Position numbers and translations under genes: made by a program. This document shows positions 1 through 47,841 of a stretch of 47,841 nucleotides of DNA, in pieces. The DNA comes from Chloroflexota bacterium. GTDB taxonomy: Bacteria; Chloroflexota; Limnocylindria; Limnocylindrales; CSP1-4. The stretch is taken from positions 52,485 to 100,325 of the forward strand of contig PMYK01000009.1 of NCBI GenBank assembly GCA_003171255.1, given 5' to 3'. The notes below the pieces were generated by a model. It searched no databases, was not told the DNA's origin, and saw only the letters and a program-made list of their open reading frames with translations. How positions within the stretch are numbered: position 1 is the stretch's first letter; each line of letters begins with the position of its first letter.

Positions 1-2
1 GC

Positions 3-1514
3 GAGGACGCGTGGGACGCGCTTGGCTACGTCTACCTGCTCGGCGGGGGCATCTTCCCGCTCCTGTCCCGCGAATTCGCGCCACTTTCGGAGCGGCTCGC
101 GTCGGTGGCCTCTCGTCTCGAGGGCGTGCCCGCCGTGCTGGTTGCTGCACGAGCGGAGCTGGGCCGCCTGGCGGGCCGACCCGCGTCGCGTCTGCACACG
201 GAGATGGCGATCAAGCAGCTGCCGGGCATCGTGGCGCTGGCCGAGGACGCCGTGGTCCAGGCTGATTTAGCCGCGGATCAACCGGGCGTGGAGGAAATCC
301 TGCCCCGCCTACGGGCCGCCGCCGCTACGGCTCGCGAAGCCATCGAGAGCTTTGAAGCCTGGCTGGGCTCGGACCTGCTGCCTCGTTCCTCTGGCGAGGG
401 CCGGCTCGGCGCCGATCTGTTTGCCCGCAAGATGAGGCACACCTTTCGCTCGGACCTGACCTCTGACCAGATCATGGCCCAGGCCCGCGTCGAGTACGAA
501 GCCGTCCGAGCCGAGATGATCCGGATCGCCCGCCAGATCTGGAGCCAGTGGGTCCCGAGCGAGCCGATCCCCACCGCCGAGCGCGACGGAAGTCAGGGGG
601 CCGCCGACTCGCGGACCGTGGCCGGTGTCACCGCCGCGATCGGTCGAGCCCACCACCCCGCCCATGATCTCGTGGCGTACTGCCGCGAGAGCTACCGCGG
701 CATCGTCGAGTTCTGCCGGAGCCACGACGTCATCACCGTCCCGGACGAGCCGCTCGAGATCGAATGGACCCCGCCCTTCTTGCGCGAGTATGCCGGCGCG
801 ATGCTCGATTCGCCGGGCCCGCTCGACAAAGGCCAGAAGACTTTCTACTTCGTGACGCCGCCGCCGGACGACTGGACGCCCGAGCAGGTCGACTCGTTCC
901 TGGCCGAAGAGAACGACCGCCAGATCGACCTGACGACGATCCACGAGGGAACGCCCGGCCATTACCTCCAGCTCGTCTACTCGAACCGCTGCCCCTCGCT
1001 GGCGCGTGCCGTCTTCGGCAGCGGTGTCTTCATCGAGGGCTGGGCCGTCTATGTGACGCAGGTCATGATGGATCTGGGCTTCAAGGCCGACGATCCGGCT
1101 CTGCTGCTGATCCACTGGAAGTTCTACCTGCGGGCCATCACCAACGCCATGATCGACATCGGCATCCACGCCGGCTCGATGACCGAGCAGGAGGCGATGG
1201 AGCTGATGGTCAAGGGCGGTTTCCAGGAGGAGTCCGAAGCGAGCAAGAAGTGGGACCGTGCCCGCCTGACATCGACGCAGCTGTCGACGTACTTCGTCGG
1301 CTCGATGGAGATGTGGAGCCTCGAGCGTGAGCGTCGCGTCCGCGCCGCCGTTGCCGTCGGCGATCCCCGCGGCGCCGCGGCCGTCCCCGTGCCGCGAGTT
1401 GTGGGCGGCTTCGGCAATACGCCGGGCTTCTCGTACAAGCAGCACCTCGAGTCGGTCATAGCCCACGGCTCGCCGCCGATCCCGCTCATCCGCCGCGTCC
1501 TGCTGGGGGAGTAG
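3..1514 (+). CDS. DUF885 family protein, 5'-truncated by window edge
   Basis: Frame is open from base 3 (EDAWDALGYVYLLGGGIFPLLSREFAPL...) through the listed ORF at 105; HEGTPGHYLQ motif and C-terminal GFSYKQHLES pattern typical of DUF885. Confidence 0.85.
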   Translation, partial: EDAWDALGYVYLLGGGIFPLLSREFAPLSERLASVASRLEGVPAVLVAARAELGRLAGRPASRLHTEMAIKQLPGIVALAEDAVVQADLAADQPGVEEILPRLRAAAATAREAIESFEAWLGSDLLPRSSGEGRLGADLFARKMRHTFRSDLTSDQIMAQARVEYEAVRAEMIRIARQIWSQWVPSEPIPTAERDGSQGAADSRTVAGVTAAIGRAHHPAHDLVAYCRESYRGIVEFCRSHDVITVPDEPLEIEWTPPFLREYAGAMLDSPGPLDKGQKTFYFVTPPPDDWTPEQVDSFLAEENDRQIDLTTIHEGTPGHYLQLVYSNRCPSLARAVFGSGVFIEGWAVYVTQVMMDLGFKADDPALLLIHWKFYLRAITNAMIDIGIHAGSMTEQEAMELMVKGGFQEESEASKKWDRARLTSTQLSTYFVGSMEMWSLERERRVRAAVAVGDPRGAAAVPVPRVVGGFGNTPGFSYKQHLESVIAHGSPPIPLIRRVLLGE

Positions 1515-1862
1515 CGGGCGTAGACAACCATGGCGCACTTGGTCGTTCTGGTCGGGGCGAGAGGATTAGAGCCGACACACCGTCGCCATCTTTGCTGATC
1601 CCGGTCGCGAACATACCGAGCTACGTTGGTCGGGTCTGGAAGACGGCTTAAGGGCGTTCCTTCCAACCGGCCGTACAACTGATCTACTCGATCGCGCCCG
1701 CGGCTGGGCTGCTGGTCGAGGTGGCGTAGTCGGCGGCCCGAGGTTCGCGCACTCGCCGACATGCAAAACGTCGACAGAGGCGTCGGAAGACGAGATCTGG
1801 AACATGAACAAGGTCCTTCTGACCGGAGGTCGGGCCGCCGGACGGAGCTCTCGTCGTCTCGG

Positions 1863-2465
1863 CTATGAGCTGCAGTTCAGCGCAACGAACTGCTGAACCT
1901 GTGATCGATCGCCATTGCGAACGGCTGCGATGACTTGGTCAATCGAGTCACGGAAGCTGTCGGTAGCGAACTCCCCCCGGTAGAACTCCCACGAAGTCGC
2001 CGCCACGATCTGATCGCGGTCGGCTAGTGCGCTCGCGGAAGCGCCCGACGCCGTCGAGGCGACCCATGCCCGGTCCCACGAGCAGAACGATACGAACTCG
2101 ACCTCCGCCCGGCCCCCACCGCGTGAATAGCTCGCGCTCTTGTCGGCAACGAGATAGGGCGGCCAGGTCGCGCCCGGCGGGAGCGGTACGACGGCCTTCG
2201 CGGCGTCGATCTCCGCCTGGAACTCGGTGGCCGGAGCGAGACCATTGGGCGACTCGGTCAGGCGAATCCCGGCAAACACCGTCGGCGCAACGACGAAGGC
2301 TGCGACTAGGGCGAGCGCGAGTCCCCGCCGGCGAACCCGGAACCGGCTGCGGGCGGAATGCTCGAGCCGTTCGCGAAACCGAGCGTCGAGCGCGGCGCAT
2401 TGCTGCGACGTCAGTGGCCGCGACAGCGTCGTCCGGATTGCGGACTCGATGTCAGGCGAGGTCAT
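1863..2465 (-). CDS. Single-pass membrane protein, putative sigma-factor partner (anti-sigma-like)
   Basis: Single hydrophobic segment (GLALALVAAFVVAPTVFAG); start overlaps the end of the upstream ECF sigma gene. Confidence 0.55.
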   Translation of the reverse strand: MTSPDIESAIRTTLSRPLTSQQCAALDARFRERLEHSARSRFRVRRRGLALALVAAFVVAPTVFAGIRLTESPNGLAPATEFQAEIDAAKAVVPLPPGATWPPYLVADKSASYSRGGGRAEVEFVSFCSWDRAWVASTASGASASALADRDQIVAATSWEFYRGEFATDSFRDSIDQVIAAVRNGDRSQVQQFVALNCSS

Positions 2466-3033
2466 GGAGCATCTCCTTTAGCCGAGCGAGACCGCGGTCG
2501 AGTAGCTTCTGCGTCGCGGCCTGGCTCTTGCCGATCACGTCCGCGATTTCGCGGACGGTCAGCTCGGTGGAGTAGCGGAGGGCAATCGCGTCCCGCTGCG
2601 GATTCGGTAACTGCGCGAGGGCGCCAAGAACGGATGCAGCGAGTTCTGCATCGAGCGCCGCATCTTCCGGGGACGGCATTGCCGCTTCGCTCTCGTGACT
2701 GCGGCGAGGAAGGAGACGGGCTGCGCGCGCACGCCGTTCGGCGTCGATCGCGGCATTCCGGGCCGTCCGCAACAGCCACCCGGGGCCGGGCTCTCGTCCC
2801 GCACGCAGTTCCGCGAACGCTCGCTCGAACGTGACCGCGGTCAGATCCAAGGCGTGATCTTCGTCCCTGCAGATTGAGCGTAGATAGCGAAAGACTGGGT
2901 CCCGGTGGGCGCGGTAGATTTCTTCGAGCGCAAGGGCTGCCACCCGCGGTTGGACCCCCGTCGTCTCGATCTCAACTGCCACTGCATCGCCGTTCATGCA
3001 CTGAAGACGCACGGACGCCTCGTTTTCGGACAC
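2452..3033 (-). CDS. RNA polymerase sigma factor, sigma-70/ECF family
   Basis: Region 2 (YRAHRDPVFRYLRSICRDEDHALDLTAVTFERAF) and region 4 HTH (LPNPQRDAIALRYSTELTVREIADVIGKSQAATQKLLDRGLARLKE). Start could be 2997. Confidence 0.9.
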   Translation of the reverse strand: MSENEASVRLQCMNGDAVAVEIETTGVQPRVAALALEEIYRAHRDPVFRYLRSICRDEDHALDLTAVTFERAFAELRAGREPGPGWLLRTARNAAIDAERRARAARLLPRRSHESEAAMPSPEDAALDAELAASVLGALAQLPNPQRDAIALRYSTELTVREIADVIGKSQAATQKLLDRGLARLKEMLHDLA

Positions 3034-3520
3034 CCCTCCTGTATTTCAGGCTCGAACCAACCGCGAGGCCGCGATCGCCCGGGTGCGAGAGGCCCCCGCG
3101 TCTGGACCCGCGTCTGGACCCGCGCTAATCGGTCGGCTCATGTAGTCTATCCACGCTCGAATGCGCCCCGCGGTCGACGGGAAGACCCTCCACGAACGCA
3201 CCCTTGCGAGCGGTCGATCCAGTGACCACCCCAAACGGTGCTGCCGCCGAGCCCCGCGGCTCGAAAGGACGCCTCGCTGGCAGTCCGAAGCGAGACCGCG
3301 ATCCCACGGTCCTTCGGTAGCGCTCCACGGCCGCGAGCAGCTGACGGCCGGCCTTGATCGCCTCGAGTAGTGCGTCAGGATCGAGGACCTCGAGCCACTC
3401 GCAGTGGACAGAAGTGTTCCGCCGCGTGTTGAGCCCGACCAGGCGAGTTGCGGCCGGCAGTCCGGAACGCCGGCCGCGTAGCGGAAGACCCTCCTCTCGG
3501 GCCCCCAATCAAGCGGCGGG

Positions 3521-3772
3521 CTAGGGCTTGCGGTAGAGCCGTCGCGTTCGACCGGATGGGTCCGTGGACCAGCCTGCCCTCAGGCGCCCTACGGCCTCGA
3601 GCCGGTGGAGAGTTGGGTACAGAGCCGGCTCGGGCGGTTCGGGCGCGGCCAGCGGCTTCGCCAGCCGAACCATGACTTCGTATCCAGACAGGCGGTCGCT
3701 CCCGATTGCCGCCATGACGGCGGCGAGCGACTCGGCCGACACGGTAGCCCTCACGTTGCCGCCGTCAGCCAC
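3521..3772 (-). CDS. Short PadR-like winged-helix protein
   Basis: LSGYEVMVRLAK...EPALYPTLHRLEAVGRLRAGW resembles the PadR core; GTG start overlaps the end of the upstream membrane gene. Confidence 0.55.
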   Translation of the reverse strand: MADGGNVRATVSAESLAAVMAAIGSDRLSGYEVMVRLAKPLAAPEPPEPALYPTLHRLEAVGRLRAGWSTDPSGRTRRLYRKP

Positions 3773-5112
3773 TGCCAGATCGTGCCCGTGAAGCTCGACT
3801 CCAGCGGGCCGCCGCCCATGTTGAACTCGGGTTCGTTGAGGCGGTACCGGCGGCCGTCAGGCCCAATGCCCGTGACGAAAACGATCCACTCGGTCGTTCG
3901 AACGTGGCTGACGTCGAACTCGACCCGGGCGTAGCCGGCGTTGATCTCGCCGGCGTTGAAGTCGGCCGGCACGGTTGCATACGGCGCCGAATGGGCCGGG
4001 TCCGGGATCCACTCCGCGATGTCCGGAGACGCGTCGAAGTGAACCGCACGCCAGGCCTCGAAGCGGACGTCCCTGAACAGCGACAGCGCCTGGGCGGCCG
4101 TTCCGGGGTTCCCCGGAACGAAATCCCAGATGTTGACTGCCTGGGTTATGACTCCGGATCCCCATAGTCCGCCGCCTTCCGCCAGCAGTGGATGGCCGTC
4201 GATGTAGGTCCAAGCCGGAGCCACCCGGTCGAACTCGCGGAGTTGCGCGGCGTGAGCTTGGGGCGTGTCGGCGACGTCCGGCGGCGGTCCGCTCCAGGCA
4301 GGGACGTTGCGAGCGAAGCTCGCGCTGAGGATGGCCAGAACGCCGATCGCCACGATTACCTTCCTACGCGGGAGCGAAACTCGAGGCGTCGAGCTGGTGA
4401 GCGCGCCGGTGGCGAACGCGAACGGAACGGCCAACAGTGACAAAACCGAAAGAAGGTTCTGAGGGGCCGACACTACGAAGACGGCCGCCACGAACAACGT
4501 CGCAAAGCCGGCTGTCGCCCATATGCGCCGAACCGCGGCCGGCGTACGCCGGCTGATTCGGGTCGAGATGGCCACTCCCCGGCGGGCGGCCACGAACGCC
4601 GCAACACAGCAGGCCCAGGCGAGAAGAGCCGTGACCATTGGTAGGCCGGCGAGGGCGGCGCGGAGGGCGGGCAGGCCGGCGAAGACGAACTCCGTGGGCG
4701 GCCTGAGCAGCGTGCCCGTCACGACTGCGGACGCGCACAGCGCGGCGGCCACGATCGCGATGCCGAGCAGCAATCCCCCGGCGGCGCCGAGAGTTGCGTG
4801 GAAGACGCCGCCGGCGGCGCCTGCGAGGAGGCGGCGAGTGGTGCGGTGGGCCGAGGTGAGTTCAGCGGCGAGCTCCGTCGGGTTGCCGAGACGGGCAATC
4901 GCCTCCCGGGCGGCTCGGTCGCCGTCTAGGCCCTCCGATTCAATTGTTGCGATAGAGTCGCGGAAGTGGTCTTCCATCTCCGAGGCGATTTCGGCCCGAA
5001 CGTGGACCGGAAGATCCAGGCCGGCGCCAAGCCGCCGCAGGTACTCGTCGATTTCGGCGGGAAGCGGCGTCTCGTCCGGGCTGGAGCTGGGGTTAGCGTC
5101 CGGCTCAGACAT
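3751..5112 (-). CDS. HAAS-domain (DUF1700-like) multi-TM membrane protein
   Basis: Listed ORF starts at 5331, but the natural start is ATG 5112 (MSEPDANPSSSPDETPLPAEIDEYLRRLGAGLDLPVHVRAEIASEMEDHFRDS). Several TM segments; 8-bp overlap with the PadR gene. Confidence 0.75.
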   Translation of the reverse strand: MSEPDANPSSSPDETPLPAEIDEYLRRLGAGLDLPVHVRAEIASEMEDHFRDSIATIESEGLDGDRAAREAIARLGNPTELAAELTSAHRTTRRLLAGAAGGVFHATLGAAGGLLLGIAIVAAALCASAVVTGTLLRPPTEFVFAGLPALRAALAGLPMVTALLAWACCVAAFVAARRGVAISTRISRRTPAAVRRIWATAGFATLFVAAVFVVSAPQNLLSVLSLLAVPFAFATGALTSSTPRVSLPRRKVIVAIGVLAILSASFARNVPAWSGPPPDVADTPQAHAAQLREFDRVAPAWTYIDGHPLLAEGGGLWGSGVITQAVNIWDFVPGNPGTAAQALSLFRDVRFEAWRAVHFDASPDIAEWIPDPAHSAPYATVPADFNAGEINAGYARVEFDVSHVRTTEWIVFVTGIGPDGRRYRLNEPEFNMGGGPLESSFTGTIWQWLTAAT

Positions 5113-5455
5113 TCGTCGGGCCCGCCACGGTCTGCGCCACTCCTCGGGCGAACGAGGCCCACTCGGCCTCGTGCTCGGCCAGAAGGGCGCCTCCCTTATC
5201 TGTGATGCGGTAGTAGCGCCGCTTTGGCCCTTTGTCGCTCTCGCGCCAGTCCGCCTGGAGCGCGCCCTCTGCCTCGAGCGCGTGCAGCGCGGGATAGAGC
5301 GAGCCCTCGCTCGGCGCGAAAGCTCCACCACTCCGCTCCCGGATGCGCTGCGCGATCTCGTAGCCGTATAGCTCCGTGTCGCGCAGCACCGTGAGAACCA
5401 GGAGCGGAGTAGTCCCCTTCAGGAGCTGGGTCCGAATGCTCGGCCGTCTCATCAT
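5105..5455 (-). CDS. PadR family transcriptional regulator
   Basis: LLKGTTPLLVLTVLRDTELYGYEIAQRIRERSGGAFAPSEGSLYPALHALEAEGAL... canonical PadR wHTH; GGAGG Shine-Dalgarno upstream. Confidence 0.92.
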   Translation of the reverse strand: MMRRPSIRTQLLKGTTPLLVLTVLRDTELYGYEIAQRIRERSGGAFAPSEGSLYPALHALEAEGALQADWRESDKGPKRRYYRITDKGGALLAEHEAEWASFARGVAQTVAGPTNV

Positions 5456-5479
5456 CTACCTCCTAATGCGAGGTAGATG
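5455..5479. promoter_or_regulatory. Perfect inverted repeat ATCTACCTC-N7-GAGGTAGAT over the padR RBS/start (putative operator)
   Basis: 9-bp perfect arms at 5455-5463 and 5471-5479 read directly from sequence. Confidence 0.65.
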
Positions 5480-5836
5480 CTAGGGCTGGAGGCTCGCGCC
5501 TGTCAATACTGCGCGGGTCTTGCTAGGGCCGAGCTACTCAACTCATCTTCTGGGGCTGAACCGCCAGCCATCGGCGGACACCGCGGCACGCACTGCGGGC
5601 CACGGCGTCGGAGGCAGAACCTCGGGAGAAGCGTCCAGGACGGGTAGGTCGCAACTACCTGAATGGTCGGCGCGAGACGAATTGAACCTCCCACCAGGAG
5701 TGTCGAGCGAGCATGAGGTGGCGACAGTCGGGTTCGAGGCTGCGACAATCTTGTCGCCATGGGCGATGCTCAGGACGGGCATCGCCGTTCGATGGAGCGG
5801 CGGAGAACCGTGGCGGAAACTGGAGCCGGGCAGCCG

Positions 5837-6505
5837 ATGAACCCAGAGATTCCACATCCGGGCGCCCTGATCGTCATCGAGGGGATCGACGGCTCAGGCT
5901 CGACCACGCAGTCCGACATGCTCCTGCAGTGGCTTCAGCGGGTGGGCATCCCGTCTGTGTTCACATGCGAGCCGTCGAAGGGGCCGATCGGCGGCGTGCT
6001 TCGACTTCACCTCGGCAGGCAGGTTGAGTTGGGCGGTCCGGAGGCCGAGGCGCTCGGGTTCGCGGCCGACCGGATGGACCACATCGTGTCGGAGATCGCT
6101 CCTGCGCTGGCTCGGGGCATCACTGTCGTCGCCGATCGCTACTACCTCTCAAGCCTGGCCTATCAGGCCCTTTCGTGCGACCTGGCCTGGCTCCGCGAGA
6201 TCAACCGGTTTGCGCTCCGGCCGGACCTGACCGTCTTCCTCTCCGTCCCGGTCGACGTGGGCGTCGCCAGGTTCAGCCAGCGGGCTACCAGGGAGCGTTT
6301 CGAGGAGGATCGGGACGAGCTGGCTCGGATCGCCGGGATGTACGACACCGCGATCGGGCTTCTGCGCGAAGAGGGCGAGGACGTCCAGGTCATCGACGGC
6401 ACGCGATCGCCGGGCGATGTTCACGCGGAGATCGTCCAGCTCGCGGTCGCCGTTCTTCAGCCGCGCTATCCGGGAGTCTCGATCTCCGTGGACGCGCACG
6501 AGTAG
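5837..6505 (+). CDS. tmk: Thymidylate kinase (dTMP kinase)
   Basis: P-loop GALIVIEGIDGSGSTTQ, DRYYLSSLAYQ motif; start chosen at MNPEIPHP (ORF extends to 5759). Confidence 0.88.
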   Translation: MNPEIPHPGALIVIEGIDGSGSTTQSDMLLQWLQRVGIPSVFTCEPSKGPIGGVLRLHLGRQVELGGPEAEALGFAADRMDHIVSEIAPALARGITVVADRYYLSSLAYQALSCDLAWLREINRFALRPDLTVFLSVPVDVGVARFSQRATRERFEEDRDELARIAGMYDTAIGLLREEGEDVQVIDGTRSPGDVHAEIVQLAVAVLQPRYPGVSISVDAHE

Positions 6506-6566
6506 TCCAGGTCGTGGCCCACGGTTCCGACCGCCTGAAGGGCGTTCGCCGACAGTGGCCGGGGCG

Positions 6567-9500
6567 TTAGGTCCTCGTTGCCGCCTCGAGCTTGTCGAGC
6601 TGGTAGCCGCATGCCTTGGCGGCCTTCGCCAGGGTCGAGGTCATGCGCTCCGCTGACTGGAGACGCTTGGCCGTTCGCGCCGCGGTTGCAGACTCGCCTG
6701 CGGTCGCAGCCAGCGCGTCCAGGGCGAGCATCCACCACAGCACCTGGCCGAACGACTCGCGGTTGAACCAGCTCACGCCTTCCCAGACGTTGACGCGGAT
6801 GTACGGCCGAACGGCTTCGTTGGCGATCAGGGCTCGAACGAGCGCCGGCGTTTGCTCGGCCGTCGACAGCTCGGCTACCGACGACGGGAGCGGGACCGAA
6901 CCGAGCATCCGGATGAGGGCCACGAGCCGCCAGGCTGCGCCATCGTCGAGGCCCAGGTCGCGGAAGACGCCGACGATCACGGCGCCCAGCTGGAGGTCCT
7001 CGATCGAGGTGACATCGCCCTCGCCCGGCCCGGCCACGTCGGTGAGTGCTCGCGACACGAGCCGGCCGATCAGAGCGACCCAGGTCCACTCGTCGACGAG
7101 GCCGGCGCAGAGCCGCTCCTGACCCAGGTCTGGCAGACGCAGCACCGCTTCGATGCCGGCGCGGAATGATGCCGCGGCCTTCTCCACGTTGCCCCCGGCG
7201 CCCGTGACTTCAACCAGCGCGCGGAGGGCCGGGACGAGGTGCGCCTGAGCGTCGTCGAGCAGACCGGCGAGTTCGGCGGCGGTGGCGTCCGTGCCGGCTG
7301 CAGTGGAGGCGGGCGCGAACTTCGCGGCCTTGCTGCCCGCGGCCTTGCTGCCCGCGGCCTTGCTGGCGGTCTTCGCCTCAGAAGCGGCCTTGGCCTCGGC
7401 CCGGGTGCGTGGCGGCCCGGCCGCCGCGCCTGGCCCGCGCAGTCCCAGGTCCACCGCGGGAACTCCAGGGCGGACAGCCATGGCTCGAGCCGCCCCGATC
7501 TGCGCCACTCGCCGAAGCGAGCCGGTCCCGCTCAGCGCGCGAACCGCGTCGTGCAGCGGCCGGAGTTGCATCTCGCGCAGGGCCAGACTGACGCTCGGCA
7601 CGCCGGCGCCGCCGATCCGTTCGGCCAGACGCCCCAGCTGGCCCGAGGGTCCGTCCTCGACCTCGTGAATGTCCAGGAAGACCTGGCAGCCGTAGGCGTG
7701 CAGCTCGACGTAGAGTCCATCGCGGCACAGGTCGGATGAGCGGCGCAGGAATTCCAGCCCCGAGCGCTGCTCGCGCAGCAGGGTGAACCAGTCGCCGTCC
7801 GGATGCAGCCCCAGCCCCTCGCCCAGAGACTTCTGAATCAGCCGCCGTCCGCCGCCGCCGTCGGGCACGGAGTAGGCCGTCGACGTCTTGATCCAGCCTT
7901 TGGCCTCGGCAAAACGGTTGTGATAGACGATCAGGGCGCGTTCGTCGGAGCGCCGGTTCGAGTAGGCGAAGACATCTTCGTTTACCCAGCCCCCCGGATC
8001 GTAGACGTCGTAGAGCAGGAAATCCGCCATCTCGGCGAAGAGATAGCGGCGGTGGAAGAGCGGGAAGATCTCGCGCTCGTGCCGCTCGACGAGCCAGCCG
8101 TCCGGGTGCTCGTCGCGGTACGCCCGTCGGTATTCCATGCCGTACTTCTCGGCGAAGCCTTCGACCTGGCCGTGACCGATCATTGGCAGGCCCGGCATCG
8201 TGGCCAGCAGCGTGGCCACACCGAAGTACTTGTCGCCCTTGCCGAACTGGTCGACCGCTGTCCGCTCGTCGGGGTTGCTCATGAAGTTGACGAAGCGCTT
8301 GAGGACTTCGGGGTCGAACTCCATCGTGTCCTTGATGACCTGGCGGTAGCTGGCGTTCTCCTCGTCACGGAGCATGTTCATGAAGGCGCTGTTGTAGACG
8401 CGATGCATGCCGAGGGTCCGGACGAAGTAGCCCTCGAGCAGCCAGAACGCTTCGGCGAGGAGCAGGGTGTCGGGCACTTCCACCGCCACGCGATCGACGA
8501 CCTCGCGCCAGAACTCGTTGGGCATCTGCTCGTCGAAGACGGCCCGAGTGGTGGCGTGTTCGGCTCGCGACGGGATCGCCCCGCCCTGGCCGGGCTCGGG
8601 GAACCACAGCCGCTGGATGTGGCGCCGGGCCAGCGTCATTGCCGCGTCGAACCTGATGATCGGGAACTGGCGGGCGACGTGCAGGATGGTCTGGATGACG
8701 GCCTCTCGGACCTCGGGCTTGAGGTAGTCGAGCTGGGCCGTGTCGTTCCAGGGCATGCTCGTGCCGTCGTTGCCGTGGTAGATGTAGCGGACGTCGCCGG
8801 TCCAGTTGTCGGTTCTCTTGAAAACTACGGCAGCATCTGTCGAGTTCCAGTAGTGGTCCTCGATCTGGATCGTGACTCGATCGTCGTCCGACAGGTTCCC
8901 GCCGGTGAACGTGTAGGCGGGGTAGGGTGCGTCCGGCAGTCCCAGGAACCAATCCGGATGCTCGATGACCCAGCGCGAGTCGATGCCCATGTGGTTTGGC
9001 ACCATGTCCGAGCTGAGGCGAATGCCGCGGCCGGCGCATCTAGCGCGGAGCTGCTGGAACGCTTCGTCGCCACCGAGCTCGTCGGCGATGCGGTAGTCCA
9101 TGAGCGAGTACGCGGACGCCGCCGCCTCGGGGTTACCGCGCCACTGCTTGATCTTCTGGCTGGCGTGGCTTCGCTCCCACAGGCCGATGAGCCACAGCCC
9201 GGTGAAGCCGCGGCGCGCCAGCGCCTCCAGCTCCTCGTCGGGGATCTCGTCAAGGCGGTGGATCCGGCGGCCGTAGCGCTTCGAGAGCTGATCGAGCCAG
9301 ACGAACGTGGTCTTGGCCATGAGGACGACACGCGGCATCCACTCGCGGTCCTGGCTGAAATGCTCGTACTCGTTTTCGAGCCCGCCGAGGCCGGGGCCGC
9401 CGACTGAAGGGGCAGGTCCGGGCGTCGGATGCATTCGCATCCAGAGCGCGACCTCTTCCTCGTGGAGGACGTCCAGGCTCACGATCAGCCGGTCCATGAA

Positions 9501-10202
9501 GCTCGTCAGCACGAGGCCCCAGCGCGATCGGATGTAGCGCAGCTGCCCGGCCAGCGAGTCCGGCGAGGCGATGGCGGGGGCCCGAAGGAAGGCGATGAGC
9601 GACAGGCCTTCGGGGCCGAAGCCGGGCTGGCTGTCGAAGAACTGGCGGAGACCGGCGATTAGCTCGCCGTAGGCGGTTTGCTCGACCAGGGCGGCGTCGT
9701 CGAAGAGTTCGTCGAACGTGTCGAATGCCGGGTTGACGTTGGCCAGCCACAACATCAGCAGCTCTTCGAGCGCGATCTCGCGGTTGGGGTGGCCCTCGGT
9801 CTCGCCCGCCAGGTAGCTCATTGGGTCCTGGCCGCTGGTCAGGACCGCCAGCGGCGGGAACTGCTCGATGAAGTGAGCCAGCGAGTGGTCCAGAACTTCT
9901 GCCTTTAGCTGGGCAACGAGCGCCGCCACGGCGTCGGCCATAACGTTCGGGTTGACGGTCCGGCGGTAGATCTCGACGGCGTGATGGAGGATCTCGTCGA
10001 TCAACCCCATGGCGTTGAGCTCGGCGGCGTGGACGACGCGGTCCGGGTAACGGCTCCGATCCACGCGGTCGTTCATGCGTTTGGCGAAGACACGGGCGGC
10101 CGGGAAGTCCGGGATGATGACGTTGCCGTTGGTCTGGAAGAGTCCCTTGTCGAACTCATACCGGTCACGAGCCGCTTTCGAGATGTGGAACTCGAATGCC
10201 AC
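6567..10202 (-). CDS. Large alpha-amylase-like (GH13) protein with long N- and C-terminal extensions
   Basis: GH13-like core: FTGLWLIGLWERS, IRLSSDMVPNHMGIDSRWV, IIRFDAAMTLARRH, LLLAEAFWLLEGYF, MPGLPMIGHGQVEGFAEKYG; 1211 aa, GTG start. Confidence 0.85.
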   Translation of the reverse strand: MAFEFHISKAARDRYEFDKGLFQTNGNVIIPDFPAARVFAKRMNDRVDRSRYPDRVVHAAELNAMGLIDEILHHAVEIYRRTVNPNVMADAVAALVAQLKAEVLDHSLAHFIEQFPPLAVLTSGQDPMSYLAGETEGHPNREIALEELLMLWLANVNPAFDTFDELFDDAALVEQTAYGELIAGLRQFFDSQPGFGPEGLSLIAFLRAPAIASPDSLAGQLRYIRSRWGLVLTSFMDRLIVSLDVLHEEEVALWMRMHPTPGPAPSVGGPGLGGLENEYEHFSQDREWMPRVVLMAKTTFVWLDQLSKRYGRRIHRLDEIPDEELEALARRGFTGLWLIGLWERSHASQKIKQWRGNPEAAASAYSLMDYRIADELGGDEAFQQLRARCAGRGIRLSSDMVPNHMGIDSRWVIEHPDWFLGLPDAPYPAYTFTGGNLSDDDRVTIQIEDHYWNSTDAAVVFKRTDNWTGDVRYIYHGNDGTSMPWNDTAQLDYLKPEVREAVIQTILHVARQFPIIRFDAAMTLARRHIQRLWFPEPGQGGAIPSRAEHATTRAVFDEQMPNEFWREVVDRVAVEVPDTLLLAEAFWLLEGYFVRTLGMHRVYNSAFMNMLRDEENASYRQVIKDTMEFDPEVLKRFVNFMSNPDERTAVDQFGKGDKYFGVATLLATMPGLPMIGHGQVEGFAEKYGMEYRRAYRDEHPDGWLVERHEREIFPLFHRRYLFAEMADFLLYDVYDPGGWVNEDVFAYSNRRSDERALIVYHNRFAEAKGWIKTSTAYSVPDGGGGRRLIQKSLGEGLGLHPDGDWFTLLREQRSGLEFLRRSSDLCRDGLYVELHAYGCQVFLDIHEVEDGPSGQLGRLAERIGGAGVPSVSLALREMQLRPLHDAVRALSGTGSLRRVAQIGAARAMAVRPGVPAVDLGLRGPGAAAGPPRTRAEAKAASEAKTASKAAGSKAAGSKAAKFAPASTAAGTDATAAELAGLLDDAQAHLVPALRALVEVTGAGGNVEKAAASFRAGIEAVLRLPDLGQERLCAGLVDEWTWVALIGRLVSRALTDVAGPGEGDVTSIEDLQLGAVIVGVFRDLGLDDGAAWRLVALIRMLGSVPLPSSVAELSTAEQTPALVRALIANEAVRPYIRVNVWEGVSWFNRESFGQVLWWMLALDALAATAGESATAARTAKRLQSAERMTSTLAKAAKACGYQLDKLEAATRT

Positions 10203-10352
10203 GGGTGCGCTCCGAACCTGTCAGCGGAGCCGGCGGCTCACAACCCTGGGCCGTTGGCCGGTCGCCGCGAGTCTATCAGGCGGATGGCGAGGGCCGAGTG
10301 GGTACATCGGTAGCTGGGCCCCGTCCACTCCTCGGTGAAGCCTCAGCCGGCG

Positions 10353-11804
10353 TCACCAGCCCGTCGAGGCTGCCTTGCTGCGGGGGCGGAGAACAGGTTG
10401 ATTGGCCTCCGCGAGGGCCTCGGCGTAGATGCCGGCCCCGTCAATGCGGCGCGACGGAGAGCTGAGGAGAGACAGATCGTCGACCAGCCGGCGTTCAAGG
10501 TCGGTCCCGGCCGAGTCGTCCATTAGGCGGACGGCTTTCGCGGCGCAAAGCAGGACGTGCTTGGTTTCGAGACGAACCGGGTCGCCCCAGAACCAGCCGT
10601 CGCTGGCGAACATGGCCAGCCGCCAGCGTTCGGCCTCCATCAGCGCCAGGAAGCCCTCTCGCTGCTTCTCGCCCCCGAGCGGCACCCAGCGCTTGGCGAA
10701 GCTCTCGGTCGTCTCCGCTCCGAAGACGACCTCTACGTAATCGTCGCGGGCCTGCCAGATCGCGGCCGGCTCCATGAAGTCGCCGGCGAGTCCACCGGCC
10801 ACGGTGTCGATTGCGGATGCCAGCCGCTCGAGAGCCACGCGCAGCGGTCCCTTCCAGCGGCCGTCGGCCGCGTCGGGACACTCGCCGGTCCAGCGCAGCA
10901 CGCCGTGGTGGCAGCTCCACGAAGTCCGCTCCACAATCTGCGCCAACGGGAAGGCGCTGGCCGGCGTCGAGCCAACGATCTGACCGATCGTGGTGATGTC
11001 GAAGCCGCGATCCGGCGCGTCCGCATCGGGGTTCACGAGCCGGGCCAGGAACAGGTCGCGGAACTTCTGGTGGTGGCCGTACAGCTCACCGTCCGTGGCG
11101 ATGACCGCCATGCGGGTCGTGCCGTCGGCGAAGCTCGGGCCGGTCAGCCGGGGCAGTATCCGTTCCCGGGCAAATGCGTCGGCGTTCATCGTGGCGTCGG
11201 ACTCGAACGATGCCGAAGCCGACAGGCCCGCGTCGTAGAACACGACCACGATGGCCTTGCCGGCACCGAGTTCCACGCGGTACGGCCGGCGCGTGTCCAG
11301 ACGTGAGTCGGCGGCCTGCCAGGGCGCCAGGATGGTGTAGCTGACGCCCTCGTCGGCCAGGATGCGGAGCGTTGGCAGGTCCACTGCCGTCTCCGGCAGC
11401 CAGATGCCCGTCGGTCGCCGATCGAACCGCAGCTCGAAGTCGCGCAGGCCCCAGCGGATCTCGGTTCGGCGGTCGGCGAGCGATGCCAGCGGCAGGATTG
11501 CGTGGTGGTAGGCCTGGGCCATGGCGTTGCCGCACTCTGCCTCGACGATCGCGGCGGGCACGTCCGAATCCACGAAGCCCTTGTGCGTCGAGGCATCGTT
11601 CCCCGCCAGCCAGCAGGCGAGAGTGGGGCCCAGGTCGTACGAAATGTGCCGGAGATTGCCTCGCTCGGCGTTGGGCTTGTAGCACTCGGCGTCAATTCGG
11701 GCATTCCAGTCGCGGTACGGCGCCGCGGCCGGCTGGGGCGCGATCTCACCGCTGAACGGGTCGCGCCGCTCCGGCTGGTAGAAATGGCCGTGCACGGCGA
11801 GCAT
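10353..11804 (-). CDS. Glycoside hydrolase family 57-like protein with DUF3536
   Basis: MLAVHGHFYQPERRDPFSGEI..., RPTGIWLPETAVDLPTLRILADEGVSYTILAPWQA; start ATG 11804 or GTG 11816, not the listed 11945. Confidence 0.85.
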   Translation of the reverse strand: MLAVHGHFYQPERRDPFSGEIAPQPAAAPYRDWNARIDAECYKPNAERGNLRHISYDLGPTLACWLAGNDASTHKGFVDSDVPAAIVEAECGNAMAQAYHHAILPLASLADRRTEIRWGLRDFELRFDRRPTGIWLPETAVDLPTLRILADEGVSYTILAPWQAADSRLDTRRPYRVELGAGKAIVVVFYDAGLSASASFESDATMNADAFARERILPRLTGPSFADGTTRMAVIATDGELYGHHQKFRDLFLARLVNPDADAPDRGFDITTIGQIVGSTPASAFPLAQIVERTSWSCHHGVLRWTGECPDAADGRWKGPLRVALERLASAIDTVAGGLAGDFMEPAAIWQARDDYVEVVFGAETTESFAKRWVPLGGEKQREGFLALMEAERWRLAMFASDGWFWGDPVRLETKHVLLCAAKAVRLMDDSAGTDLERRLVDDLSLLSSPSRRIDGAGIYAEALAEANQPVLRPRSKAASTGW

Positions 11805-12252
11805 AGGGCGACTCACTGCGGGATCGTAGCCGAGCAGCCGCCGCCCGGCATTCCCCCGGCCGAGCACCCGGTTGGGGCCATGACCTTTTGCGTCGCCACT
11901 CAGACGGGCGGGCGAGGGCGGCGCATTGCGCCGGCCGAGGCGCATGGCGCCGGTCGCCGGCCGCTCACAGCGCGGCGCGGCGGTCGCGTAGATGCAGCTG
12001 TTCGCCGTCTGTTCTTCTCGTCCAACTTGCCTGGAGTGGGAGTTGGGCAGGCGTTCGTAGCGCCCCGGCGGGTTTCGAAGCGCATCGAAGCGCCAGCGTG
12101 CGGGGAGTCACGCTCAGAATCGGGCCCTTCGTCGTCGCTGCTCCGCGACTCGGCCCACGTCACGCCGTCGGGTCGTTCCCAACTCTCATGTGGGGCAAGT
12201 TGGGCCAGATGGTGGCGCCGGGCCGCCGGGCCAGGGGCGGCCGCCACAGCCG

Positions 12253-14454
12253 CTACTGTTCGAGCTCCGCCGCCGAGTGGTCGACCGTCTGGGTGACGCC
12301 GAATCGAACCGCGAAGGTGCGGCTTTCGCCGGGGGCGAGAGTGACCGACCAGCGGAAGAGGAGCGAGCTGCCCTGGTACGAGCGCTCGAAGCCGCCTTCG
12401 GAGTTGGAGACGGTCTCGACCGGATACCACGTGAGCCGGGCGACTGGCTCGATCGCCGCCGAGACCCGGACGCCCTCGTAGTCATTCCCGAAGGCGATCG
12501 TCGATGCGGACGGTTGGGCACCGAGGACGTCGTGCGGGGTTCGTTCGCCGGTTTCGGCCTCGTAGAAGGCCGCCTCGTTGTGGCCGCCGCCGAGCAGATT
12601 GACGTTCCACTCTATCGCCAGCTCAAAGGCCAGCGGGCCGTCGCCGGGGTTCTCGACCTTCGTCTCGAGCTCGAGCGTCGGGTCCGATCTACCGCCCCCG
12701 AACCGGTACGTCTTCTCGACCAGGAGCGGTCGATCGACTCCGCTCGATCGAAGCAGCCCCAGCCGGCGGGCGACGAGTCGATCGTCGGCGACGACGATTG
12801 GCTCGAACGCTCCCTCAGCGAAGTCGCCCAGCTCCAGGTAGCTCGCCGCGACGAAATCGGCCACGGCCGTGGAGCCGTCGGCGGGGAGCAGGTGAACGAG
12901 CCCGCTCCGGCGCTCGTGGCGGTCGTAGTGCAGGTGCGCTGCGAGGCCGCGCTCTTTGGTGGCGACGATGTCGTGGATCGTCTTGGGGGTGTCCGAGACG
13001 GCGGCGCCGGCTTCCGCGGGAGCGGAAGCGTTCTCGGCCGCGGCGAGCCGCTCGTGATATGCCTCGGGCCGGCGTCGCATCACCGAGGCCAGGGCCACCC
13101 GACTGGCGCGCAGATCCCACGACGAGATGTCGGCGCCCTCGGCCAGGTCCACCACCACGGTCTGGCCGCGAGCGCTGACGAGCACCTCGTCGATGGCGTC
13201 CAGGTCCGTGTCGGCCAGCCGGGTCCCGTACGGCTCGCCGCCGGCCGACGCCCTCGCCATATCGGCCAGATCCTCGGCCGCGATCAGGTGGGCGAGTGTG
13301 GCCATGCGCATGTGGACGATGTAGATGCCGCCGAAGAGTCCATGCCAGTAGCAGTCGTTCGACTGGCCCTGGTAGAGGTGGTCGACGGCGCGAGCCTTTC
13401 GCGCCGGACCGCCCGCACCCGCATGCGGCATCGCCTCGACCGCCTCCGAGACGCGCAGCATCTGCTTGTGCAGTTCGTTGATCTCACGATATCGGGCCAT
13501 GTAGTTGCGCCAGAAGCCCCCTCGCAGGAAGCGCGCCGCCGGCAGCTCGCGCGCCCGCGCCTCCGCGAGCAATCGAACGAATACCGCCGTCTCGTCGGGC
13601 GGCAGGACCCACTCCGTCATCTCCGTATAGGAGGACGTGGGAACGTAGACCCGCCGGCTGGGCGGGTTCGCAGCGAGCCATTCCGACGGCATGGCCATGG
13701 TCAGCCAGTCGCCGCTGGCCTCGATCGCGTCGAAGAGGCGGTCAACCCAGTGCTCGCGGCTCCAGCAGTACTCGAATGTGCCCGGCCACGAACCGAACTT
13801 CTCCCCGTCGTCGCCCATCATCCCGACGTACTGCCCGTCGGGCGTCACTCGCTCGTGCAGGTACGAGATGACGTCATCGACCGGCTTGAAGGGGATCCGG
13901 TATCGCAGCCCCTGCTCCGTGCCGAAGATCGACAGCCGCTTGCCGCGATCGTCGGTCGTGAAGGCGGTCCACATGTCGTCTTCGCGGATGGAGGCCGCGC
14001 GGAGGTGGTTGTCGTCGAGGACGGTCCATTCGTAGCCGGCCGCCGCCAGGTCGTAGGCGAGCGACGGCTCCCAGACCCGCTCGGCCAGCCAGGCCCCGCG
14101 TGGCCGCTGCCCGAACATCTCTTCGAGCTCGTGGCGCATCCGAGTCAGCTGGCCGTGGCGATCGCGGTCGGGGAGCGCGATCAGGACTGGCTCGTAGTAG
14201 CCTCCGCCCACGATCTCGACCTGGCCGCGGTCCACCAACCTGCGGATCTGGTCGAGCGACTCGGGCTTGTTGGCGGCCATCCACTGCAGCAACGGCCCGG
14301 TGTAGTGGAGGCCCAGGCGAATCCCCGGATGCCGCTCCAGGGCGTACAGCATCGGCGAATACGCGTGCTGGTAGACGTCCTCGATCACCCAGCCGAAGTT
14401 GCCGACCGGCTGGTGGTTGTGGATGACCAGAGCGAGCGAAACGCGGCCGCCCAA
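12253..14454 (-). CDS. GH57 alpha-amylase / 4-alpha-glucanotransferase (DUF1925/DUF1926 type)
   Basis: LALVIHNHQPVGNFGWVIEDVYQHAYSPML, GARGAWLAERVWEPSL-like motif (RPRGAWLAERVWEPSLAYDL), GMMGDDGEKFGSWPGT. Confidence 0.88.
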   Translation of the reverse strand: MGGRVSLALVIHNHQPVGNFGWVIEDVYQHAYSPMLYALERHPGIRLGLHYTGPLLQWMAANKPESLDQIRRLVDRGQVEIVGGGYYEPVLIALPDRDRHGQLTRMRHELEEMFGQRPRGAWLAERVWEPSLAYDLAAAGYEWTVLDDNHLRAASIREDDMWTAFTTDDRGKRLSIFGTEQGLRYRIPFKPVDDVISYLHERVTPDGQYVGMMGDDGEKFGSWPGTFEYCWSREHWVDRLFDAIEASGDWLTMAMPSEWLAANPPSRRVYVPTSSYTEMTEWVLPPDETAVFVRLLAEARARELPAARFLRGGFWRNYMARYREINELHKQMLRVSEAVEAMPHAGAGGPARKARAVDHLYQGQSNDCYWHGLFGGIYIVHMRMATLAHLIAAEDLADMARASAGGEPYGTRLADTDLDAIDEVLVSARGQTVVVDLAEGADISSWDLRASRVALASVMRRRPEAYHERLAAAENASAPAEAGAAVSDTPKTIHDIVATKERGLAAHLHYDRHERRSGLVHLLPADGSTAVADFVAASYLELGDFAEGAFEPIVVADDRLVARRLGLLRSSGVDRPLLVEKTYRFGGGRSDPTLELETKVENPGDGPLAFELAIEWNVNLLGGGHNEAAFYEAETGERTPHDVLGAQPSASTIAFGNDYEGVRVSAAIEPVARLTWYPVETVSNSEGGFERSYQGSSLLFRWSVTLAPGESRTFAVRFGVTQTVDHSAAELEQ

Positions 14455-14461
14455 TCCGGTG

Positions 14462-16663
14462 TCAGCTCGCTTCGGTCGGTGGTCGCCGAACCTTCGGCTT
14501 CTTGACCCCTACGCCCGCGGCCGGCATGTACATCCGCTCGACGTACTCGTGGAGCATTCGGATCGTCGAGAACCGCCAGATCGTGCTCGCGATCGAGCGG
14601 CGCATCTCGGCGGTCCAGCCCTCCGGCACGTCGTCCTCGTCGCGACCGTAGTAGAGCGGCACGACTTCTTGCTCGAGCAAGCGATACAGGTCCTGCGAGT
14701 CGGAATGGTCCTGGGCGCCCTCGTCCGGGTTGGTTTCGCGGCCGCCGATGGCCCAACCGTTATCGCCCAGCCAGCCTTCGTCCCACCAGCCGTCGAGGAC
14801 GGACAGGTTGACGACGCCGTTGGCTGAGGCCTTCATGCCGCTGGTCCCGGAAGCCTCCAGCGGACGGCGCGGGTTGTTGAGCCAGACGTCGACGCCCTGA
14901 ACCATGAACCGGGCCACGCGCATGTCGTAGTCCTCGAGGATGAAGACTCGACCGCGGAGCTGGGGCGAGCGCGACCGGGCGAAGATCTCCTGGATCACGC
15001 CCTGGCCGGGTCGGTCGGCCGGGTGGGCCTTGCCGGCGAAGATGATCTGGACGGGCCTCTCCTTGTTCCAGAGGAGACGCGAGATTCGATCCATGTCTCT
15101 AAAGAGCAGCGCGGCCCGCTTGTACGTCGCGAAGCGGCGGGCGAAGCCGATCGTCAGTGTGTCCACGTCGAGAACGTCTTCGAGCTCCTCGAGCGTGCCC
15201 GGCGATTCGCCATGGCGGGCGAATTGGTGCCGCAGCCGGTTGCGGGCGAAGATCATCAGCTCGAGCTTCTGGCGCTGATGGGCTTCCCACAGGTCCACGT
15301 CGGGGATCTGCTCCGTGCGCTCCCAGAAGCGATCGGACCCATTACGGGCATCGACGTTGTCGAGCTCGGCTCCGAGGTAGCGCTCGAAGATGTCGCGCAT
15401 CGGCTGGCCGACCCAGGTCGGCATGTGGACGCCGTTGGTGACGGCCAGGATCTGCTTGTTGCCGAGGCCCTGCCAGGTGTTGTTGGCCGTAACGCTATGC
15501 AGCTTGCTGACCGCGTTGGCCCCGTTGGAGAGCCGCAGCGAGAGCGCAGTCATGTCGAGCTGGCTCGAGTCCCCGTCGACGCCCCGGGCAAGCTCCAGGA
15601 CGCGGTCCATCGGCACGCCGCCCGTGCCATTGCGGCCGTCGCCGTCGTACAACGGCCCGATAACGCGGCGGGCGAGGTCCGCGTCGAAGCGCTCGTTGCC
15701 GGCAGGGACGGGCGTGTGGATCGTGAAGATGGTGTTGGAGCGGACGCGTTCCAGGGCATCTTCAAGAACCACTCCCTGGGCCACGAGGGCGCGGGTGCGC
15801 TCGACGAGCTGCAGGGCGGAGTGGCCTTCGTTGAGGTGCCAGACCGCAGGCGTGACGCCCAGGGCCTTGAGGGCCCGGACGCCGCCCGCCCCAAGCATAA
15901 ATTCCTGGTGGAGGCGCATCTCGCGGCCGCGGACGTAAAGGATGTGGGTGATCGGCCGGTCCGACTCGGCGTTGTCGGGAATGTCGGTGTCGAGCAGGAT
16001 CACCGGCACTCGGCCGACCTGGACCAGCCAGACGGCGGCGAAGAGGTCGCGCCCGGGCAGCTCGAGGGAGACGGTGAGCGGCTCGCCGTCCTGGCCGAGG
16101 ACCCGCAGGATCGGCAGCTTGGCCAGATCGTAGTCCGGGTACGCGTGCTCCTGGTGACCGTCCGCATCGATCGTCTGGCGAAAGTAGCCGTGCTTGTAGA
16201 GCAGGCCCACACCGATGAGTGGCATGGCCATGTCGCTGGCCGACTTGATGTGGTCGCCGGCGAGGACACCCAGGCCGCCGGAGTAGATGCCCAAGCTCTC
16301 GTGGAAGCCGTACTCGGCGCAGAAGTAGGCGATGGGGCCGTGCAGGGCGGACCCGTACTCGCGGTTGAACCAGTGCTCGCGGCCCCCGGCCATGTAGCGG
16401 TCGAAGCCTGCCAGCACCTGGGTGTACTCGGCCATGAAGGCCGGGTCGTCGAGCAAATCCGACCAGGCGATCGGCTGCGACAAGACTTCCACGGGGTTCC
16501 GGTAGCGCGACCACGACAGGCCGTCGATGCGGCTGAACAGCGCTCGAGCTCGCGGATTCCAGCTCCACCACATGTTGTAGGACAGGCGACGCAGACCCTC
16601 GAGCTGCGGTGGCAGCCGGAAGGACGCGCCCGGGAGCGTAGGAACCTGTACCGGGTGTTCCAT
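14462..16663 (-). CDS. glgP: Alpha-glucan phosphorylase (GT35)
   Basis: MEHPVQVPTLPGASFRLPPQLEGLRRLSYNMWWSWNPRA; PLP-site EASGTSGMKASANGV; start ATG 16663. Confidence 0.92.
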   Translation of the reverse strand: MEHPVQVPTLPGASFRLPPQLEGLRRLSYNMWWSWNPRARALFSRIDGLSWSRYRNPVEVLSQPIAWSDLLDDPAFMAEYTQVLAGFDRYMAGGREHWFNREYGSALHGPIAYFCAEYGFHESLGIYSGGLGVLAGDHIKSASDMAMPLIGVGLLYKHGYFRQTIDADGHQEHAYPDYDLAKLPILRVLGQDGEPLTVSLELPGRDLFAAVWLVQVGRVPVILLDTDIPDNAESDRPITHILYVRGREMRLHQEFMLGAGGVRALKALGVTPAVWHLNEGHSALQLVERTRALVAQGVVLEDALERVRSNTIFTIHTPVPAGNERFDADLARRVIGPLYDGDGRNGTGGVPMDRVLELARGVDGDSSQLDMTALSLRLSNGANAVSKLHSVTANNTWQGLGNKQILAVTNGVHMPTWVGQPMRDIFERYLGAELDNVDARNGSDRFWERTEQIPDVDLWEAHQRQKLELMIFARNRLRHQFARHGESPGTLEELEDVLDVDTLTIGFARRFATYKRAALLFRDMDRISRLLWNKERPVQIIFAGKAHPADRPGQGVIQEIFARSRSPQLRGRVFILEDYDMRVARFMVQGVDVWLNNPRRPLEASGTSGMKASANGVVNLSVLDGWWDEGWLGDNGWAIGGRETNPDEGAQDHSDSQDLYRLLEQEVVPLYYGRDEDDVPEGWTAEMRRSIASTIWRFSTIRMLHEYVERMYMPAAGVGVKKPKVRRPPTEAS

Positions 16664-16826
16664 CTGTCCGCATGATATCCGACGTCGGGTCGGGGATCGT
16701 TGGCCCGCGGAATTCTGGTGCGCCGGGCCCCACAGCAACGCGGTGGTTTCACGCACGCGCGGCATTGACTACCATGGACGGCGTTTCGTACCAGTGCCCG
16801 GGATCCCCCCCCCACAGGAGCTGACA

Positions 16827-18437
16827 ATGCGGGTGGTCTGCATCGCCGCCGAATGCGAGCCTTGGGCGAAGACTGGCGGCCTGGGCGACGTAGTCGACGC
16901 GCTGGCGCGAGCCGTGGGGGCGACTGGCACGGCCGGCCCTGAGACCGGCGCGGCCGCCGTGACCGGGACCCGAAGGCCGCGTGTGCCCCAGTCGCAGGTG
17001 TGGCTCGGCACGGGCGCAGTCATGGGCGTGGGCAAGGGCGAGGCCGAGCTGCCCGGGCACGTCGAGCCGCCCGTCGATGTCTTCCTGCCCAGGTACCGCG
17101 GCGTCGTCGTGCCCGATCGGGCCACGTCTCGGCCGCTCGCGGTGCCGGATCCGATGGCGGAAACCTGCACCACGGATGTGACCCTGGTCGAGTTCGAGGA
17201 TCGAGGCTACCGGGTCAGGCTCATCGACCACCCGCCCGCCTTCGATCGCGAGGGGTTCTACGGCGATGCGGACGGCGATTACCCCGACAACGGCTGGCGT
17301 TTTGGGCTGTTGTGTCGGGCCGCGATCGAGGCGCTGTTGACCGACGAGCGCCCGGTCGACGTTCTGCATCTCCACGACTGGCAGGCCATGCCCGCGGTCG
17401 TCCTCCGCGACTGCGCCTATCAGGCCTACCCGCTCATCTCGCGAGCCGCCGTCATGGTCACCATCCACAACCTCGCCTACCAGGGCTGGCTGACTCGCGA
17501 CCAGGCTGCGGACATGCTCTTTCCAGACGAACTGAAGCAGGCCCTCGAGCCCAAGTCCGTCGGCATGCTACTGCTGCGCGAAGGGATCGAGAGGGCCGAG
17601 CTGGTCAACACCGTGAGCCCCGGCTACGCGCAGGAGATCCTGCGGCCGGCCCTGGGCATTGGGCTCGATCGGGCGCTCTCGCTCCTGGGGCATCGATTCG
17701 GCGGCATCCTGAACGGCCTCGACATGGGCGTCTGGAACCCCGCCACCGACGCGGCCCTGCCGGAGCGCTACTCGCGCGTCGACACGACGGGCAAGGCAGT
17801 CTGCCGGGGGGCGCTGCTGTCCGAGCTAGGTTTCGATCCCGATGACGCCGGCCCGGTGCTCGGCATGATCGGCCGGCTCGATCCGCAGAAGGGCTTCGAC
17901 CTTCTGGCGCGAGCTGCCCCCGATCTGGTCGCCGACGGCGCACGGTTGGTTGTCCTGGGTTCGGGCGATCCGAAGCTAATACGCGCTCTGCGCGCCCTCG
18001 CAGATGAAGCCCCGGCGTCCGTCGCGGTCGTGGACGCCTTCGACCGGAACCTGGCGCGGCGCATCTACGCCGGCGCCGACCTTTACCTCATGCCCTCGCG
18101 GTTCGAGCCGTGCGGCCAGGGGCAGATGATTTCGATGCGATACGGCACGCCACCGATCGTGCACAGGACAGGCGGCCTCGCCGACACGGTCGTCGACGTG
18201 GACGAACATCCGACCGACGGGACGGGTTTCGTCCACAATGCCGAGACGGCGAAGTCGCTGATCGAGGCCTGCCGGCGCGCCGTCGACTGCTACCGCCGTG
18301 GCGGGCGGGAGTGGGTCGCGTTGCAGGACAGGGGCATGGCCGTCGACTGGTCGTGGGAAGCGGGCCCGGCCGAGCAGTACGCCGCCTCGTACAGGCGGGC
18401 CGTTTCACTCCGCCGCGAGAACCGACCTATCCCTTAG
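16827..18437 (+). CDS. glgA: Glycogen/starch synthase (GT5), with an unusual N-terminal insertion
   Basis: MRVVCIAAECEPWAKTGGLGDVVDALARA..., HDWQAMPAVVLRD, GGILNGLDMGVWNPATD, MPSRFEPCGQGQMISMRYGTPPIVHRTGGLADTV; AGGAG RBS upstream of ATG 16827. Confidence 0.92.
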   Translation: MRVVCIAAECEPWAKTGGLGDVVDALARAVGATGTAGPETGAAAVTGTRRPRVPQSQVWLGTGAVMGVGKGEAELPGHVEPPVDVFLPRYRGVVVPDRATSRPLAVPDPMAETCTTDVTLVEFEDRGYRVRLIDHPPAFDREGFYGDADGDYPDNGWRFGLLCRAAIEALLTDERPVDVLHLHDWQAMPAVVLRDCAYQAYPLISRAAVMVTIHNLAYQGWLTRDQAADMLFPDELKQALEPKSVGMLLLREGIERAELVNTVSPGYAQEILRPALGIGLDRALSLLGHRFGGILNGLDMGVWNPATDAALPERYSRVDTTGKAVCRGALLSELGFDPDDAGPVLGMIGRLDPQKGFDLLARAAPDLVADGARLVVLGSGDPKLIRALRALADEAPASVAVVDAFDRNLARRIYAGADLYLMPSRFEPCGQGQMISMRYGTPPIVHRTGGLADTVVDVDEHPTDGTGFVHNAETAKSLIEACRRAVDCYRRGGREWVALQDRGMAVDWSWEAGPAEQYAASYRRAVSLRRENRPIP

Positions 18438-18568
18438 GCTCATATCAACCGTGCCGGGCGCCCCTGCCGCCGGCGCCCAACGGCGCGTCGCCGTCTGACC
18501 GAGCGAGCGAGATGGCGTAAGGTGGGAGACCACGAGCCGGCACCCGTCAGAGGATCGTCACAGCCCAG

Positions 18569-19972
18569 ATGTCCATACCTCCATGCGACGTTCTCGTCGT
18601 GGGGACCGGCGCGGCCGGGCTGACTGCGGCGCTCATCGCGGCCGACCGCGGAGCGAGCGTGCTGATGCTGACCAAGGGCCACGCTCCAGATTCGAGCAGC
18701 TGGCACGCCCAGGGTGGGATCGCCGGGGCGATCGGCGATGACGACACGGCCGCACTCCACGCTGTCGACACGGAGCGGGCCGGCCGCGATCTCTGCCGGC
18801 CGAGCGCGGTCCGGATCCTCGTCGAAGAAGGCCCCGCCCGCGTCCGCGAGCTCATTACCCTCGGCGTGCCGTTCGATCCGGAGCTGAGCCTCGAGGGCGG
18901 CCACTCACGCCGGCGCGTGTCCAGCGTGGAGGGCGCCGCAACTGGCTGGGCGGTGACAAGCCTGCTCGGCCGACGCGCCCTGAGGTCCGAGCGAATCGCC
19001 ACGATCGAAGCCACGGCCGTGCTGTCGCTGCTGGTCGTTGACGGCCGGTGCATCGGCGTGCTCACGCCGGAAGGCCCCGTGACGGCCAGGGCTACGATCC
19101 TGGCGATGGGCGGGGCGGCGGCTCTGTGGGCCCGCACCACGAACCCCGCCGGCCAGATCGGCGACGCCGTGGCGATCGCGGTCACGGCCGGTGCGGCAGT
19201 CGCCGACATGGAGTTCATGCAGTTCCACCCGACCGTGCTCGAGGGCTCGCGGCTGCTGCTGACCGAGGCGCTTCGGGGTGAGGGCGCGACGCTGCTCGAC
19301 AGCTCCGGCGAGAGGTTCGTCGATGAGCTGGCACCGCGCGACGAGGTCGCCCGGGCACTCGTCCGGAAGGGCCGGGCCTTCCTGGATCTCCGATCGATCG
19401 ACCGCTCGCGCTTCCCCGGCCTGATGGCCGAGATCGAGAAGTCCGGCTTCGATCCGGCGGTCCAGCCGATCCCGGTCTCGCCGGCCGCGCACTACACGAT
19501 CGGCGGCATCGTGACCGACCTGCACGGCCGGACCGATATCGGCGGGCTATACGCGGCGGGGGAGTGTGCCGCCACCGGAGTCCACGGCGCCAACCGCCTC
19601 GCGTCCAACTCGCTCCTGGAGTGCCTGGTGTTCGGACGGCGCGCCGCGCTGGCTGCGCTCGACGAGCCGCCGCTCCCCGCGAGCCTGAGGGACGTGGTGC
19701 CGGAAGAGCCTGCGCCGCCCGAGCGCATCGCGCCGGAATCGCTTCGCGAACAGGTTTGGTGCGATGCCGGAGTGGTGCGCGACCCCGCGGACCTGACGGA
19801 GCTGGCCGCCAGCCCGGACCCCGTAGCATCGCTCGTGGCCAGGTTTGCCCTCGCCCGTGCCGAGAGCCGCGGCGTCCACTACCGCATCGATGCGCCCGTC
19901 CCCGACCCGGCCTTCGAAGGGCATTTCGTCCTGCGACCCGGCCGTGGTCTCGCTTTGGAGCACTGGACTTGA
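18569..19972 (+). CDS. nadB: L-aspartate oxidase
   Basis: DVLVVGTGAAGLTAALIAADRG, HAQGGIAGAIGDDDTAALH, FMQFHPTVLEGSRLLLTEALRGEGA, GLYAAGECAATGVHGANRLASNSLLECLVFGRRAA. Confidence 0.95.
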   Translation: MSIPPCDVLVVGTGAAGLTAALIAADRGASVLMLTKGHAPDSSSWHAQGGIAGAIGDDDTAALHAVDTERAGRDLCRPSAVRILVEEGPARVRELITLGVPFDPELSLEGGHSRRRVSSVEGAATGWAVTSLLGRRALRSERIATIEATAVLSLLVVDGRCIGVLTPEGPVTARATILAMGGAAALWARTTNPAGQIGDAVAIAVTAGAAVADMEFMQFHPTVLEGSRLLLTEALRGEGATLLDSSGERFVDELAPRDEVARALVRKGRAFLDLRSIDRSRFPGLMAEIEKSGFDPAVQPIPVSPAAHYTIGGIVTDLHGRTDIGGLYAAGECAATGVHGANRLASNSLLECLVFGRRAALAALDEPPLPASLRDVVPEEPAPPERIAPESLREQVWCDAGVVRDPADLTELAASPDPVASLVARFALARAESRGVHYRIDAPVPDPAFEGHFVLRPGRGLALEHWT

Positions 19973-20904
19973 CCGCCACCGAAATCAAGGCAACCTCGGC
20001 TCAGGCCGACGACCAAGCCCCGACCGGCGCCGACGACCAAGCCCCGGCCGCGCGCCGTCAGATCCGCCCGCCCGACCCCCAAGCACTGGCCCGCGTCGTC
20101 GCCTCGGCCCTGGCCGAGGACCTCGTTCTGGGCGACCCCACCACCGACGGCCTGTTCGGGCCCGAGGCCACGGCCACGATGTCGCTCCTGGTCAAGGAGC
20201 CGGGCGTCGTCTGCGGTCTGCCCGTCGTCGCCGCCGTCTTCTCCGCCCTGAGCCCCGATGTTGTCGTGGCGCCGACCGTGGCCGACGGCGACCGCATCAC
20301 CGAGGTCCCCAGCGAGATCGCCCGCATCACCGGCCCCGCCCGGGCCATCCTGTCGGGCGAGCGGACGGCTCTCAATCTGCTGGGCCGGCTGTGCGGTATC
20401 GCGACCTTGACGTCGCGGTGCGTCGCCGAGCTGGACGGGACCGGGGCCACGCTCCTCGACACCCGCAAGACCACCGCCGGCCTGCGCGACCTGGAGAAGT
20501 ACGCGGTCCGCTGCGGCGGCGGCACGAACCATCGCCTCAACCTGGGCGAGGCGTTGCTCGTCAAGGACAACCACCTGCGGCTGGCCGGCGGCATCGCGAC
20601 CGCGGTGGCCCTGCTCCGCCACTCGGCTCCGCGGCTGCGCCTGGAGGTCGAGGCAGAGACGCTCGATGACGTCAAGGTCGCCCTCGACGCCGGTGTCAAC
20701 CGGATCCTGCTCGACAACATGAGCCTCGATGAGATGCGCGCGGCCACCGCCCTGGTCGGCGGTCATGTCGAGACCGAAGCTTCGGGCGGGATCACGCTGG
20801 CCAACCTGCGCGCGGTCGGTGAGACGGGCGTCGACTTCGTCTCGCTCGGGGCGCTGACGCACTCCGCGCGGGCGCTCGACGTCTCGCTCGAGGTCGCCGA
20901 GTGA
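19969..20904 (+). CDS. nadC: Nicotinate-nucleotide pyrophosphorylase (carboxylating)
   Basis: GERTALNLLGRLCGIATLT, LLDTRKTTAGLRDLEKYAVRCGGGTNHRLNLGEALLVKDNHL, VETEASGGITLANLRAVGETGVDFVSLGALTHS. Probable TTG start overlapping the nadB stop; listed ORF start 19564 lies inside nadB. Confidence 0.93.
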   Translation: MTATEIKATSAQADDQAPTGADDQAPAARRQIRPPDPQALARVVASALAEDLVLGDPTTDGLFGPEATATMSLLVKEPGVVCGLPVVAAVFSALSPDVVVAPTVADGDRITEVPSEIARITGPARAILSGERTALNLLGRLCGIATLTSRCVAELDGTGATLLDTRKTTAGLRDLEKYAVRCGGGTNHRLNLGEALLVKDNHLRLAGGIATAVALLRHSAPRLRLEVEAETLDDVKVALDAGVNRILLDNMSLDEMRAATALVGGHVETEASGGITLANLRAVGETGVDFVSLGALTHSARALDVSLEVAE

Positions 20905-21917
20905 CACTGGACGGCTCGACTCCCGCCGCCCCGATGCCCCTGACCGCCTTCGGTCCGGGCTCCGTGGTCGTTCCGCCGCCGGGCGATCCGGCCACATTCC
21001 CGGCCCTCCAGGCGGAGATTCGCGAACTTGCCCGCGAGCACAACGCCGTGGTCCTGGCGCACAGCTACGAGCGGCCCGAGATCCAGGACGTGGCCGACCA
21101 CGTCGGCGACTCGCTCCGCCTGTCGCGGATCGCTGCGTCCGCGCCGGAGTCGACGATCGTGTTCTGTGGCGTCTCGTTCATGGCCGAGACGGCGAAGATC
21201 CTCTCGCCCGACAAGCGCGTCCTGCTGCCGGACTTGGCCGCCGGATGTTCGCTCGCCGACTCGATCACCGTCGAGCAGCTGCGCAGCTGGAAGGCCGAAC
21301 ATCGCGGCGCAGTCGTGGTCTCGTACGTGAACACCAGCGCCGCGGTCAAGGCGGAGAGCGACTACTGCTGCACTTCGAGCAACGCCCGGGCGGTAATCGA
21401 CGCCATCCCTGCAGACCGCCGGATCCTGTTTCTGCCGGACATGTTCCTGGGCCTGTGGCTGCAGCGAGTGACCGGCCGCAAGCTCACGATCTGGCTGGGC
21501 GAGTGCCACGTCCACGCCGGCATTCGACCATCCGACGTGGCGGAGTGGCATCGCCGCGAGCCGAATGCCGAGCTGCTCATCCATCCCGAATGCGGCTGTA
21601 CGAGCCAGGTCATCGAGATCGCCGGCGACGAGGCTCACATCCTCTCGACAGAGGGCATGGTCACCTACGCCGAGCGCTCGTCGGCCGACACGTTCCTGGT
21701 CGCGACCGAGGTCGGCATCCTGCACCGCCTCGAGCAGAAGGCGCCGGGCAAACGCTTCGTGCCGGTCAATCGCGAAGCGGTCTGCCAGTACATGAAGCTG
21801 ACCACGCTCGAGAAGCTCCGTGACGCGCTGCGCCTGGGCGTCCACGAGATCGACGTACCGGCAGAGGTCGCAGCGAGGGCGCGCGTCGCCCTGGAGCGCA
21901 TGATCGCGATCGCCTGA
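20901..21917 (+). CDS. nadA: Quinolinate synthase
   Basis: AVVLAHSYERPEIQDVADHVGDSLRLSRIAA, CGVSFMAETAKILSPDKRVLLPDLAAGCSLADSI, IHPECGCTSQVIEIAGDEAHILSTEGMV; GTGA overlap with nadC. Confidence 0.95.
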   Translation: MTLDGSTPAAPMPLTAFGPGSVVVPPPGDPATFPALQAEIRELAREHNAVVLAHSYERPEIQDVADHVGDSLRLSRIAASAPESTIVFCGVSFMAETAKILSPDKRVLLPDLAAGCSLADSITVEQLRSWKAEHRGAVVVSYVNTSAAVKAESDYCCTSSNARAVIDAIPADRRILFLPDMFLGLWLQRVTGRKLTIWLGECHVHAGIRPSDVAEWHRREPNAELLIHPECGCTSQVIEIAGDEAHILSTEGMVTYAERSSADTFLVATEVGILHRLEQKAPGKRFVPVNREAVCQYMKLTTLEKLRDALRLGVHEIDVPAEVAARARVALERMIAIA

Positions 21918-22263
21918 CCCCTTCTGGATGCGGGTCCCGATAGCGACGCTCGCGCAGTCGCATCTGCTCACCCCGCGAGCATTCTCGACCGATTCGATCC
22001 GCACGAGGCCTCGATTCTCGCCGGGTGAGCACATCCGACCATCGGGAGTGATCGGCCACCTCCGGAACGTCGCATCTGCCCAACTGGACGCACAAACGTG
22101 ACCTGACAGCCGCCATTTGGTCGGCATTGGATGCCGATCCGAGCAGAAAGGACGGGTTACGACGCCCGCAAGCGGTCGCCCGGTCGTGTGTGCTCACCCC
22201 ATGAGCAGCGCGGTCGGCGAGGTCCAGCGTCGATCCGCCGGCCCGCAGTTCGCGCGCGAGCCC

Positions 22264-22297
22264 TTATCCTGGGCGGCCGATTATCCTGGGCGGCCGA
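22264..22297. repeat. 17-bp perfect tandem duplication (ttatcctgggcggccga x2) at the deaminase stop codon
   Basis: Copies at 22264-22280 and 22281-22297. Confidence 0.9.
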
Positions 22298-22859
22298 TGT
22301 CGAGCTGGACCGCCGGAAGCTGCTCGACCTGCGCCAGTCGGGCGAATAGATTGCCCTTCGATCGGTAGTGGTCGACCAGGCGCCCGTACTCCGACGCGAC
22401 CCAGGCATAGTCCGGGTGGCCGGCCTGCCACTCGCGACTGAACACGACGCCGCGCAGCCTGACCTGCATCAGCTCCTTGAGGCAGTTGAAGCAGGGCTGG
22501 AGCGTCGTATAGAGGATTGCGCCGTCGATCGCCGTGCCAAAGCGCGCGGCCGTGGCCATGGCGTTCTGCTCCGCGTGCACGCACAAGCAGATGTCGTAGA
22601 GCTTGCCCGACAGGCTCGCGTCAGGTTGCTCGACGCGTAGTGCGCAGCGGCGGCAGCCGCGCTCGGTCTCGGTGCAGTTGGGGTAGCCAGCCGGAGTGCC
22701 GTTGTAGCCACTTCCGAGGACGCGGTCGTCGCGGACGATGACCGCCCCCACGTGCGAGCCCAGGCACTTCGCGCCCGACTCGACCACCAGCGCCAGACGC
22801 ATGTAGAAGTCGTTGCGTTGCCAGCTGGCATCGGAAAGTTCGATGACGTCCTGGGCCAT
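22281..22859 (-). CDS. dCMP deaminase-family protein (ComEB-like)
   Basis: GAVIVRDDRVLGSGYNGTPAGYPNC, CVHAEQNAMATAARFG, TTLQPCFNCLKELMQVRLRGVVF. Confidence 0.88.
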   Translation of the reverse strand: MAQDVIELSDASWQRNDFYMRLALVVESGAKCLGSHVGAVIVRDDRVLGSGYNGTPAGYPNCTETERGCRRCALRVEQPDASLSGKLYDICLCVHAEQNAMATAARFGTAIDGAILYTTLQPCFNCLKELMQVRLRGVVFSREWQAGHPDYAWVASEYGRLVDHYRSKGNLFARLAQVEQLPAVQLDIGRPG

Positions 22860-23082
22860 CGGATCCCTCGCTCGTCTCGCGCCGGCAGCTCCTGTCGGCT
22901 GGTCGGACGCCGTGACGGTACACGAGCCGCGGCCCGCCTGCGCGGCGGGGGGCGCATTCCCGCCCGGAAGGGTAGTGGCCCGCTTCGATGGCGTGGTTGC
23001 ATCGGCGTTGCATCTGCGACGAGCGGGCTACAATCCAGGCACTCAGACGACCGCTGGGTGTCCGGGGGGACAACAAAGCAAG

Positions 23083-23724
23083 ATGATCGTTCACCTCCTC
23101 GAGTTCCGGGTAGTGCCAGGCCACGAAGCTGAAGTGGCGGGCTACCTTAGCCACGAGGTCCAGGCAGCATCCGCTTCGGATGGGCTGATCTCTCGTTTCG
23201 TGGGACGCCGCTTGAGTGCCCAGGGACGGGAGCATGTGGCGGCCACGACATGGCGCAACGAAGCCTCCCTCGCCCGCGGCACGGGCCCTGAAGGACTTCC
23301 GGCTTACCTGGGTGGCGCGTCTTCGATGCTTGGCGACAAGGCAGCCAGCACGTATCGTGTGGTAGCCTCGACCGGACTCGGCAGCGAGGGAGCACGGGTT
23401 CTGCGACTCTACAGGACATCGATCGCCGCCGATTCGGTTGGGCTCTGGAAGAGGCGGACTCTCGAATCCGTCAGCCAGCTCGTCTCGATAGAGGGCTTGC
23501 TGACAGCGGTGGCCGGAGTCGACATCGGCGGAGACCAGTCGGCCGAACATGCCGGCGAAGCCTGCGTCGTGGTCATGACGGCCTGGACCGAATGGAATCG
23601 GCTGCTGGTTGCCACGGGAGGCCGTCTCAACGAGGCGATATTGGACACCGACCTTGTGGACATCGAGGGGCCGGCTACCACCGACCATTTCGAGCTCCTC
23701 AAGGAGGACCCTCGACCTGGGTAG
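23083..23724 (+). CDS. Two-domain antibiotic biosynthesis monooxygenase (ABM)-like dimeric alpha-beta barrel protein
   Basis: MIVHLLEFRVVPGHEAEVAGYLSHEV... and a second similar half VLRLYRTSIAADSVGLWKRRTLESVSQLVSIEGLL; start at ATG 23083 rather than 22813. Confidence 0.5.
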   Translation: MIVHLLEFRVVPGHEAEVAGYLSHEVQAASASDGLISRFVGRRLSAQGREHVAATTWRNEASLARGTGPEGLPAYLGGASSMLGDKAASTYRVVASTGLGSEGARVLRLYRTSIAADSVGLWKRRTLESVSQLVSIEGLLTAVAGVDIGGDQSAEHAGEACVVVMTAWTEWNRLLVATGGRLNEAILDTDLVDIEGPATTDHFELLKEDPRPG

Positions 23725-23835
23725 AGGTCGCGATGGGAGCGTCCAGACGATGCGGGGTACGAATCCGATCCTGAATGGTCCCGCCATTCGGACCTGCACG
23801 GGTCATATTCCGTCCGATAGGCTGCGCACCCTAGG

Positions 23836-25578
23836 ATGCCTGCCATGACTTTGGCCACCCCATCCCACGCCGATATTCGGGGCCGCCGGTCTCTCCGGAT
23901 GGCTCTTGTTATCTCGGCATCTGCCCCCGCGATCCTGCTTGCTGCGAGTGCGCTGGCATCGCTGGCCTACTTCTTCGCGTTCCTTCGGCCGGCCGCCGAC
24001 TGGCTGGAAGGCATTCTTCCGCTCGATCCGGCCGACGCGAATCCCGCGGTCGCGATCCTTGCCGCCGTCGGCTTCGCGGCCCTGACCGTCGGGCTCCTGC
24101 GCAGCAAGTCGGTCGCGTGGTGGCTCACCATTGCCACGCTTTCGGTCTCGCTGCTGGCCGAGGCACGGGTGTTCTCCCACCCACTCGTCATCATCATGGT
24201 CGGCGGCATGCTGGCGATTCTGCTGGCCGACCGACGCCGCTACTTCGTCGAGACCGACATCGGTTGGCGCCGGATCATCGTCGCTCTCGTCGTCGTGGGC
24301 GGCCTGGTCGTGGGCCTCGAAACGTCTCTGATCATCGCCACGACCGGGGACTGGCCGCGACCTCTGGCGGCCGTGAGCGACATCACCGCCGCCATCGGCA
24401 ATGCCCTCGGCCTGAGCGACGCCACTGCCAACGGAGTCCTCCATCAGACGAGCGTCGACGCGATCCTGGGCTTCCTGCTCGTGGCTGCGCGCCTGCCGAT
24501 CGTCCTTGCCGCTGTCGGCGTGCTCAGCCGCGTATCTGAGCCGCCGGCTGATCCCACTACCCGAGCTCGCGCTCGGGCGATTGCGGAGCGCTACGGCTGC
24601 GGCGCGCTCCTACCCTTCCAGCTGGGCGAGGACAAGCTCGTGTTCTCGCCGGCCGATGCCGACGGGCTGGTCGTGTACGGACTCGCTGGGCGGACAGCCG
24701 TTGTGCTGGGCGACCTGATCGGTCCAGTCGAATCCGCGCCCAAGGTCTTCGGAGATTTCCTGGCCAACTGCCGCAAGCGCGACCGCGTTCCGATCGTCTA
24801 CCAGGCCAGTTCGGCCGGGCGCGCGATGCTGATCGGAGCCGGCTTCCGGCTGTTCAAGGTGGGCGAGGAGGCCCTGATCGACCTCTCGACCTTCGACACC
24901 ACCGGCCCGAGGAGAGCGAACCTGCGCCACACGATCACCCGCTGCCGAAAGGACGGAGTGGAGTTCCGCTGGTATGCCCACGGGATCCCGGCCGAAGAGT
25001 CGGCCCTGCTCGACGACCTTGAATCGATCGACAAGATCTGGCGCAAGAAGGCCGGGCCCCAGATGACCTTTACTATCAGCCACTTCGATCGGGCCACCCT
25101 GAACGGGCAGCCTATCTCGGTGGCGGTGACCACCACGGGTCGAGCCCTGGCCTACACCACCTTCCGCCAGACCGGCGTCGATGGCGGCTGGGTTCTGGAT
25201 CTCATGCGCCGCGCGTCGGACGGGTCGCCGGGAGCCGTCGAGGCCTGCATCGCCGAAGCCGCCGTCGCATTCCGCGCCTCCGGCGCGAGGACGCTGTCGC
25301 TCGGGCTGGCGCCGCTTGCCGGCCTCGATCCGTCGAGCCCGGCGTTCGAGGAGCGGCTGCTCGCCACCGCCGGTCGGCTGGTTCGTCCGTGGTATGACGT
25401 CAGCGGCCTGTCGCGCTTCAAGAACAAGTTCGATCCGTACTGGATCCCGCGTTTCGGGGCCATTCGCCGCCGCCGAGACTTGATCGGTTTCGTGATCGGG
25501 CTGTTGCGAATTCATCTCGCCGGCGCATTCCATCTCCCAGGACGCCGTCACGCATCGAGGCAGGTCGCCGCCGCATGA
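23836..25578 (+). CDS. MprF-like aminoacyl-lipid synthase (DUF2156 / phosphatidylglycerol lysyltransferase C-terminal domain) with N-terminal TM region
   Basis: LPFQLGEDKLVFSPADADGLVVYGLAGRTAVVLGDLIGP..., WRKKAGPQMTFTISHF, YDVSGLSRFKNKFDPYWIPRF. Confidence 0.85.
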   Translation: MPAMTLATPSHADIRGRRSLRMALVISASAPAILLAASALASLAYFFAFLRPAADWLEGILPLDPADANPAVAILAAVGFAALTVGLLRSKSVAWWLTIATLSVSLLAEARVFSHPLVIIMVGGMLAILLADRRRYFVETDIGWRRIIVALVVVGGLVVGLETSLIIATTGDWPRPLAAVSDITAAIGNALGLSDATANGVLHQTSVDAILGFLLVAARLPIVLAAVGVLSRVSEPPADPTTRARARAIAERYGCGALLPFQLGEDKLVFSPADADGLVVYGLAGRTAVVLGDLIGPVESAPKVFGDFLANCRKRDRVPIVYQASSAGRAMLIGAGFRLFKVGEEALIDLSTFDTTGPRRANLRHTITRCRKDGVEFRWYAHGIPAEESALLDDLESIDKIWRKKAGPQMTFTISHFDRATLNGQPISVAVTTTGRALAYTTFRQTGVDGGWVLDLMRRASDGSPGAVEACIAEAAVAFRASGARTLSLGLAPLAGLDPSSPAFEERLLATAGRLVRPWYDVSGLSRFKNKFDPYWIPRFGAIRRRRDLIGFVIGLLRIHLAGAFHLPGRRHASRQVAAA

Positions 25579-27263
25579 ATCTGTCGCTCCCCAAGGTCGG
25601 CCTTCCACGGGTCGGCCGGCCCCACGTCGGGTCGTTTCCGGCTGCCCTGGTCAATTCGCTGCGACCTGGGAGACGCTTCGAGAAGTTCGCGTGGTTCCCG
25701 GTCGGGATAGGCGTTGCCGCCCTCGTCGTGCTCGTGGCGGTCTTCTCGGATGCCGTCTACCAGAGCGACGTGACGATGATCATCATGGGCTTCGATCAGG
25801 ATCGGGCTCAGCTGATTACCGCGCTCATCTTCGCCGCGGTGGCGGCCGCATCTGTCGGCCTGGTCGTCAATCGGGACGGCTTCGCCACGATGCTCGGCGC
25901 CTATGCGTTGGCCGCACTGTATGCCGAGACCTTCGTGGCCGAAACCCAGAAGGCAGCCGGGGCGATCGGAGCACAGGGCAGCTTCGACCTTGGCGGCTGG
26001 GTTCTCACCCTCATCACGCTGGTGGTCATCGGCGTTGTCTGCGCCTGGGCGGCAGCGACCATCGCGGTCGCGGTTCGGCCAGGGTTGATCGCCTCGGCCG
26101 TTGCCGTGCGCGACATGGTGAAGCTCCGTCGACCCAGCGTCACGCTCGCTCGCCGTCCTCTCGGGCTGGTGCTCATGGCTGCGCTGCTCGTCGTAACCGT
26201 CCCCGCCTTTGGCGACATGGTCAACTTCACCCCCGATACCCTGATGCTCAACGGCGACCGCGGCCCAGGGCTGGCGCACAACGAGTCGTTCCCCGACCAG
26301 AGCATCCCGCCGCTCGAGTCGGACACTCCGAGCCCGGCTCCGAACCCAACCTCGAGCGCCGGCTCGAGCGCGCAGATCGCCGCATCGTCAACGCCAACGC
26401 CCACCCCAATGATCACCGCGCAGCCGGGCTCCAAGCCCTGGCTTGCCTGGAAGCCGGCGGGCGGTTCGGGCGTTGTCACTACCGTTCAGATGAACGCGCC
26501 GTGGAAGGGCGGGTCCAAGTCGACCTCCCAGCTCGACATCTACACGCCGCCGGGCTATCAGGTCAACGGCTCTCGACGCTACCCGGTGCTATTCGAAGCG
26601 CCGACCGGTTTGCCTTTGTGGGGCCAGGGCACGGGTGTTATCGGCGCGCTCGACAGCCTGATCGATTCTGGGGAGATACCGGCCTCCATCGTCGTCTTCA
26701 TCGACTCCAGCGGTGCACCGCACCCCGACACGGAATGCGCCGACCACGTGGACGGTAGCCAGTGGTTCGAGACCTATATCACCACCACGGTGGTCAGCTA
26801 CGTCGACCGGCACTACCGCACGATCCAGGATCCTCGCGCCCGAGGCATCATGGGCATGTCGGCCGGTGGCTTCTGCGCGCCGATGCTCGCACTCCGACAC
26901 CCCGACCTGTACAGCATCTCGATCTCGTTCTCGGGCTACTTTTATGTGGGCGCCGGCGGCTCTACATCGGCCGAGCCGTTCGGAGCTCAGGGCTACGCCT
27001 ACAACCTGCATTCGCCTGGGGCGCTGGCGGTCAAGCTCGCCACGCAGGATCGTTCCAAGGTCTTCTTCGTGATCGTTGCCAACAAGGCCCAGGAGTTCTA
27101 CGGCGCGGCCGCGGAGAACTTCGAACAGACCCTGCGCGACACCGGCTACAAGTACCTGGCTGTGGACTCGCTGTACACGCACGGCTGGACCCAGGTCCGC
27201 TACGACACGCCGGCGGTCCTTGATGCCTGGGCCGCGCAGCTGGTGATCAACGGCATCTGGTAG
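25575..27263 (+). CDS. Membrane-anchored alpha/beta hydrolase, putative esterase family
   Basis: N-terminal TM segments, Pro/Ser/Thr linker, then PGYQVNGSRRYPVLFEAPTG...GIMGMSAGGFCAPMLALRHPDLYSISISFSGYF (GxSxG = GMSAGG); ATGA overlap with upstream gene. Confidence 0.82.
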   Translation: MNLSLPKVGLPRVGRPHVGSFPAALVNSLRPGRRFEKFAWFPVGIGVAALVVLVAVFSDAVYQSDVTMIIMGFDQDRAQLITALIFAAVAAASVGLVVNRDGFATMLGAYALAALYAETFVAETQKAAGAIGAQGSFDLGGWVLTLITLVVIGVVCAWAAATIAVAVRPGLIASAVAVRDMVKLRRPSVTLARRPLGLVLMAALLVVTVPAFGDMVNFTPDTLMLNGDRGPGLAHNESFPDQSIPPLESDTPSPAPNPTSSAGSSAQIAASSTPTPTPMITAQPGSKPWLAWKPAGGSGVVTTVQMNAPWKGGSKSTSQLDIYTPPGYQVNGSRRYPVLFEAPTGLPLWGQGTGVIGALDSLIDSGEIPASIVVFIDSSGAPHPDTECADHVDGSQWFETYITTTVVSYVDRHYRTIQDPRARGIMGMSAGGFCAPMLALRHPDLYSISISFSGYFYVGAGGSTSAEPFGAQGYAYNLHSPGALAVKLATQDRSKVFFVIVANKAQEFYGAAAENFEQTLRDTGYKYLAVDSLYTHGWTQVRYDTPAVLDAWAAQLVINGIW

Positions 27264-27331
27264 CTCCGGCGCCCCGCCTGACATGGCCGCGAAGGCCATG
27301 GTAGGCTCGCCGGGAAGCCGCACGGCACCGA

Positions 27332-27370
27332 GCGGGAGTAGCTCAGTCGGTAGAGCGTCAGCCTTCCAAG
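27332..27370 (+). pseudogene. Partial tRNA-Gly: 5' half (acceptor 5' strand, D-arm, through the anticodon loop)
   Basis: gcgggagtagctcagtcggtagagcgtcagccttccaag identical to 32800-32838 of the intact tRNA-Gly, then diverges. Confidence 0.9.
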
Positions 27371-27435
27371 TCAGAATCTCGGAAGCGCGGTGCTCTCCTC
27401 GTGAAGTCCCCGCACGAATCGGGCATTTCAACTCC

Positions 27436-27466
27436 AATTAGGCTCTCTACCGGAGAGTGTCTAATT
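27436..27466. other. Stem-loop AATTAG-g-CTCTC-taccg-GAGAG-tgt-CTAATT
   Basis: Paired arms read directly (27436-27441/27461-27466 and 27443-27447/27453-27457). Confidence 0.65.
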
Positions 27467-27733
27467 CGGGTTCCAGAGTCTGATTTTCAACCGGTTTAGC
27501 AAGCCTTTCTGAAAGATTGGCGACGCCCTGGGCGGCCGGCACGTGGCGAATATGCGCGGTGCTAAATCGATACTGTTGGCCGATCAACGCGCGCCAGTTT
27601 TCGACCATCCTCAGGTGAGAACCCAGTCTGCGCTGGGCGTGGCGGAAGGCAGGCATTGCCCAGACGCCGTGCTGGCGTGGCAGCCACAGCCTCATAGCGC
27701 CCGGCTGAGGCTCTCGGGTTCGTGCGGTCGTGC

Positions 27734-28042
27734 TCACCATGACCGCGGTCGCGCAGCGGCCCGCTCCTGGGCCGTCAGACCGGGCGAGATGAACTGCCAG
27801 AACTGATACAGGATCACCGGCATAGCCGCTATCGCACCGACCGTGACAGCGATCTGGACGTCGATCATGAACGGCTCGGTGAGACCGAAGGCGACCAGGT
27901 ACTGACCCTTTGGGAGCGGGGCGATCAGGATGCGCACGATTGCGCCGGACAGGACGAAGCCCACCACTGATCCCGGCAGCAGCGCGAAGACCGAGATAAG
28001 AATGCGGTTGCGCAACTCGGTGAGATGTCCAGTCAGCGACAT
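27734..28042 (-). pseudogene. Truncated TatC (N-terminal part only)
   Basis: MSLTGHLTELRNRILISVFALLPGSVVGFVL...GLTEPFMIDVQIAVTVGAIAAMPVILYQFWQFISPGLTAQERAA then stops; most of the TatC length is missing. The ORF extends upstream to 28234. Confidence 0.75.
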
Positions 28043-28433
28043 CTCGGAGGCGGCGACCTGCGGGCGAGAAGACCGCCCCGTGCGCCAGAATGGGAGACGG
28101 CGCCCGAATGGCCGGCCGCGGCGGGTCGTCGAAGCAGGTCGGTCAGCCTCGGCCAATGGTGCAGTTCGGGTTTCGGACAATGGACCCACTATCAGCCCCA
28201 GGTCATGGCCCAGACTACATGCGCGCCACGGCACAATCCTAGGACGACCGGCGGTCCTAGACGGTCAGCATGGCCGTTTGGGCCAAATTCCGTCGTGACC
28301 GCAGCGATGGACCCCTCGGTTCGGGATGTGTGGGCGCTGGAGGTGGGTTCGAGCTAGAGTCGGACCCGCGTCCCGACGGGCGCCGTGATGGGATCTCGGC
28401 GACCAGGCGGGCAGGACGTTTCCTCGATGTGCT

Positions 28434-28883
28434 CTAGTCCTTAGCCCAGCTCTGGTAGCGCGGGGGCCATTCGTCGGCGTTGTCTCTGAGGCCCAAGACG
28501 GCCGCTTCGATGTCGAGGTCGAATAGCTCGTAGGTCTCGTCTACTTCGAAGTACCAGCTGCTTCCGACCTCGGCGCGGGCCGCCACATCGTCGATCAGTC
28601 GGGCGCGTCCTCGGATCGAGAACTCGCACGGCACAGGCGGGTTGATGTGGCTGTGGAGCGCGTACCGGCCGTCGCGCTCGAGATCTGTCCGCTTCGCCGA
28701 CTTGAGAATGAATGCGTACAGGCGCCCGCCGACGATCCCAACCCAGATCGGGTGGATGCGGGGCGGCTCGTCGCCCCGCACCGTCGCCAGCAAAGCCTCA
28801 CCCGTTTCGGTGCGATACAGGAGGCGCCGTCCCGCGGCTGCTAGAGTGGGATTCGAAGTCTCGAATTCGTCCCAAGTCGCCAT
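28434..28883 (-). CDS. Pyridoxamine 5'-phosphate oxidase (PPOX)-like FMN-binding protein
   Basis: ALLATVRGDEPPRIHPIWVGIVGGRLYAFILKSAKRTDLERDGRYALHSHINPPVPCEFSIRGRARLI. Confidence 0.75.
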   Translation of the reverse strand: MATWDEFETSNPTLAAAGRRLLYRTETGEALLATVRGDEPPRIHPIWVGIVGGRLYAFILKSAKRTDLERDGRYALHSHINPPVPCEFSIRGRARLIDDVAARAEVGSSWYFEVDETYELFDLDIEAAVLGLRDNADEWPPRYQSWAKD

Positions 28884-28925
28884 CGGTCGTCTCCTACTTG
28901 GATTGTTCGATGTGGTCCCGTCGGT

Positions 28926-29285
28926 CTAGCCGCGGAAGTCCGGCCGATCGAGAACGCGCAGCCACGACCCGTCGGGCTGGCGGCGGACCACCTGAGCCCT
29001 CGCGCCGGCCTCGTCTAGCGCGGGCGTCGCTGTCAGAGCGATGTCGCCCATGATCAGGGTAGGGAGTGGCGTCTCCAATCGGAAGTGGGGCTTTGCGGCG
29101 AGCATCTGCTCGTAGAGAGCCTTGATCGCGTCGTGGCCTACGGTCAACTTTCCGGGCGGGAACGCCACGGTCGCGTCGTGCTCGTAGAGGCTTGCGAGAC
29201 CTTCGGCGTCGCCGGCGTTGCCGAGTTCGACGAAGAGCCTGGTCAGGTCTTCGGGCTTGAGGGCCCGCTTGGTGTCGGTTGCCAT
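28926..29285 (-). CDS. NTF2/SnoaL-like protein
   Basis: DLTRLFVELGNAGDAEGLASLYEHDATVAFPPGKLTVGHDAIKALYEQMLAAKPHFRLE. Confidence 0.78.
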   Translation of the reverse strand: MATDTKRALKPEDLTRLFVELGNAGDAEGLASLYEHDATVAFPPGKLTVGHDAIKALYEQMLAAKPHFRLETPLPTLIMGDIALTATPALDEAGARAQVVRRQPDGSWLRVLDRPDFRG

Positions 29286-29411
29286 TTGATGTCTCCTTTG
29301 TCAAGTCGGGCGTCGCGTCCGTCTCGGCCTCGATCCCGTCTGAGTCCACTGTGCGGCACTGTCGGCCATAAGTCCAAGACATAGGTGTGCTCGGTGCTAG
29401 AGTGCCTGCTT

Positions 29412-30287
29412 ATGGAACTCAGACAGCTCGAATACTTCGTGACCGTGGCAGACGAAGCCAGTTTCACCAGAGCGGCCGAGAAGTTGCACGTCGCCCAACC
29501 GGGCGTCAGCGCGCAGATTCGCCAGCTTGAGCGTGAACTCGGGCAGGAGCTCTTCGACCGATCGGGTCGAACTGTTCGCGTCACCGAGGTCGGGGCGGCC
29601 GTGCTTGGCTACGCCCGCGATGCGCTCGGCGCGGCTTCCGGGGCACGACTCGCGGTCGACGAATTCACGGGGCTCATCCGGGGCCGGGTGGCGGTGGGGA
29701 TGGTTATCGCCTGCTCGTCCTTTGACCTTGCCGACTTGCTCGCGGGTTTCCATGGCGACTACCCGGCAGTGGAGATCGCGCTGTCGGAAGCCAACTCGGA
29801 CGAGCTTATCGCGCGACTTCTATCCGGTCAGCTGGACCTCGCGTATATCGCCCTCAGTGGAGCCGCGCCGGCCGGCCTCGAACTGCTCGAGATCGCCGAC
29901 GAGGCGATTGTCGCCGGGGTCAACACGGACGACGCGCTGGCGACATGTCCGACTTTGCCGCTCGGGGCGCTGGCGGATCGCACGCTCTTGAGCCTGCCGC
30001 GCGGGACCGGCATCCGGTCCATCTTCGATGATGCGTGCGCCAGGATCGGCTTGCAGCCGCGCATCGCGCTGGAGGCCAGCAACCTCGGCATCCTGGCGCG
30101 ACTCGCGAGTCTCGGCCTCGGAGTGGCAATCGTGCCCGAATCGGTGGCAGCGGCCACGGCCGGCCTGCACGCGATCGAGATCATCGATCCCCGGATGCGC
30201 GGCAAGGTAGCCCTGGCCTGGCGCACCGAAGGCCCGATCGGCCCGGCGGCGCAAGCGCTTATCCGGCGGGCGAGAGGGCAGGAATAG
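29412..30287 (+). CDS. LysR family transcriptional regulator
   Basis: MELRQLEYFVTVADEASFTRAAEKLHVAQPGVSAQIRQLERELGQELFDRSGRTVRVTEVG. Confidence 0.92.
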   Translation: MELRQLEYFVTVADEASFTRAAEKLHVAQPGVSAQIRQLERELGQELFDRSGRTVRVTEVGAAVLGYARDALGAASGARLAVDEFTGLIRGRVAVGMVIACSSFDLADLLAGFHGDYPAVEIALSEANSDELIARLLSGQLDLAYIALSGAAPAGLELLEIADEAIVAGVNTDDALATCPTLPLGALADRTLLSLPRGTGIRSIFDDACARIGLQPRIALEASNLGILARLASLGLGVAIVPESVAAATAGLHAIEIIDPRMRGKVALAWRTEGPIGPAAQALIRRARGQE

Positions 30288-30363
30288 GGAGCACCAGCTT
30301 CGGGTAGTGGAACGCCCCGCGAGTCGGGTAGAGCACCCGCCTCTGACGGCGTAGCGTTGCGCC

Positions 30364-30840
30364 ATGAGCCGAGAAGTCGAGGACCTGAACCGGCGCCTAC
30401 TGCGCGCCCGCGACGCCATGGACCGCGCCTACGCCGAGCCCCTCGACACCCGGGCCGTGGCCGCGGTCGCCTACATCTCCGAGGCGCATTTCATCCGCAC
30501 CTTCCGCGTCGTCTTCGGGGAGACGCCGCACCGTTACCTACAGCGGCGCCGAGTGGAGCGCTCAATGTTCCTACTCCGCGAGACCGATCGCAGCGTCACC
30601 GATGTCTGCCTCGACGTCGGGTTCAACAGCTTGGGGAGCTTCAGTCGCACGTTTCGGGAGATCGTCGGCGAGGCGCCGTCGGAATACCGGCTTCGGAATG
30701 GGCCGATGCTCGCGCCCAACTGCTACCAGATGGCGGCGACTCGGCCGTCGGTGGCGGCCACTCGGCCGTTGGTGGCCGAGGCTGCGCCGGCGACTCAATC
30801 GAGCAGTTTTGGAGAAGCCACCGCGGCGGCCGCTCCCTAG
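30364..30840 (+). CDS. AraC family transcriptional regulator
   Basis: AVAAVAYISEAHFIRTFRVVFGETPHRYLQRRRVERSMFLLRETDRSVTDVCLDVGFNSLGSFSRTFREIVGEAPSEYR. Confidence 0.9.
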   Translation: MSREVEDLNRRLLRARDAMDRAYAEPLDTRAVAAVAYISEAHFIRTFRVVFGETPHRYLQRRRVERSMFLLRETDRSVTDVCLDVGFNSLGSFSRTFREIVGEAPSEYRLRNGPMLAPNCYQMAATRPSVAATRPLVAEAAPATQSSSFGEATAAAAP

Positions 30841-30883
30841 CATCAGGTGAGATCCCCAACGCAGGGCGAAGAGGAAACAGGCG

Positions 30884-31312
30884 ATGATCAAGCTCAACGT
30901 CACCTCCGTCATGGTCCTCGACCAAGAAGAGGCTCTCGACTTCTACGTCAACAAGCTCGGGCTGGAGAAGGCGCAGGACATCCATCAGGGTCTCTTCCGC
31001 TGGCTGACGGTCCGCGTCCCCGGCAACCCCGAGATCGAGATCTTCCTGCAGGAGCCGGGGCCGCCGGTCCAGGACGAAGCCACCGCCGCCCAGCTCCGTG
31101 AACTGATCGCGAAGGGCGCGATGGGCGGGCTCGTCTTCCAGACGGACGACGCCAGGAGTCTGTACGAGACACTCAAGGCGCGCGGCGTCACCGACTTCAC
31201 TCAGGAGCCCATCGAGCACGCCTACGGCACCGACATGGGCATCCGCGACCCGTTCGGCAACGCCATCCGGATCCTCCAGCCGGCCAAGTTCGGTCAGGCG
31301 GCGACAGCGTGA
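30884..31312 (+). CDS. VOC (glyoxalase/bleomycin resistance) family protein
   Basis: VTSVMVLDQEEALDFYVNKLGLEKAQDI...GIRDPFGNAIRILQP. Confidence 0.88.
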   Translation: MIKLNVTSVMVLDQEEALDFYVNKLGLEKAQDIHQGLFRWLTVRVPGNPEIEIFLQEPGPPVQDEATAAQLRELIAKGAMGGLVFQTDDARSLYETLKARGVTDFTQEPIEHAYGTDMGIRDPFGNAIRILQPAKFGQAATA

Positions 31313-31378
31313 TCGGTCCGGGTTCCAAGAGCCCGACCGGCCGAGGCCGTGGAGAGCGTTGATGAGAGGAAACCTCCA

Positions 31379-31855
31379 ATGAACGACACGCAGATGTCCG
31401 CCAAGACCACCGCCGCGATCGACGAGACGGTCGATGCCTTCACCGCCGAGGAGCGAGCGGCGGTGAAGGAACGCGCCAAGGAGCTGAAGGCGGCCGGCGG
31501 CCGCGGCCCGCGCGCGGGCAAGGCGGACGGGGAAAGCGAAGTGCTCGCCAAGATCGCCGAGATGGCGGAACCGGATCGCGTCATGGCCGAGCGGCTCCAT
31601 GCGATCGTCAAAGCCAGCGCGCCAGTCCTCTCGCCGAAACTCTGGTACGGGATGCCCGCGTATGCCAGGGACGGCAACGTCGTCTGCTTCTTCCAGGACG
31701 CGCGGAAGTTCAAGTCGAGGTACGCAACGCTCGGATTCAGCGACAAGGCGAACCTCGATGAAGGCGCCATGTGGCCGAGTGCCTTCGCTCTGACGAAGTT
31801 GACCGCCGCCGACGAGGCAAGGATCGGCGCCCTCGTGAAGAAAGCGGCGAGCTGA
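31379..31855 (+). CDS. DUF1801-like protein
   Basis: [48 protein letters not shown]; start ATG 31379. Confidence 0.7.
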
Positions 31856-31900
31856 GGCTGCGCTCGCCAGTGAGCCCCGTACTAATAGGCGGAGACGAAC

Positions 31901-32137
31901 ATGAAAACAATGACATGCAAACAGATGGGTGGACCTTGCGAAGCCCCATTCCACGGGAACACGGCTGATGAGGTCATAAAGGCCCAAGACAGCCATCTGA
32001 AAGAAATGGTCGCAACGGGTGACGAGACGCACAAGAGTGCCCGGAAGAGCATGCAAGACAGGTGGAGACATCCGGTGTCGGGAATGAAGTGGTACATGAA
32101 CACCAAGAAGGCCTTTGCTGCTCTTCCCGAAAACTGA
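31901..32137 (+). CDS. DUF1059-like small protein
   Basis: MKTMTCKQMGGPCEAPFHGNTADEVIKAQDSHLKEM...; GGCGGAGACGAAC upstream. Confidence 0.65.
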   Translation: MKTMTCKQMGGPCEAPFHGNTADEVIKAQDSHLKEMVATGDETHKSARKSMQDRWRHPVSGMKWYMNTKKAFAALPEN

Positions 32138-32226
32138 TCCGGTCATCGAGGGCCGCTGTCCTCTCGGGCCGACGCCCGTGACTCCTACCTGGTCCTGCAC
32201 CCATCACATCAATGAGGAGTCACAAC

Positions 32227-32688
32227 ATGATGACCATGCCCGCCAGGACTTCGAAGCAACGCAAGCAGGACGTTCTGGACCGACTCGAGCGTGATGTCGA
32301 CGCATGGGTGGCGACGGCCGACAAGGTAAGCGGGACGCCGTATCTCGTGCCACTGTCGTTCCTCTGGGACGGCATCACCCTGTTGCTGGCCACCCCTGCT
32401 TCCAGCCCGACCGGCCGCAACCTCCAGGCTAGCAACACGGTTCGTCTCGGCATCGGCCCAACCCGCGACGTCGTCCTGATCGAGGCAACCGTGTGCGTGC
32501 TCGCGATCCGCGAGATCTCTCAGCAGGTCGGCGACGCGTTTGCGGTCAAGACTGGCTTCGACCCGCGCCAGGAAACCAGCACGTACCTCTACTTCCACGT
32601 TACCCCCCAGCGGCTCCAGGCCTGGCGCGAGGCGAACGAGCTCGATGGCCGCGACCTGATGCGAGATGGCAGGTGGCTCGTCGAGTGA
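32227..32688 (+). CDS. Pyridoxamine 5'-phosphate oxidase-like FMN-binding protein
   Basis: DVDAWVATADKVSGTPYLVPLSFLWDGITLLLATPASSPTGRNLQASNTVRLGIGPTRDVVLIEA; GAGGAG RBS 5' of ATG 32227. Confidence 0.75.
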   Translation: MMTMPARTSKQRKQDVLDRLERDVDAWVATADKVSGTPYLVPLSFLWDGITLLLATPASSPTGRNLQASNTVRLGIGPTRDVVLIEATVCVLAIREISQQVGDAFAVKTGFDPRQETSTYLYFHVTPQRLQAWREANELDGRDLMRDGRWLVE

Positions 32689-32799
32689 AGTCCCCCGTCG
32701 TTTGAGCGGCATCTGACGCCCGCCGATGGTGTGCAAGATGGTACGCTGCGAACCTTGCCCGGCCGACAACCGTGCGGTAGCGTTGGAGCCGGAGACCGG

Positions 32800-32875
32800 G
32801 CGGGAGTAGCTCAGTCGGTAGAGCGTCAGCCTTCCAAGCTGAATGTCGCGGGTTCGAGACCCGTCTCCCGCTCCA
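32800..32875 (+). tRNA. tRNA-Gly (anticodon TCC, 32833-32835), CCA encoded
   Basis: GCGGGAG/CTCCCGC acceptor, AGCTCAGTCGGTAGAGC D-arm, TCAGC-CTTCCAA-GCTGA anticodon arm, GCGGGTTCGAGACCCGT T-arm, T discriminator, CCA. Confidence 0.97.
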
Positions 32876-32901
32876 GATCCCATTATTGGCGAGCACGCCG
32901 A

Positions 32902-35415
32902 CTACCGGAGTTGGAAGAGTTCGGCCGAGCCCAGAGTCGCCACCTCGTCCCCGCCCATTACCAGCACGCGTCCGTTGCCCAGCGCGACCGCCGTGCAGGC
33001 CTCCCGAGCGTGGCCCATGGAGGCGGTCGGCAGCGAGCGGCCCGTCTCGGGATCGTAGATCTGGACGGAGGCCTGAGGGACCTCGTACGACGACAGGCCC
33101 CAGCGGCTATGAAGTTCGCCACCGCCGGCAAAGAGGACACGGCCGTCCGGAAGTGGAGCGAAGCAGGCCCCGTCGTACTTGGTCGGGGAACCCTTCTCGA
33201 CGAATGTGTCAGTCGCTGGATCGAACAAGTAGGCAGACCCGGAGTTGCCGATTACCAGGACCTTGCCATCGGGCAGAGATACGGCGCCGCGTACGTCGTG
33301 AGGCCTCGTCGACGAGGCTATGGGCGCGAACCTGGCCGAGCCGGGGTCGTACACCTCGGCCGAGGCGGAGTCGTTGCCTCCCACGACCAGCACCCGGCCG
33401 TCGTGCAGGAGCGTTGCGGTAAGGCCCGCCCTCGGGGCGTTCATAGACCCGGCAAGGCTGAACTCGCCAGTCGTTGGGTCGTAGATCTCCGCCGACTGCA
33501 GGAGATGGAGGTTCTGGTCCTCGCCGCCCATCACGAGCACGCGACCATCATTCAGCGCGACCGCGGCTTGCAGATTCCTGGCGGACGCCATCGGGCTCGT
33601 CGTGCTGGGTGTGCCGGAACGAGGATCGAACAGCTCTGGAGCCAACTTATCGCGGCCGATCACCAGAACTCGGCCGTCAGGCAGAAGGGTGGCCGTCAGA
33701 ACGCCGCCGGTTCCGTCCAGCGGGGTGGCGGACCTAAACATGCCGGTTGTCGGATCATAGACCTCGACTGACATGGCCCATGTCCCGACTGGGCCGCTGC
33801 TATCCCCGCCCATGATGACGACCCTTCCATCGGCCAGCAACAAGGCCGTAGGATCGGTCCGACCGTGGACCATGTGACCGGTGTGGGTGAATAGCCCAGG
33901 CACAGTGGAGGTGCTGGCTAGGTTGACCAGCGCGAGGCCGCTCCCCACACCGATCATGAGGCACAGGCCGAGGATGAGGACCCTGCTCCGCGTGGAGGCC
34001 ATGTCCAGCGAGGGACGCCGCTGTCTCTCTCTGGCCGAACGAACGCGCGGGGGCCGCGTCCCAAACCATAGCCACGCGATCACCACCACCAGGAGAACGG
34101 CTAGGCAGGCCAAGGCGACCAGCAACAGGTTGGGACCGCCGCTGGATGACGAGCCGCTCGAACCGCCGGCGGATGGGGGTGCGCTGGAGCCAAGCGCGGC
34201 CGTTGACGAGGGACTCGGGGCGGCAACCGTGGCTGGAGCGGAGGGCTGCGGCGTTGCTATGGGCCCCAGACCCGGGACCTCGAACGGCATGTCTCTGCCG
34301 TAGGGGTCGCCAAGGCCAAGCACAAACGTCCCGCCCCAGCACATCACAGCGCCGTTATCTCGAACGGCGCACGTGTGGTTCTCCCCAGCCGCCAACGCCG
34401 TGACGGCACCGCCCAACCCGCCGACCCTCGCCGGGGCCATGCCGTAACCCCAGCACCATACAGTCCCACCGGAGGCGAGGGCGCACGTATGCGTGCCACC
34501 GGCAGAGATGGCGCTTACACCGGCCAAACCCGCGGTGACCACTGGGGAGTGCTTGATTCCGCCAGTGCCGTCGCCGAGCTGTCCCCAGCATGCCACGCTC
34601 CCAGCCGAGACTAGGGCGCAGGTGTGCGCTGTGCCGGCCGAGATGGCGGTAGCACCGGCCAAGCCGGAGACGGCAACGGGAACAAGCCGGTAGGGGTAAT
34701 CAGTGTCGCTGCCGAGCTGACCCGACTGGTTGACGCCCCAGCACATCACGCTGCCGCTCGAGACGAGAGCGCAGGTGTGATAGTTACCCGCCGCGATGCT
34801 CGTGACCCCAGTCAGGTCGGAGACGGCGACAGGGGTGGTGCTGTCGGTCGAGCTGCCGTTGCCAAGCTCGTAGCCGTTACCCCAGCACTTGACCGAACCG
34901 TCCGCAACCAGGGCGCAGGTGTGATTCATGCCTGCGGCGATGGCGGTCACGTTACTCAAGCCGGAGACGGCTACAGGTGAGGAGCTGCCCTTACCAGGCC
35001 CGAGGTTGTCACCCCAGCACCTGGCAGTCCCATCGGCGAGGATGGCGCAAGCATGGTCACCGCCGGCAGATATGGCAGCCACGCCGCTCAAGTCCGAGAC
35101 GGCGACAGGGGTGGTGCTGAGCGTCGAGCTGCCATTGCCAAGCTCACCCCATTGATTGTCGCCCCAGCAAAACACGGTCCCACCCGAGACGAGAGCGCAC
35201 GTGAAGTCGCTACCGGAGGCGATGACTGGAGCGGTCGGCACGTCAGAGGCTTGGACAACCGAGGTTGCGACGCCGCCGATCGAGCGAGCCGATAGCAGTA
35301 CTGCCAGAACCAACGAGTTAAGGAAGGCCCTTCGAGCGCGATGCGCATCCCGGAAGCGTTGCGGGCTGGCACTGCCAGCCGTGGTTACGACCCTATTCGT
35401 GCGGCCACGTGTCAT
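32902..35415 (-). CDS. Two-propeller membrane protein: RCC1-like repeats, TM hairpin, Kelch-like repeats
   Basis: Repeated HTCALVSxGSVxCWG...G units (RCC1-like), TM segments LLLVALACLAVLLVVVIAWLWF and VLILGLCLMIGVGSGLALV, then repeated LLxDGRVLVxGG...EVYDPxTG units (Kelch-like). Confidence 0.85.
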   Translation of the reverse strand: MTRGRTNRVVTTAGSASPQRFRDAHRARRAFLNSLVLAVLLSARSIGGVATSVVQASDVPTAPVIASGSDFTCALVSGGTVFCWGDNQWGELGNGSSTLSTTPVAVSDLSGVAAISAGGDHACAILADGTARCWGDNLGPGKGSSSPVAVSGLSNVTAIAAGMNHTCALVADGSVKCWGNGYELGNGSSTDSTTPVAVSDLTGVTSIAAGNYHTCALVSSGSVMCWGVNQSGQLGSDTDYPYRLVPVAVSGLAGATAISAGTAHTCALVSAGSVACWGQLGDGTGGIKHSPVVTAGLAGVSAISAGGTHTCALASGGTVWCWGYGMAPARVGGLGGAVTALAAGENHTCAVRDNGAVMCWGGTFVLGLGDPYGRDMPFEVPGLGPIATPQPSAPATVAAPSPSSTAALGSSAPPSAGGSSGSSSSGGPNLLLVALACLAVLLVVVIAWLWFGTRPPRVRSARERQRRPSLDMASTRSRVLILGLCLMIGVGSGLALVNLASTSTVPGLFTHTGHMVHGRTDPTALLLADGRVVIMGGDSSGPVGTWAMSVEVYDPTTGMFRSATPLDGTGGVLTATLLPDGRVLVIGRDKLAPELFDPRSGTPSTTSPMASARNLQAAVALNDGRVLVMGGEDQNLHLLQSAEIYDPTTGEFSLAGSMNAPRAGLTATLLHDGRVLVVGGNDSASAEVYDPGSARFAPIASSTRPHDVRGAVSLPDGKVLVIGNSGSAYLFDPATDTFVEKGSPTKYDGACFAPLPDGRVLFAGGGELHSRWGLSSYEVPQASVQIYDPETGRSLPTASMGHAREACTAVALGNGRVLVMGGDEVATLGSAELFQLR

Positions 35416-35657
35416 AGCACGTTGACCATCTCGCGGTTCGCCGTCATGACTCCCCTCCCGCTGAATGAAGCCCCGGACGAAACGTTACTGGCCCCGCTGA
35501 TCAACTAGCACTCTGCCGGTTGACACGCGCGCTGTCTGACAGTCGACGGCAGATTGGCGCGTTCGAGCCAGGAGCGGAACTCGGACATCCCAAGCTGCCT
35601 AACTTTGCCCACCGCCGGTGTGAGGCGCGACCCGGATACCAGTCGTCCAGCGGTCCA

Positions 35658-35780
35658 CGACGACACGATAACTGGACATGAAATGCTCGGCTTCCCACGA
35701 GGGGTGCGACTGCGCATAGTCGCTTAGGCCTTCCAAGCTGAATGTCGCGGGTTCGAGACCCGTCTCCCGCTCCAGATCCC
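35658..35780 (+). repeat. R1: conserved R sequence joined to a 53-bp copy of the tRNA-Gly 3' half plus flank
   Basis: cgacgacacgataactggacatgaaatgctcgg...ttag followed by gccttccaagctgaatgtcgcgggttcgagacccgtctcccgctccagatccc (35728-35780), identical to 32829-32881. Confidence 0.93.
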
Positions 35781-35799
35781 TTTTCGCGTTTGGCAGCGA

Positions 35800-35940
35800 C
35801 CACCACCAGCCCATCTATTCCCGCGAAGTTGTCCGGATTGCACGTGTAGAGGGGCAGCCCGTTCGCCAGGGCAACCCAGCGATCGTCGCGCCATATGCCC
35901 GGCGTTCGCCTTCCGGCCCGAATCTACGCAACGATGGCGT
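35800..35940 (-). pseudogene. Decayed vapC 3'-end fragment (paralogous to 37417-37848)
   Basis: cagcccatctattcccgcgaagttgtccggattgcacgtgtagaggggcagcccgttcgccagggcaac... closely matches 37465-37535; reading frame disrupted. Confidence 0.85.
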
Positions 35941-35943
35941 TGC

Positions 35944-35974
35944 TTGACAAGCACACTTGATCTAGTAGTATTAG
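35944..35974 (+). promoter_or_regulatory. Putative promoter (TTGACA, TAGTAT) with near-palindrome CTAGTA-G-TATTAG just upstream of the gntR start
   Basis: TTGACA at 35944-35949, TAGTAT at 35966-35971 (16-bp spacer), near-palindrome at 35962-35974, ATG at 35978. Confidence 0.5.
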
Positions 35975-35977
35975 CTC

Positions 35978-36328
35978 ATGTTATTCGAGATCGACACCCG
36001 GAGTTCCGTTCCCATCTACAACCAGATCGCGGCTTGCGTTCGCCGTGCGCTTGTGGCTGGGACGATCCAGCCGGGAGCGAAGCTGCCTCCTTCGCGCGAC
36101 CTGGCGCGGGAACTCGACGTCAACATGCACACCGTCCAGCGGGCATACGGGCAGCTGCGTGACGAGGGGCTGCTCGAGTTGCGACAGGGCCGAGGAGCGA
36201 TCGTGGTGCCAGGCGACGTGGTGCCCTCCGCGCGCCTCAATGGGCTGGTACGCGATCTCCTCGCCGAGGCAGCCGAACAGGGCATCACAACAGGCGAACT
36301 CACCAAGTTGATGGAGTCGATGCGATGA
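35978..36328 (+). CDS. GntR family regulator, YtrA-like short form
   Basis: SSVPIYNQIAACVRRALVAGTIQPGAKLPPSRDLARELDVNMHTVQRAYGQLRDEGLLELRQGRGAIV. Confidence 0.9.
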   Translation: MLFEIDTRSSVPIYNQIAACVRRALVAGTIQPGAKLPPSRDLARELDVNMHTVQRAYGQLRDEGLLELRQGRGAIVVPGDVVPSARLNGLVRDLLAEAAEQGITTGELTKLMESMR

Positions 36329-37278
36329 ACACAGCGCTTTCGGTACATCGGGCCCGAACCGTCAACTGGCCGCTGATCGGCCTCGTTGCCGCGCACCTGG
36401 CAGTAATCCTGCCCGCGGTATTGCTGATCCCGATCTTCGCCGCCAGACTCCCGGCCGATGCCGTCAAGGTTGAGTCATATTCGATCGTCACGGACATTGT
36501 TTTCGTCGGCATCTTCCTGCTTCGGATCGCGTTGCGGAGCGACGACCGCGCCGGCTACGCACTCGAGACCGTGCTGCCTCTGACCCTGGGCTACGCCGGG
36601 ACGGGGTTCTTCGTAATCGCAGGCACCGTGCTTATCAATCTCGATGCCCGCAACTATCAAATGATCTTCGAGGGTCCCGCAGGACTTGCATTCACGGTGT
36701 TCGGCCTATTCCTCTCGTTTGGAGTAGGGCGCTACCTGGGGTCGGCAGCTTCGATCAGGCGTCTCCGGCGGGAAGCGGCCTCGAGCCAGCGCATCGCCTG
36801 GCTGACCGAGGTGAGCGCCGACCGGTCCTGGCGCCTCGCGTTTGGGACGGTCGTAGGGATCCCTTATGCCATCCTGATTGCCCTCTTCCTGCTGCTGCCC
36901 CCTGGCTTTCCTGCGGTCGCCGCGTTGCTGGCAGCGACCTGGGCGGCGTTCGTTCTGGCGGGCCAGCAGGCGTCGGTTTTCATCACCGATGCCGGAATCC
37001 GGGTCAGCGGCCGGTGGCTGCTGGGGGCCCCGAGCTGGAGCCTCGCCCTGGCTCGGGTTGCATCGGCGCAGGCCATCACTGCCCAGCCTCGAACGATGCT
37101 ACTTTCATGGGACCCTGGCCTGTGCATCCTCCGCAGTGGGCCCGCCCTAGAGGTGAGGTCCACGACTGGCCGTTCGTACGTGGTGAGCCTGCCCGAGGCA
37201 CATGAGGCCGCCTCAGTTCTCGACCGCCTCATTGAGCACCGGAAACAACTGCAGGACGTCCTAAGGACGACACGATAA
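36325..37278 (+). CDS. Multi-TM membrane protein coupled to the GntR gene
   Basis: ATGA overlap; several hydrophobic segments; C-terminal soluble domain (ALEVRSTTGRSYVVSLPEAHEAASVLDRL). Confidence 0.75.
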   Translation: MNTALSVHRARTVNWPLIGLVAAHLAVILPAVLLIPIFAARLPADAVKVESYSIVTDIVFVGIFLLRIALRSDDRAGYALETVLPLTLGYAGTGFFVIAGTVLINLDARNYQMIFEGPAGLAFTVFGLFLSFGVGRYLGSAASIRRLRREAASSQRIAWLTEVSADRSWRLAFGTVVGIPYAILIALFLLLPPGFPAVAALLAATWAAFVLAGQQASVFITDAGIRVSGRWLLGAPSWSLALARVASAQAITAQPRTMLLSWDPGLCILRSGPALEVRSTTGRSYVVSLPEAHEAASVLDRLIEHRKQLQDVLRTTR

Positions 37279-37390
37279 CTGGACACGAAATGCTCGCCCT
37301 CTCACGGGGGGCGCCACACCGCATGGAGGTCTAGGCCTTCCAAGCTGAATGTCGCGGGTTCGAGACCCGTCTCCCGCTCCAAATCCCATT
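37266..37390 (+). repeat. R2: second copy of R joined to the tRNA-Gly 3' half
   Basis: gacgacacgataactggacacgaaatgctcg... then gccttccaagctgaatgtcgcgggttcgagacccgtctcccgctcca (37335-37381) and aaatcccatt. Confidence 0.93.
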
Positions 37391-37416
37391 TCAAGCGCCC
37401 GATGCAGGTTTCCGCG

Positions 37417-37848
37417 TCAATCAGCGGCTGGCGCACGGTCCGGATGCGTGACCGCGACGACCACAAGCCCATCTATCCCCGCGAAGTCGTCCGGATTGCA
37501 CGTGTAGAGGGGCAGCCCGTTCGCCAGGGCAACCGCAGCGATCATCGCGTCGTAGGCCCGTGCGTTCGCCTTCCGGCCCGAGCGTCGAAGCGACGCGGCA
37601 ACCTGGCCAAATGCTCGGGCCGCCTCGACATCGAACGGAAGAGGATCGAAGTCGGCTTCTGCCTGCTGGAGATGTGCAAGGCGGGCGGCTCTTTCGGACT
37701 CGTCCGCAGCAACGAGCGGTCCGACCGACAGCTCTGCCAGCGTGATGGTCGAGATCAACGGCTGGTCGGGGAGTGCGGTGGCGTCCCGGAGCCGGGGCAA
37801 CAGGATGAGTGTGTTCGTGTCAAGCAGGCCCGTCTTGACATCACTCAC
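37417..37848 (-). CDS. VapC-like PIN-domain toxin
   Basis: VSDVKTGLLDTNTLILLPRL...ISTITLAELSVG...ARAYDAMIAAVALANGLPLYTCNPDDFAGIDGLVVVAV; GTG start overlapping antitoxin stop. Confidence 0.88.
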   Translation of the reverse strand: MSDVKTGLLDTNTLILLPRLRDATALPDQPLISTITLAELSVGPLVAADESERAARLAHLQQAEADFDPLPFDVEAARAFGQVAASLRRSGRKANARAYDAMIAAVALANGLPLYTCNPDDFAGIDGLVVVAVTHPDRAPAAD

Positions 37849-38081
37849 AGGCGTGGATCGACGGTAGCGTCGAGGTCGCCGCGCAGGGCCGCGCCGTCCA
37901 CGGGAGGTAGTCTGCGCCATCGCGCCAAGAGCATCGACGCGCTCGCTCCACGTGGCCGAACGGGCCGAAGCTCGGCCACCGGCTTGCCGTCTCGGGTGAC
38001 GACCAAACGCTCACCTGCGGCAACGCGATCGACCACATCGCCGCCATGGTTGCGTAGATCGCGGATCGTCACTTCGGCCAT
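37845..38081 (-). CDS. Phd/YefM-type antitoxin
   Basis: MAEVTIRDLRNHGGDVVDRVAAGERLVVTRDGKPVAELRPV; 4-bp overlap with vapC. Confidence 0.88.
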   Translation of the reverse strand: MAEVTIRDLRNHGGDVVDRVAAGERLVVTRDGKPVAELRPVRPRGASASMLLARWRRLPPVDGAALRGDLDATVDPRL

Positions 38082-38218
38082 CGGGCCATGGTATCACGGG
38101 TGATACCTGTCGCGAAACGAGCGATTTGCCGAGGAGCGACACGGCGTATCCGTGGAGCCATCGGTGCGACCAACAGGCTGGGCGAAGGCGCCACAGCGAC
38201 GGGACGCGGGCCGATCGG

Positions 38219-38434
38219 TTACTGCATCCGTCGGTTCGCACGCATGAGCAGAACCGCCAGAGCAACAATGATCAAGGCCGCCAGAGCTTCGAGCGGGACC
38301 ATACTCGGGAGCACGGCCGATTGGTCCACGTTGTCGTGATACAGAACCTCGGCGCCTCGGATGGCGACGAGGATCGCAATTGCGAGCGCGATGAGCGAGA
38401 GGATAGTTCGCCCCGGGTGGGCTGCACCGAGCAT
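38219..38434 (-). CDS. Small two-TM membrane protein
   Basis: MLGAAHPGRTILSLIALAIAILVAIRGAEVLYHDNVDQSAVLPSMVPLEALAALIIVALAVLLMRANRRMQ with purine-rich RBS upstream. Confidence 0.55.
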   Translation of the reverse strand: MLGAAHPGRTILSLIALAIAILVAIRGAEVLYHDNVDQSAVLPSMVPLEALAALIIVALAVLLMRANRRMQ

Positions 38435-38590
38435 CTCCCGTTCCCTCCCGCATTTGCGTCGATGTTTGTCTGACTCTGATCCGGGCCGCCCGGTTCGCTT
38501 CGAGATGATGGCAGTGGTTTCAGGCGCCAATAGGCTGAGCCTAGATTCTGCCCCAGCCGTCTCTCGTCCTGGGGTTGCCGGAAGGCCAAT

Positions 38591-38667
38591 CGACGACACG
38601 ATAACTGGACACGAAATGCTCGGGCTTCCACGAGGCGTGCCACAGCGCTTACGCTCCTAGCCCTTCC
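38591..38667 (+). repeat. R3: third copy of R, ending at CCTTCC without a tRNA 3' half
   Basis: cgacgacacgataactggacacgaaatgctcgggcttccacgag...ctagcccttcc, then unrelated sequence. Confidence 0.88.
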
Positions 38668-38674
38668 GGGCTAG
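38657..38674. other. Hairpin CTAGCCC-TTCC-GGGCTAG
   Basis: Perfect 7-bp arms; overlaps the stop codon of the 38671-39456 gene. Confidence 0.7.
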
Positions 38675-39456
38675 AGCATGTTTTCGACGGTCGTGCATCC
38701 CCGGCCCATGAGGACGGTGTACATGTCCCACCCCCATTTGCTGCCCGTTATCGGACGGAGTGGCACGACGCCACCGCTGGCGATGTCCACCGCCCATCGA
38801 CCCTTCGAGCCAAGGTTGTTGGGGCCCAGAGAAGTAATGGTCACCGTGTAGAGATTGGAGGCCTGAATCGTTTCGATATCGAAGAGGGGATCGGGTCGGC
38901 CGGGATTGATCTCGTATATCTGAGCGAGATCAACCCCGGGTGCCGCTTCGAATGTCAGTTCCATGTTGGCATTCGAAGACAGGCAGCCTTTGACGATGTC
39001 GGTCACGATCTGGTTTGCCCTGGCTGCGCCAGTGTCGATCAGGGGGGTGGAGGTGTCTGGCTCCGGCATGGTATTGAGTACCGGAGGGAGCTCACCCGTA
39101 TTGTCGCCGCCGGATGTCCGGCTGACGGTCACAGCGATGATGGCGACCGTGGCCAGAGTGGCCAGGATGGCCAGGAAGCCGGTGCCCGCGAAGGGAGATT
39201 TGCGGACGGTTGTGGCGACAGGCTGCACCCAGGCTGGTGGTTGTGGTTGAGTAGGCACGCCGGCATAGCTGCCGTCGGGCTGTCGGATCCAGGTGCTGCC
39301 GTCCCGCGCGCGCAACACATTCGGAAACGGTGACGGCGGGCTCGACGGGTCCACCGGGTTCGACGCGATCTCGTCCATGTTGATGCGGCGAGTGTCGGCT
39401 CCATCACTGGGGACGAGCCTCGCGGTGTCGTCGAAGGGTGGGCGTGGCTCGCTCAT
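38671..39456 (-). CDS. Single-TM protein of unknown function
   Basis: Pro-rich N-terminus, TM FAGTGFLAILATLATVAIIAVTV, ~130-aa C-terminal domain. Confidence 0.65.
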   Translation of the reverse strand: MSEPRPPFDDTARLVPSDGADTRRINMDEIASNPVDPSSPPSPFPNVLRARDGSTWIRQPDGSYAGVPTQPQPPAWVQPVATTVRKSPFAGTGFLAILATLATVAIIAVTVSRTSGGDNTGELPPVLNTMPEPDTSTPLIDTGAARANQIVTDIVKGCLSSNANMELTFEAAPGVDLAQIYEINPGRPDPLFDIETIQASNLYTVTITSLGPNNLGSKGRWAVDIASGGVVPLRPITGSKWGWDMYTVLMGRGCTTVENML

Positions 39457-39637
39457 ATCGGCCTCACCGGATGCGTCCAGTCACCGTGTGGGGCAAGTAC
39501 GACACCTGCCCTCATGCCGAATGATAGGCCACCTGAGCACCGTGCCGCAGCGGGTGGAAGCTGCTGCAGCCAGGCCTGTCGCCCGAGCGGCCGGGCTCAG
39601 ATTGCCGAGGTGCAGGCCTTGCCTTGTGCCCGGTACC

Positions 39638-40534
39638 TTACGCCGCGAGCCCGGCGGCCAGGGTGAGTGCGCTCCGGGCTCGGTTCAGGATGTAGAGGTG
39701 ATATCCCGGCGCTCCACGGGCCAGGAGGTCGCGGATCTGGGTGAGCGCCCAATCGATGCCCAGGGCTTCGATGATCTCGGGCTGGTCTCCGGCGGCCTCG
39801 ATGCGCGTGATCAGTCGGTCCGGCAGCGAGGCGCCGCACATGCTGGTGATCCGTTTGACTTGCTTGAGCGAGAGCACAGGCATGATGCCTGGGACGATGG
39901 GCACGCTGATCCCTGCTGTGCGGCATCGATCTACGAAGCGGTAGTAGGCCTCGTTGTCGAAGAACAGCTGCGTGGTGATGAATGATGCCCCGGCGTCAAC
40001 CTTGCGCCGTAGGTTGACGAGATCGGCTTCGAACGATGGCGCCTCGGGGTGCTTCTCCGGATAGCCGGCCACACCCAGGCAGAGATCGGGGTGCAGTTCC
40101 TTCAGCAGGGCGACGACATCGCAGCCAAAGCGCAGGTCGTCCTTGAACGCGGTCGCCGCGGGCAAGCCGTTGGGCAGGTCGCCCCGCAGGGCCATGATGT
40201 TGCGGATTCCCCGCGCGTAGTGCGCCTGTGCGACGGCCGAAACCTCCGCCCGGGTGTGGTTGACCGCGGTCAGATGCGGCATGACCGTGAAGCCGAATTC
40301 ATACCTGAGAAGGGCGGACACCTGGGCGGTTCGTTCCTGCGTGCTGCCCCCCGCGCCGTAGGTTACCGACACGAAATCCGGTCGGATCACTTGCAATGCC
40401 GCCGCGGTCTGGCGCAACGCCTCGACGCCCGCCTCGTCCTTGGGCGGGAAGAACTCGAGCGAGCGCAGCGGACGCCGCTGCTCGAACAGTTCGGATATGG
40501 GCCGGTCTGACTGCATTGACGTGGCGGCTGACAC
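39638..40534 (-). CDS. metF: Methylenetetrahydrofolate reductase
   Basis: LEFFPPKDEAGVEALRQTAAALQVIRPDFVSVTYGAGGSTQERT...HLTAVNHTRAEV...NIMALRGDLP...FITTQLFFDNEAYYRFVDRC. Confidence 0.93.
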   Translation of the reverse strand: MSAATSMQSDRPISELFEQRRPLRSLEFFPPKDEAGVEALRQTAAALQVIRPDFVSVTYGAGGSTQERTAQVSALLRYEFGFTVMPHLTAVNHTRAEVSAVAQAHYARGIRNIMALRGDLPNGLPAATAFKDDLRFGCDVVALLKELHPDLCLGVAGYPEKHPEAPSFEADLVNLRRKVDAGASFITTQLFFDNEAYYRFVDRCRTAGISVPIVPGIMPVLSLKQVKRITSMCGASLPDRLITRIEAAGDQPEIIEALGIDWALTQIRDLLARGAPGYHLYILNRARSALTLAAGLAA

Positions 40535-40639
40535 AAATTCGATGATACGGCCCTTTGCGACCGTCGATCGTCACCCAGGGGGTAGCCGATGTTCGGCCGC
40601 CGACCACGCTTCCACCCTGTTGCCGATGCGCGCCTCAGG

Positions 40640-40669
40640 CCGGCGCCGACGTCTCATCCGGCGCCGGCG
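40640..40669. other. Perfect 10-bp hairpin GCCGGCGCCG-acgtctcatc-CGGCGCCGGC in the metF / ECF-S intergenic region
   Basis: Arms read directly at 40640-40649 and 40660-40669. Confidence 0.8.
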
Positions 40670-40723
40670 GCAGCAGCAAGTCGTGGTGCATACAATGCGC
40701 GGTACCCGTCTCAGGAGTCCCTC

Positions 40724-41275
40724 GTGTCCGCCCTCCTTTCGTCGCTACCGATCGAACAACGTACCCTGCGCCTGCGTGACTTGCGCCTCTACGGCTTCGT
40801 GGCCGCCTTTGCGGCCGGGAACCTCCTCCTTCCAATGGCCGTCCACGCCGTGCCGCAGGGGGGCCTCATCTTCCTGCCCATCTTCTTCTGCACCCTCCTC
40901 GCCGCCTACCGCTTCGGCCTGCTGGCAGGCATCCTGACCGCCCTCGCGTCGCCGCTCCTCAACCACGCTCTCACCGGCATGCCGCCGTCTGAGATGCTCT
41001 TCTCCGTGCTGGCGAAATCGCTGGTTCTGGCCGCGTTCGCGGCGTTCCTGGCCATGAGGACGGCTCGGCTGAGCCCCTGGTGGCTGCTCCTTGCCGCATC
41101 CGGGATGCAGCTCGCCGGACTTGCGATCGACATCGTGCGCGGCGGCAGCCTCGCGACAGGGCTCGATGCCCTTCGCCTCGGCGTTCCCGGCGTCCTGATC
41201 ATGGGCTTCGGTGGCTACGCCGTCCTAAGGATTCTCGCCCGGACCGGGAGCGACGGGACCGGGAGCGACCGGTAG
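40724..41275 (+). CDS. ECF transporter S-component-like membrane protein
   Basis: LRDLRLYGFVAAFAAGNLLLPMAVHAVPQGGLIFLPIFFCTLLAAYRFGLLAGILTALASPLLNHALTGMPP; probable start within 40695-40724. Confidence 0.7.
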   Translation: MSALLSSLPIEQRTLRLRDLRLYGFVAAFAAGNLLLPMAVHAVPQGGLIFLPIFFCTLLAAYRFGLLAGILTALASPLLNHALTGMPPSEMLFSVLAKSLVLAAFAAFLAMRTARLSPWWLLLAASGMQLAGLAIDIVRGGSLATGLDALRLGVPGVLIMGFGGYAVLRILARTGSDGTGSDR

Positions 41276-42396
41276 TGATCTCCCGCTCACTTGCAGGGGA
41301 ACAGGTTTCCCAACTTGGCTTCGGGGCCATGCGGCTGCCCATGGCCGGCGGAGCCGTCGACGTGCCCGAGACAATCCGCATTCTGCGCCACGCCATGGAC
41401 CACGGCGTGAACTACCTCGATACCGCCTGGGTTTATCACGACGGTAAGAGCGAGGGCATCGTCGGCAAGGCCCTGAAGGACGGCTACCGGGATCGAACCT
41501 TCGTCGCCACGAAATCGCCGCTCTGGCTCATGAAGGACCCCGCCGACTTCGACCACTACCTCGACGAACAGCTCAAACGGCTCGATACAGACCACATCGA
41601 CTTCTACCTGCTCCACGCCCTCAACGCGGGCACATGGGAGACCTGCCAGCGCCTCGACGCCCTCGGCTTCCTCGAGCGCGCGAAGCGAAGCGGCAAGATC
41701 CGGCACGCGGGCTTCTCGTTCCACGACGAGCTGCCGGTCTTCAAGCAGATCGTCGACTACGGCGGCTGGGACTTCTGCCAGATCCAGTACAACTATCTCG
41801 ACCGTGGCTTCCAGGCAGGCGAGGAAGGCCTCCACTACGCCAAGGACCGCGGCATCGACGTCATCGTCATGGAGCCTCTGCGCGGCGGAAGCCTGGCGCG
41901 CGGGGTTCCACCAAGCGTCCAGGCCCTCTGGGACGGCGCCGCCGTGCGTCGCACTCCCGCCGAATGGGCGCTTCGCTGGGTCTGGGACCACCCCGAGGTC
42001 TCGCTCGTACTGTCCGGCATGGCGGCGATCGAACAGGTGGAAGAGAACCTGAGGACGGCCGCCGACGCCGCCCCCCTCAGCTTGAGCGACGCGGAGCGGG
42101 CGCTCGTGGACAGTGCGGAGGCGGCCTACCGGGGGGAAACACGGATCGACTGCACCGCCTGCCGCTACTGCATGCCGTGCCCTTCCGGCGTGGACATTCC
42201 CCGCAACTTCGCGCAGTACAACACCTACTACATGTTCATGCAGGATGCGCTCGTCAAGGCCGACTACCGCTGGATCCCCGAAGCCGAACGCGCGAGTGCT
42301 TGCACCGACTGCGGGACGTGCGAGGAACTATGTCCCCAACAGCTGCCGATCAGCGAACACCTGAAGGCCGTCACCGCGGCCTTCGCGGGAATATGA
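41275..42396 (+). CDS. Aldo/keto reductase with C-terminal 4Fe-4S motifs
   Basis: AKR core (LGFGAMRLP..., HIDFYLLHALNAGTW) plus CTACRYCMPCPSGVDI and CTDCGTCEELCP; GTG start at 41275 overlaps the upstream TAG. Confidence 0.9.
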   Translation: MISRSLAGEQVSQLGFGAMRLPMAGGAVDVPETIRILRHAMDHGVNYLDTAWVYHDGKSEGIVGKALKDGYRDRTFVATKSPLWLMKDPADFDHYLDEQLKRLDTDHIDFYLLHALNAGTWETCQRLDALGFLERAKRSGKIRHAGFSFHDELPVFKQIVDYGGWDFCQIQYNYLDRGFQAGEEGLHYAKDRGIDVIVMEPLRGGSLARGVPPSVQALWDGAAVRRTPAEWALRWVWDHPEVSLVLSGMAAIEQVEENLRTAADAAPLSLSDAERALVDSAEAAYRGETRIDCTACRYCMPCPSGVDIPRNFAQYNTYYMFMQDALVKADYRWIPEAERASACTDCGTCEELCPQQLPISEHLKAVTAAFAGI

Positions 42397-42908
42397 GCCT
42401 GCCGCCGACCATCCCTTCCTTGCCCGACGGCGCAACCATGGCGCTCTGGCCGCTGTCGGCACTGGCTAAGGGCATGGAGGTAGGAGAGCCGCTGTACGTC
42501 AGCAGCGGCAAGTGGCTCCATCCGCTGTTCGACCTCCTTGACGCGGCGTCGCCCGGAGGGCCAGCCGTCGCCGGGACATCGAGCCAGGCGCTTGCGTCCG
42601 CTGGGGACCTCTTCCTCCGTGATCGCGTGATCGGACGTGCCGCGGCGTTCCTGATTCTGCGCGCCGGCATCCGTCACGCCTGGGCGGACGTCGTCAGCGA
42701 TGGCGCTCTGTCCCTCTTTGCCGCGCAGGGAGCCTTCCTCGGCGGAACGGAGCGCTTGGCAGCGATCGGCTGCATGACCGAAGACCTCCTCCGCGACGTG
42801 GATGACCCCGATCTTGCCTGGGCTCTGCTTCTCGCTCGCCGCCAGACCGCGCTTGCGGCCCTTCAGGCGGAGTCTCCCGGGGTACGCGTACCCAGCAAGC
42901 TCGACTGA
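42393..42908 (+). CDS. DUF1893-like protein
   Basis: MSLPPTIPSLPDGATMALWPLS...GAASPGG-type variable region, VIGRAAAFLILRAGIRHAWADVVSDGALSLFAAQG; ATGA overlap with AKR; listed ORF start 41634 lies in the wrong-frame part of AKR. Confidence 0.65.
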   Translation: MSLPPTIPSLPDGATMALWPLSALAKGMEVGEPLYVSSGKWLHPLFDLLDAASPGGPAVAGTSSQALASAGDLFLRDRVIGRAAAFLILRAGIRHAWADVVSDGALSLFAAQGAFLGGTERLAAIGCMTEDLLRDVDDPDLAWALLLARRQTALAALQAESPGVRVPSKLD

Positions 42909-43001
42909 CCGACCTGGGCTCGATCGGCCGCGCCTCGTCGCATCAACCAGCCTCCGGCGCCGTGCAGATACAATGCTCCCTATATCCGGACTATTCGCAT
43001 C

Positions 43002-43535
43002 GTGGGAGCTTCTTCTGTGCCTTTGAGCGCAATTCAACGGCGGACGCTTCGAGCGTTCCTGCGCGCCATCGCGGTCGTAGAGCCGCTCCAGCGTGAGTTC
43101 GCCGCGAGTCAGGGCATCTCGCTCGGCGACCTGTATGCAATTCGCGTGCTGGCGCGACTAGGAGAGGTGCCGGTGAGCAGGTACGGCGCCGAGCTCGGCC
43201 TGGCCCGCTCGACCATTACCAATGTCGTCGATCGTCTCGAGCGCGCAGCGCTTGTCGCTCGCGTCGCGAGTCCGGGCGACCGGCGCGTGACCCTGGTCCG
43301 TCTGACGGAGACCGGGCGGGAGGCGATGGAAGCGCGGACCCGGTTCGCGGAGAGCGACGTCGCTCGCCGTCTCCTTGCGCTCGACGAGGCCGATCAGGTG
43401 GCGCTCGCGGAAATCCTGGAGCGGATTCTCGCAACCCGTCCCGAGCCGGATGGCGCTATGCCATCCGACACAGCCGGCGAGCCTGAGCCCGAACCCGAGC
43501 CGGCGGTCGCCGCTGAGCCCGAGGTCGCACGATGA
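43002..43535 (+). CDS. MarR family transcriptional regulator
   Basis: RYGAELGLARSTITNVVDRLERAALVARVASPGDRRVTLVRLTETGREAMEA. Confidence 0.9.
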   Translation: MGASSVPLSAIQRRTLRAFLRAIAVVEPLQREFAASQGISLGDLYAIRVLARLGEVPVSRYGAELGLARSTITNVVDRLERAALVARVASPGDRRVTLVRLTETGREAMEARTRFAESDVARRLLALDEADQVALAEILERILATRPEPDGAMPSDTAGEPEPEPEPAVAAEPEVAR

Positions 43536-45298
43536 CGGCGACCGGCCGCCAGCGCCGGCTCGCCCACATCGACTACAAATGGATCGCCCTGTCGAACACG
43601 ACGCTCGGAATCCTGATGGCCGGGCTCAACGCCAGCGTGCTGCTCATCTCGCTGCCGGCGATCTTCCGTGGCATCGGCGTCGACCCGCTTGCGCCGGGCG
43701 AATCGGACTACATGCTCTGGATGCTCGTTGGCTACACGCTCGTGACCGCGACTCTGCTCGTGACGGCAGGTCGCGTATCCGATATGTACGGCCGCGTCCG
43801 CCTGTACAACGCCGGTTTCGCGATATTCACCCTGGGCTCGATCATGTGCTTCTTCGTGCAAGGCCAGGGAAACGGCGCCGCGCTTCAGATCATTCTCTTC
43901 CGCGTCATCCAGGCGGTCGGCGGCGCCTTCCTGATGGCTAACTCCGCGGCAATCCTGACTGACGCCTTCCCGCCCGAGCAACGTGGCTTCGCCATGGGCG
44001 TGAACCAGATCGGCGTCCTGGCGGGCATGTTCGTGGGGCTGCTCGTCGGCGGCGTCCTGGCCGCCATCGACTGGCGCGCCGTCTTCCTCGTGAGTGTCCC
44101 GTTCGGGATCTTCGGCACAGTGTGGGCATATCTGATGCTCCATGAGACGGCCACCATCCGCAAGCACCAGCGCCTCGACATTCCCGGCAACGTCCTGTTT
44201 GCCCTCGGGCTCGTCCTCGTGCTCGTCGGCTTCACCTATGCGATTCAGCCATACGGCAATTCCAGCATGGGCTGGGGCAACCCGTGGGTGATCGGCGAGG
44301 TCGGCGGAGGGGCGCTTCTGCTCGTGCTGTTCGTCATCATGGAAGGCCGCGTTCAAGATCCGATGTTTCGCCTGGAGCTCTTCCGGATCCGGATGTTCAC
44401 CGCGGGCAACATCGCCGGGTTCTTTTCGTCGCTGGCGCGCGGCGGACTCCAGTTCATCCTCATCGTCTGGTTGCAGGGCATCTGGCTGCCGCTCCACGGC
44501 ATCGCGTTCCAGGACGCGCCGCTGTGGGCGGCCATCTGCGTGCTGCCGATGACGGTCGGCTTCCTCATCGCCGGACCCCTGTGCGGCCGCCTCTCCGACC
44601 GGTTCGGGGCACGCTACTTCTCGACCGGCGGCATGCTCCTATCGGCCGTGGCGTTTGCCGTCTTCCTGCTGGTGCCGGCCGACTTCGAGTACTTACCGTT
44701 TGGGCTGCTGCTCCTGGCGCTCGGCATCGGTCAGGGAAGTTTCGCGGCACCGAACACCGCCTCGATAATGAACGCGGTACCGCCCGAGCATCGCGGCGCG
44801 TCCTCGGGCATGCGGGCGACCTTCCAGAACGTCGCCCAGAGCCTCAGCATGACGCTCATCTTCACCCTCGTGATCGCGGGTCTCTCGGGCCGCCTTCCCG
44901 GTGCGATGTACAGCCATCTGACGGCGGCCGGGGCGCCCGGCGACCTGGCAACAAAGCTGTCCGGCATCCCGCCGAGCGGCGCGCTGTTCGCGGCGTTCCT
45001 GGGCTACAACCCGATGGCCACGCTCATCCCGGCCAACGTTCTAGCGACGATGTCGAGCTCGACCCAGACCACGATCCTCAGCAACTCGTTCTTCCCGCAA
45101 CTTCTCGCCGGGCCGTTCCTCGATGGGTTGCGCATCGCATTCATGGTCTGTGTCGTCCTCTCGATTGCCGCCGCCGCGGCCTCATGGATGCGCGGCCGAC
45201 GCTACATCCATGACCTCGAGGTGGCGTCTGCGCAGGCGGATTCATTGGGGGAGCCGGTCGCCGTCGAAGGATCCGCGATCATGCCCGCCGGCGAGTAG
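43532..45298 (+). CDS. MFS transporter, DHA2-like (14 TM)
   Basis: LMAGLNASVLLISLPAIFRGIGVDPL, GRVSDMYGRVRLYNAGFAIFTLGSI, many TM segments; ATGA overlap with marR. Confidence 0.92.
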   Translation: MTATGRQRRLAHIDYKWIALSNTTLGILMAGLNASVLLISLPAIFRGIGVDPLAPGESDYMLWMLVGYTLVTATLLVTAGRVSDMYGRVRLYNAGFAIFTLGSIMCFFVQGQGNGAALQIILFRVIQAVGGAFLMANSAAILTDAFPPEQRGFAMGVNQIGVLAGMFVGLLVGGVLAAIDWRAVFLVSVPFGIFGTVWAYLMLHETATIRKHQRLDIPGNVLFALGLVLVLVGFTYAIQPYGNSSMGWGNPWVIGEVGGGALLLVLFVIMEGRVQDPMFRLELFRIRMFTAGNIAGFFSSLARGGLQFILIVWLQGIWLPLHGIAFQDAPLWAAICVLPMTVGFLIAGPLCGRLSDRFGARYFSTGGMLLSAVAFAVFLLVPADFEYLPFGLLLLALGIGQGSFAAPNTASIMNAVPPEHRGASSGMRATFQNVAQSLSMTLIFTLVIAGLSGRLPGAMYSHLTAAGAPGDLATKLSGIPPSGALFAAFLGYNPMATLIPANVLATMSSSTQTTILSNSFFPQLLAGPFLDGLRIAFMVCVVLSIAAAAASWMRGRRYIHDLEVASAQADSLGEPVAVEGSAIMPAGE

Positions 45299-45577
45299 AT
45301 TCCGTGCCGCGAGCCTGGCGCAGCGCGATGGCCGCCGCCGAGCCCGAGGCGTAGCCGACTTTCTCGATCGGTCGCGCTACGTCTTACCTGCCGGTCCCGC
45401 ATCCGACCGCCGTCTTGACCGGCCATGCCGATGGCCGAAACCAGAGGGAGGTGCGTCCTGCGTGCCCAGGCTCGCCAACCCGCGGAGTTTGCAGGAAGAT
45501 GGGTGCCTCTTCGAGGCATACAACCGCTTTGCGCCGGGACGAATTCGCCGGCGAGCCAAGCCTGACTGGGGACCGAT

Positions 45578-45967
45578 ATGGCGAACAAGACCATGACCCG
45601 CATCACCGGCGTGAAGACGATGGGCATTCCCGTCCGCGACCAGGATCGGGCGCTCGAGTTCTACACCGAAAAGCTCGGCCTCGAGAAACGACTCGACACA
45701 ATGTACGGCCAGGAGCGCTGGATCGAAGTTGCGCCCCCGGGCTCGCTGACGACTATCGCGCTCGTTCGGGGGCCCAACCAGGTTCGCATTGGAATCGACG
45801 TTCAGATCCGTTTGACGACGGACGACGCGGAGGCCACACACGCGGACCTGCGTGCTCGCGGGGTCGACGTGGATGAGGAGATCCTGCGCCACCCGCTGTC
45901 GAGGTTCACCTTGCGCGATCCGGACGGCAACCGGGTGATGATCGTCGAACAGCCGACAGGCCGCTAG
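45578..45967 (+). CDS. VOC (glyoxalase) family protein
   Basis: MGIPVRDQDRALEFYTEKLGLEKRLDTMYGQERWIEVAPPGS...FTLRDPDGNRVMIVEQ. Confidence 0.88.
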   Translation: MANKTMTRITGVKTMGIPVRDQDRALEFYTEKLGLEKRLDTMYGQERWIEVAPPGSLTTIALVRGPNQVRIGIDVQIRLTTDDAEATHADLRARGVDVDEEILRHPLSRFTLRDPDGNRVMIVEQPTGR

Positions 45968-46197
45968 CTCTCGGGCGTCAACGGTCCCTGGATCTGGGTC
46001 AGGGCCTGGTCGGCGCCGGCGTGCGTAATCTTGGCCAGTAGCGACATGGCGTAGTCGGTCGAGAAGGCCTCGGAGGACGAGGGTCCCGCGCCGGCGCCCG
46101 TGACCGCCGCTGTCGTCTCCACGGTGGTCACCTGGCCGGCTACGAATGGCCGTACGGCCGAAGCGGCAAGCAAGATGATCGATCCGATGTCAGTCAT
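45964..46197 (-). CDS. Hypothetical small ORF, possible remnant
   Basis: 77-aa ORF; IILLAASAVRPFVAGQVTTVE faintly recalls an SDR C-terminus. No clear RBS. Confidence 0.25.
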   Translation of the reverse strand: MTDIGSIILLAASAVRPFVAGQVTTVETTAAVTGAGAGPSSSEAFSTDYAMSLLAKITHAGADQALTQIQGPLTPES

Positions 46198-46281
46198 ACG
46201 GGAGCAGTCGGAACGCTAGTGCGTTTCGAGTGGGGGTTTCCCCTCGAAGTCGGTGGCTTGACGCACCGCGGTGCTGTGCGA

Positions 46282-46701
46282 CTAGATCGCGCGCATCCGG
46301 TTGTTCTTGGGGTTGTGCTCCACCTCGGCCAGACTCAGGACCTCCATGAGCGGCGGGACGTACATCGCAAATCGGCCGCGCAGACCCTTCTTGAGACCGT
46401 ACCAGCCTCCGACTGGATTGTCGGGCGAGCGGGCCCACGCTTCGACCGTGCCGTCGGCCGCCGGCTTCTGCTCGTCGGCGCTGCCGAGCGTCATCCAGTC
46501 ACCCTGGCTCTCGAGCATCGCGTGGAGGTCGTCGAGACAGCGCAGCTGGTAGCGCAGGACCGTCGCGCCGACAGTACACACGAGCGCCGGCGGATCCGCG
46601 GCCTCGTCGCGGTACATCTGATACTCCGACGTGCCGCTGGGTGTCTTTAGCTGCCACGGCTGCTCGCGTGTGCCGGCACCACGGACATCGATTGCTGCCA
46701 T
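46282..46701 (-). CDS. Conserved hypothetical protein (DUF6855-like)
   Basis: MAAIDVRGAGTREQPWQLKTPSGTSEYQMYRDEAADPPALVCTVGATVLRYQLRCLDDLHAML...NPVGGWYGLKKGLRGRFAMYVPPLME; start ATG 46701 with GGAGG-type RBS. Confidence 0.7.
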   Translation of the reverse strand: MAAIDVRGAGTREQPWQLKTPSGTSEYQMYRDEAADPPALVCTVGATVLRYQLRCLDDLHAMLESQGDWMTLGSADEQKPAADGTVEAWARSPDNPVGGWYGLKKGLRGRFAMYVPPLMEVLSLAEVEHNPKNNRMRAI

Positions 46702-46966
46702 CTCGCCTCCTTGTACCGGCGTAGTTATGGATCTGGATACCGAAGTAAGGCCCCGGCTGTCTCTCGGTGGGAGCGTCCGCGGCGGGCTGGTCGTTTCGTT
46801 CGGCTGCCTGACCCGAAGGTAATAACCCCGGCGCATCCACTGGACAGTGCTCCGCTTACCACTGTCCCATTGCGACACGCCTGCATACAAACGAACTTCA
46901 CTGATCATGTTCCGGTTGTGCCTTGGTTGTCGCTGAGCACAGTTCGCCGTCGGTCGAGGCCCCTAA

Positions 46967-47841
46967 ATGACCACCTCCCAGGAAGCCCCAGTGCTCATCC
47001 AGTATGCGTGCGAGCGCTGCAAGACTCGGTTCGTGTTGCCGCCGTCGAGCCGGCAGCTGAGCATCGCGGGCAAGTTCCGCGCGTTCTCGACGGGGCTGGG
47101 CAGACTATTCAGGCTCCACGAGGGCCTCGGCGCGGGCTACGACACGGCCCGCCGGCAGCTCCTGGCAAAGATGGACGACGAGGCCTACCAGTCCTTCGGC
47201 CAGAGCTTCAGCTTCTGCCACGAGTGCCGCCAGTTCGTCTGCAACGAGTGCTGGAGCAATTCCCGGCGTAGCTGCCTGACCTGCGTCGCCAAGTCGATGA
47301 CGGGCACGGCCCGACCCCGGCCGCCTTTCGCGCCGACCGGCCCGGACATCCCGCGCCCGATCGTGTCGTCTACGCCACTCCGCAGGGGCCGCCTCCACCG
47401 AGACGTTCTGCTGGTGGCGCTTGCCATCGCCATCGTCATGCTGGCCCTCGAGGGCGGAGTCCTGCTGGCCGCGGTGACGAGTCCTGGGCCCACACCGGCC
47501 ACCGTCTACGTCACGGCTTCGCCCAGTCCGTCGGCCACCCCGATCCCGTCGGCGACGGAGATCGCTATCGCCATTCGGACCGAGACCGAGATCCCATCGG
47601 CGACTCCGTCGGCCAGCCCGAGCCCGATTTCGTCCGCCAGCCCGACCGCCGCGCCCACCGCGACGCCGACGGCTCGATCTTATTGGGCGCCGACTCCGAC
47701 GCCCAAGCCCACGCCGACCCCGACGCCGACGCCCACGCCGACCCCGACGCCGACTCCAGCGCCTACCTTGAAGCCGGGCCAGACCCCGACTCCGACGCCC
47801 ACGCCGACTCCGACGCCCACGCCGACTCCAACGCCGACTCC
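46967..47841 (+). CDS. Zinc-ribbon-like single-TM protein with long Pro/Thr-rich tail, 3'-truncated by window edge
   Basis: Open frame to the window end (absent from ORF track): MTTSQEAPVLIQYACERCKTRFVLPP...FCHECRQFVCNECWSNSRRSCLTCVAKS...VLLVALAIAIVMLALEGGVLLAAVTSPGPTPATVYV...(TP)n. Confidence 0.8.
   Translation, partial: MTTSQEAPVLIQYACERCKTRFVLPPSSRQLSIAGKFRAFSTGLGRLFRLHEGLGAGYDTARRQLLAKMDDEAYQSFGQSFSFCHECRQFVCNECWSNSRRSCLTCVAKSMTGTARPRPPFAPTGPDIPRPIVSSTPLRRGRLHRDVLLVALAIAIVMLALEGGVLLAAVTSPGPTPATVYVTASPSPSATPIPSATEIAIAIRTETEIPSATPSASPSPISSASPTAAPTATPTARSYWAPTPTPKPTPTPTPTPTPTPTPTPAPTLKPGQTPTPTPTPTPTPTPTPTPT
47692..47841 (+). repeat. Low-complexity Pro-Thr coding repeat (ccgacgcc / ccgactcc units)
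   Basis: cgccgactccgacgcccacgccgactcc... reads (TP)n in the frame of the 46967 CDS. Confidence 0.9.

Follow-up and report, generated by a model that had tools for sequence, protein, structure and literature searches.

How a single tRNA gene comes to be flanked by a series of small DNA units that carry no integrase of their own is the question raised by a locus in an uncultured genus of Chloroflexota from peatland. Here, we analyzed a stretch of 47,841 nucleotides (the window), in which an earlier note, made from the letters alone, had described three units stacked on the 3' side of one tRNA-Gly(TCC). The tRNA call, the exact repeats of its 3' half and the R arms confirmed this arrangement (Table 1). 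Each unit ends with an R arm followed by the anticodon-loop core CCTTCC, and the tRNA 3' half comes next in two of the three cases; after the R-CCTTCC of unit 3 it is absent, as the note had reported. The cargo also proved to be as described, namely an RCC1 and Kelch protein in unit 1, a GntR regulator, a membrane protein and a vapC remnant in unit 2, and a Phd/YefM antitoxin, a PIN toxin and a small membrane protein in unit 3. No integrase gene could be found in the window or elsewhere on its contig. The conserved L motif of many relatives was absent from all three left arms, and the sequence suggests that the window's own units may be immobile by now. A defense role for the cassettes was dropped, since PADLOC gave no match for ten cargo proteins.

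Table 1 Features of the tRNA-Gly(TCC) locus, with positions counted from the first letter of the window
Feature	Position	Strand	Remarks
Host left flank, esterase-like gene abutting the tRNA-Gly site	25575..27263	+	homologs in L077, L244, L248
Repeated tRNA-Gly(TCC) 5' half + core CCTTCCAAG, outer end of 5'-side unit	27332..27370	+	exact 39-nt match
Class B arm of 5'-side unit (TCCTCGTGA)	27371..27450	+	common to L069, L243, L244, L245, L248, L249
5'-side unit body	27371..32829	+	TatC fragment and PNPOx (named by Pfam), LysR-like, AraC-like, VOC-like, DUF1801-like (named by reading ORFs); no integrase
Intact tRNA-Gly(TCC), target gene	32800..32875	+	single call by ARAGORN and Rfam alike; anticodon loop CTTCCAA at 32831-32837
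3'-side unit 1, 2899 bp (2.9 kb)	32830..35728	+	bounded by tRNA core and by R + repeated 3' half
RCC1 + Kelch two-propeller protein, unit 1 cargo	32902..35415	-	Pfam PF13540, PF25390, PF13964
R arm, unit 1	35662..35728	+	67 bp ahead of core
tRNA 3' half, repeat at unit 1/unit 2 junction	35729..35773	+	45 nt, 0 mismatches to tRNA
3'-side unit 2, 1607 bp (1.6 kb)	35729..37335	+	94% identical unit in L078
vapC remnant, unit 2	35796..35921	-	89% identity to vapC of L084 and L093
GntR-family regulator, unit 2	35978..36328	+	PF00392
Membrane protein, unit 2	36325..37278	+	stop codon is TAA within R arm; ORF end GACACGATAA
R arm, unit 2	37269..37335	+	67 bp ahead of core; junction 93% identical to R junction of L077 integrase-bearing element
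tRNA 3' half, repeat at unit 2/unit 3 junction	37336..37380	+	45 nt, 0 mismatches
3'-side unit 3, 1326 bp (1.3 kb)	37336..38661	+	vapBC part 84-90% identical in five other genomes
VapC-type PIN toxin, unit 3	37417..37920	-	PF01850
Phd/YefM-type antitoxin, unit 3	37845..38081	-	PF02604
Small membrane protein, unit 3	38219..38599	-	ORF alone, no Pfam match
R arm of unit 3, then CCTTCC; 3' half lost	38595..38667	+	R motif 0 mismatches
Right flank, MTHFR gene	39638..40534	-	PF02219; homologs in L066, L069, L072, L083

The R arm appeared to be a specific marker of unit ends. Its copies at 35662, 37269 and 38595 each lie exactly 67 bp upstream of CCTTCC. The R motif had four matches in the 2.56-Mb genome, against none for a reversed control pattern, and every one marks a unit end; R is thus not a generic dispersed repeat; one unlinked to tRNA-Gly would, by the earlier note, have spoken against its account. 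The comparison with related genomes that the note had proposed pointed the same way: R was present in 18 of the 20 other genomes of the genus, mainly at tRNA junctions with different cargo, in one of 52 other-genus members of the family and in none of 48 more distant genomes. Chance repeats were ruled out by the reversed pattern, which had no match across 121 genomes. In 39 of 48 junctions, R was spaced from the core by exactly 67 bp, and the 32 units closed by R had a median length of 1.63 kb. In plasmid records, the conserved tRNA stretch alone was matched, and nothing with R. Because a gene ends on the TAA of R at only six of 62 R sites (codon-scored count), we do not claim any special mechanism for cargo ends.

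Related genomes showed both kinds of variant that the earlier note had expected. Among genomes from other genera of the family, 38 gave a match to the tRNA 3' half, and 34 of these had it as a single copy. Arrays within the genus reached four or five units. The orthologous site in G018 carries other cargo, and the same tRNA in further genomes carries other cargo again. In several relatives, the array has the MTHFR gene close to its distal end, and a genome search based on this gene did not find the tRNA site in L144, L146, L147, L148 and L164. It should be noted that all genomes are fragmented metagenome assemblies, in which several array contigs break at repeats and some junctions contain scaffold Ns. 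Cassette identities (84-94%) were about equal to those of the MTHFR gene (86-91%) and are therefore no sign of recent exchange. The idea that the newest unit lies nearest the tRNA received modest support: two rank tests of polarity were borderline (p = 0.033 and 0.048), and a Fisher test of shared and unshared units was not significant by itself (p = 0.08).

A tyrosine recombinase beside an R-like sequence, which the earlier note had suggested looking for, was found in the same genome. The fourth R copy is the end of a 35-kb element (C28) at tRNA-Arg(TCT), with a tyrosine integrase (PF00589) inside that adjoins the tRNA and a 46-bp repeat of the 3' half. Its L arm fits that of the cassettes at an identical offset, and it encodes restriction, CBASS-type and ApeA defense, RadC and SSB, that is, a defense island. 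HTH_17 genes lie near its R end. Other units at tRNA-Arg(TCT) each carry that tRNA's own 3' half. The note, which had placed the units at one tRNA-Gly, had overlooked both the occurrence of the same ends at this second tRNA and the likely immobility of the window units. At tRNA-Gly(TCC), a 7.4-kb element in L077 comprises the tRNA 5' half, a cassette-type L arm, an integrase, R and the 3' half, and the orthologous site in L070 holds an integrase unit, with a differing L arm, and a glyoxalase-like unit. The integrases of C28, L070 and L077 belong to one family and their elements have matching or related ends, which makes it plausible, on sequence grounds, that integrases of this type mobilize integrase-less units in trans. 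Only two of the 32 R-closed units, in L070 and L105, contain an integrase of this family, and no full-length member could be found in G002 and G011 despite their long arrays. The catalytic residues R-K-H-R-W-Y are invariant. The integrases group by tRNA side, those of the 3' side forming a clade with support of 99/97.

The 5' side of the tRNA had escaped the earlier note, whose description of the locus held for the three 3'-side units and missed both a fourth unit at 27332-32829 and a mirror-image system. A repeat of the tRNA 5' half 5.5 kb upstream of the tRNA, with no 3' half following, indicates a further unit on this side. In L077, the homolog of the esterase-like gene ends ~90 bp short of the tRNA, and in L244 and L248 its homologs end ~95 bp short of a repeated 5' half; the tRNA itself comes right after the esterase in L077, and the 5'-half repeat does so in the window. 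Positions 30297-32150 of this unit have an 84% match upstream of the tRNA in L070. In relatives, 5'-side elements carry 5'-half repeats, an R-like arm that is inverted but equally far from the core, and a second group of integrases (among them those of L228 and L229) located just upstream of the tRNA and transcribed away from it. The class A arm shared 37 identities with the inverted R arm (shuffled sequences, 20.9 +/- 2.1; 0 of 2000 as high). In class B, the class of the window, CCAATTA lies one helical turn farther out, and ungapped alignment with the inverted R arm was not significant. No inner arm was recognized in the window's 5'-side unit.

We consider it very probable that units integrated at the anticodon loop and accreted in tandem, with an integrase supplied in trans and a mirror-image version on the 5' side. 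The island would be centered on the tRNA and would have grown as elements with standard ends integrated site-specifically, one after another. The attP of an excised 3'-side unit is predicted to consist of the R arm, in which the start of GACACGATAACTGG is 67 bp away from the core, an anticodon-loop overlap of 7 bp, a replacement 3' half and the L arm (CGTGC..GCACGACACTCAGCC). Such a unit would recombine with the intact tRNA, which would be restored, and would displace older units, with the old 3' half, outward. The majority of units carry one to a few accessory genes and lack an integrase; a tyrosine integrase from larger elements, whose ends are the same or related, could act on them in trans, and its source may be the defense island here and tRNA-Gly(TCC) elements in relatives. 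On the 5' side, related integrases would work in mirror image, and their elements would bring an R-like arm in inverted orientation and a tRNA 5' half. The sequences show the unit boundaries, the fixed geometry, the shared ends, the alternative cargo, the single-copy sites of sister genera, the side-grouped integrases with intact catalytic residues and the mirror arms; trans action, circular intermediates, the order of arrival and a vehicle between cells are parts of the model that we infer.

The main alternative, possible although we tend to doubt it, is decay: the units would have arrived with integrases and lost them, leaving dead remnants that were mobile in cis at most. Decay of this kind is what is usually described for CIMEs, which are regarded as ICE or IME remnants (ICESt1-related elements) and likewise lack integrases, retain their att ends and occupy one site in tandem (PMC5704250). 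As in CIMEs, the units of the window have no integrase or transfer genes, keep att ends and adjoin other elements. In line with decay, their L arms are degenerate, unit 3 has lost its 3' half and unit 2 holds a vapC remnant. Elsewhere, a frame break divides the integrase at C13, and an R-closed unit of L085 alone holds an integrase remnant, of 30 residues; the units scanned had no ICE or IME genes. However, most R-closed units are short and integrase-less, with one or a few complete genes and conserved R arms, and small units with standard att ends predominate across the genus and at two tRNA targets. In addition, matching integrase-less cargo occurs in differing array settings, namely the gntR-membrane pair in the window and in L074 (93% identity) and a histidine phosphatase in L066 and L094.

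It seems unlikely that homologous recombination shuffled and deleted the units after an integrase had made the founding insertions only. Repeats of ~120 bp with roughly 76-93% identity flank the units and could allow RecA-mediated exchange or deletion, but this would leave unexplained the origin of standard ends on one-gene units, the tRNA-Arg(TCT) units with their own 3' half and the mirror-image units of the 5' side. Least likely of all, prophages or phage satellites would have piled up at the tRNA and been reduced later: a contig from a viral collection (L254) has an R arm and a partial 3' half beside genes for a DNA primase and for two small subunits of terminase, but the exact 3'-half junction is absent from viral contigs, the cassettes hold accessory genes only, and the C28 proteins tested had defense, RadC and SSB in place of capsid, terminase or conjugation genes. 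Packaging or replication genes of phage satellites occurred neither in the window units nor among the C28 proteins tested, and the viral contig has such genes beside R.

Accretion through trans-acting integrases can be set against several known systems. The tRNA and tmRNA islands of the Islander catalog share the tyrosine integrase, the anticodon-loop crossover, the restored tRNA and the displaced fragment; 159 of 3919 islands have a 5' fragment and four tandems comprise three or more (PMC4383910). As in such islands, the window has an intact tRNA and same-orientation fragments (two full 3' halves and one 5' half). In contrast, its units lack their own tyrosine integrase, and arrays in the genus reach four or five units and use both sides of one tRNA. 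In Dehalococcoides, also Chloroflexota, tandem islands at ssrA have 3'-end repeats, and 15 lack an integration module; however, these target the tmRNA T-loop with a Ccr-like serine recombinase, solely downstream of ssrA (PMC3146451), whereas the target here is the anticodon loop of tRNA-Gly or tRNA-Arg and the integrase belongs to PF00589. The additive flexible islands of Actinomarinales and Methylopumilus similarly combine one location, variable small cassettes and repeats of tRNA parts, and the available portions of these reports do not describe conserved end arms, helper elements or a mirror 5' system (PMC7771536, PMC10872708). Tycheposons, according to PMC10872708, are tRNA elements of 4-200 kb with their own tyrosine recombinase, in contrast to window units of 1.3-2.9 kb without one. 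The 5'-side elements resemble pTN3-type integrases in having the 5' half of a tRNA as attB; those integrases are archaeal and called unique in archaea, and the part of the report at hand describes no paired 3'-side system (PMC8371274). Integrons also pile one- or few-gene cassettes at a fixed attachment site with the integrase outside the cassette, but the site here is a tRNA core with arms instead of a folded attC or attI, and the integrase is of phage type and lies in helper elements. An attC array was rejected on the structure of the junctions, in which a 67-bp arm meets a tRNA half, in agreement with the earlier note. No account of integrase-less tRNA cassette arrays appeared in the literature searched, which left most subscription papers outside its scope. 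Arrays of tRNA islands and integrase-less units are already known, and the small units with common ends and the two-sided mirror arms appear to be new.

As a rule, searches for genomic islands set a lower size limit and require an integrase, so that small integrase-less units at tRNAs escape counting. The Islander catalog, in which every island must have an integrase and measure 2 kb or more (PMC4383910), would drop most units described here, and such units are the majority at tRNA-Gly(TCC) across the genus. Their common ends and many natural variants make the movement of integrase-less units and the birth of cassettes directly testable. It is quite possible, and we propose it tentatively, that the genus runs a two-sided, tRNA-centered cassette system, in which related integrases, one group per side, would use mirror-image attachment sites around a nearly palindromic anticodon stem-loop, and integrase-less cassettes of one or a few genes, formed by joining of an R arm to a gene 3' end, would be collected and exchanged in trans; this would be a functional analog of the integron that evolved from tRNA-targeting integrases. 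The mirror-image pair indicates that members of one integrase family are able to use a tRNA from either side, and elements of the 5' side must also provide upstream sequence for the tRNA.

The window carries an intact tRNA-Gly(TCC) followed on its 3' side by three stacked units, each closed by a conserved sequence, the R arm, which starts with GACACGATAACTGGACA and runs exactly 67 bp to the anticodon-loop core CCTTCC. A full tRNA 3' half is present at two of the three junctions, the third retaining CCTTCC alone, and no integrase gene was found on the window's contig. The layout proposed in the earlier note was accurate in all these respects. Four copies of R were found in the 2.56-Mb genome (none for the reversed control). 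The left arms in the window appear decayed, and thus the array may be fixed. It was also observed that a unit gene stops at the TAA within R (GACACGATAA, window 37278), as do some cargo genes in relatives (L069:6819, L073:3408, L078:3061, L082:4749 and L083:8168), which looks as if these genes had acquired R at their 3' ends.

Features of the window and content of the large element on contig C28 of the same genome
Feature	Position in window	Remarks
Repeated tRNA-Gly 5' half with CCTTCCAAG	27332-27370	Non-tRNA sequence after it; 69 bp past esterase gene
5'-side unit with class B arm	27371-32829	Marked by the repeated 5' half
tRNA-Gly(TCC), intact	32800-32875	
Ends of 3'-side units	35728, 37335, 38661	R arm closes each of the three
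C28 element, between tRNA-Arg and R		McrBC, two SMODS proteins, type I restriction system, ApeA
C28 element, continued		Second integrase, RadC, SSB, two HTH_17 proteins

After the fourth R (G000:C28:49942) comes the tRNA-Arg(TCT) 3' half. The intact tRNA-Arg(TCT) lies 35 kb away, and a tyrosine integrase gene begins 77 bp past it. The left arm past this tRNA (TTTCGTG..GGGACGACAC) agrees, at an identical offset, with that of cassettes from relatives, the best-conserved form of which is ATTTCGTGCTTGGCACGACACTCAGCC. Therefore, the small units share their ends with a large integrase-bearing element at another tRNA of the same genome.

Genus-mates carried R in 18 of 20 cases, family members of other genera in 1 of 52 and more distant genomes in none of 48; the relatives are MAGs labelled Chloroflexi (isolates fen_10xx), fragmented and with Ns at some junctions. 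The 32 R-closed units had a median length of 1.63 kb (range 0.55–15 kb), and their cargo in relatives included Fic, histidine phosphatase, MarR with MFS, CRP-like, glycosidase, GNAT, TetR, TauE and VapBC proteins, among others. The gntR-membrane protein cargo of unit 2 recurs at 93–94% identity in different settings in two genomes (G004 and G008). The vapBC cargo of unit 3 is found in five genomes besides that of the window. Cassette identity is similar to that of the flanking MTHFR gene, and thus the exchange need not be recent. The earlier note had set two outcomes against its own reading, a fixed arrangement in relatives and a generic dispersed repeat. The orthologous site in G018 shares its upstream genes with the window but holds other units, one bearing an integrase and one glyoxalase-like; of the 38 genomes from other genera of the family that gave a match, 34 have the tRNA-Gly(TCC) 3' half in single copy; and R, with four copies in the genome of the window, is followed by a tRNA core at 48 of 63 sites examined across genomes (spacing exactly 67 bp in 39). 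The reading therefore withstood both tests.

An integrase of the C28-type family was found in only 2 of the 32 units, with a 30-residue remnant in a third; G002 and G011 have long arrays, yet no full-length member was found in either. In G016 (L077), a tRNA-Gly(TCC) 5' half, an assembly gap, a cassette-type left arm and an integrase gene are followed 7.4 kb on by R and the 3' half, this R junction being 93% identical to that of unit 2. The family adjoins tRNA-Arg(TCT), Gly(TCC), Gly(CCC), Leu, Thr, Val, Ala and Arg(TCG), and nine aligned members retain the catalytic R, K, H, R, W and Y. Most likely, such an integrase would recombine the anticodon loop of the tRNA with an attP made up of R, loop, 3' half and L, restoring the tRNA and displacing older units outward. 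Integrase-less units would require an integrase from another element, and we infer such action in trans because their ends are shared with integrase-bearing elements. In none of seven arrays was the tRNA-adjacent unit the one shared most widely (p = 0.033; rank-weighted p = 0.048), a pattern that insertion of new units at the tRNA would predict. A contig from a viral collection (L254, IMG/VR; 4390-5570, 7250-7345) carries R and a partial 3' half beside a DNA primase, a ParB-methyltransferase and two tandem terminase small subunits, a satellite-like content. In three contigs (L254:7240-7255, L075 near 8340, L085 near 2555), truncated 3' halves or an L arm are followed by ACGATCGTTCCATGGTG, which may be where another mobile element ends.

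The earlier note had missed a mirror-image system on the 5' side, marked by the 5' half at 27332 and by 5'-side integrases in relatives. Past the esterase gene, G016 has the tRNA itself at ~90 bp, the window has a 5' half at 69 bp, and G011 and G012 have a lone 5' half; thus G000 seems to have acquired a 5.5-kb unit 5' of the tRNA. Genus-wide, 22 5' halves lacking a 3' half were read. At tRNA-Gly(CCC), 5'-side units have the integrase immediately upstream of the tRNA and transcribed away from it, with a tandem pair of 5'-half repeats in G020. Among the 5'-side arms, class A matched the reverse complement of R at equal distance from the loop in 37 positions (shuffles, 20.9 +/- 2.1; 0/2000). Class B, that of the window, has TCCTCGTGA in common at the same place and CCAATTA 10 bp farther out, and its ungapped comparison with inverted R was not significant. 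The inner arm of the window unit, beside the tRNA, was not recognisable. In the integrase tree, all 3'-side integrases fell in one clade (99/97), with the 5'-side ones outside it; a palindromic stem around the loop probably enabled related integrases to act with opposite polarity.

Further 5'-side observations were made. Contig C13 of G000 carries such an element beside tRNA-Gly(CCC), and the integrase gene in it is broken across reading frames (L026:6363; L234:4727-5594, 5849-5924); downstream, the R-like GACACGATAACTGG (L234:6557) may close a small degenerate 3'-side unit. The block ACAGTTATACGCTCT..GAGCGTGGTGCTC..TTGTTAGGCT, conserved immediately before tRNA-Gly(TCC) in L066, L069, L090, L099 and L109, perhaps serves 5'-side elements as inner arm and the tRNA as promoter. 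The 5'-side island of G002 (C26) may be large, since 36 kb separate a lone tRNA-Gly 5' half (116480) from the intact tRNA downstream (152524). In another genus (G056:C73, L255), a C28-type integrase gene sits directly 5' of tRNA-Gly(TCC) in divergent orientation, and thus the 5'-side system may extend beyond the genus.

Tandem islands at tRNA or tmRNA genes (PMC4383910), integrase-less CIMEs (PMC5704250) and Dehalococcoides ssrA islands (PMC3146451) are already known, as are tRNA-repeat cassettes in Actinomarinales and Methylopumilus (PMC7771536, PMC10872708). Islander, which required an integrase and 2 kb, lists 3919 islands, of which 159 have a 5' fragment; tandems of at least three number only 4 (PMC4383910). 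Relative to these sources, what is new is that the small units have standard ends, genus-wide and common to helper elements, that these ends are in use at two tRNA targets, and that the system is two-sided and mirrored, with integrases grouped by side.
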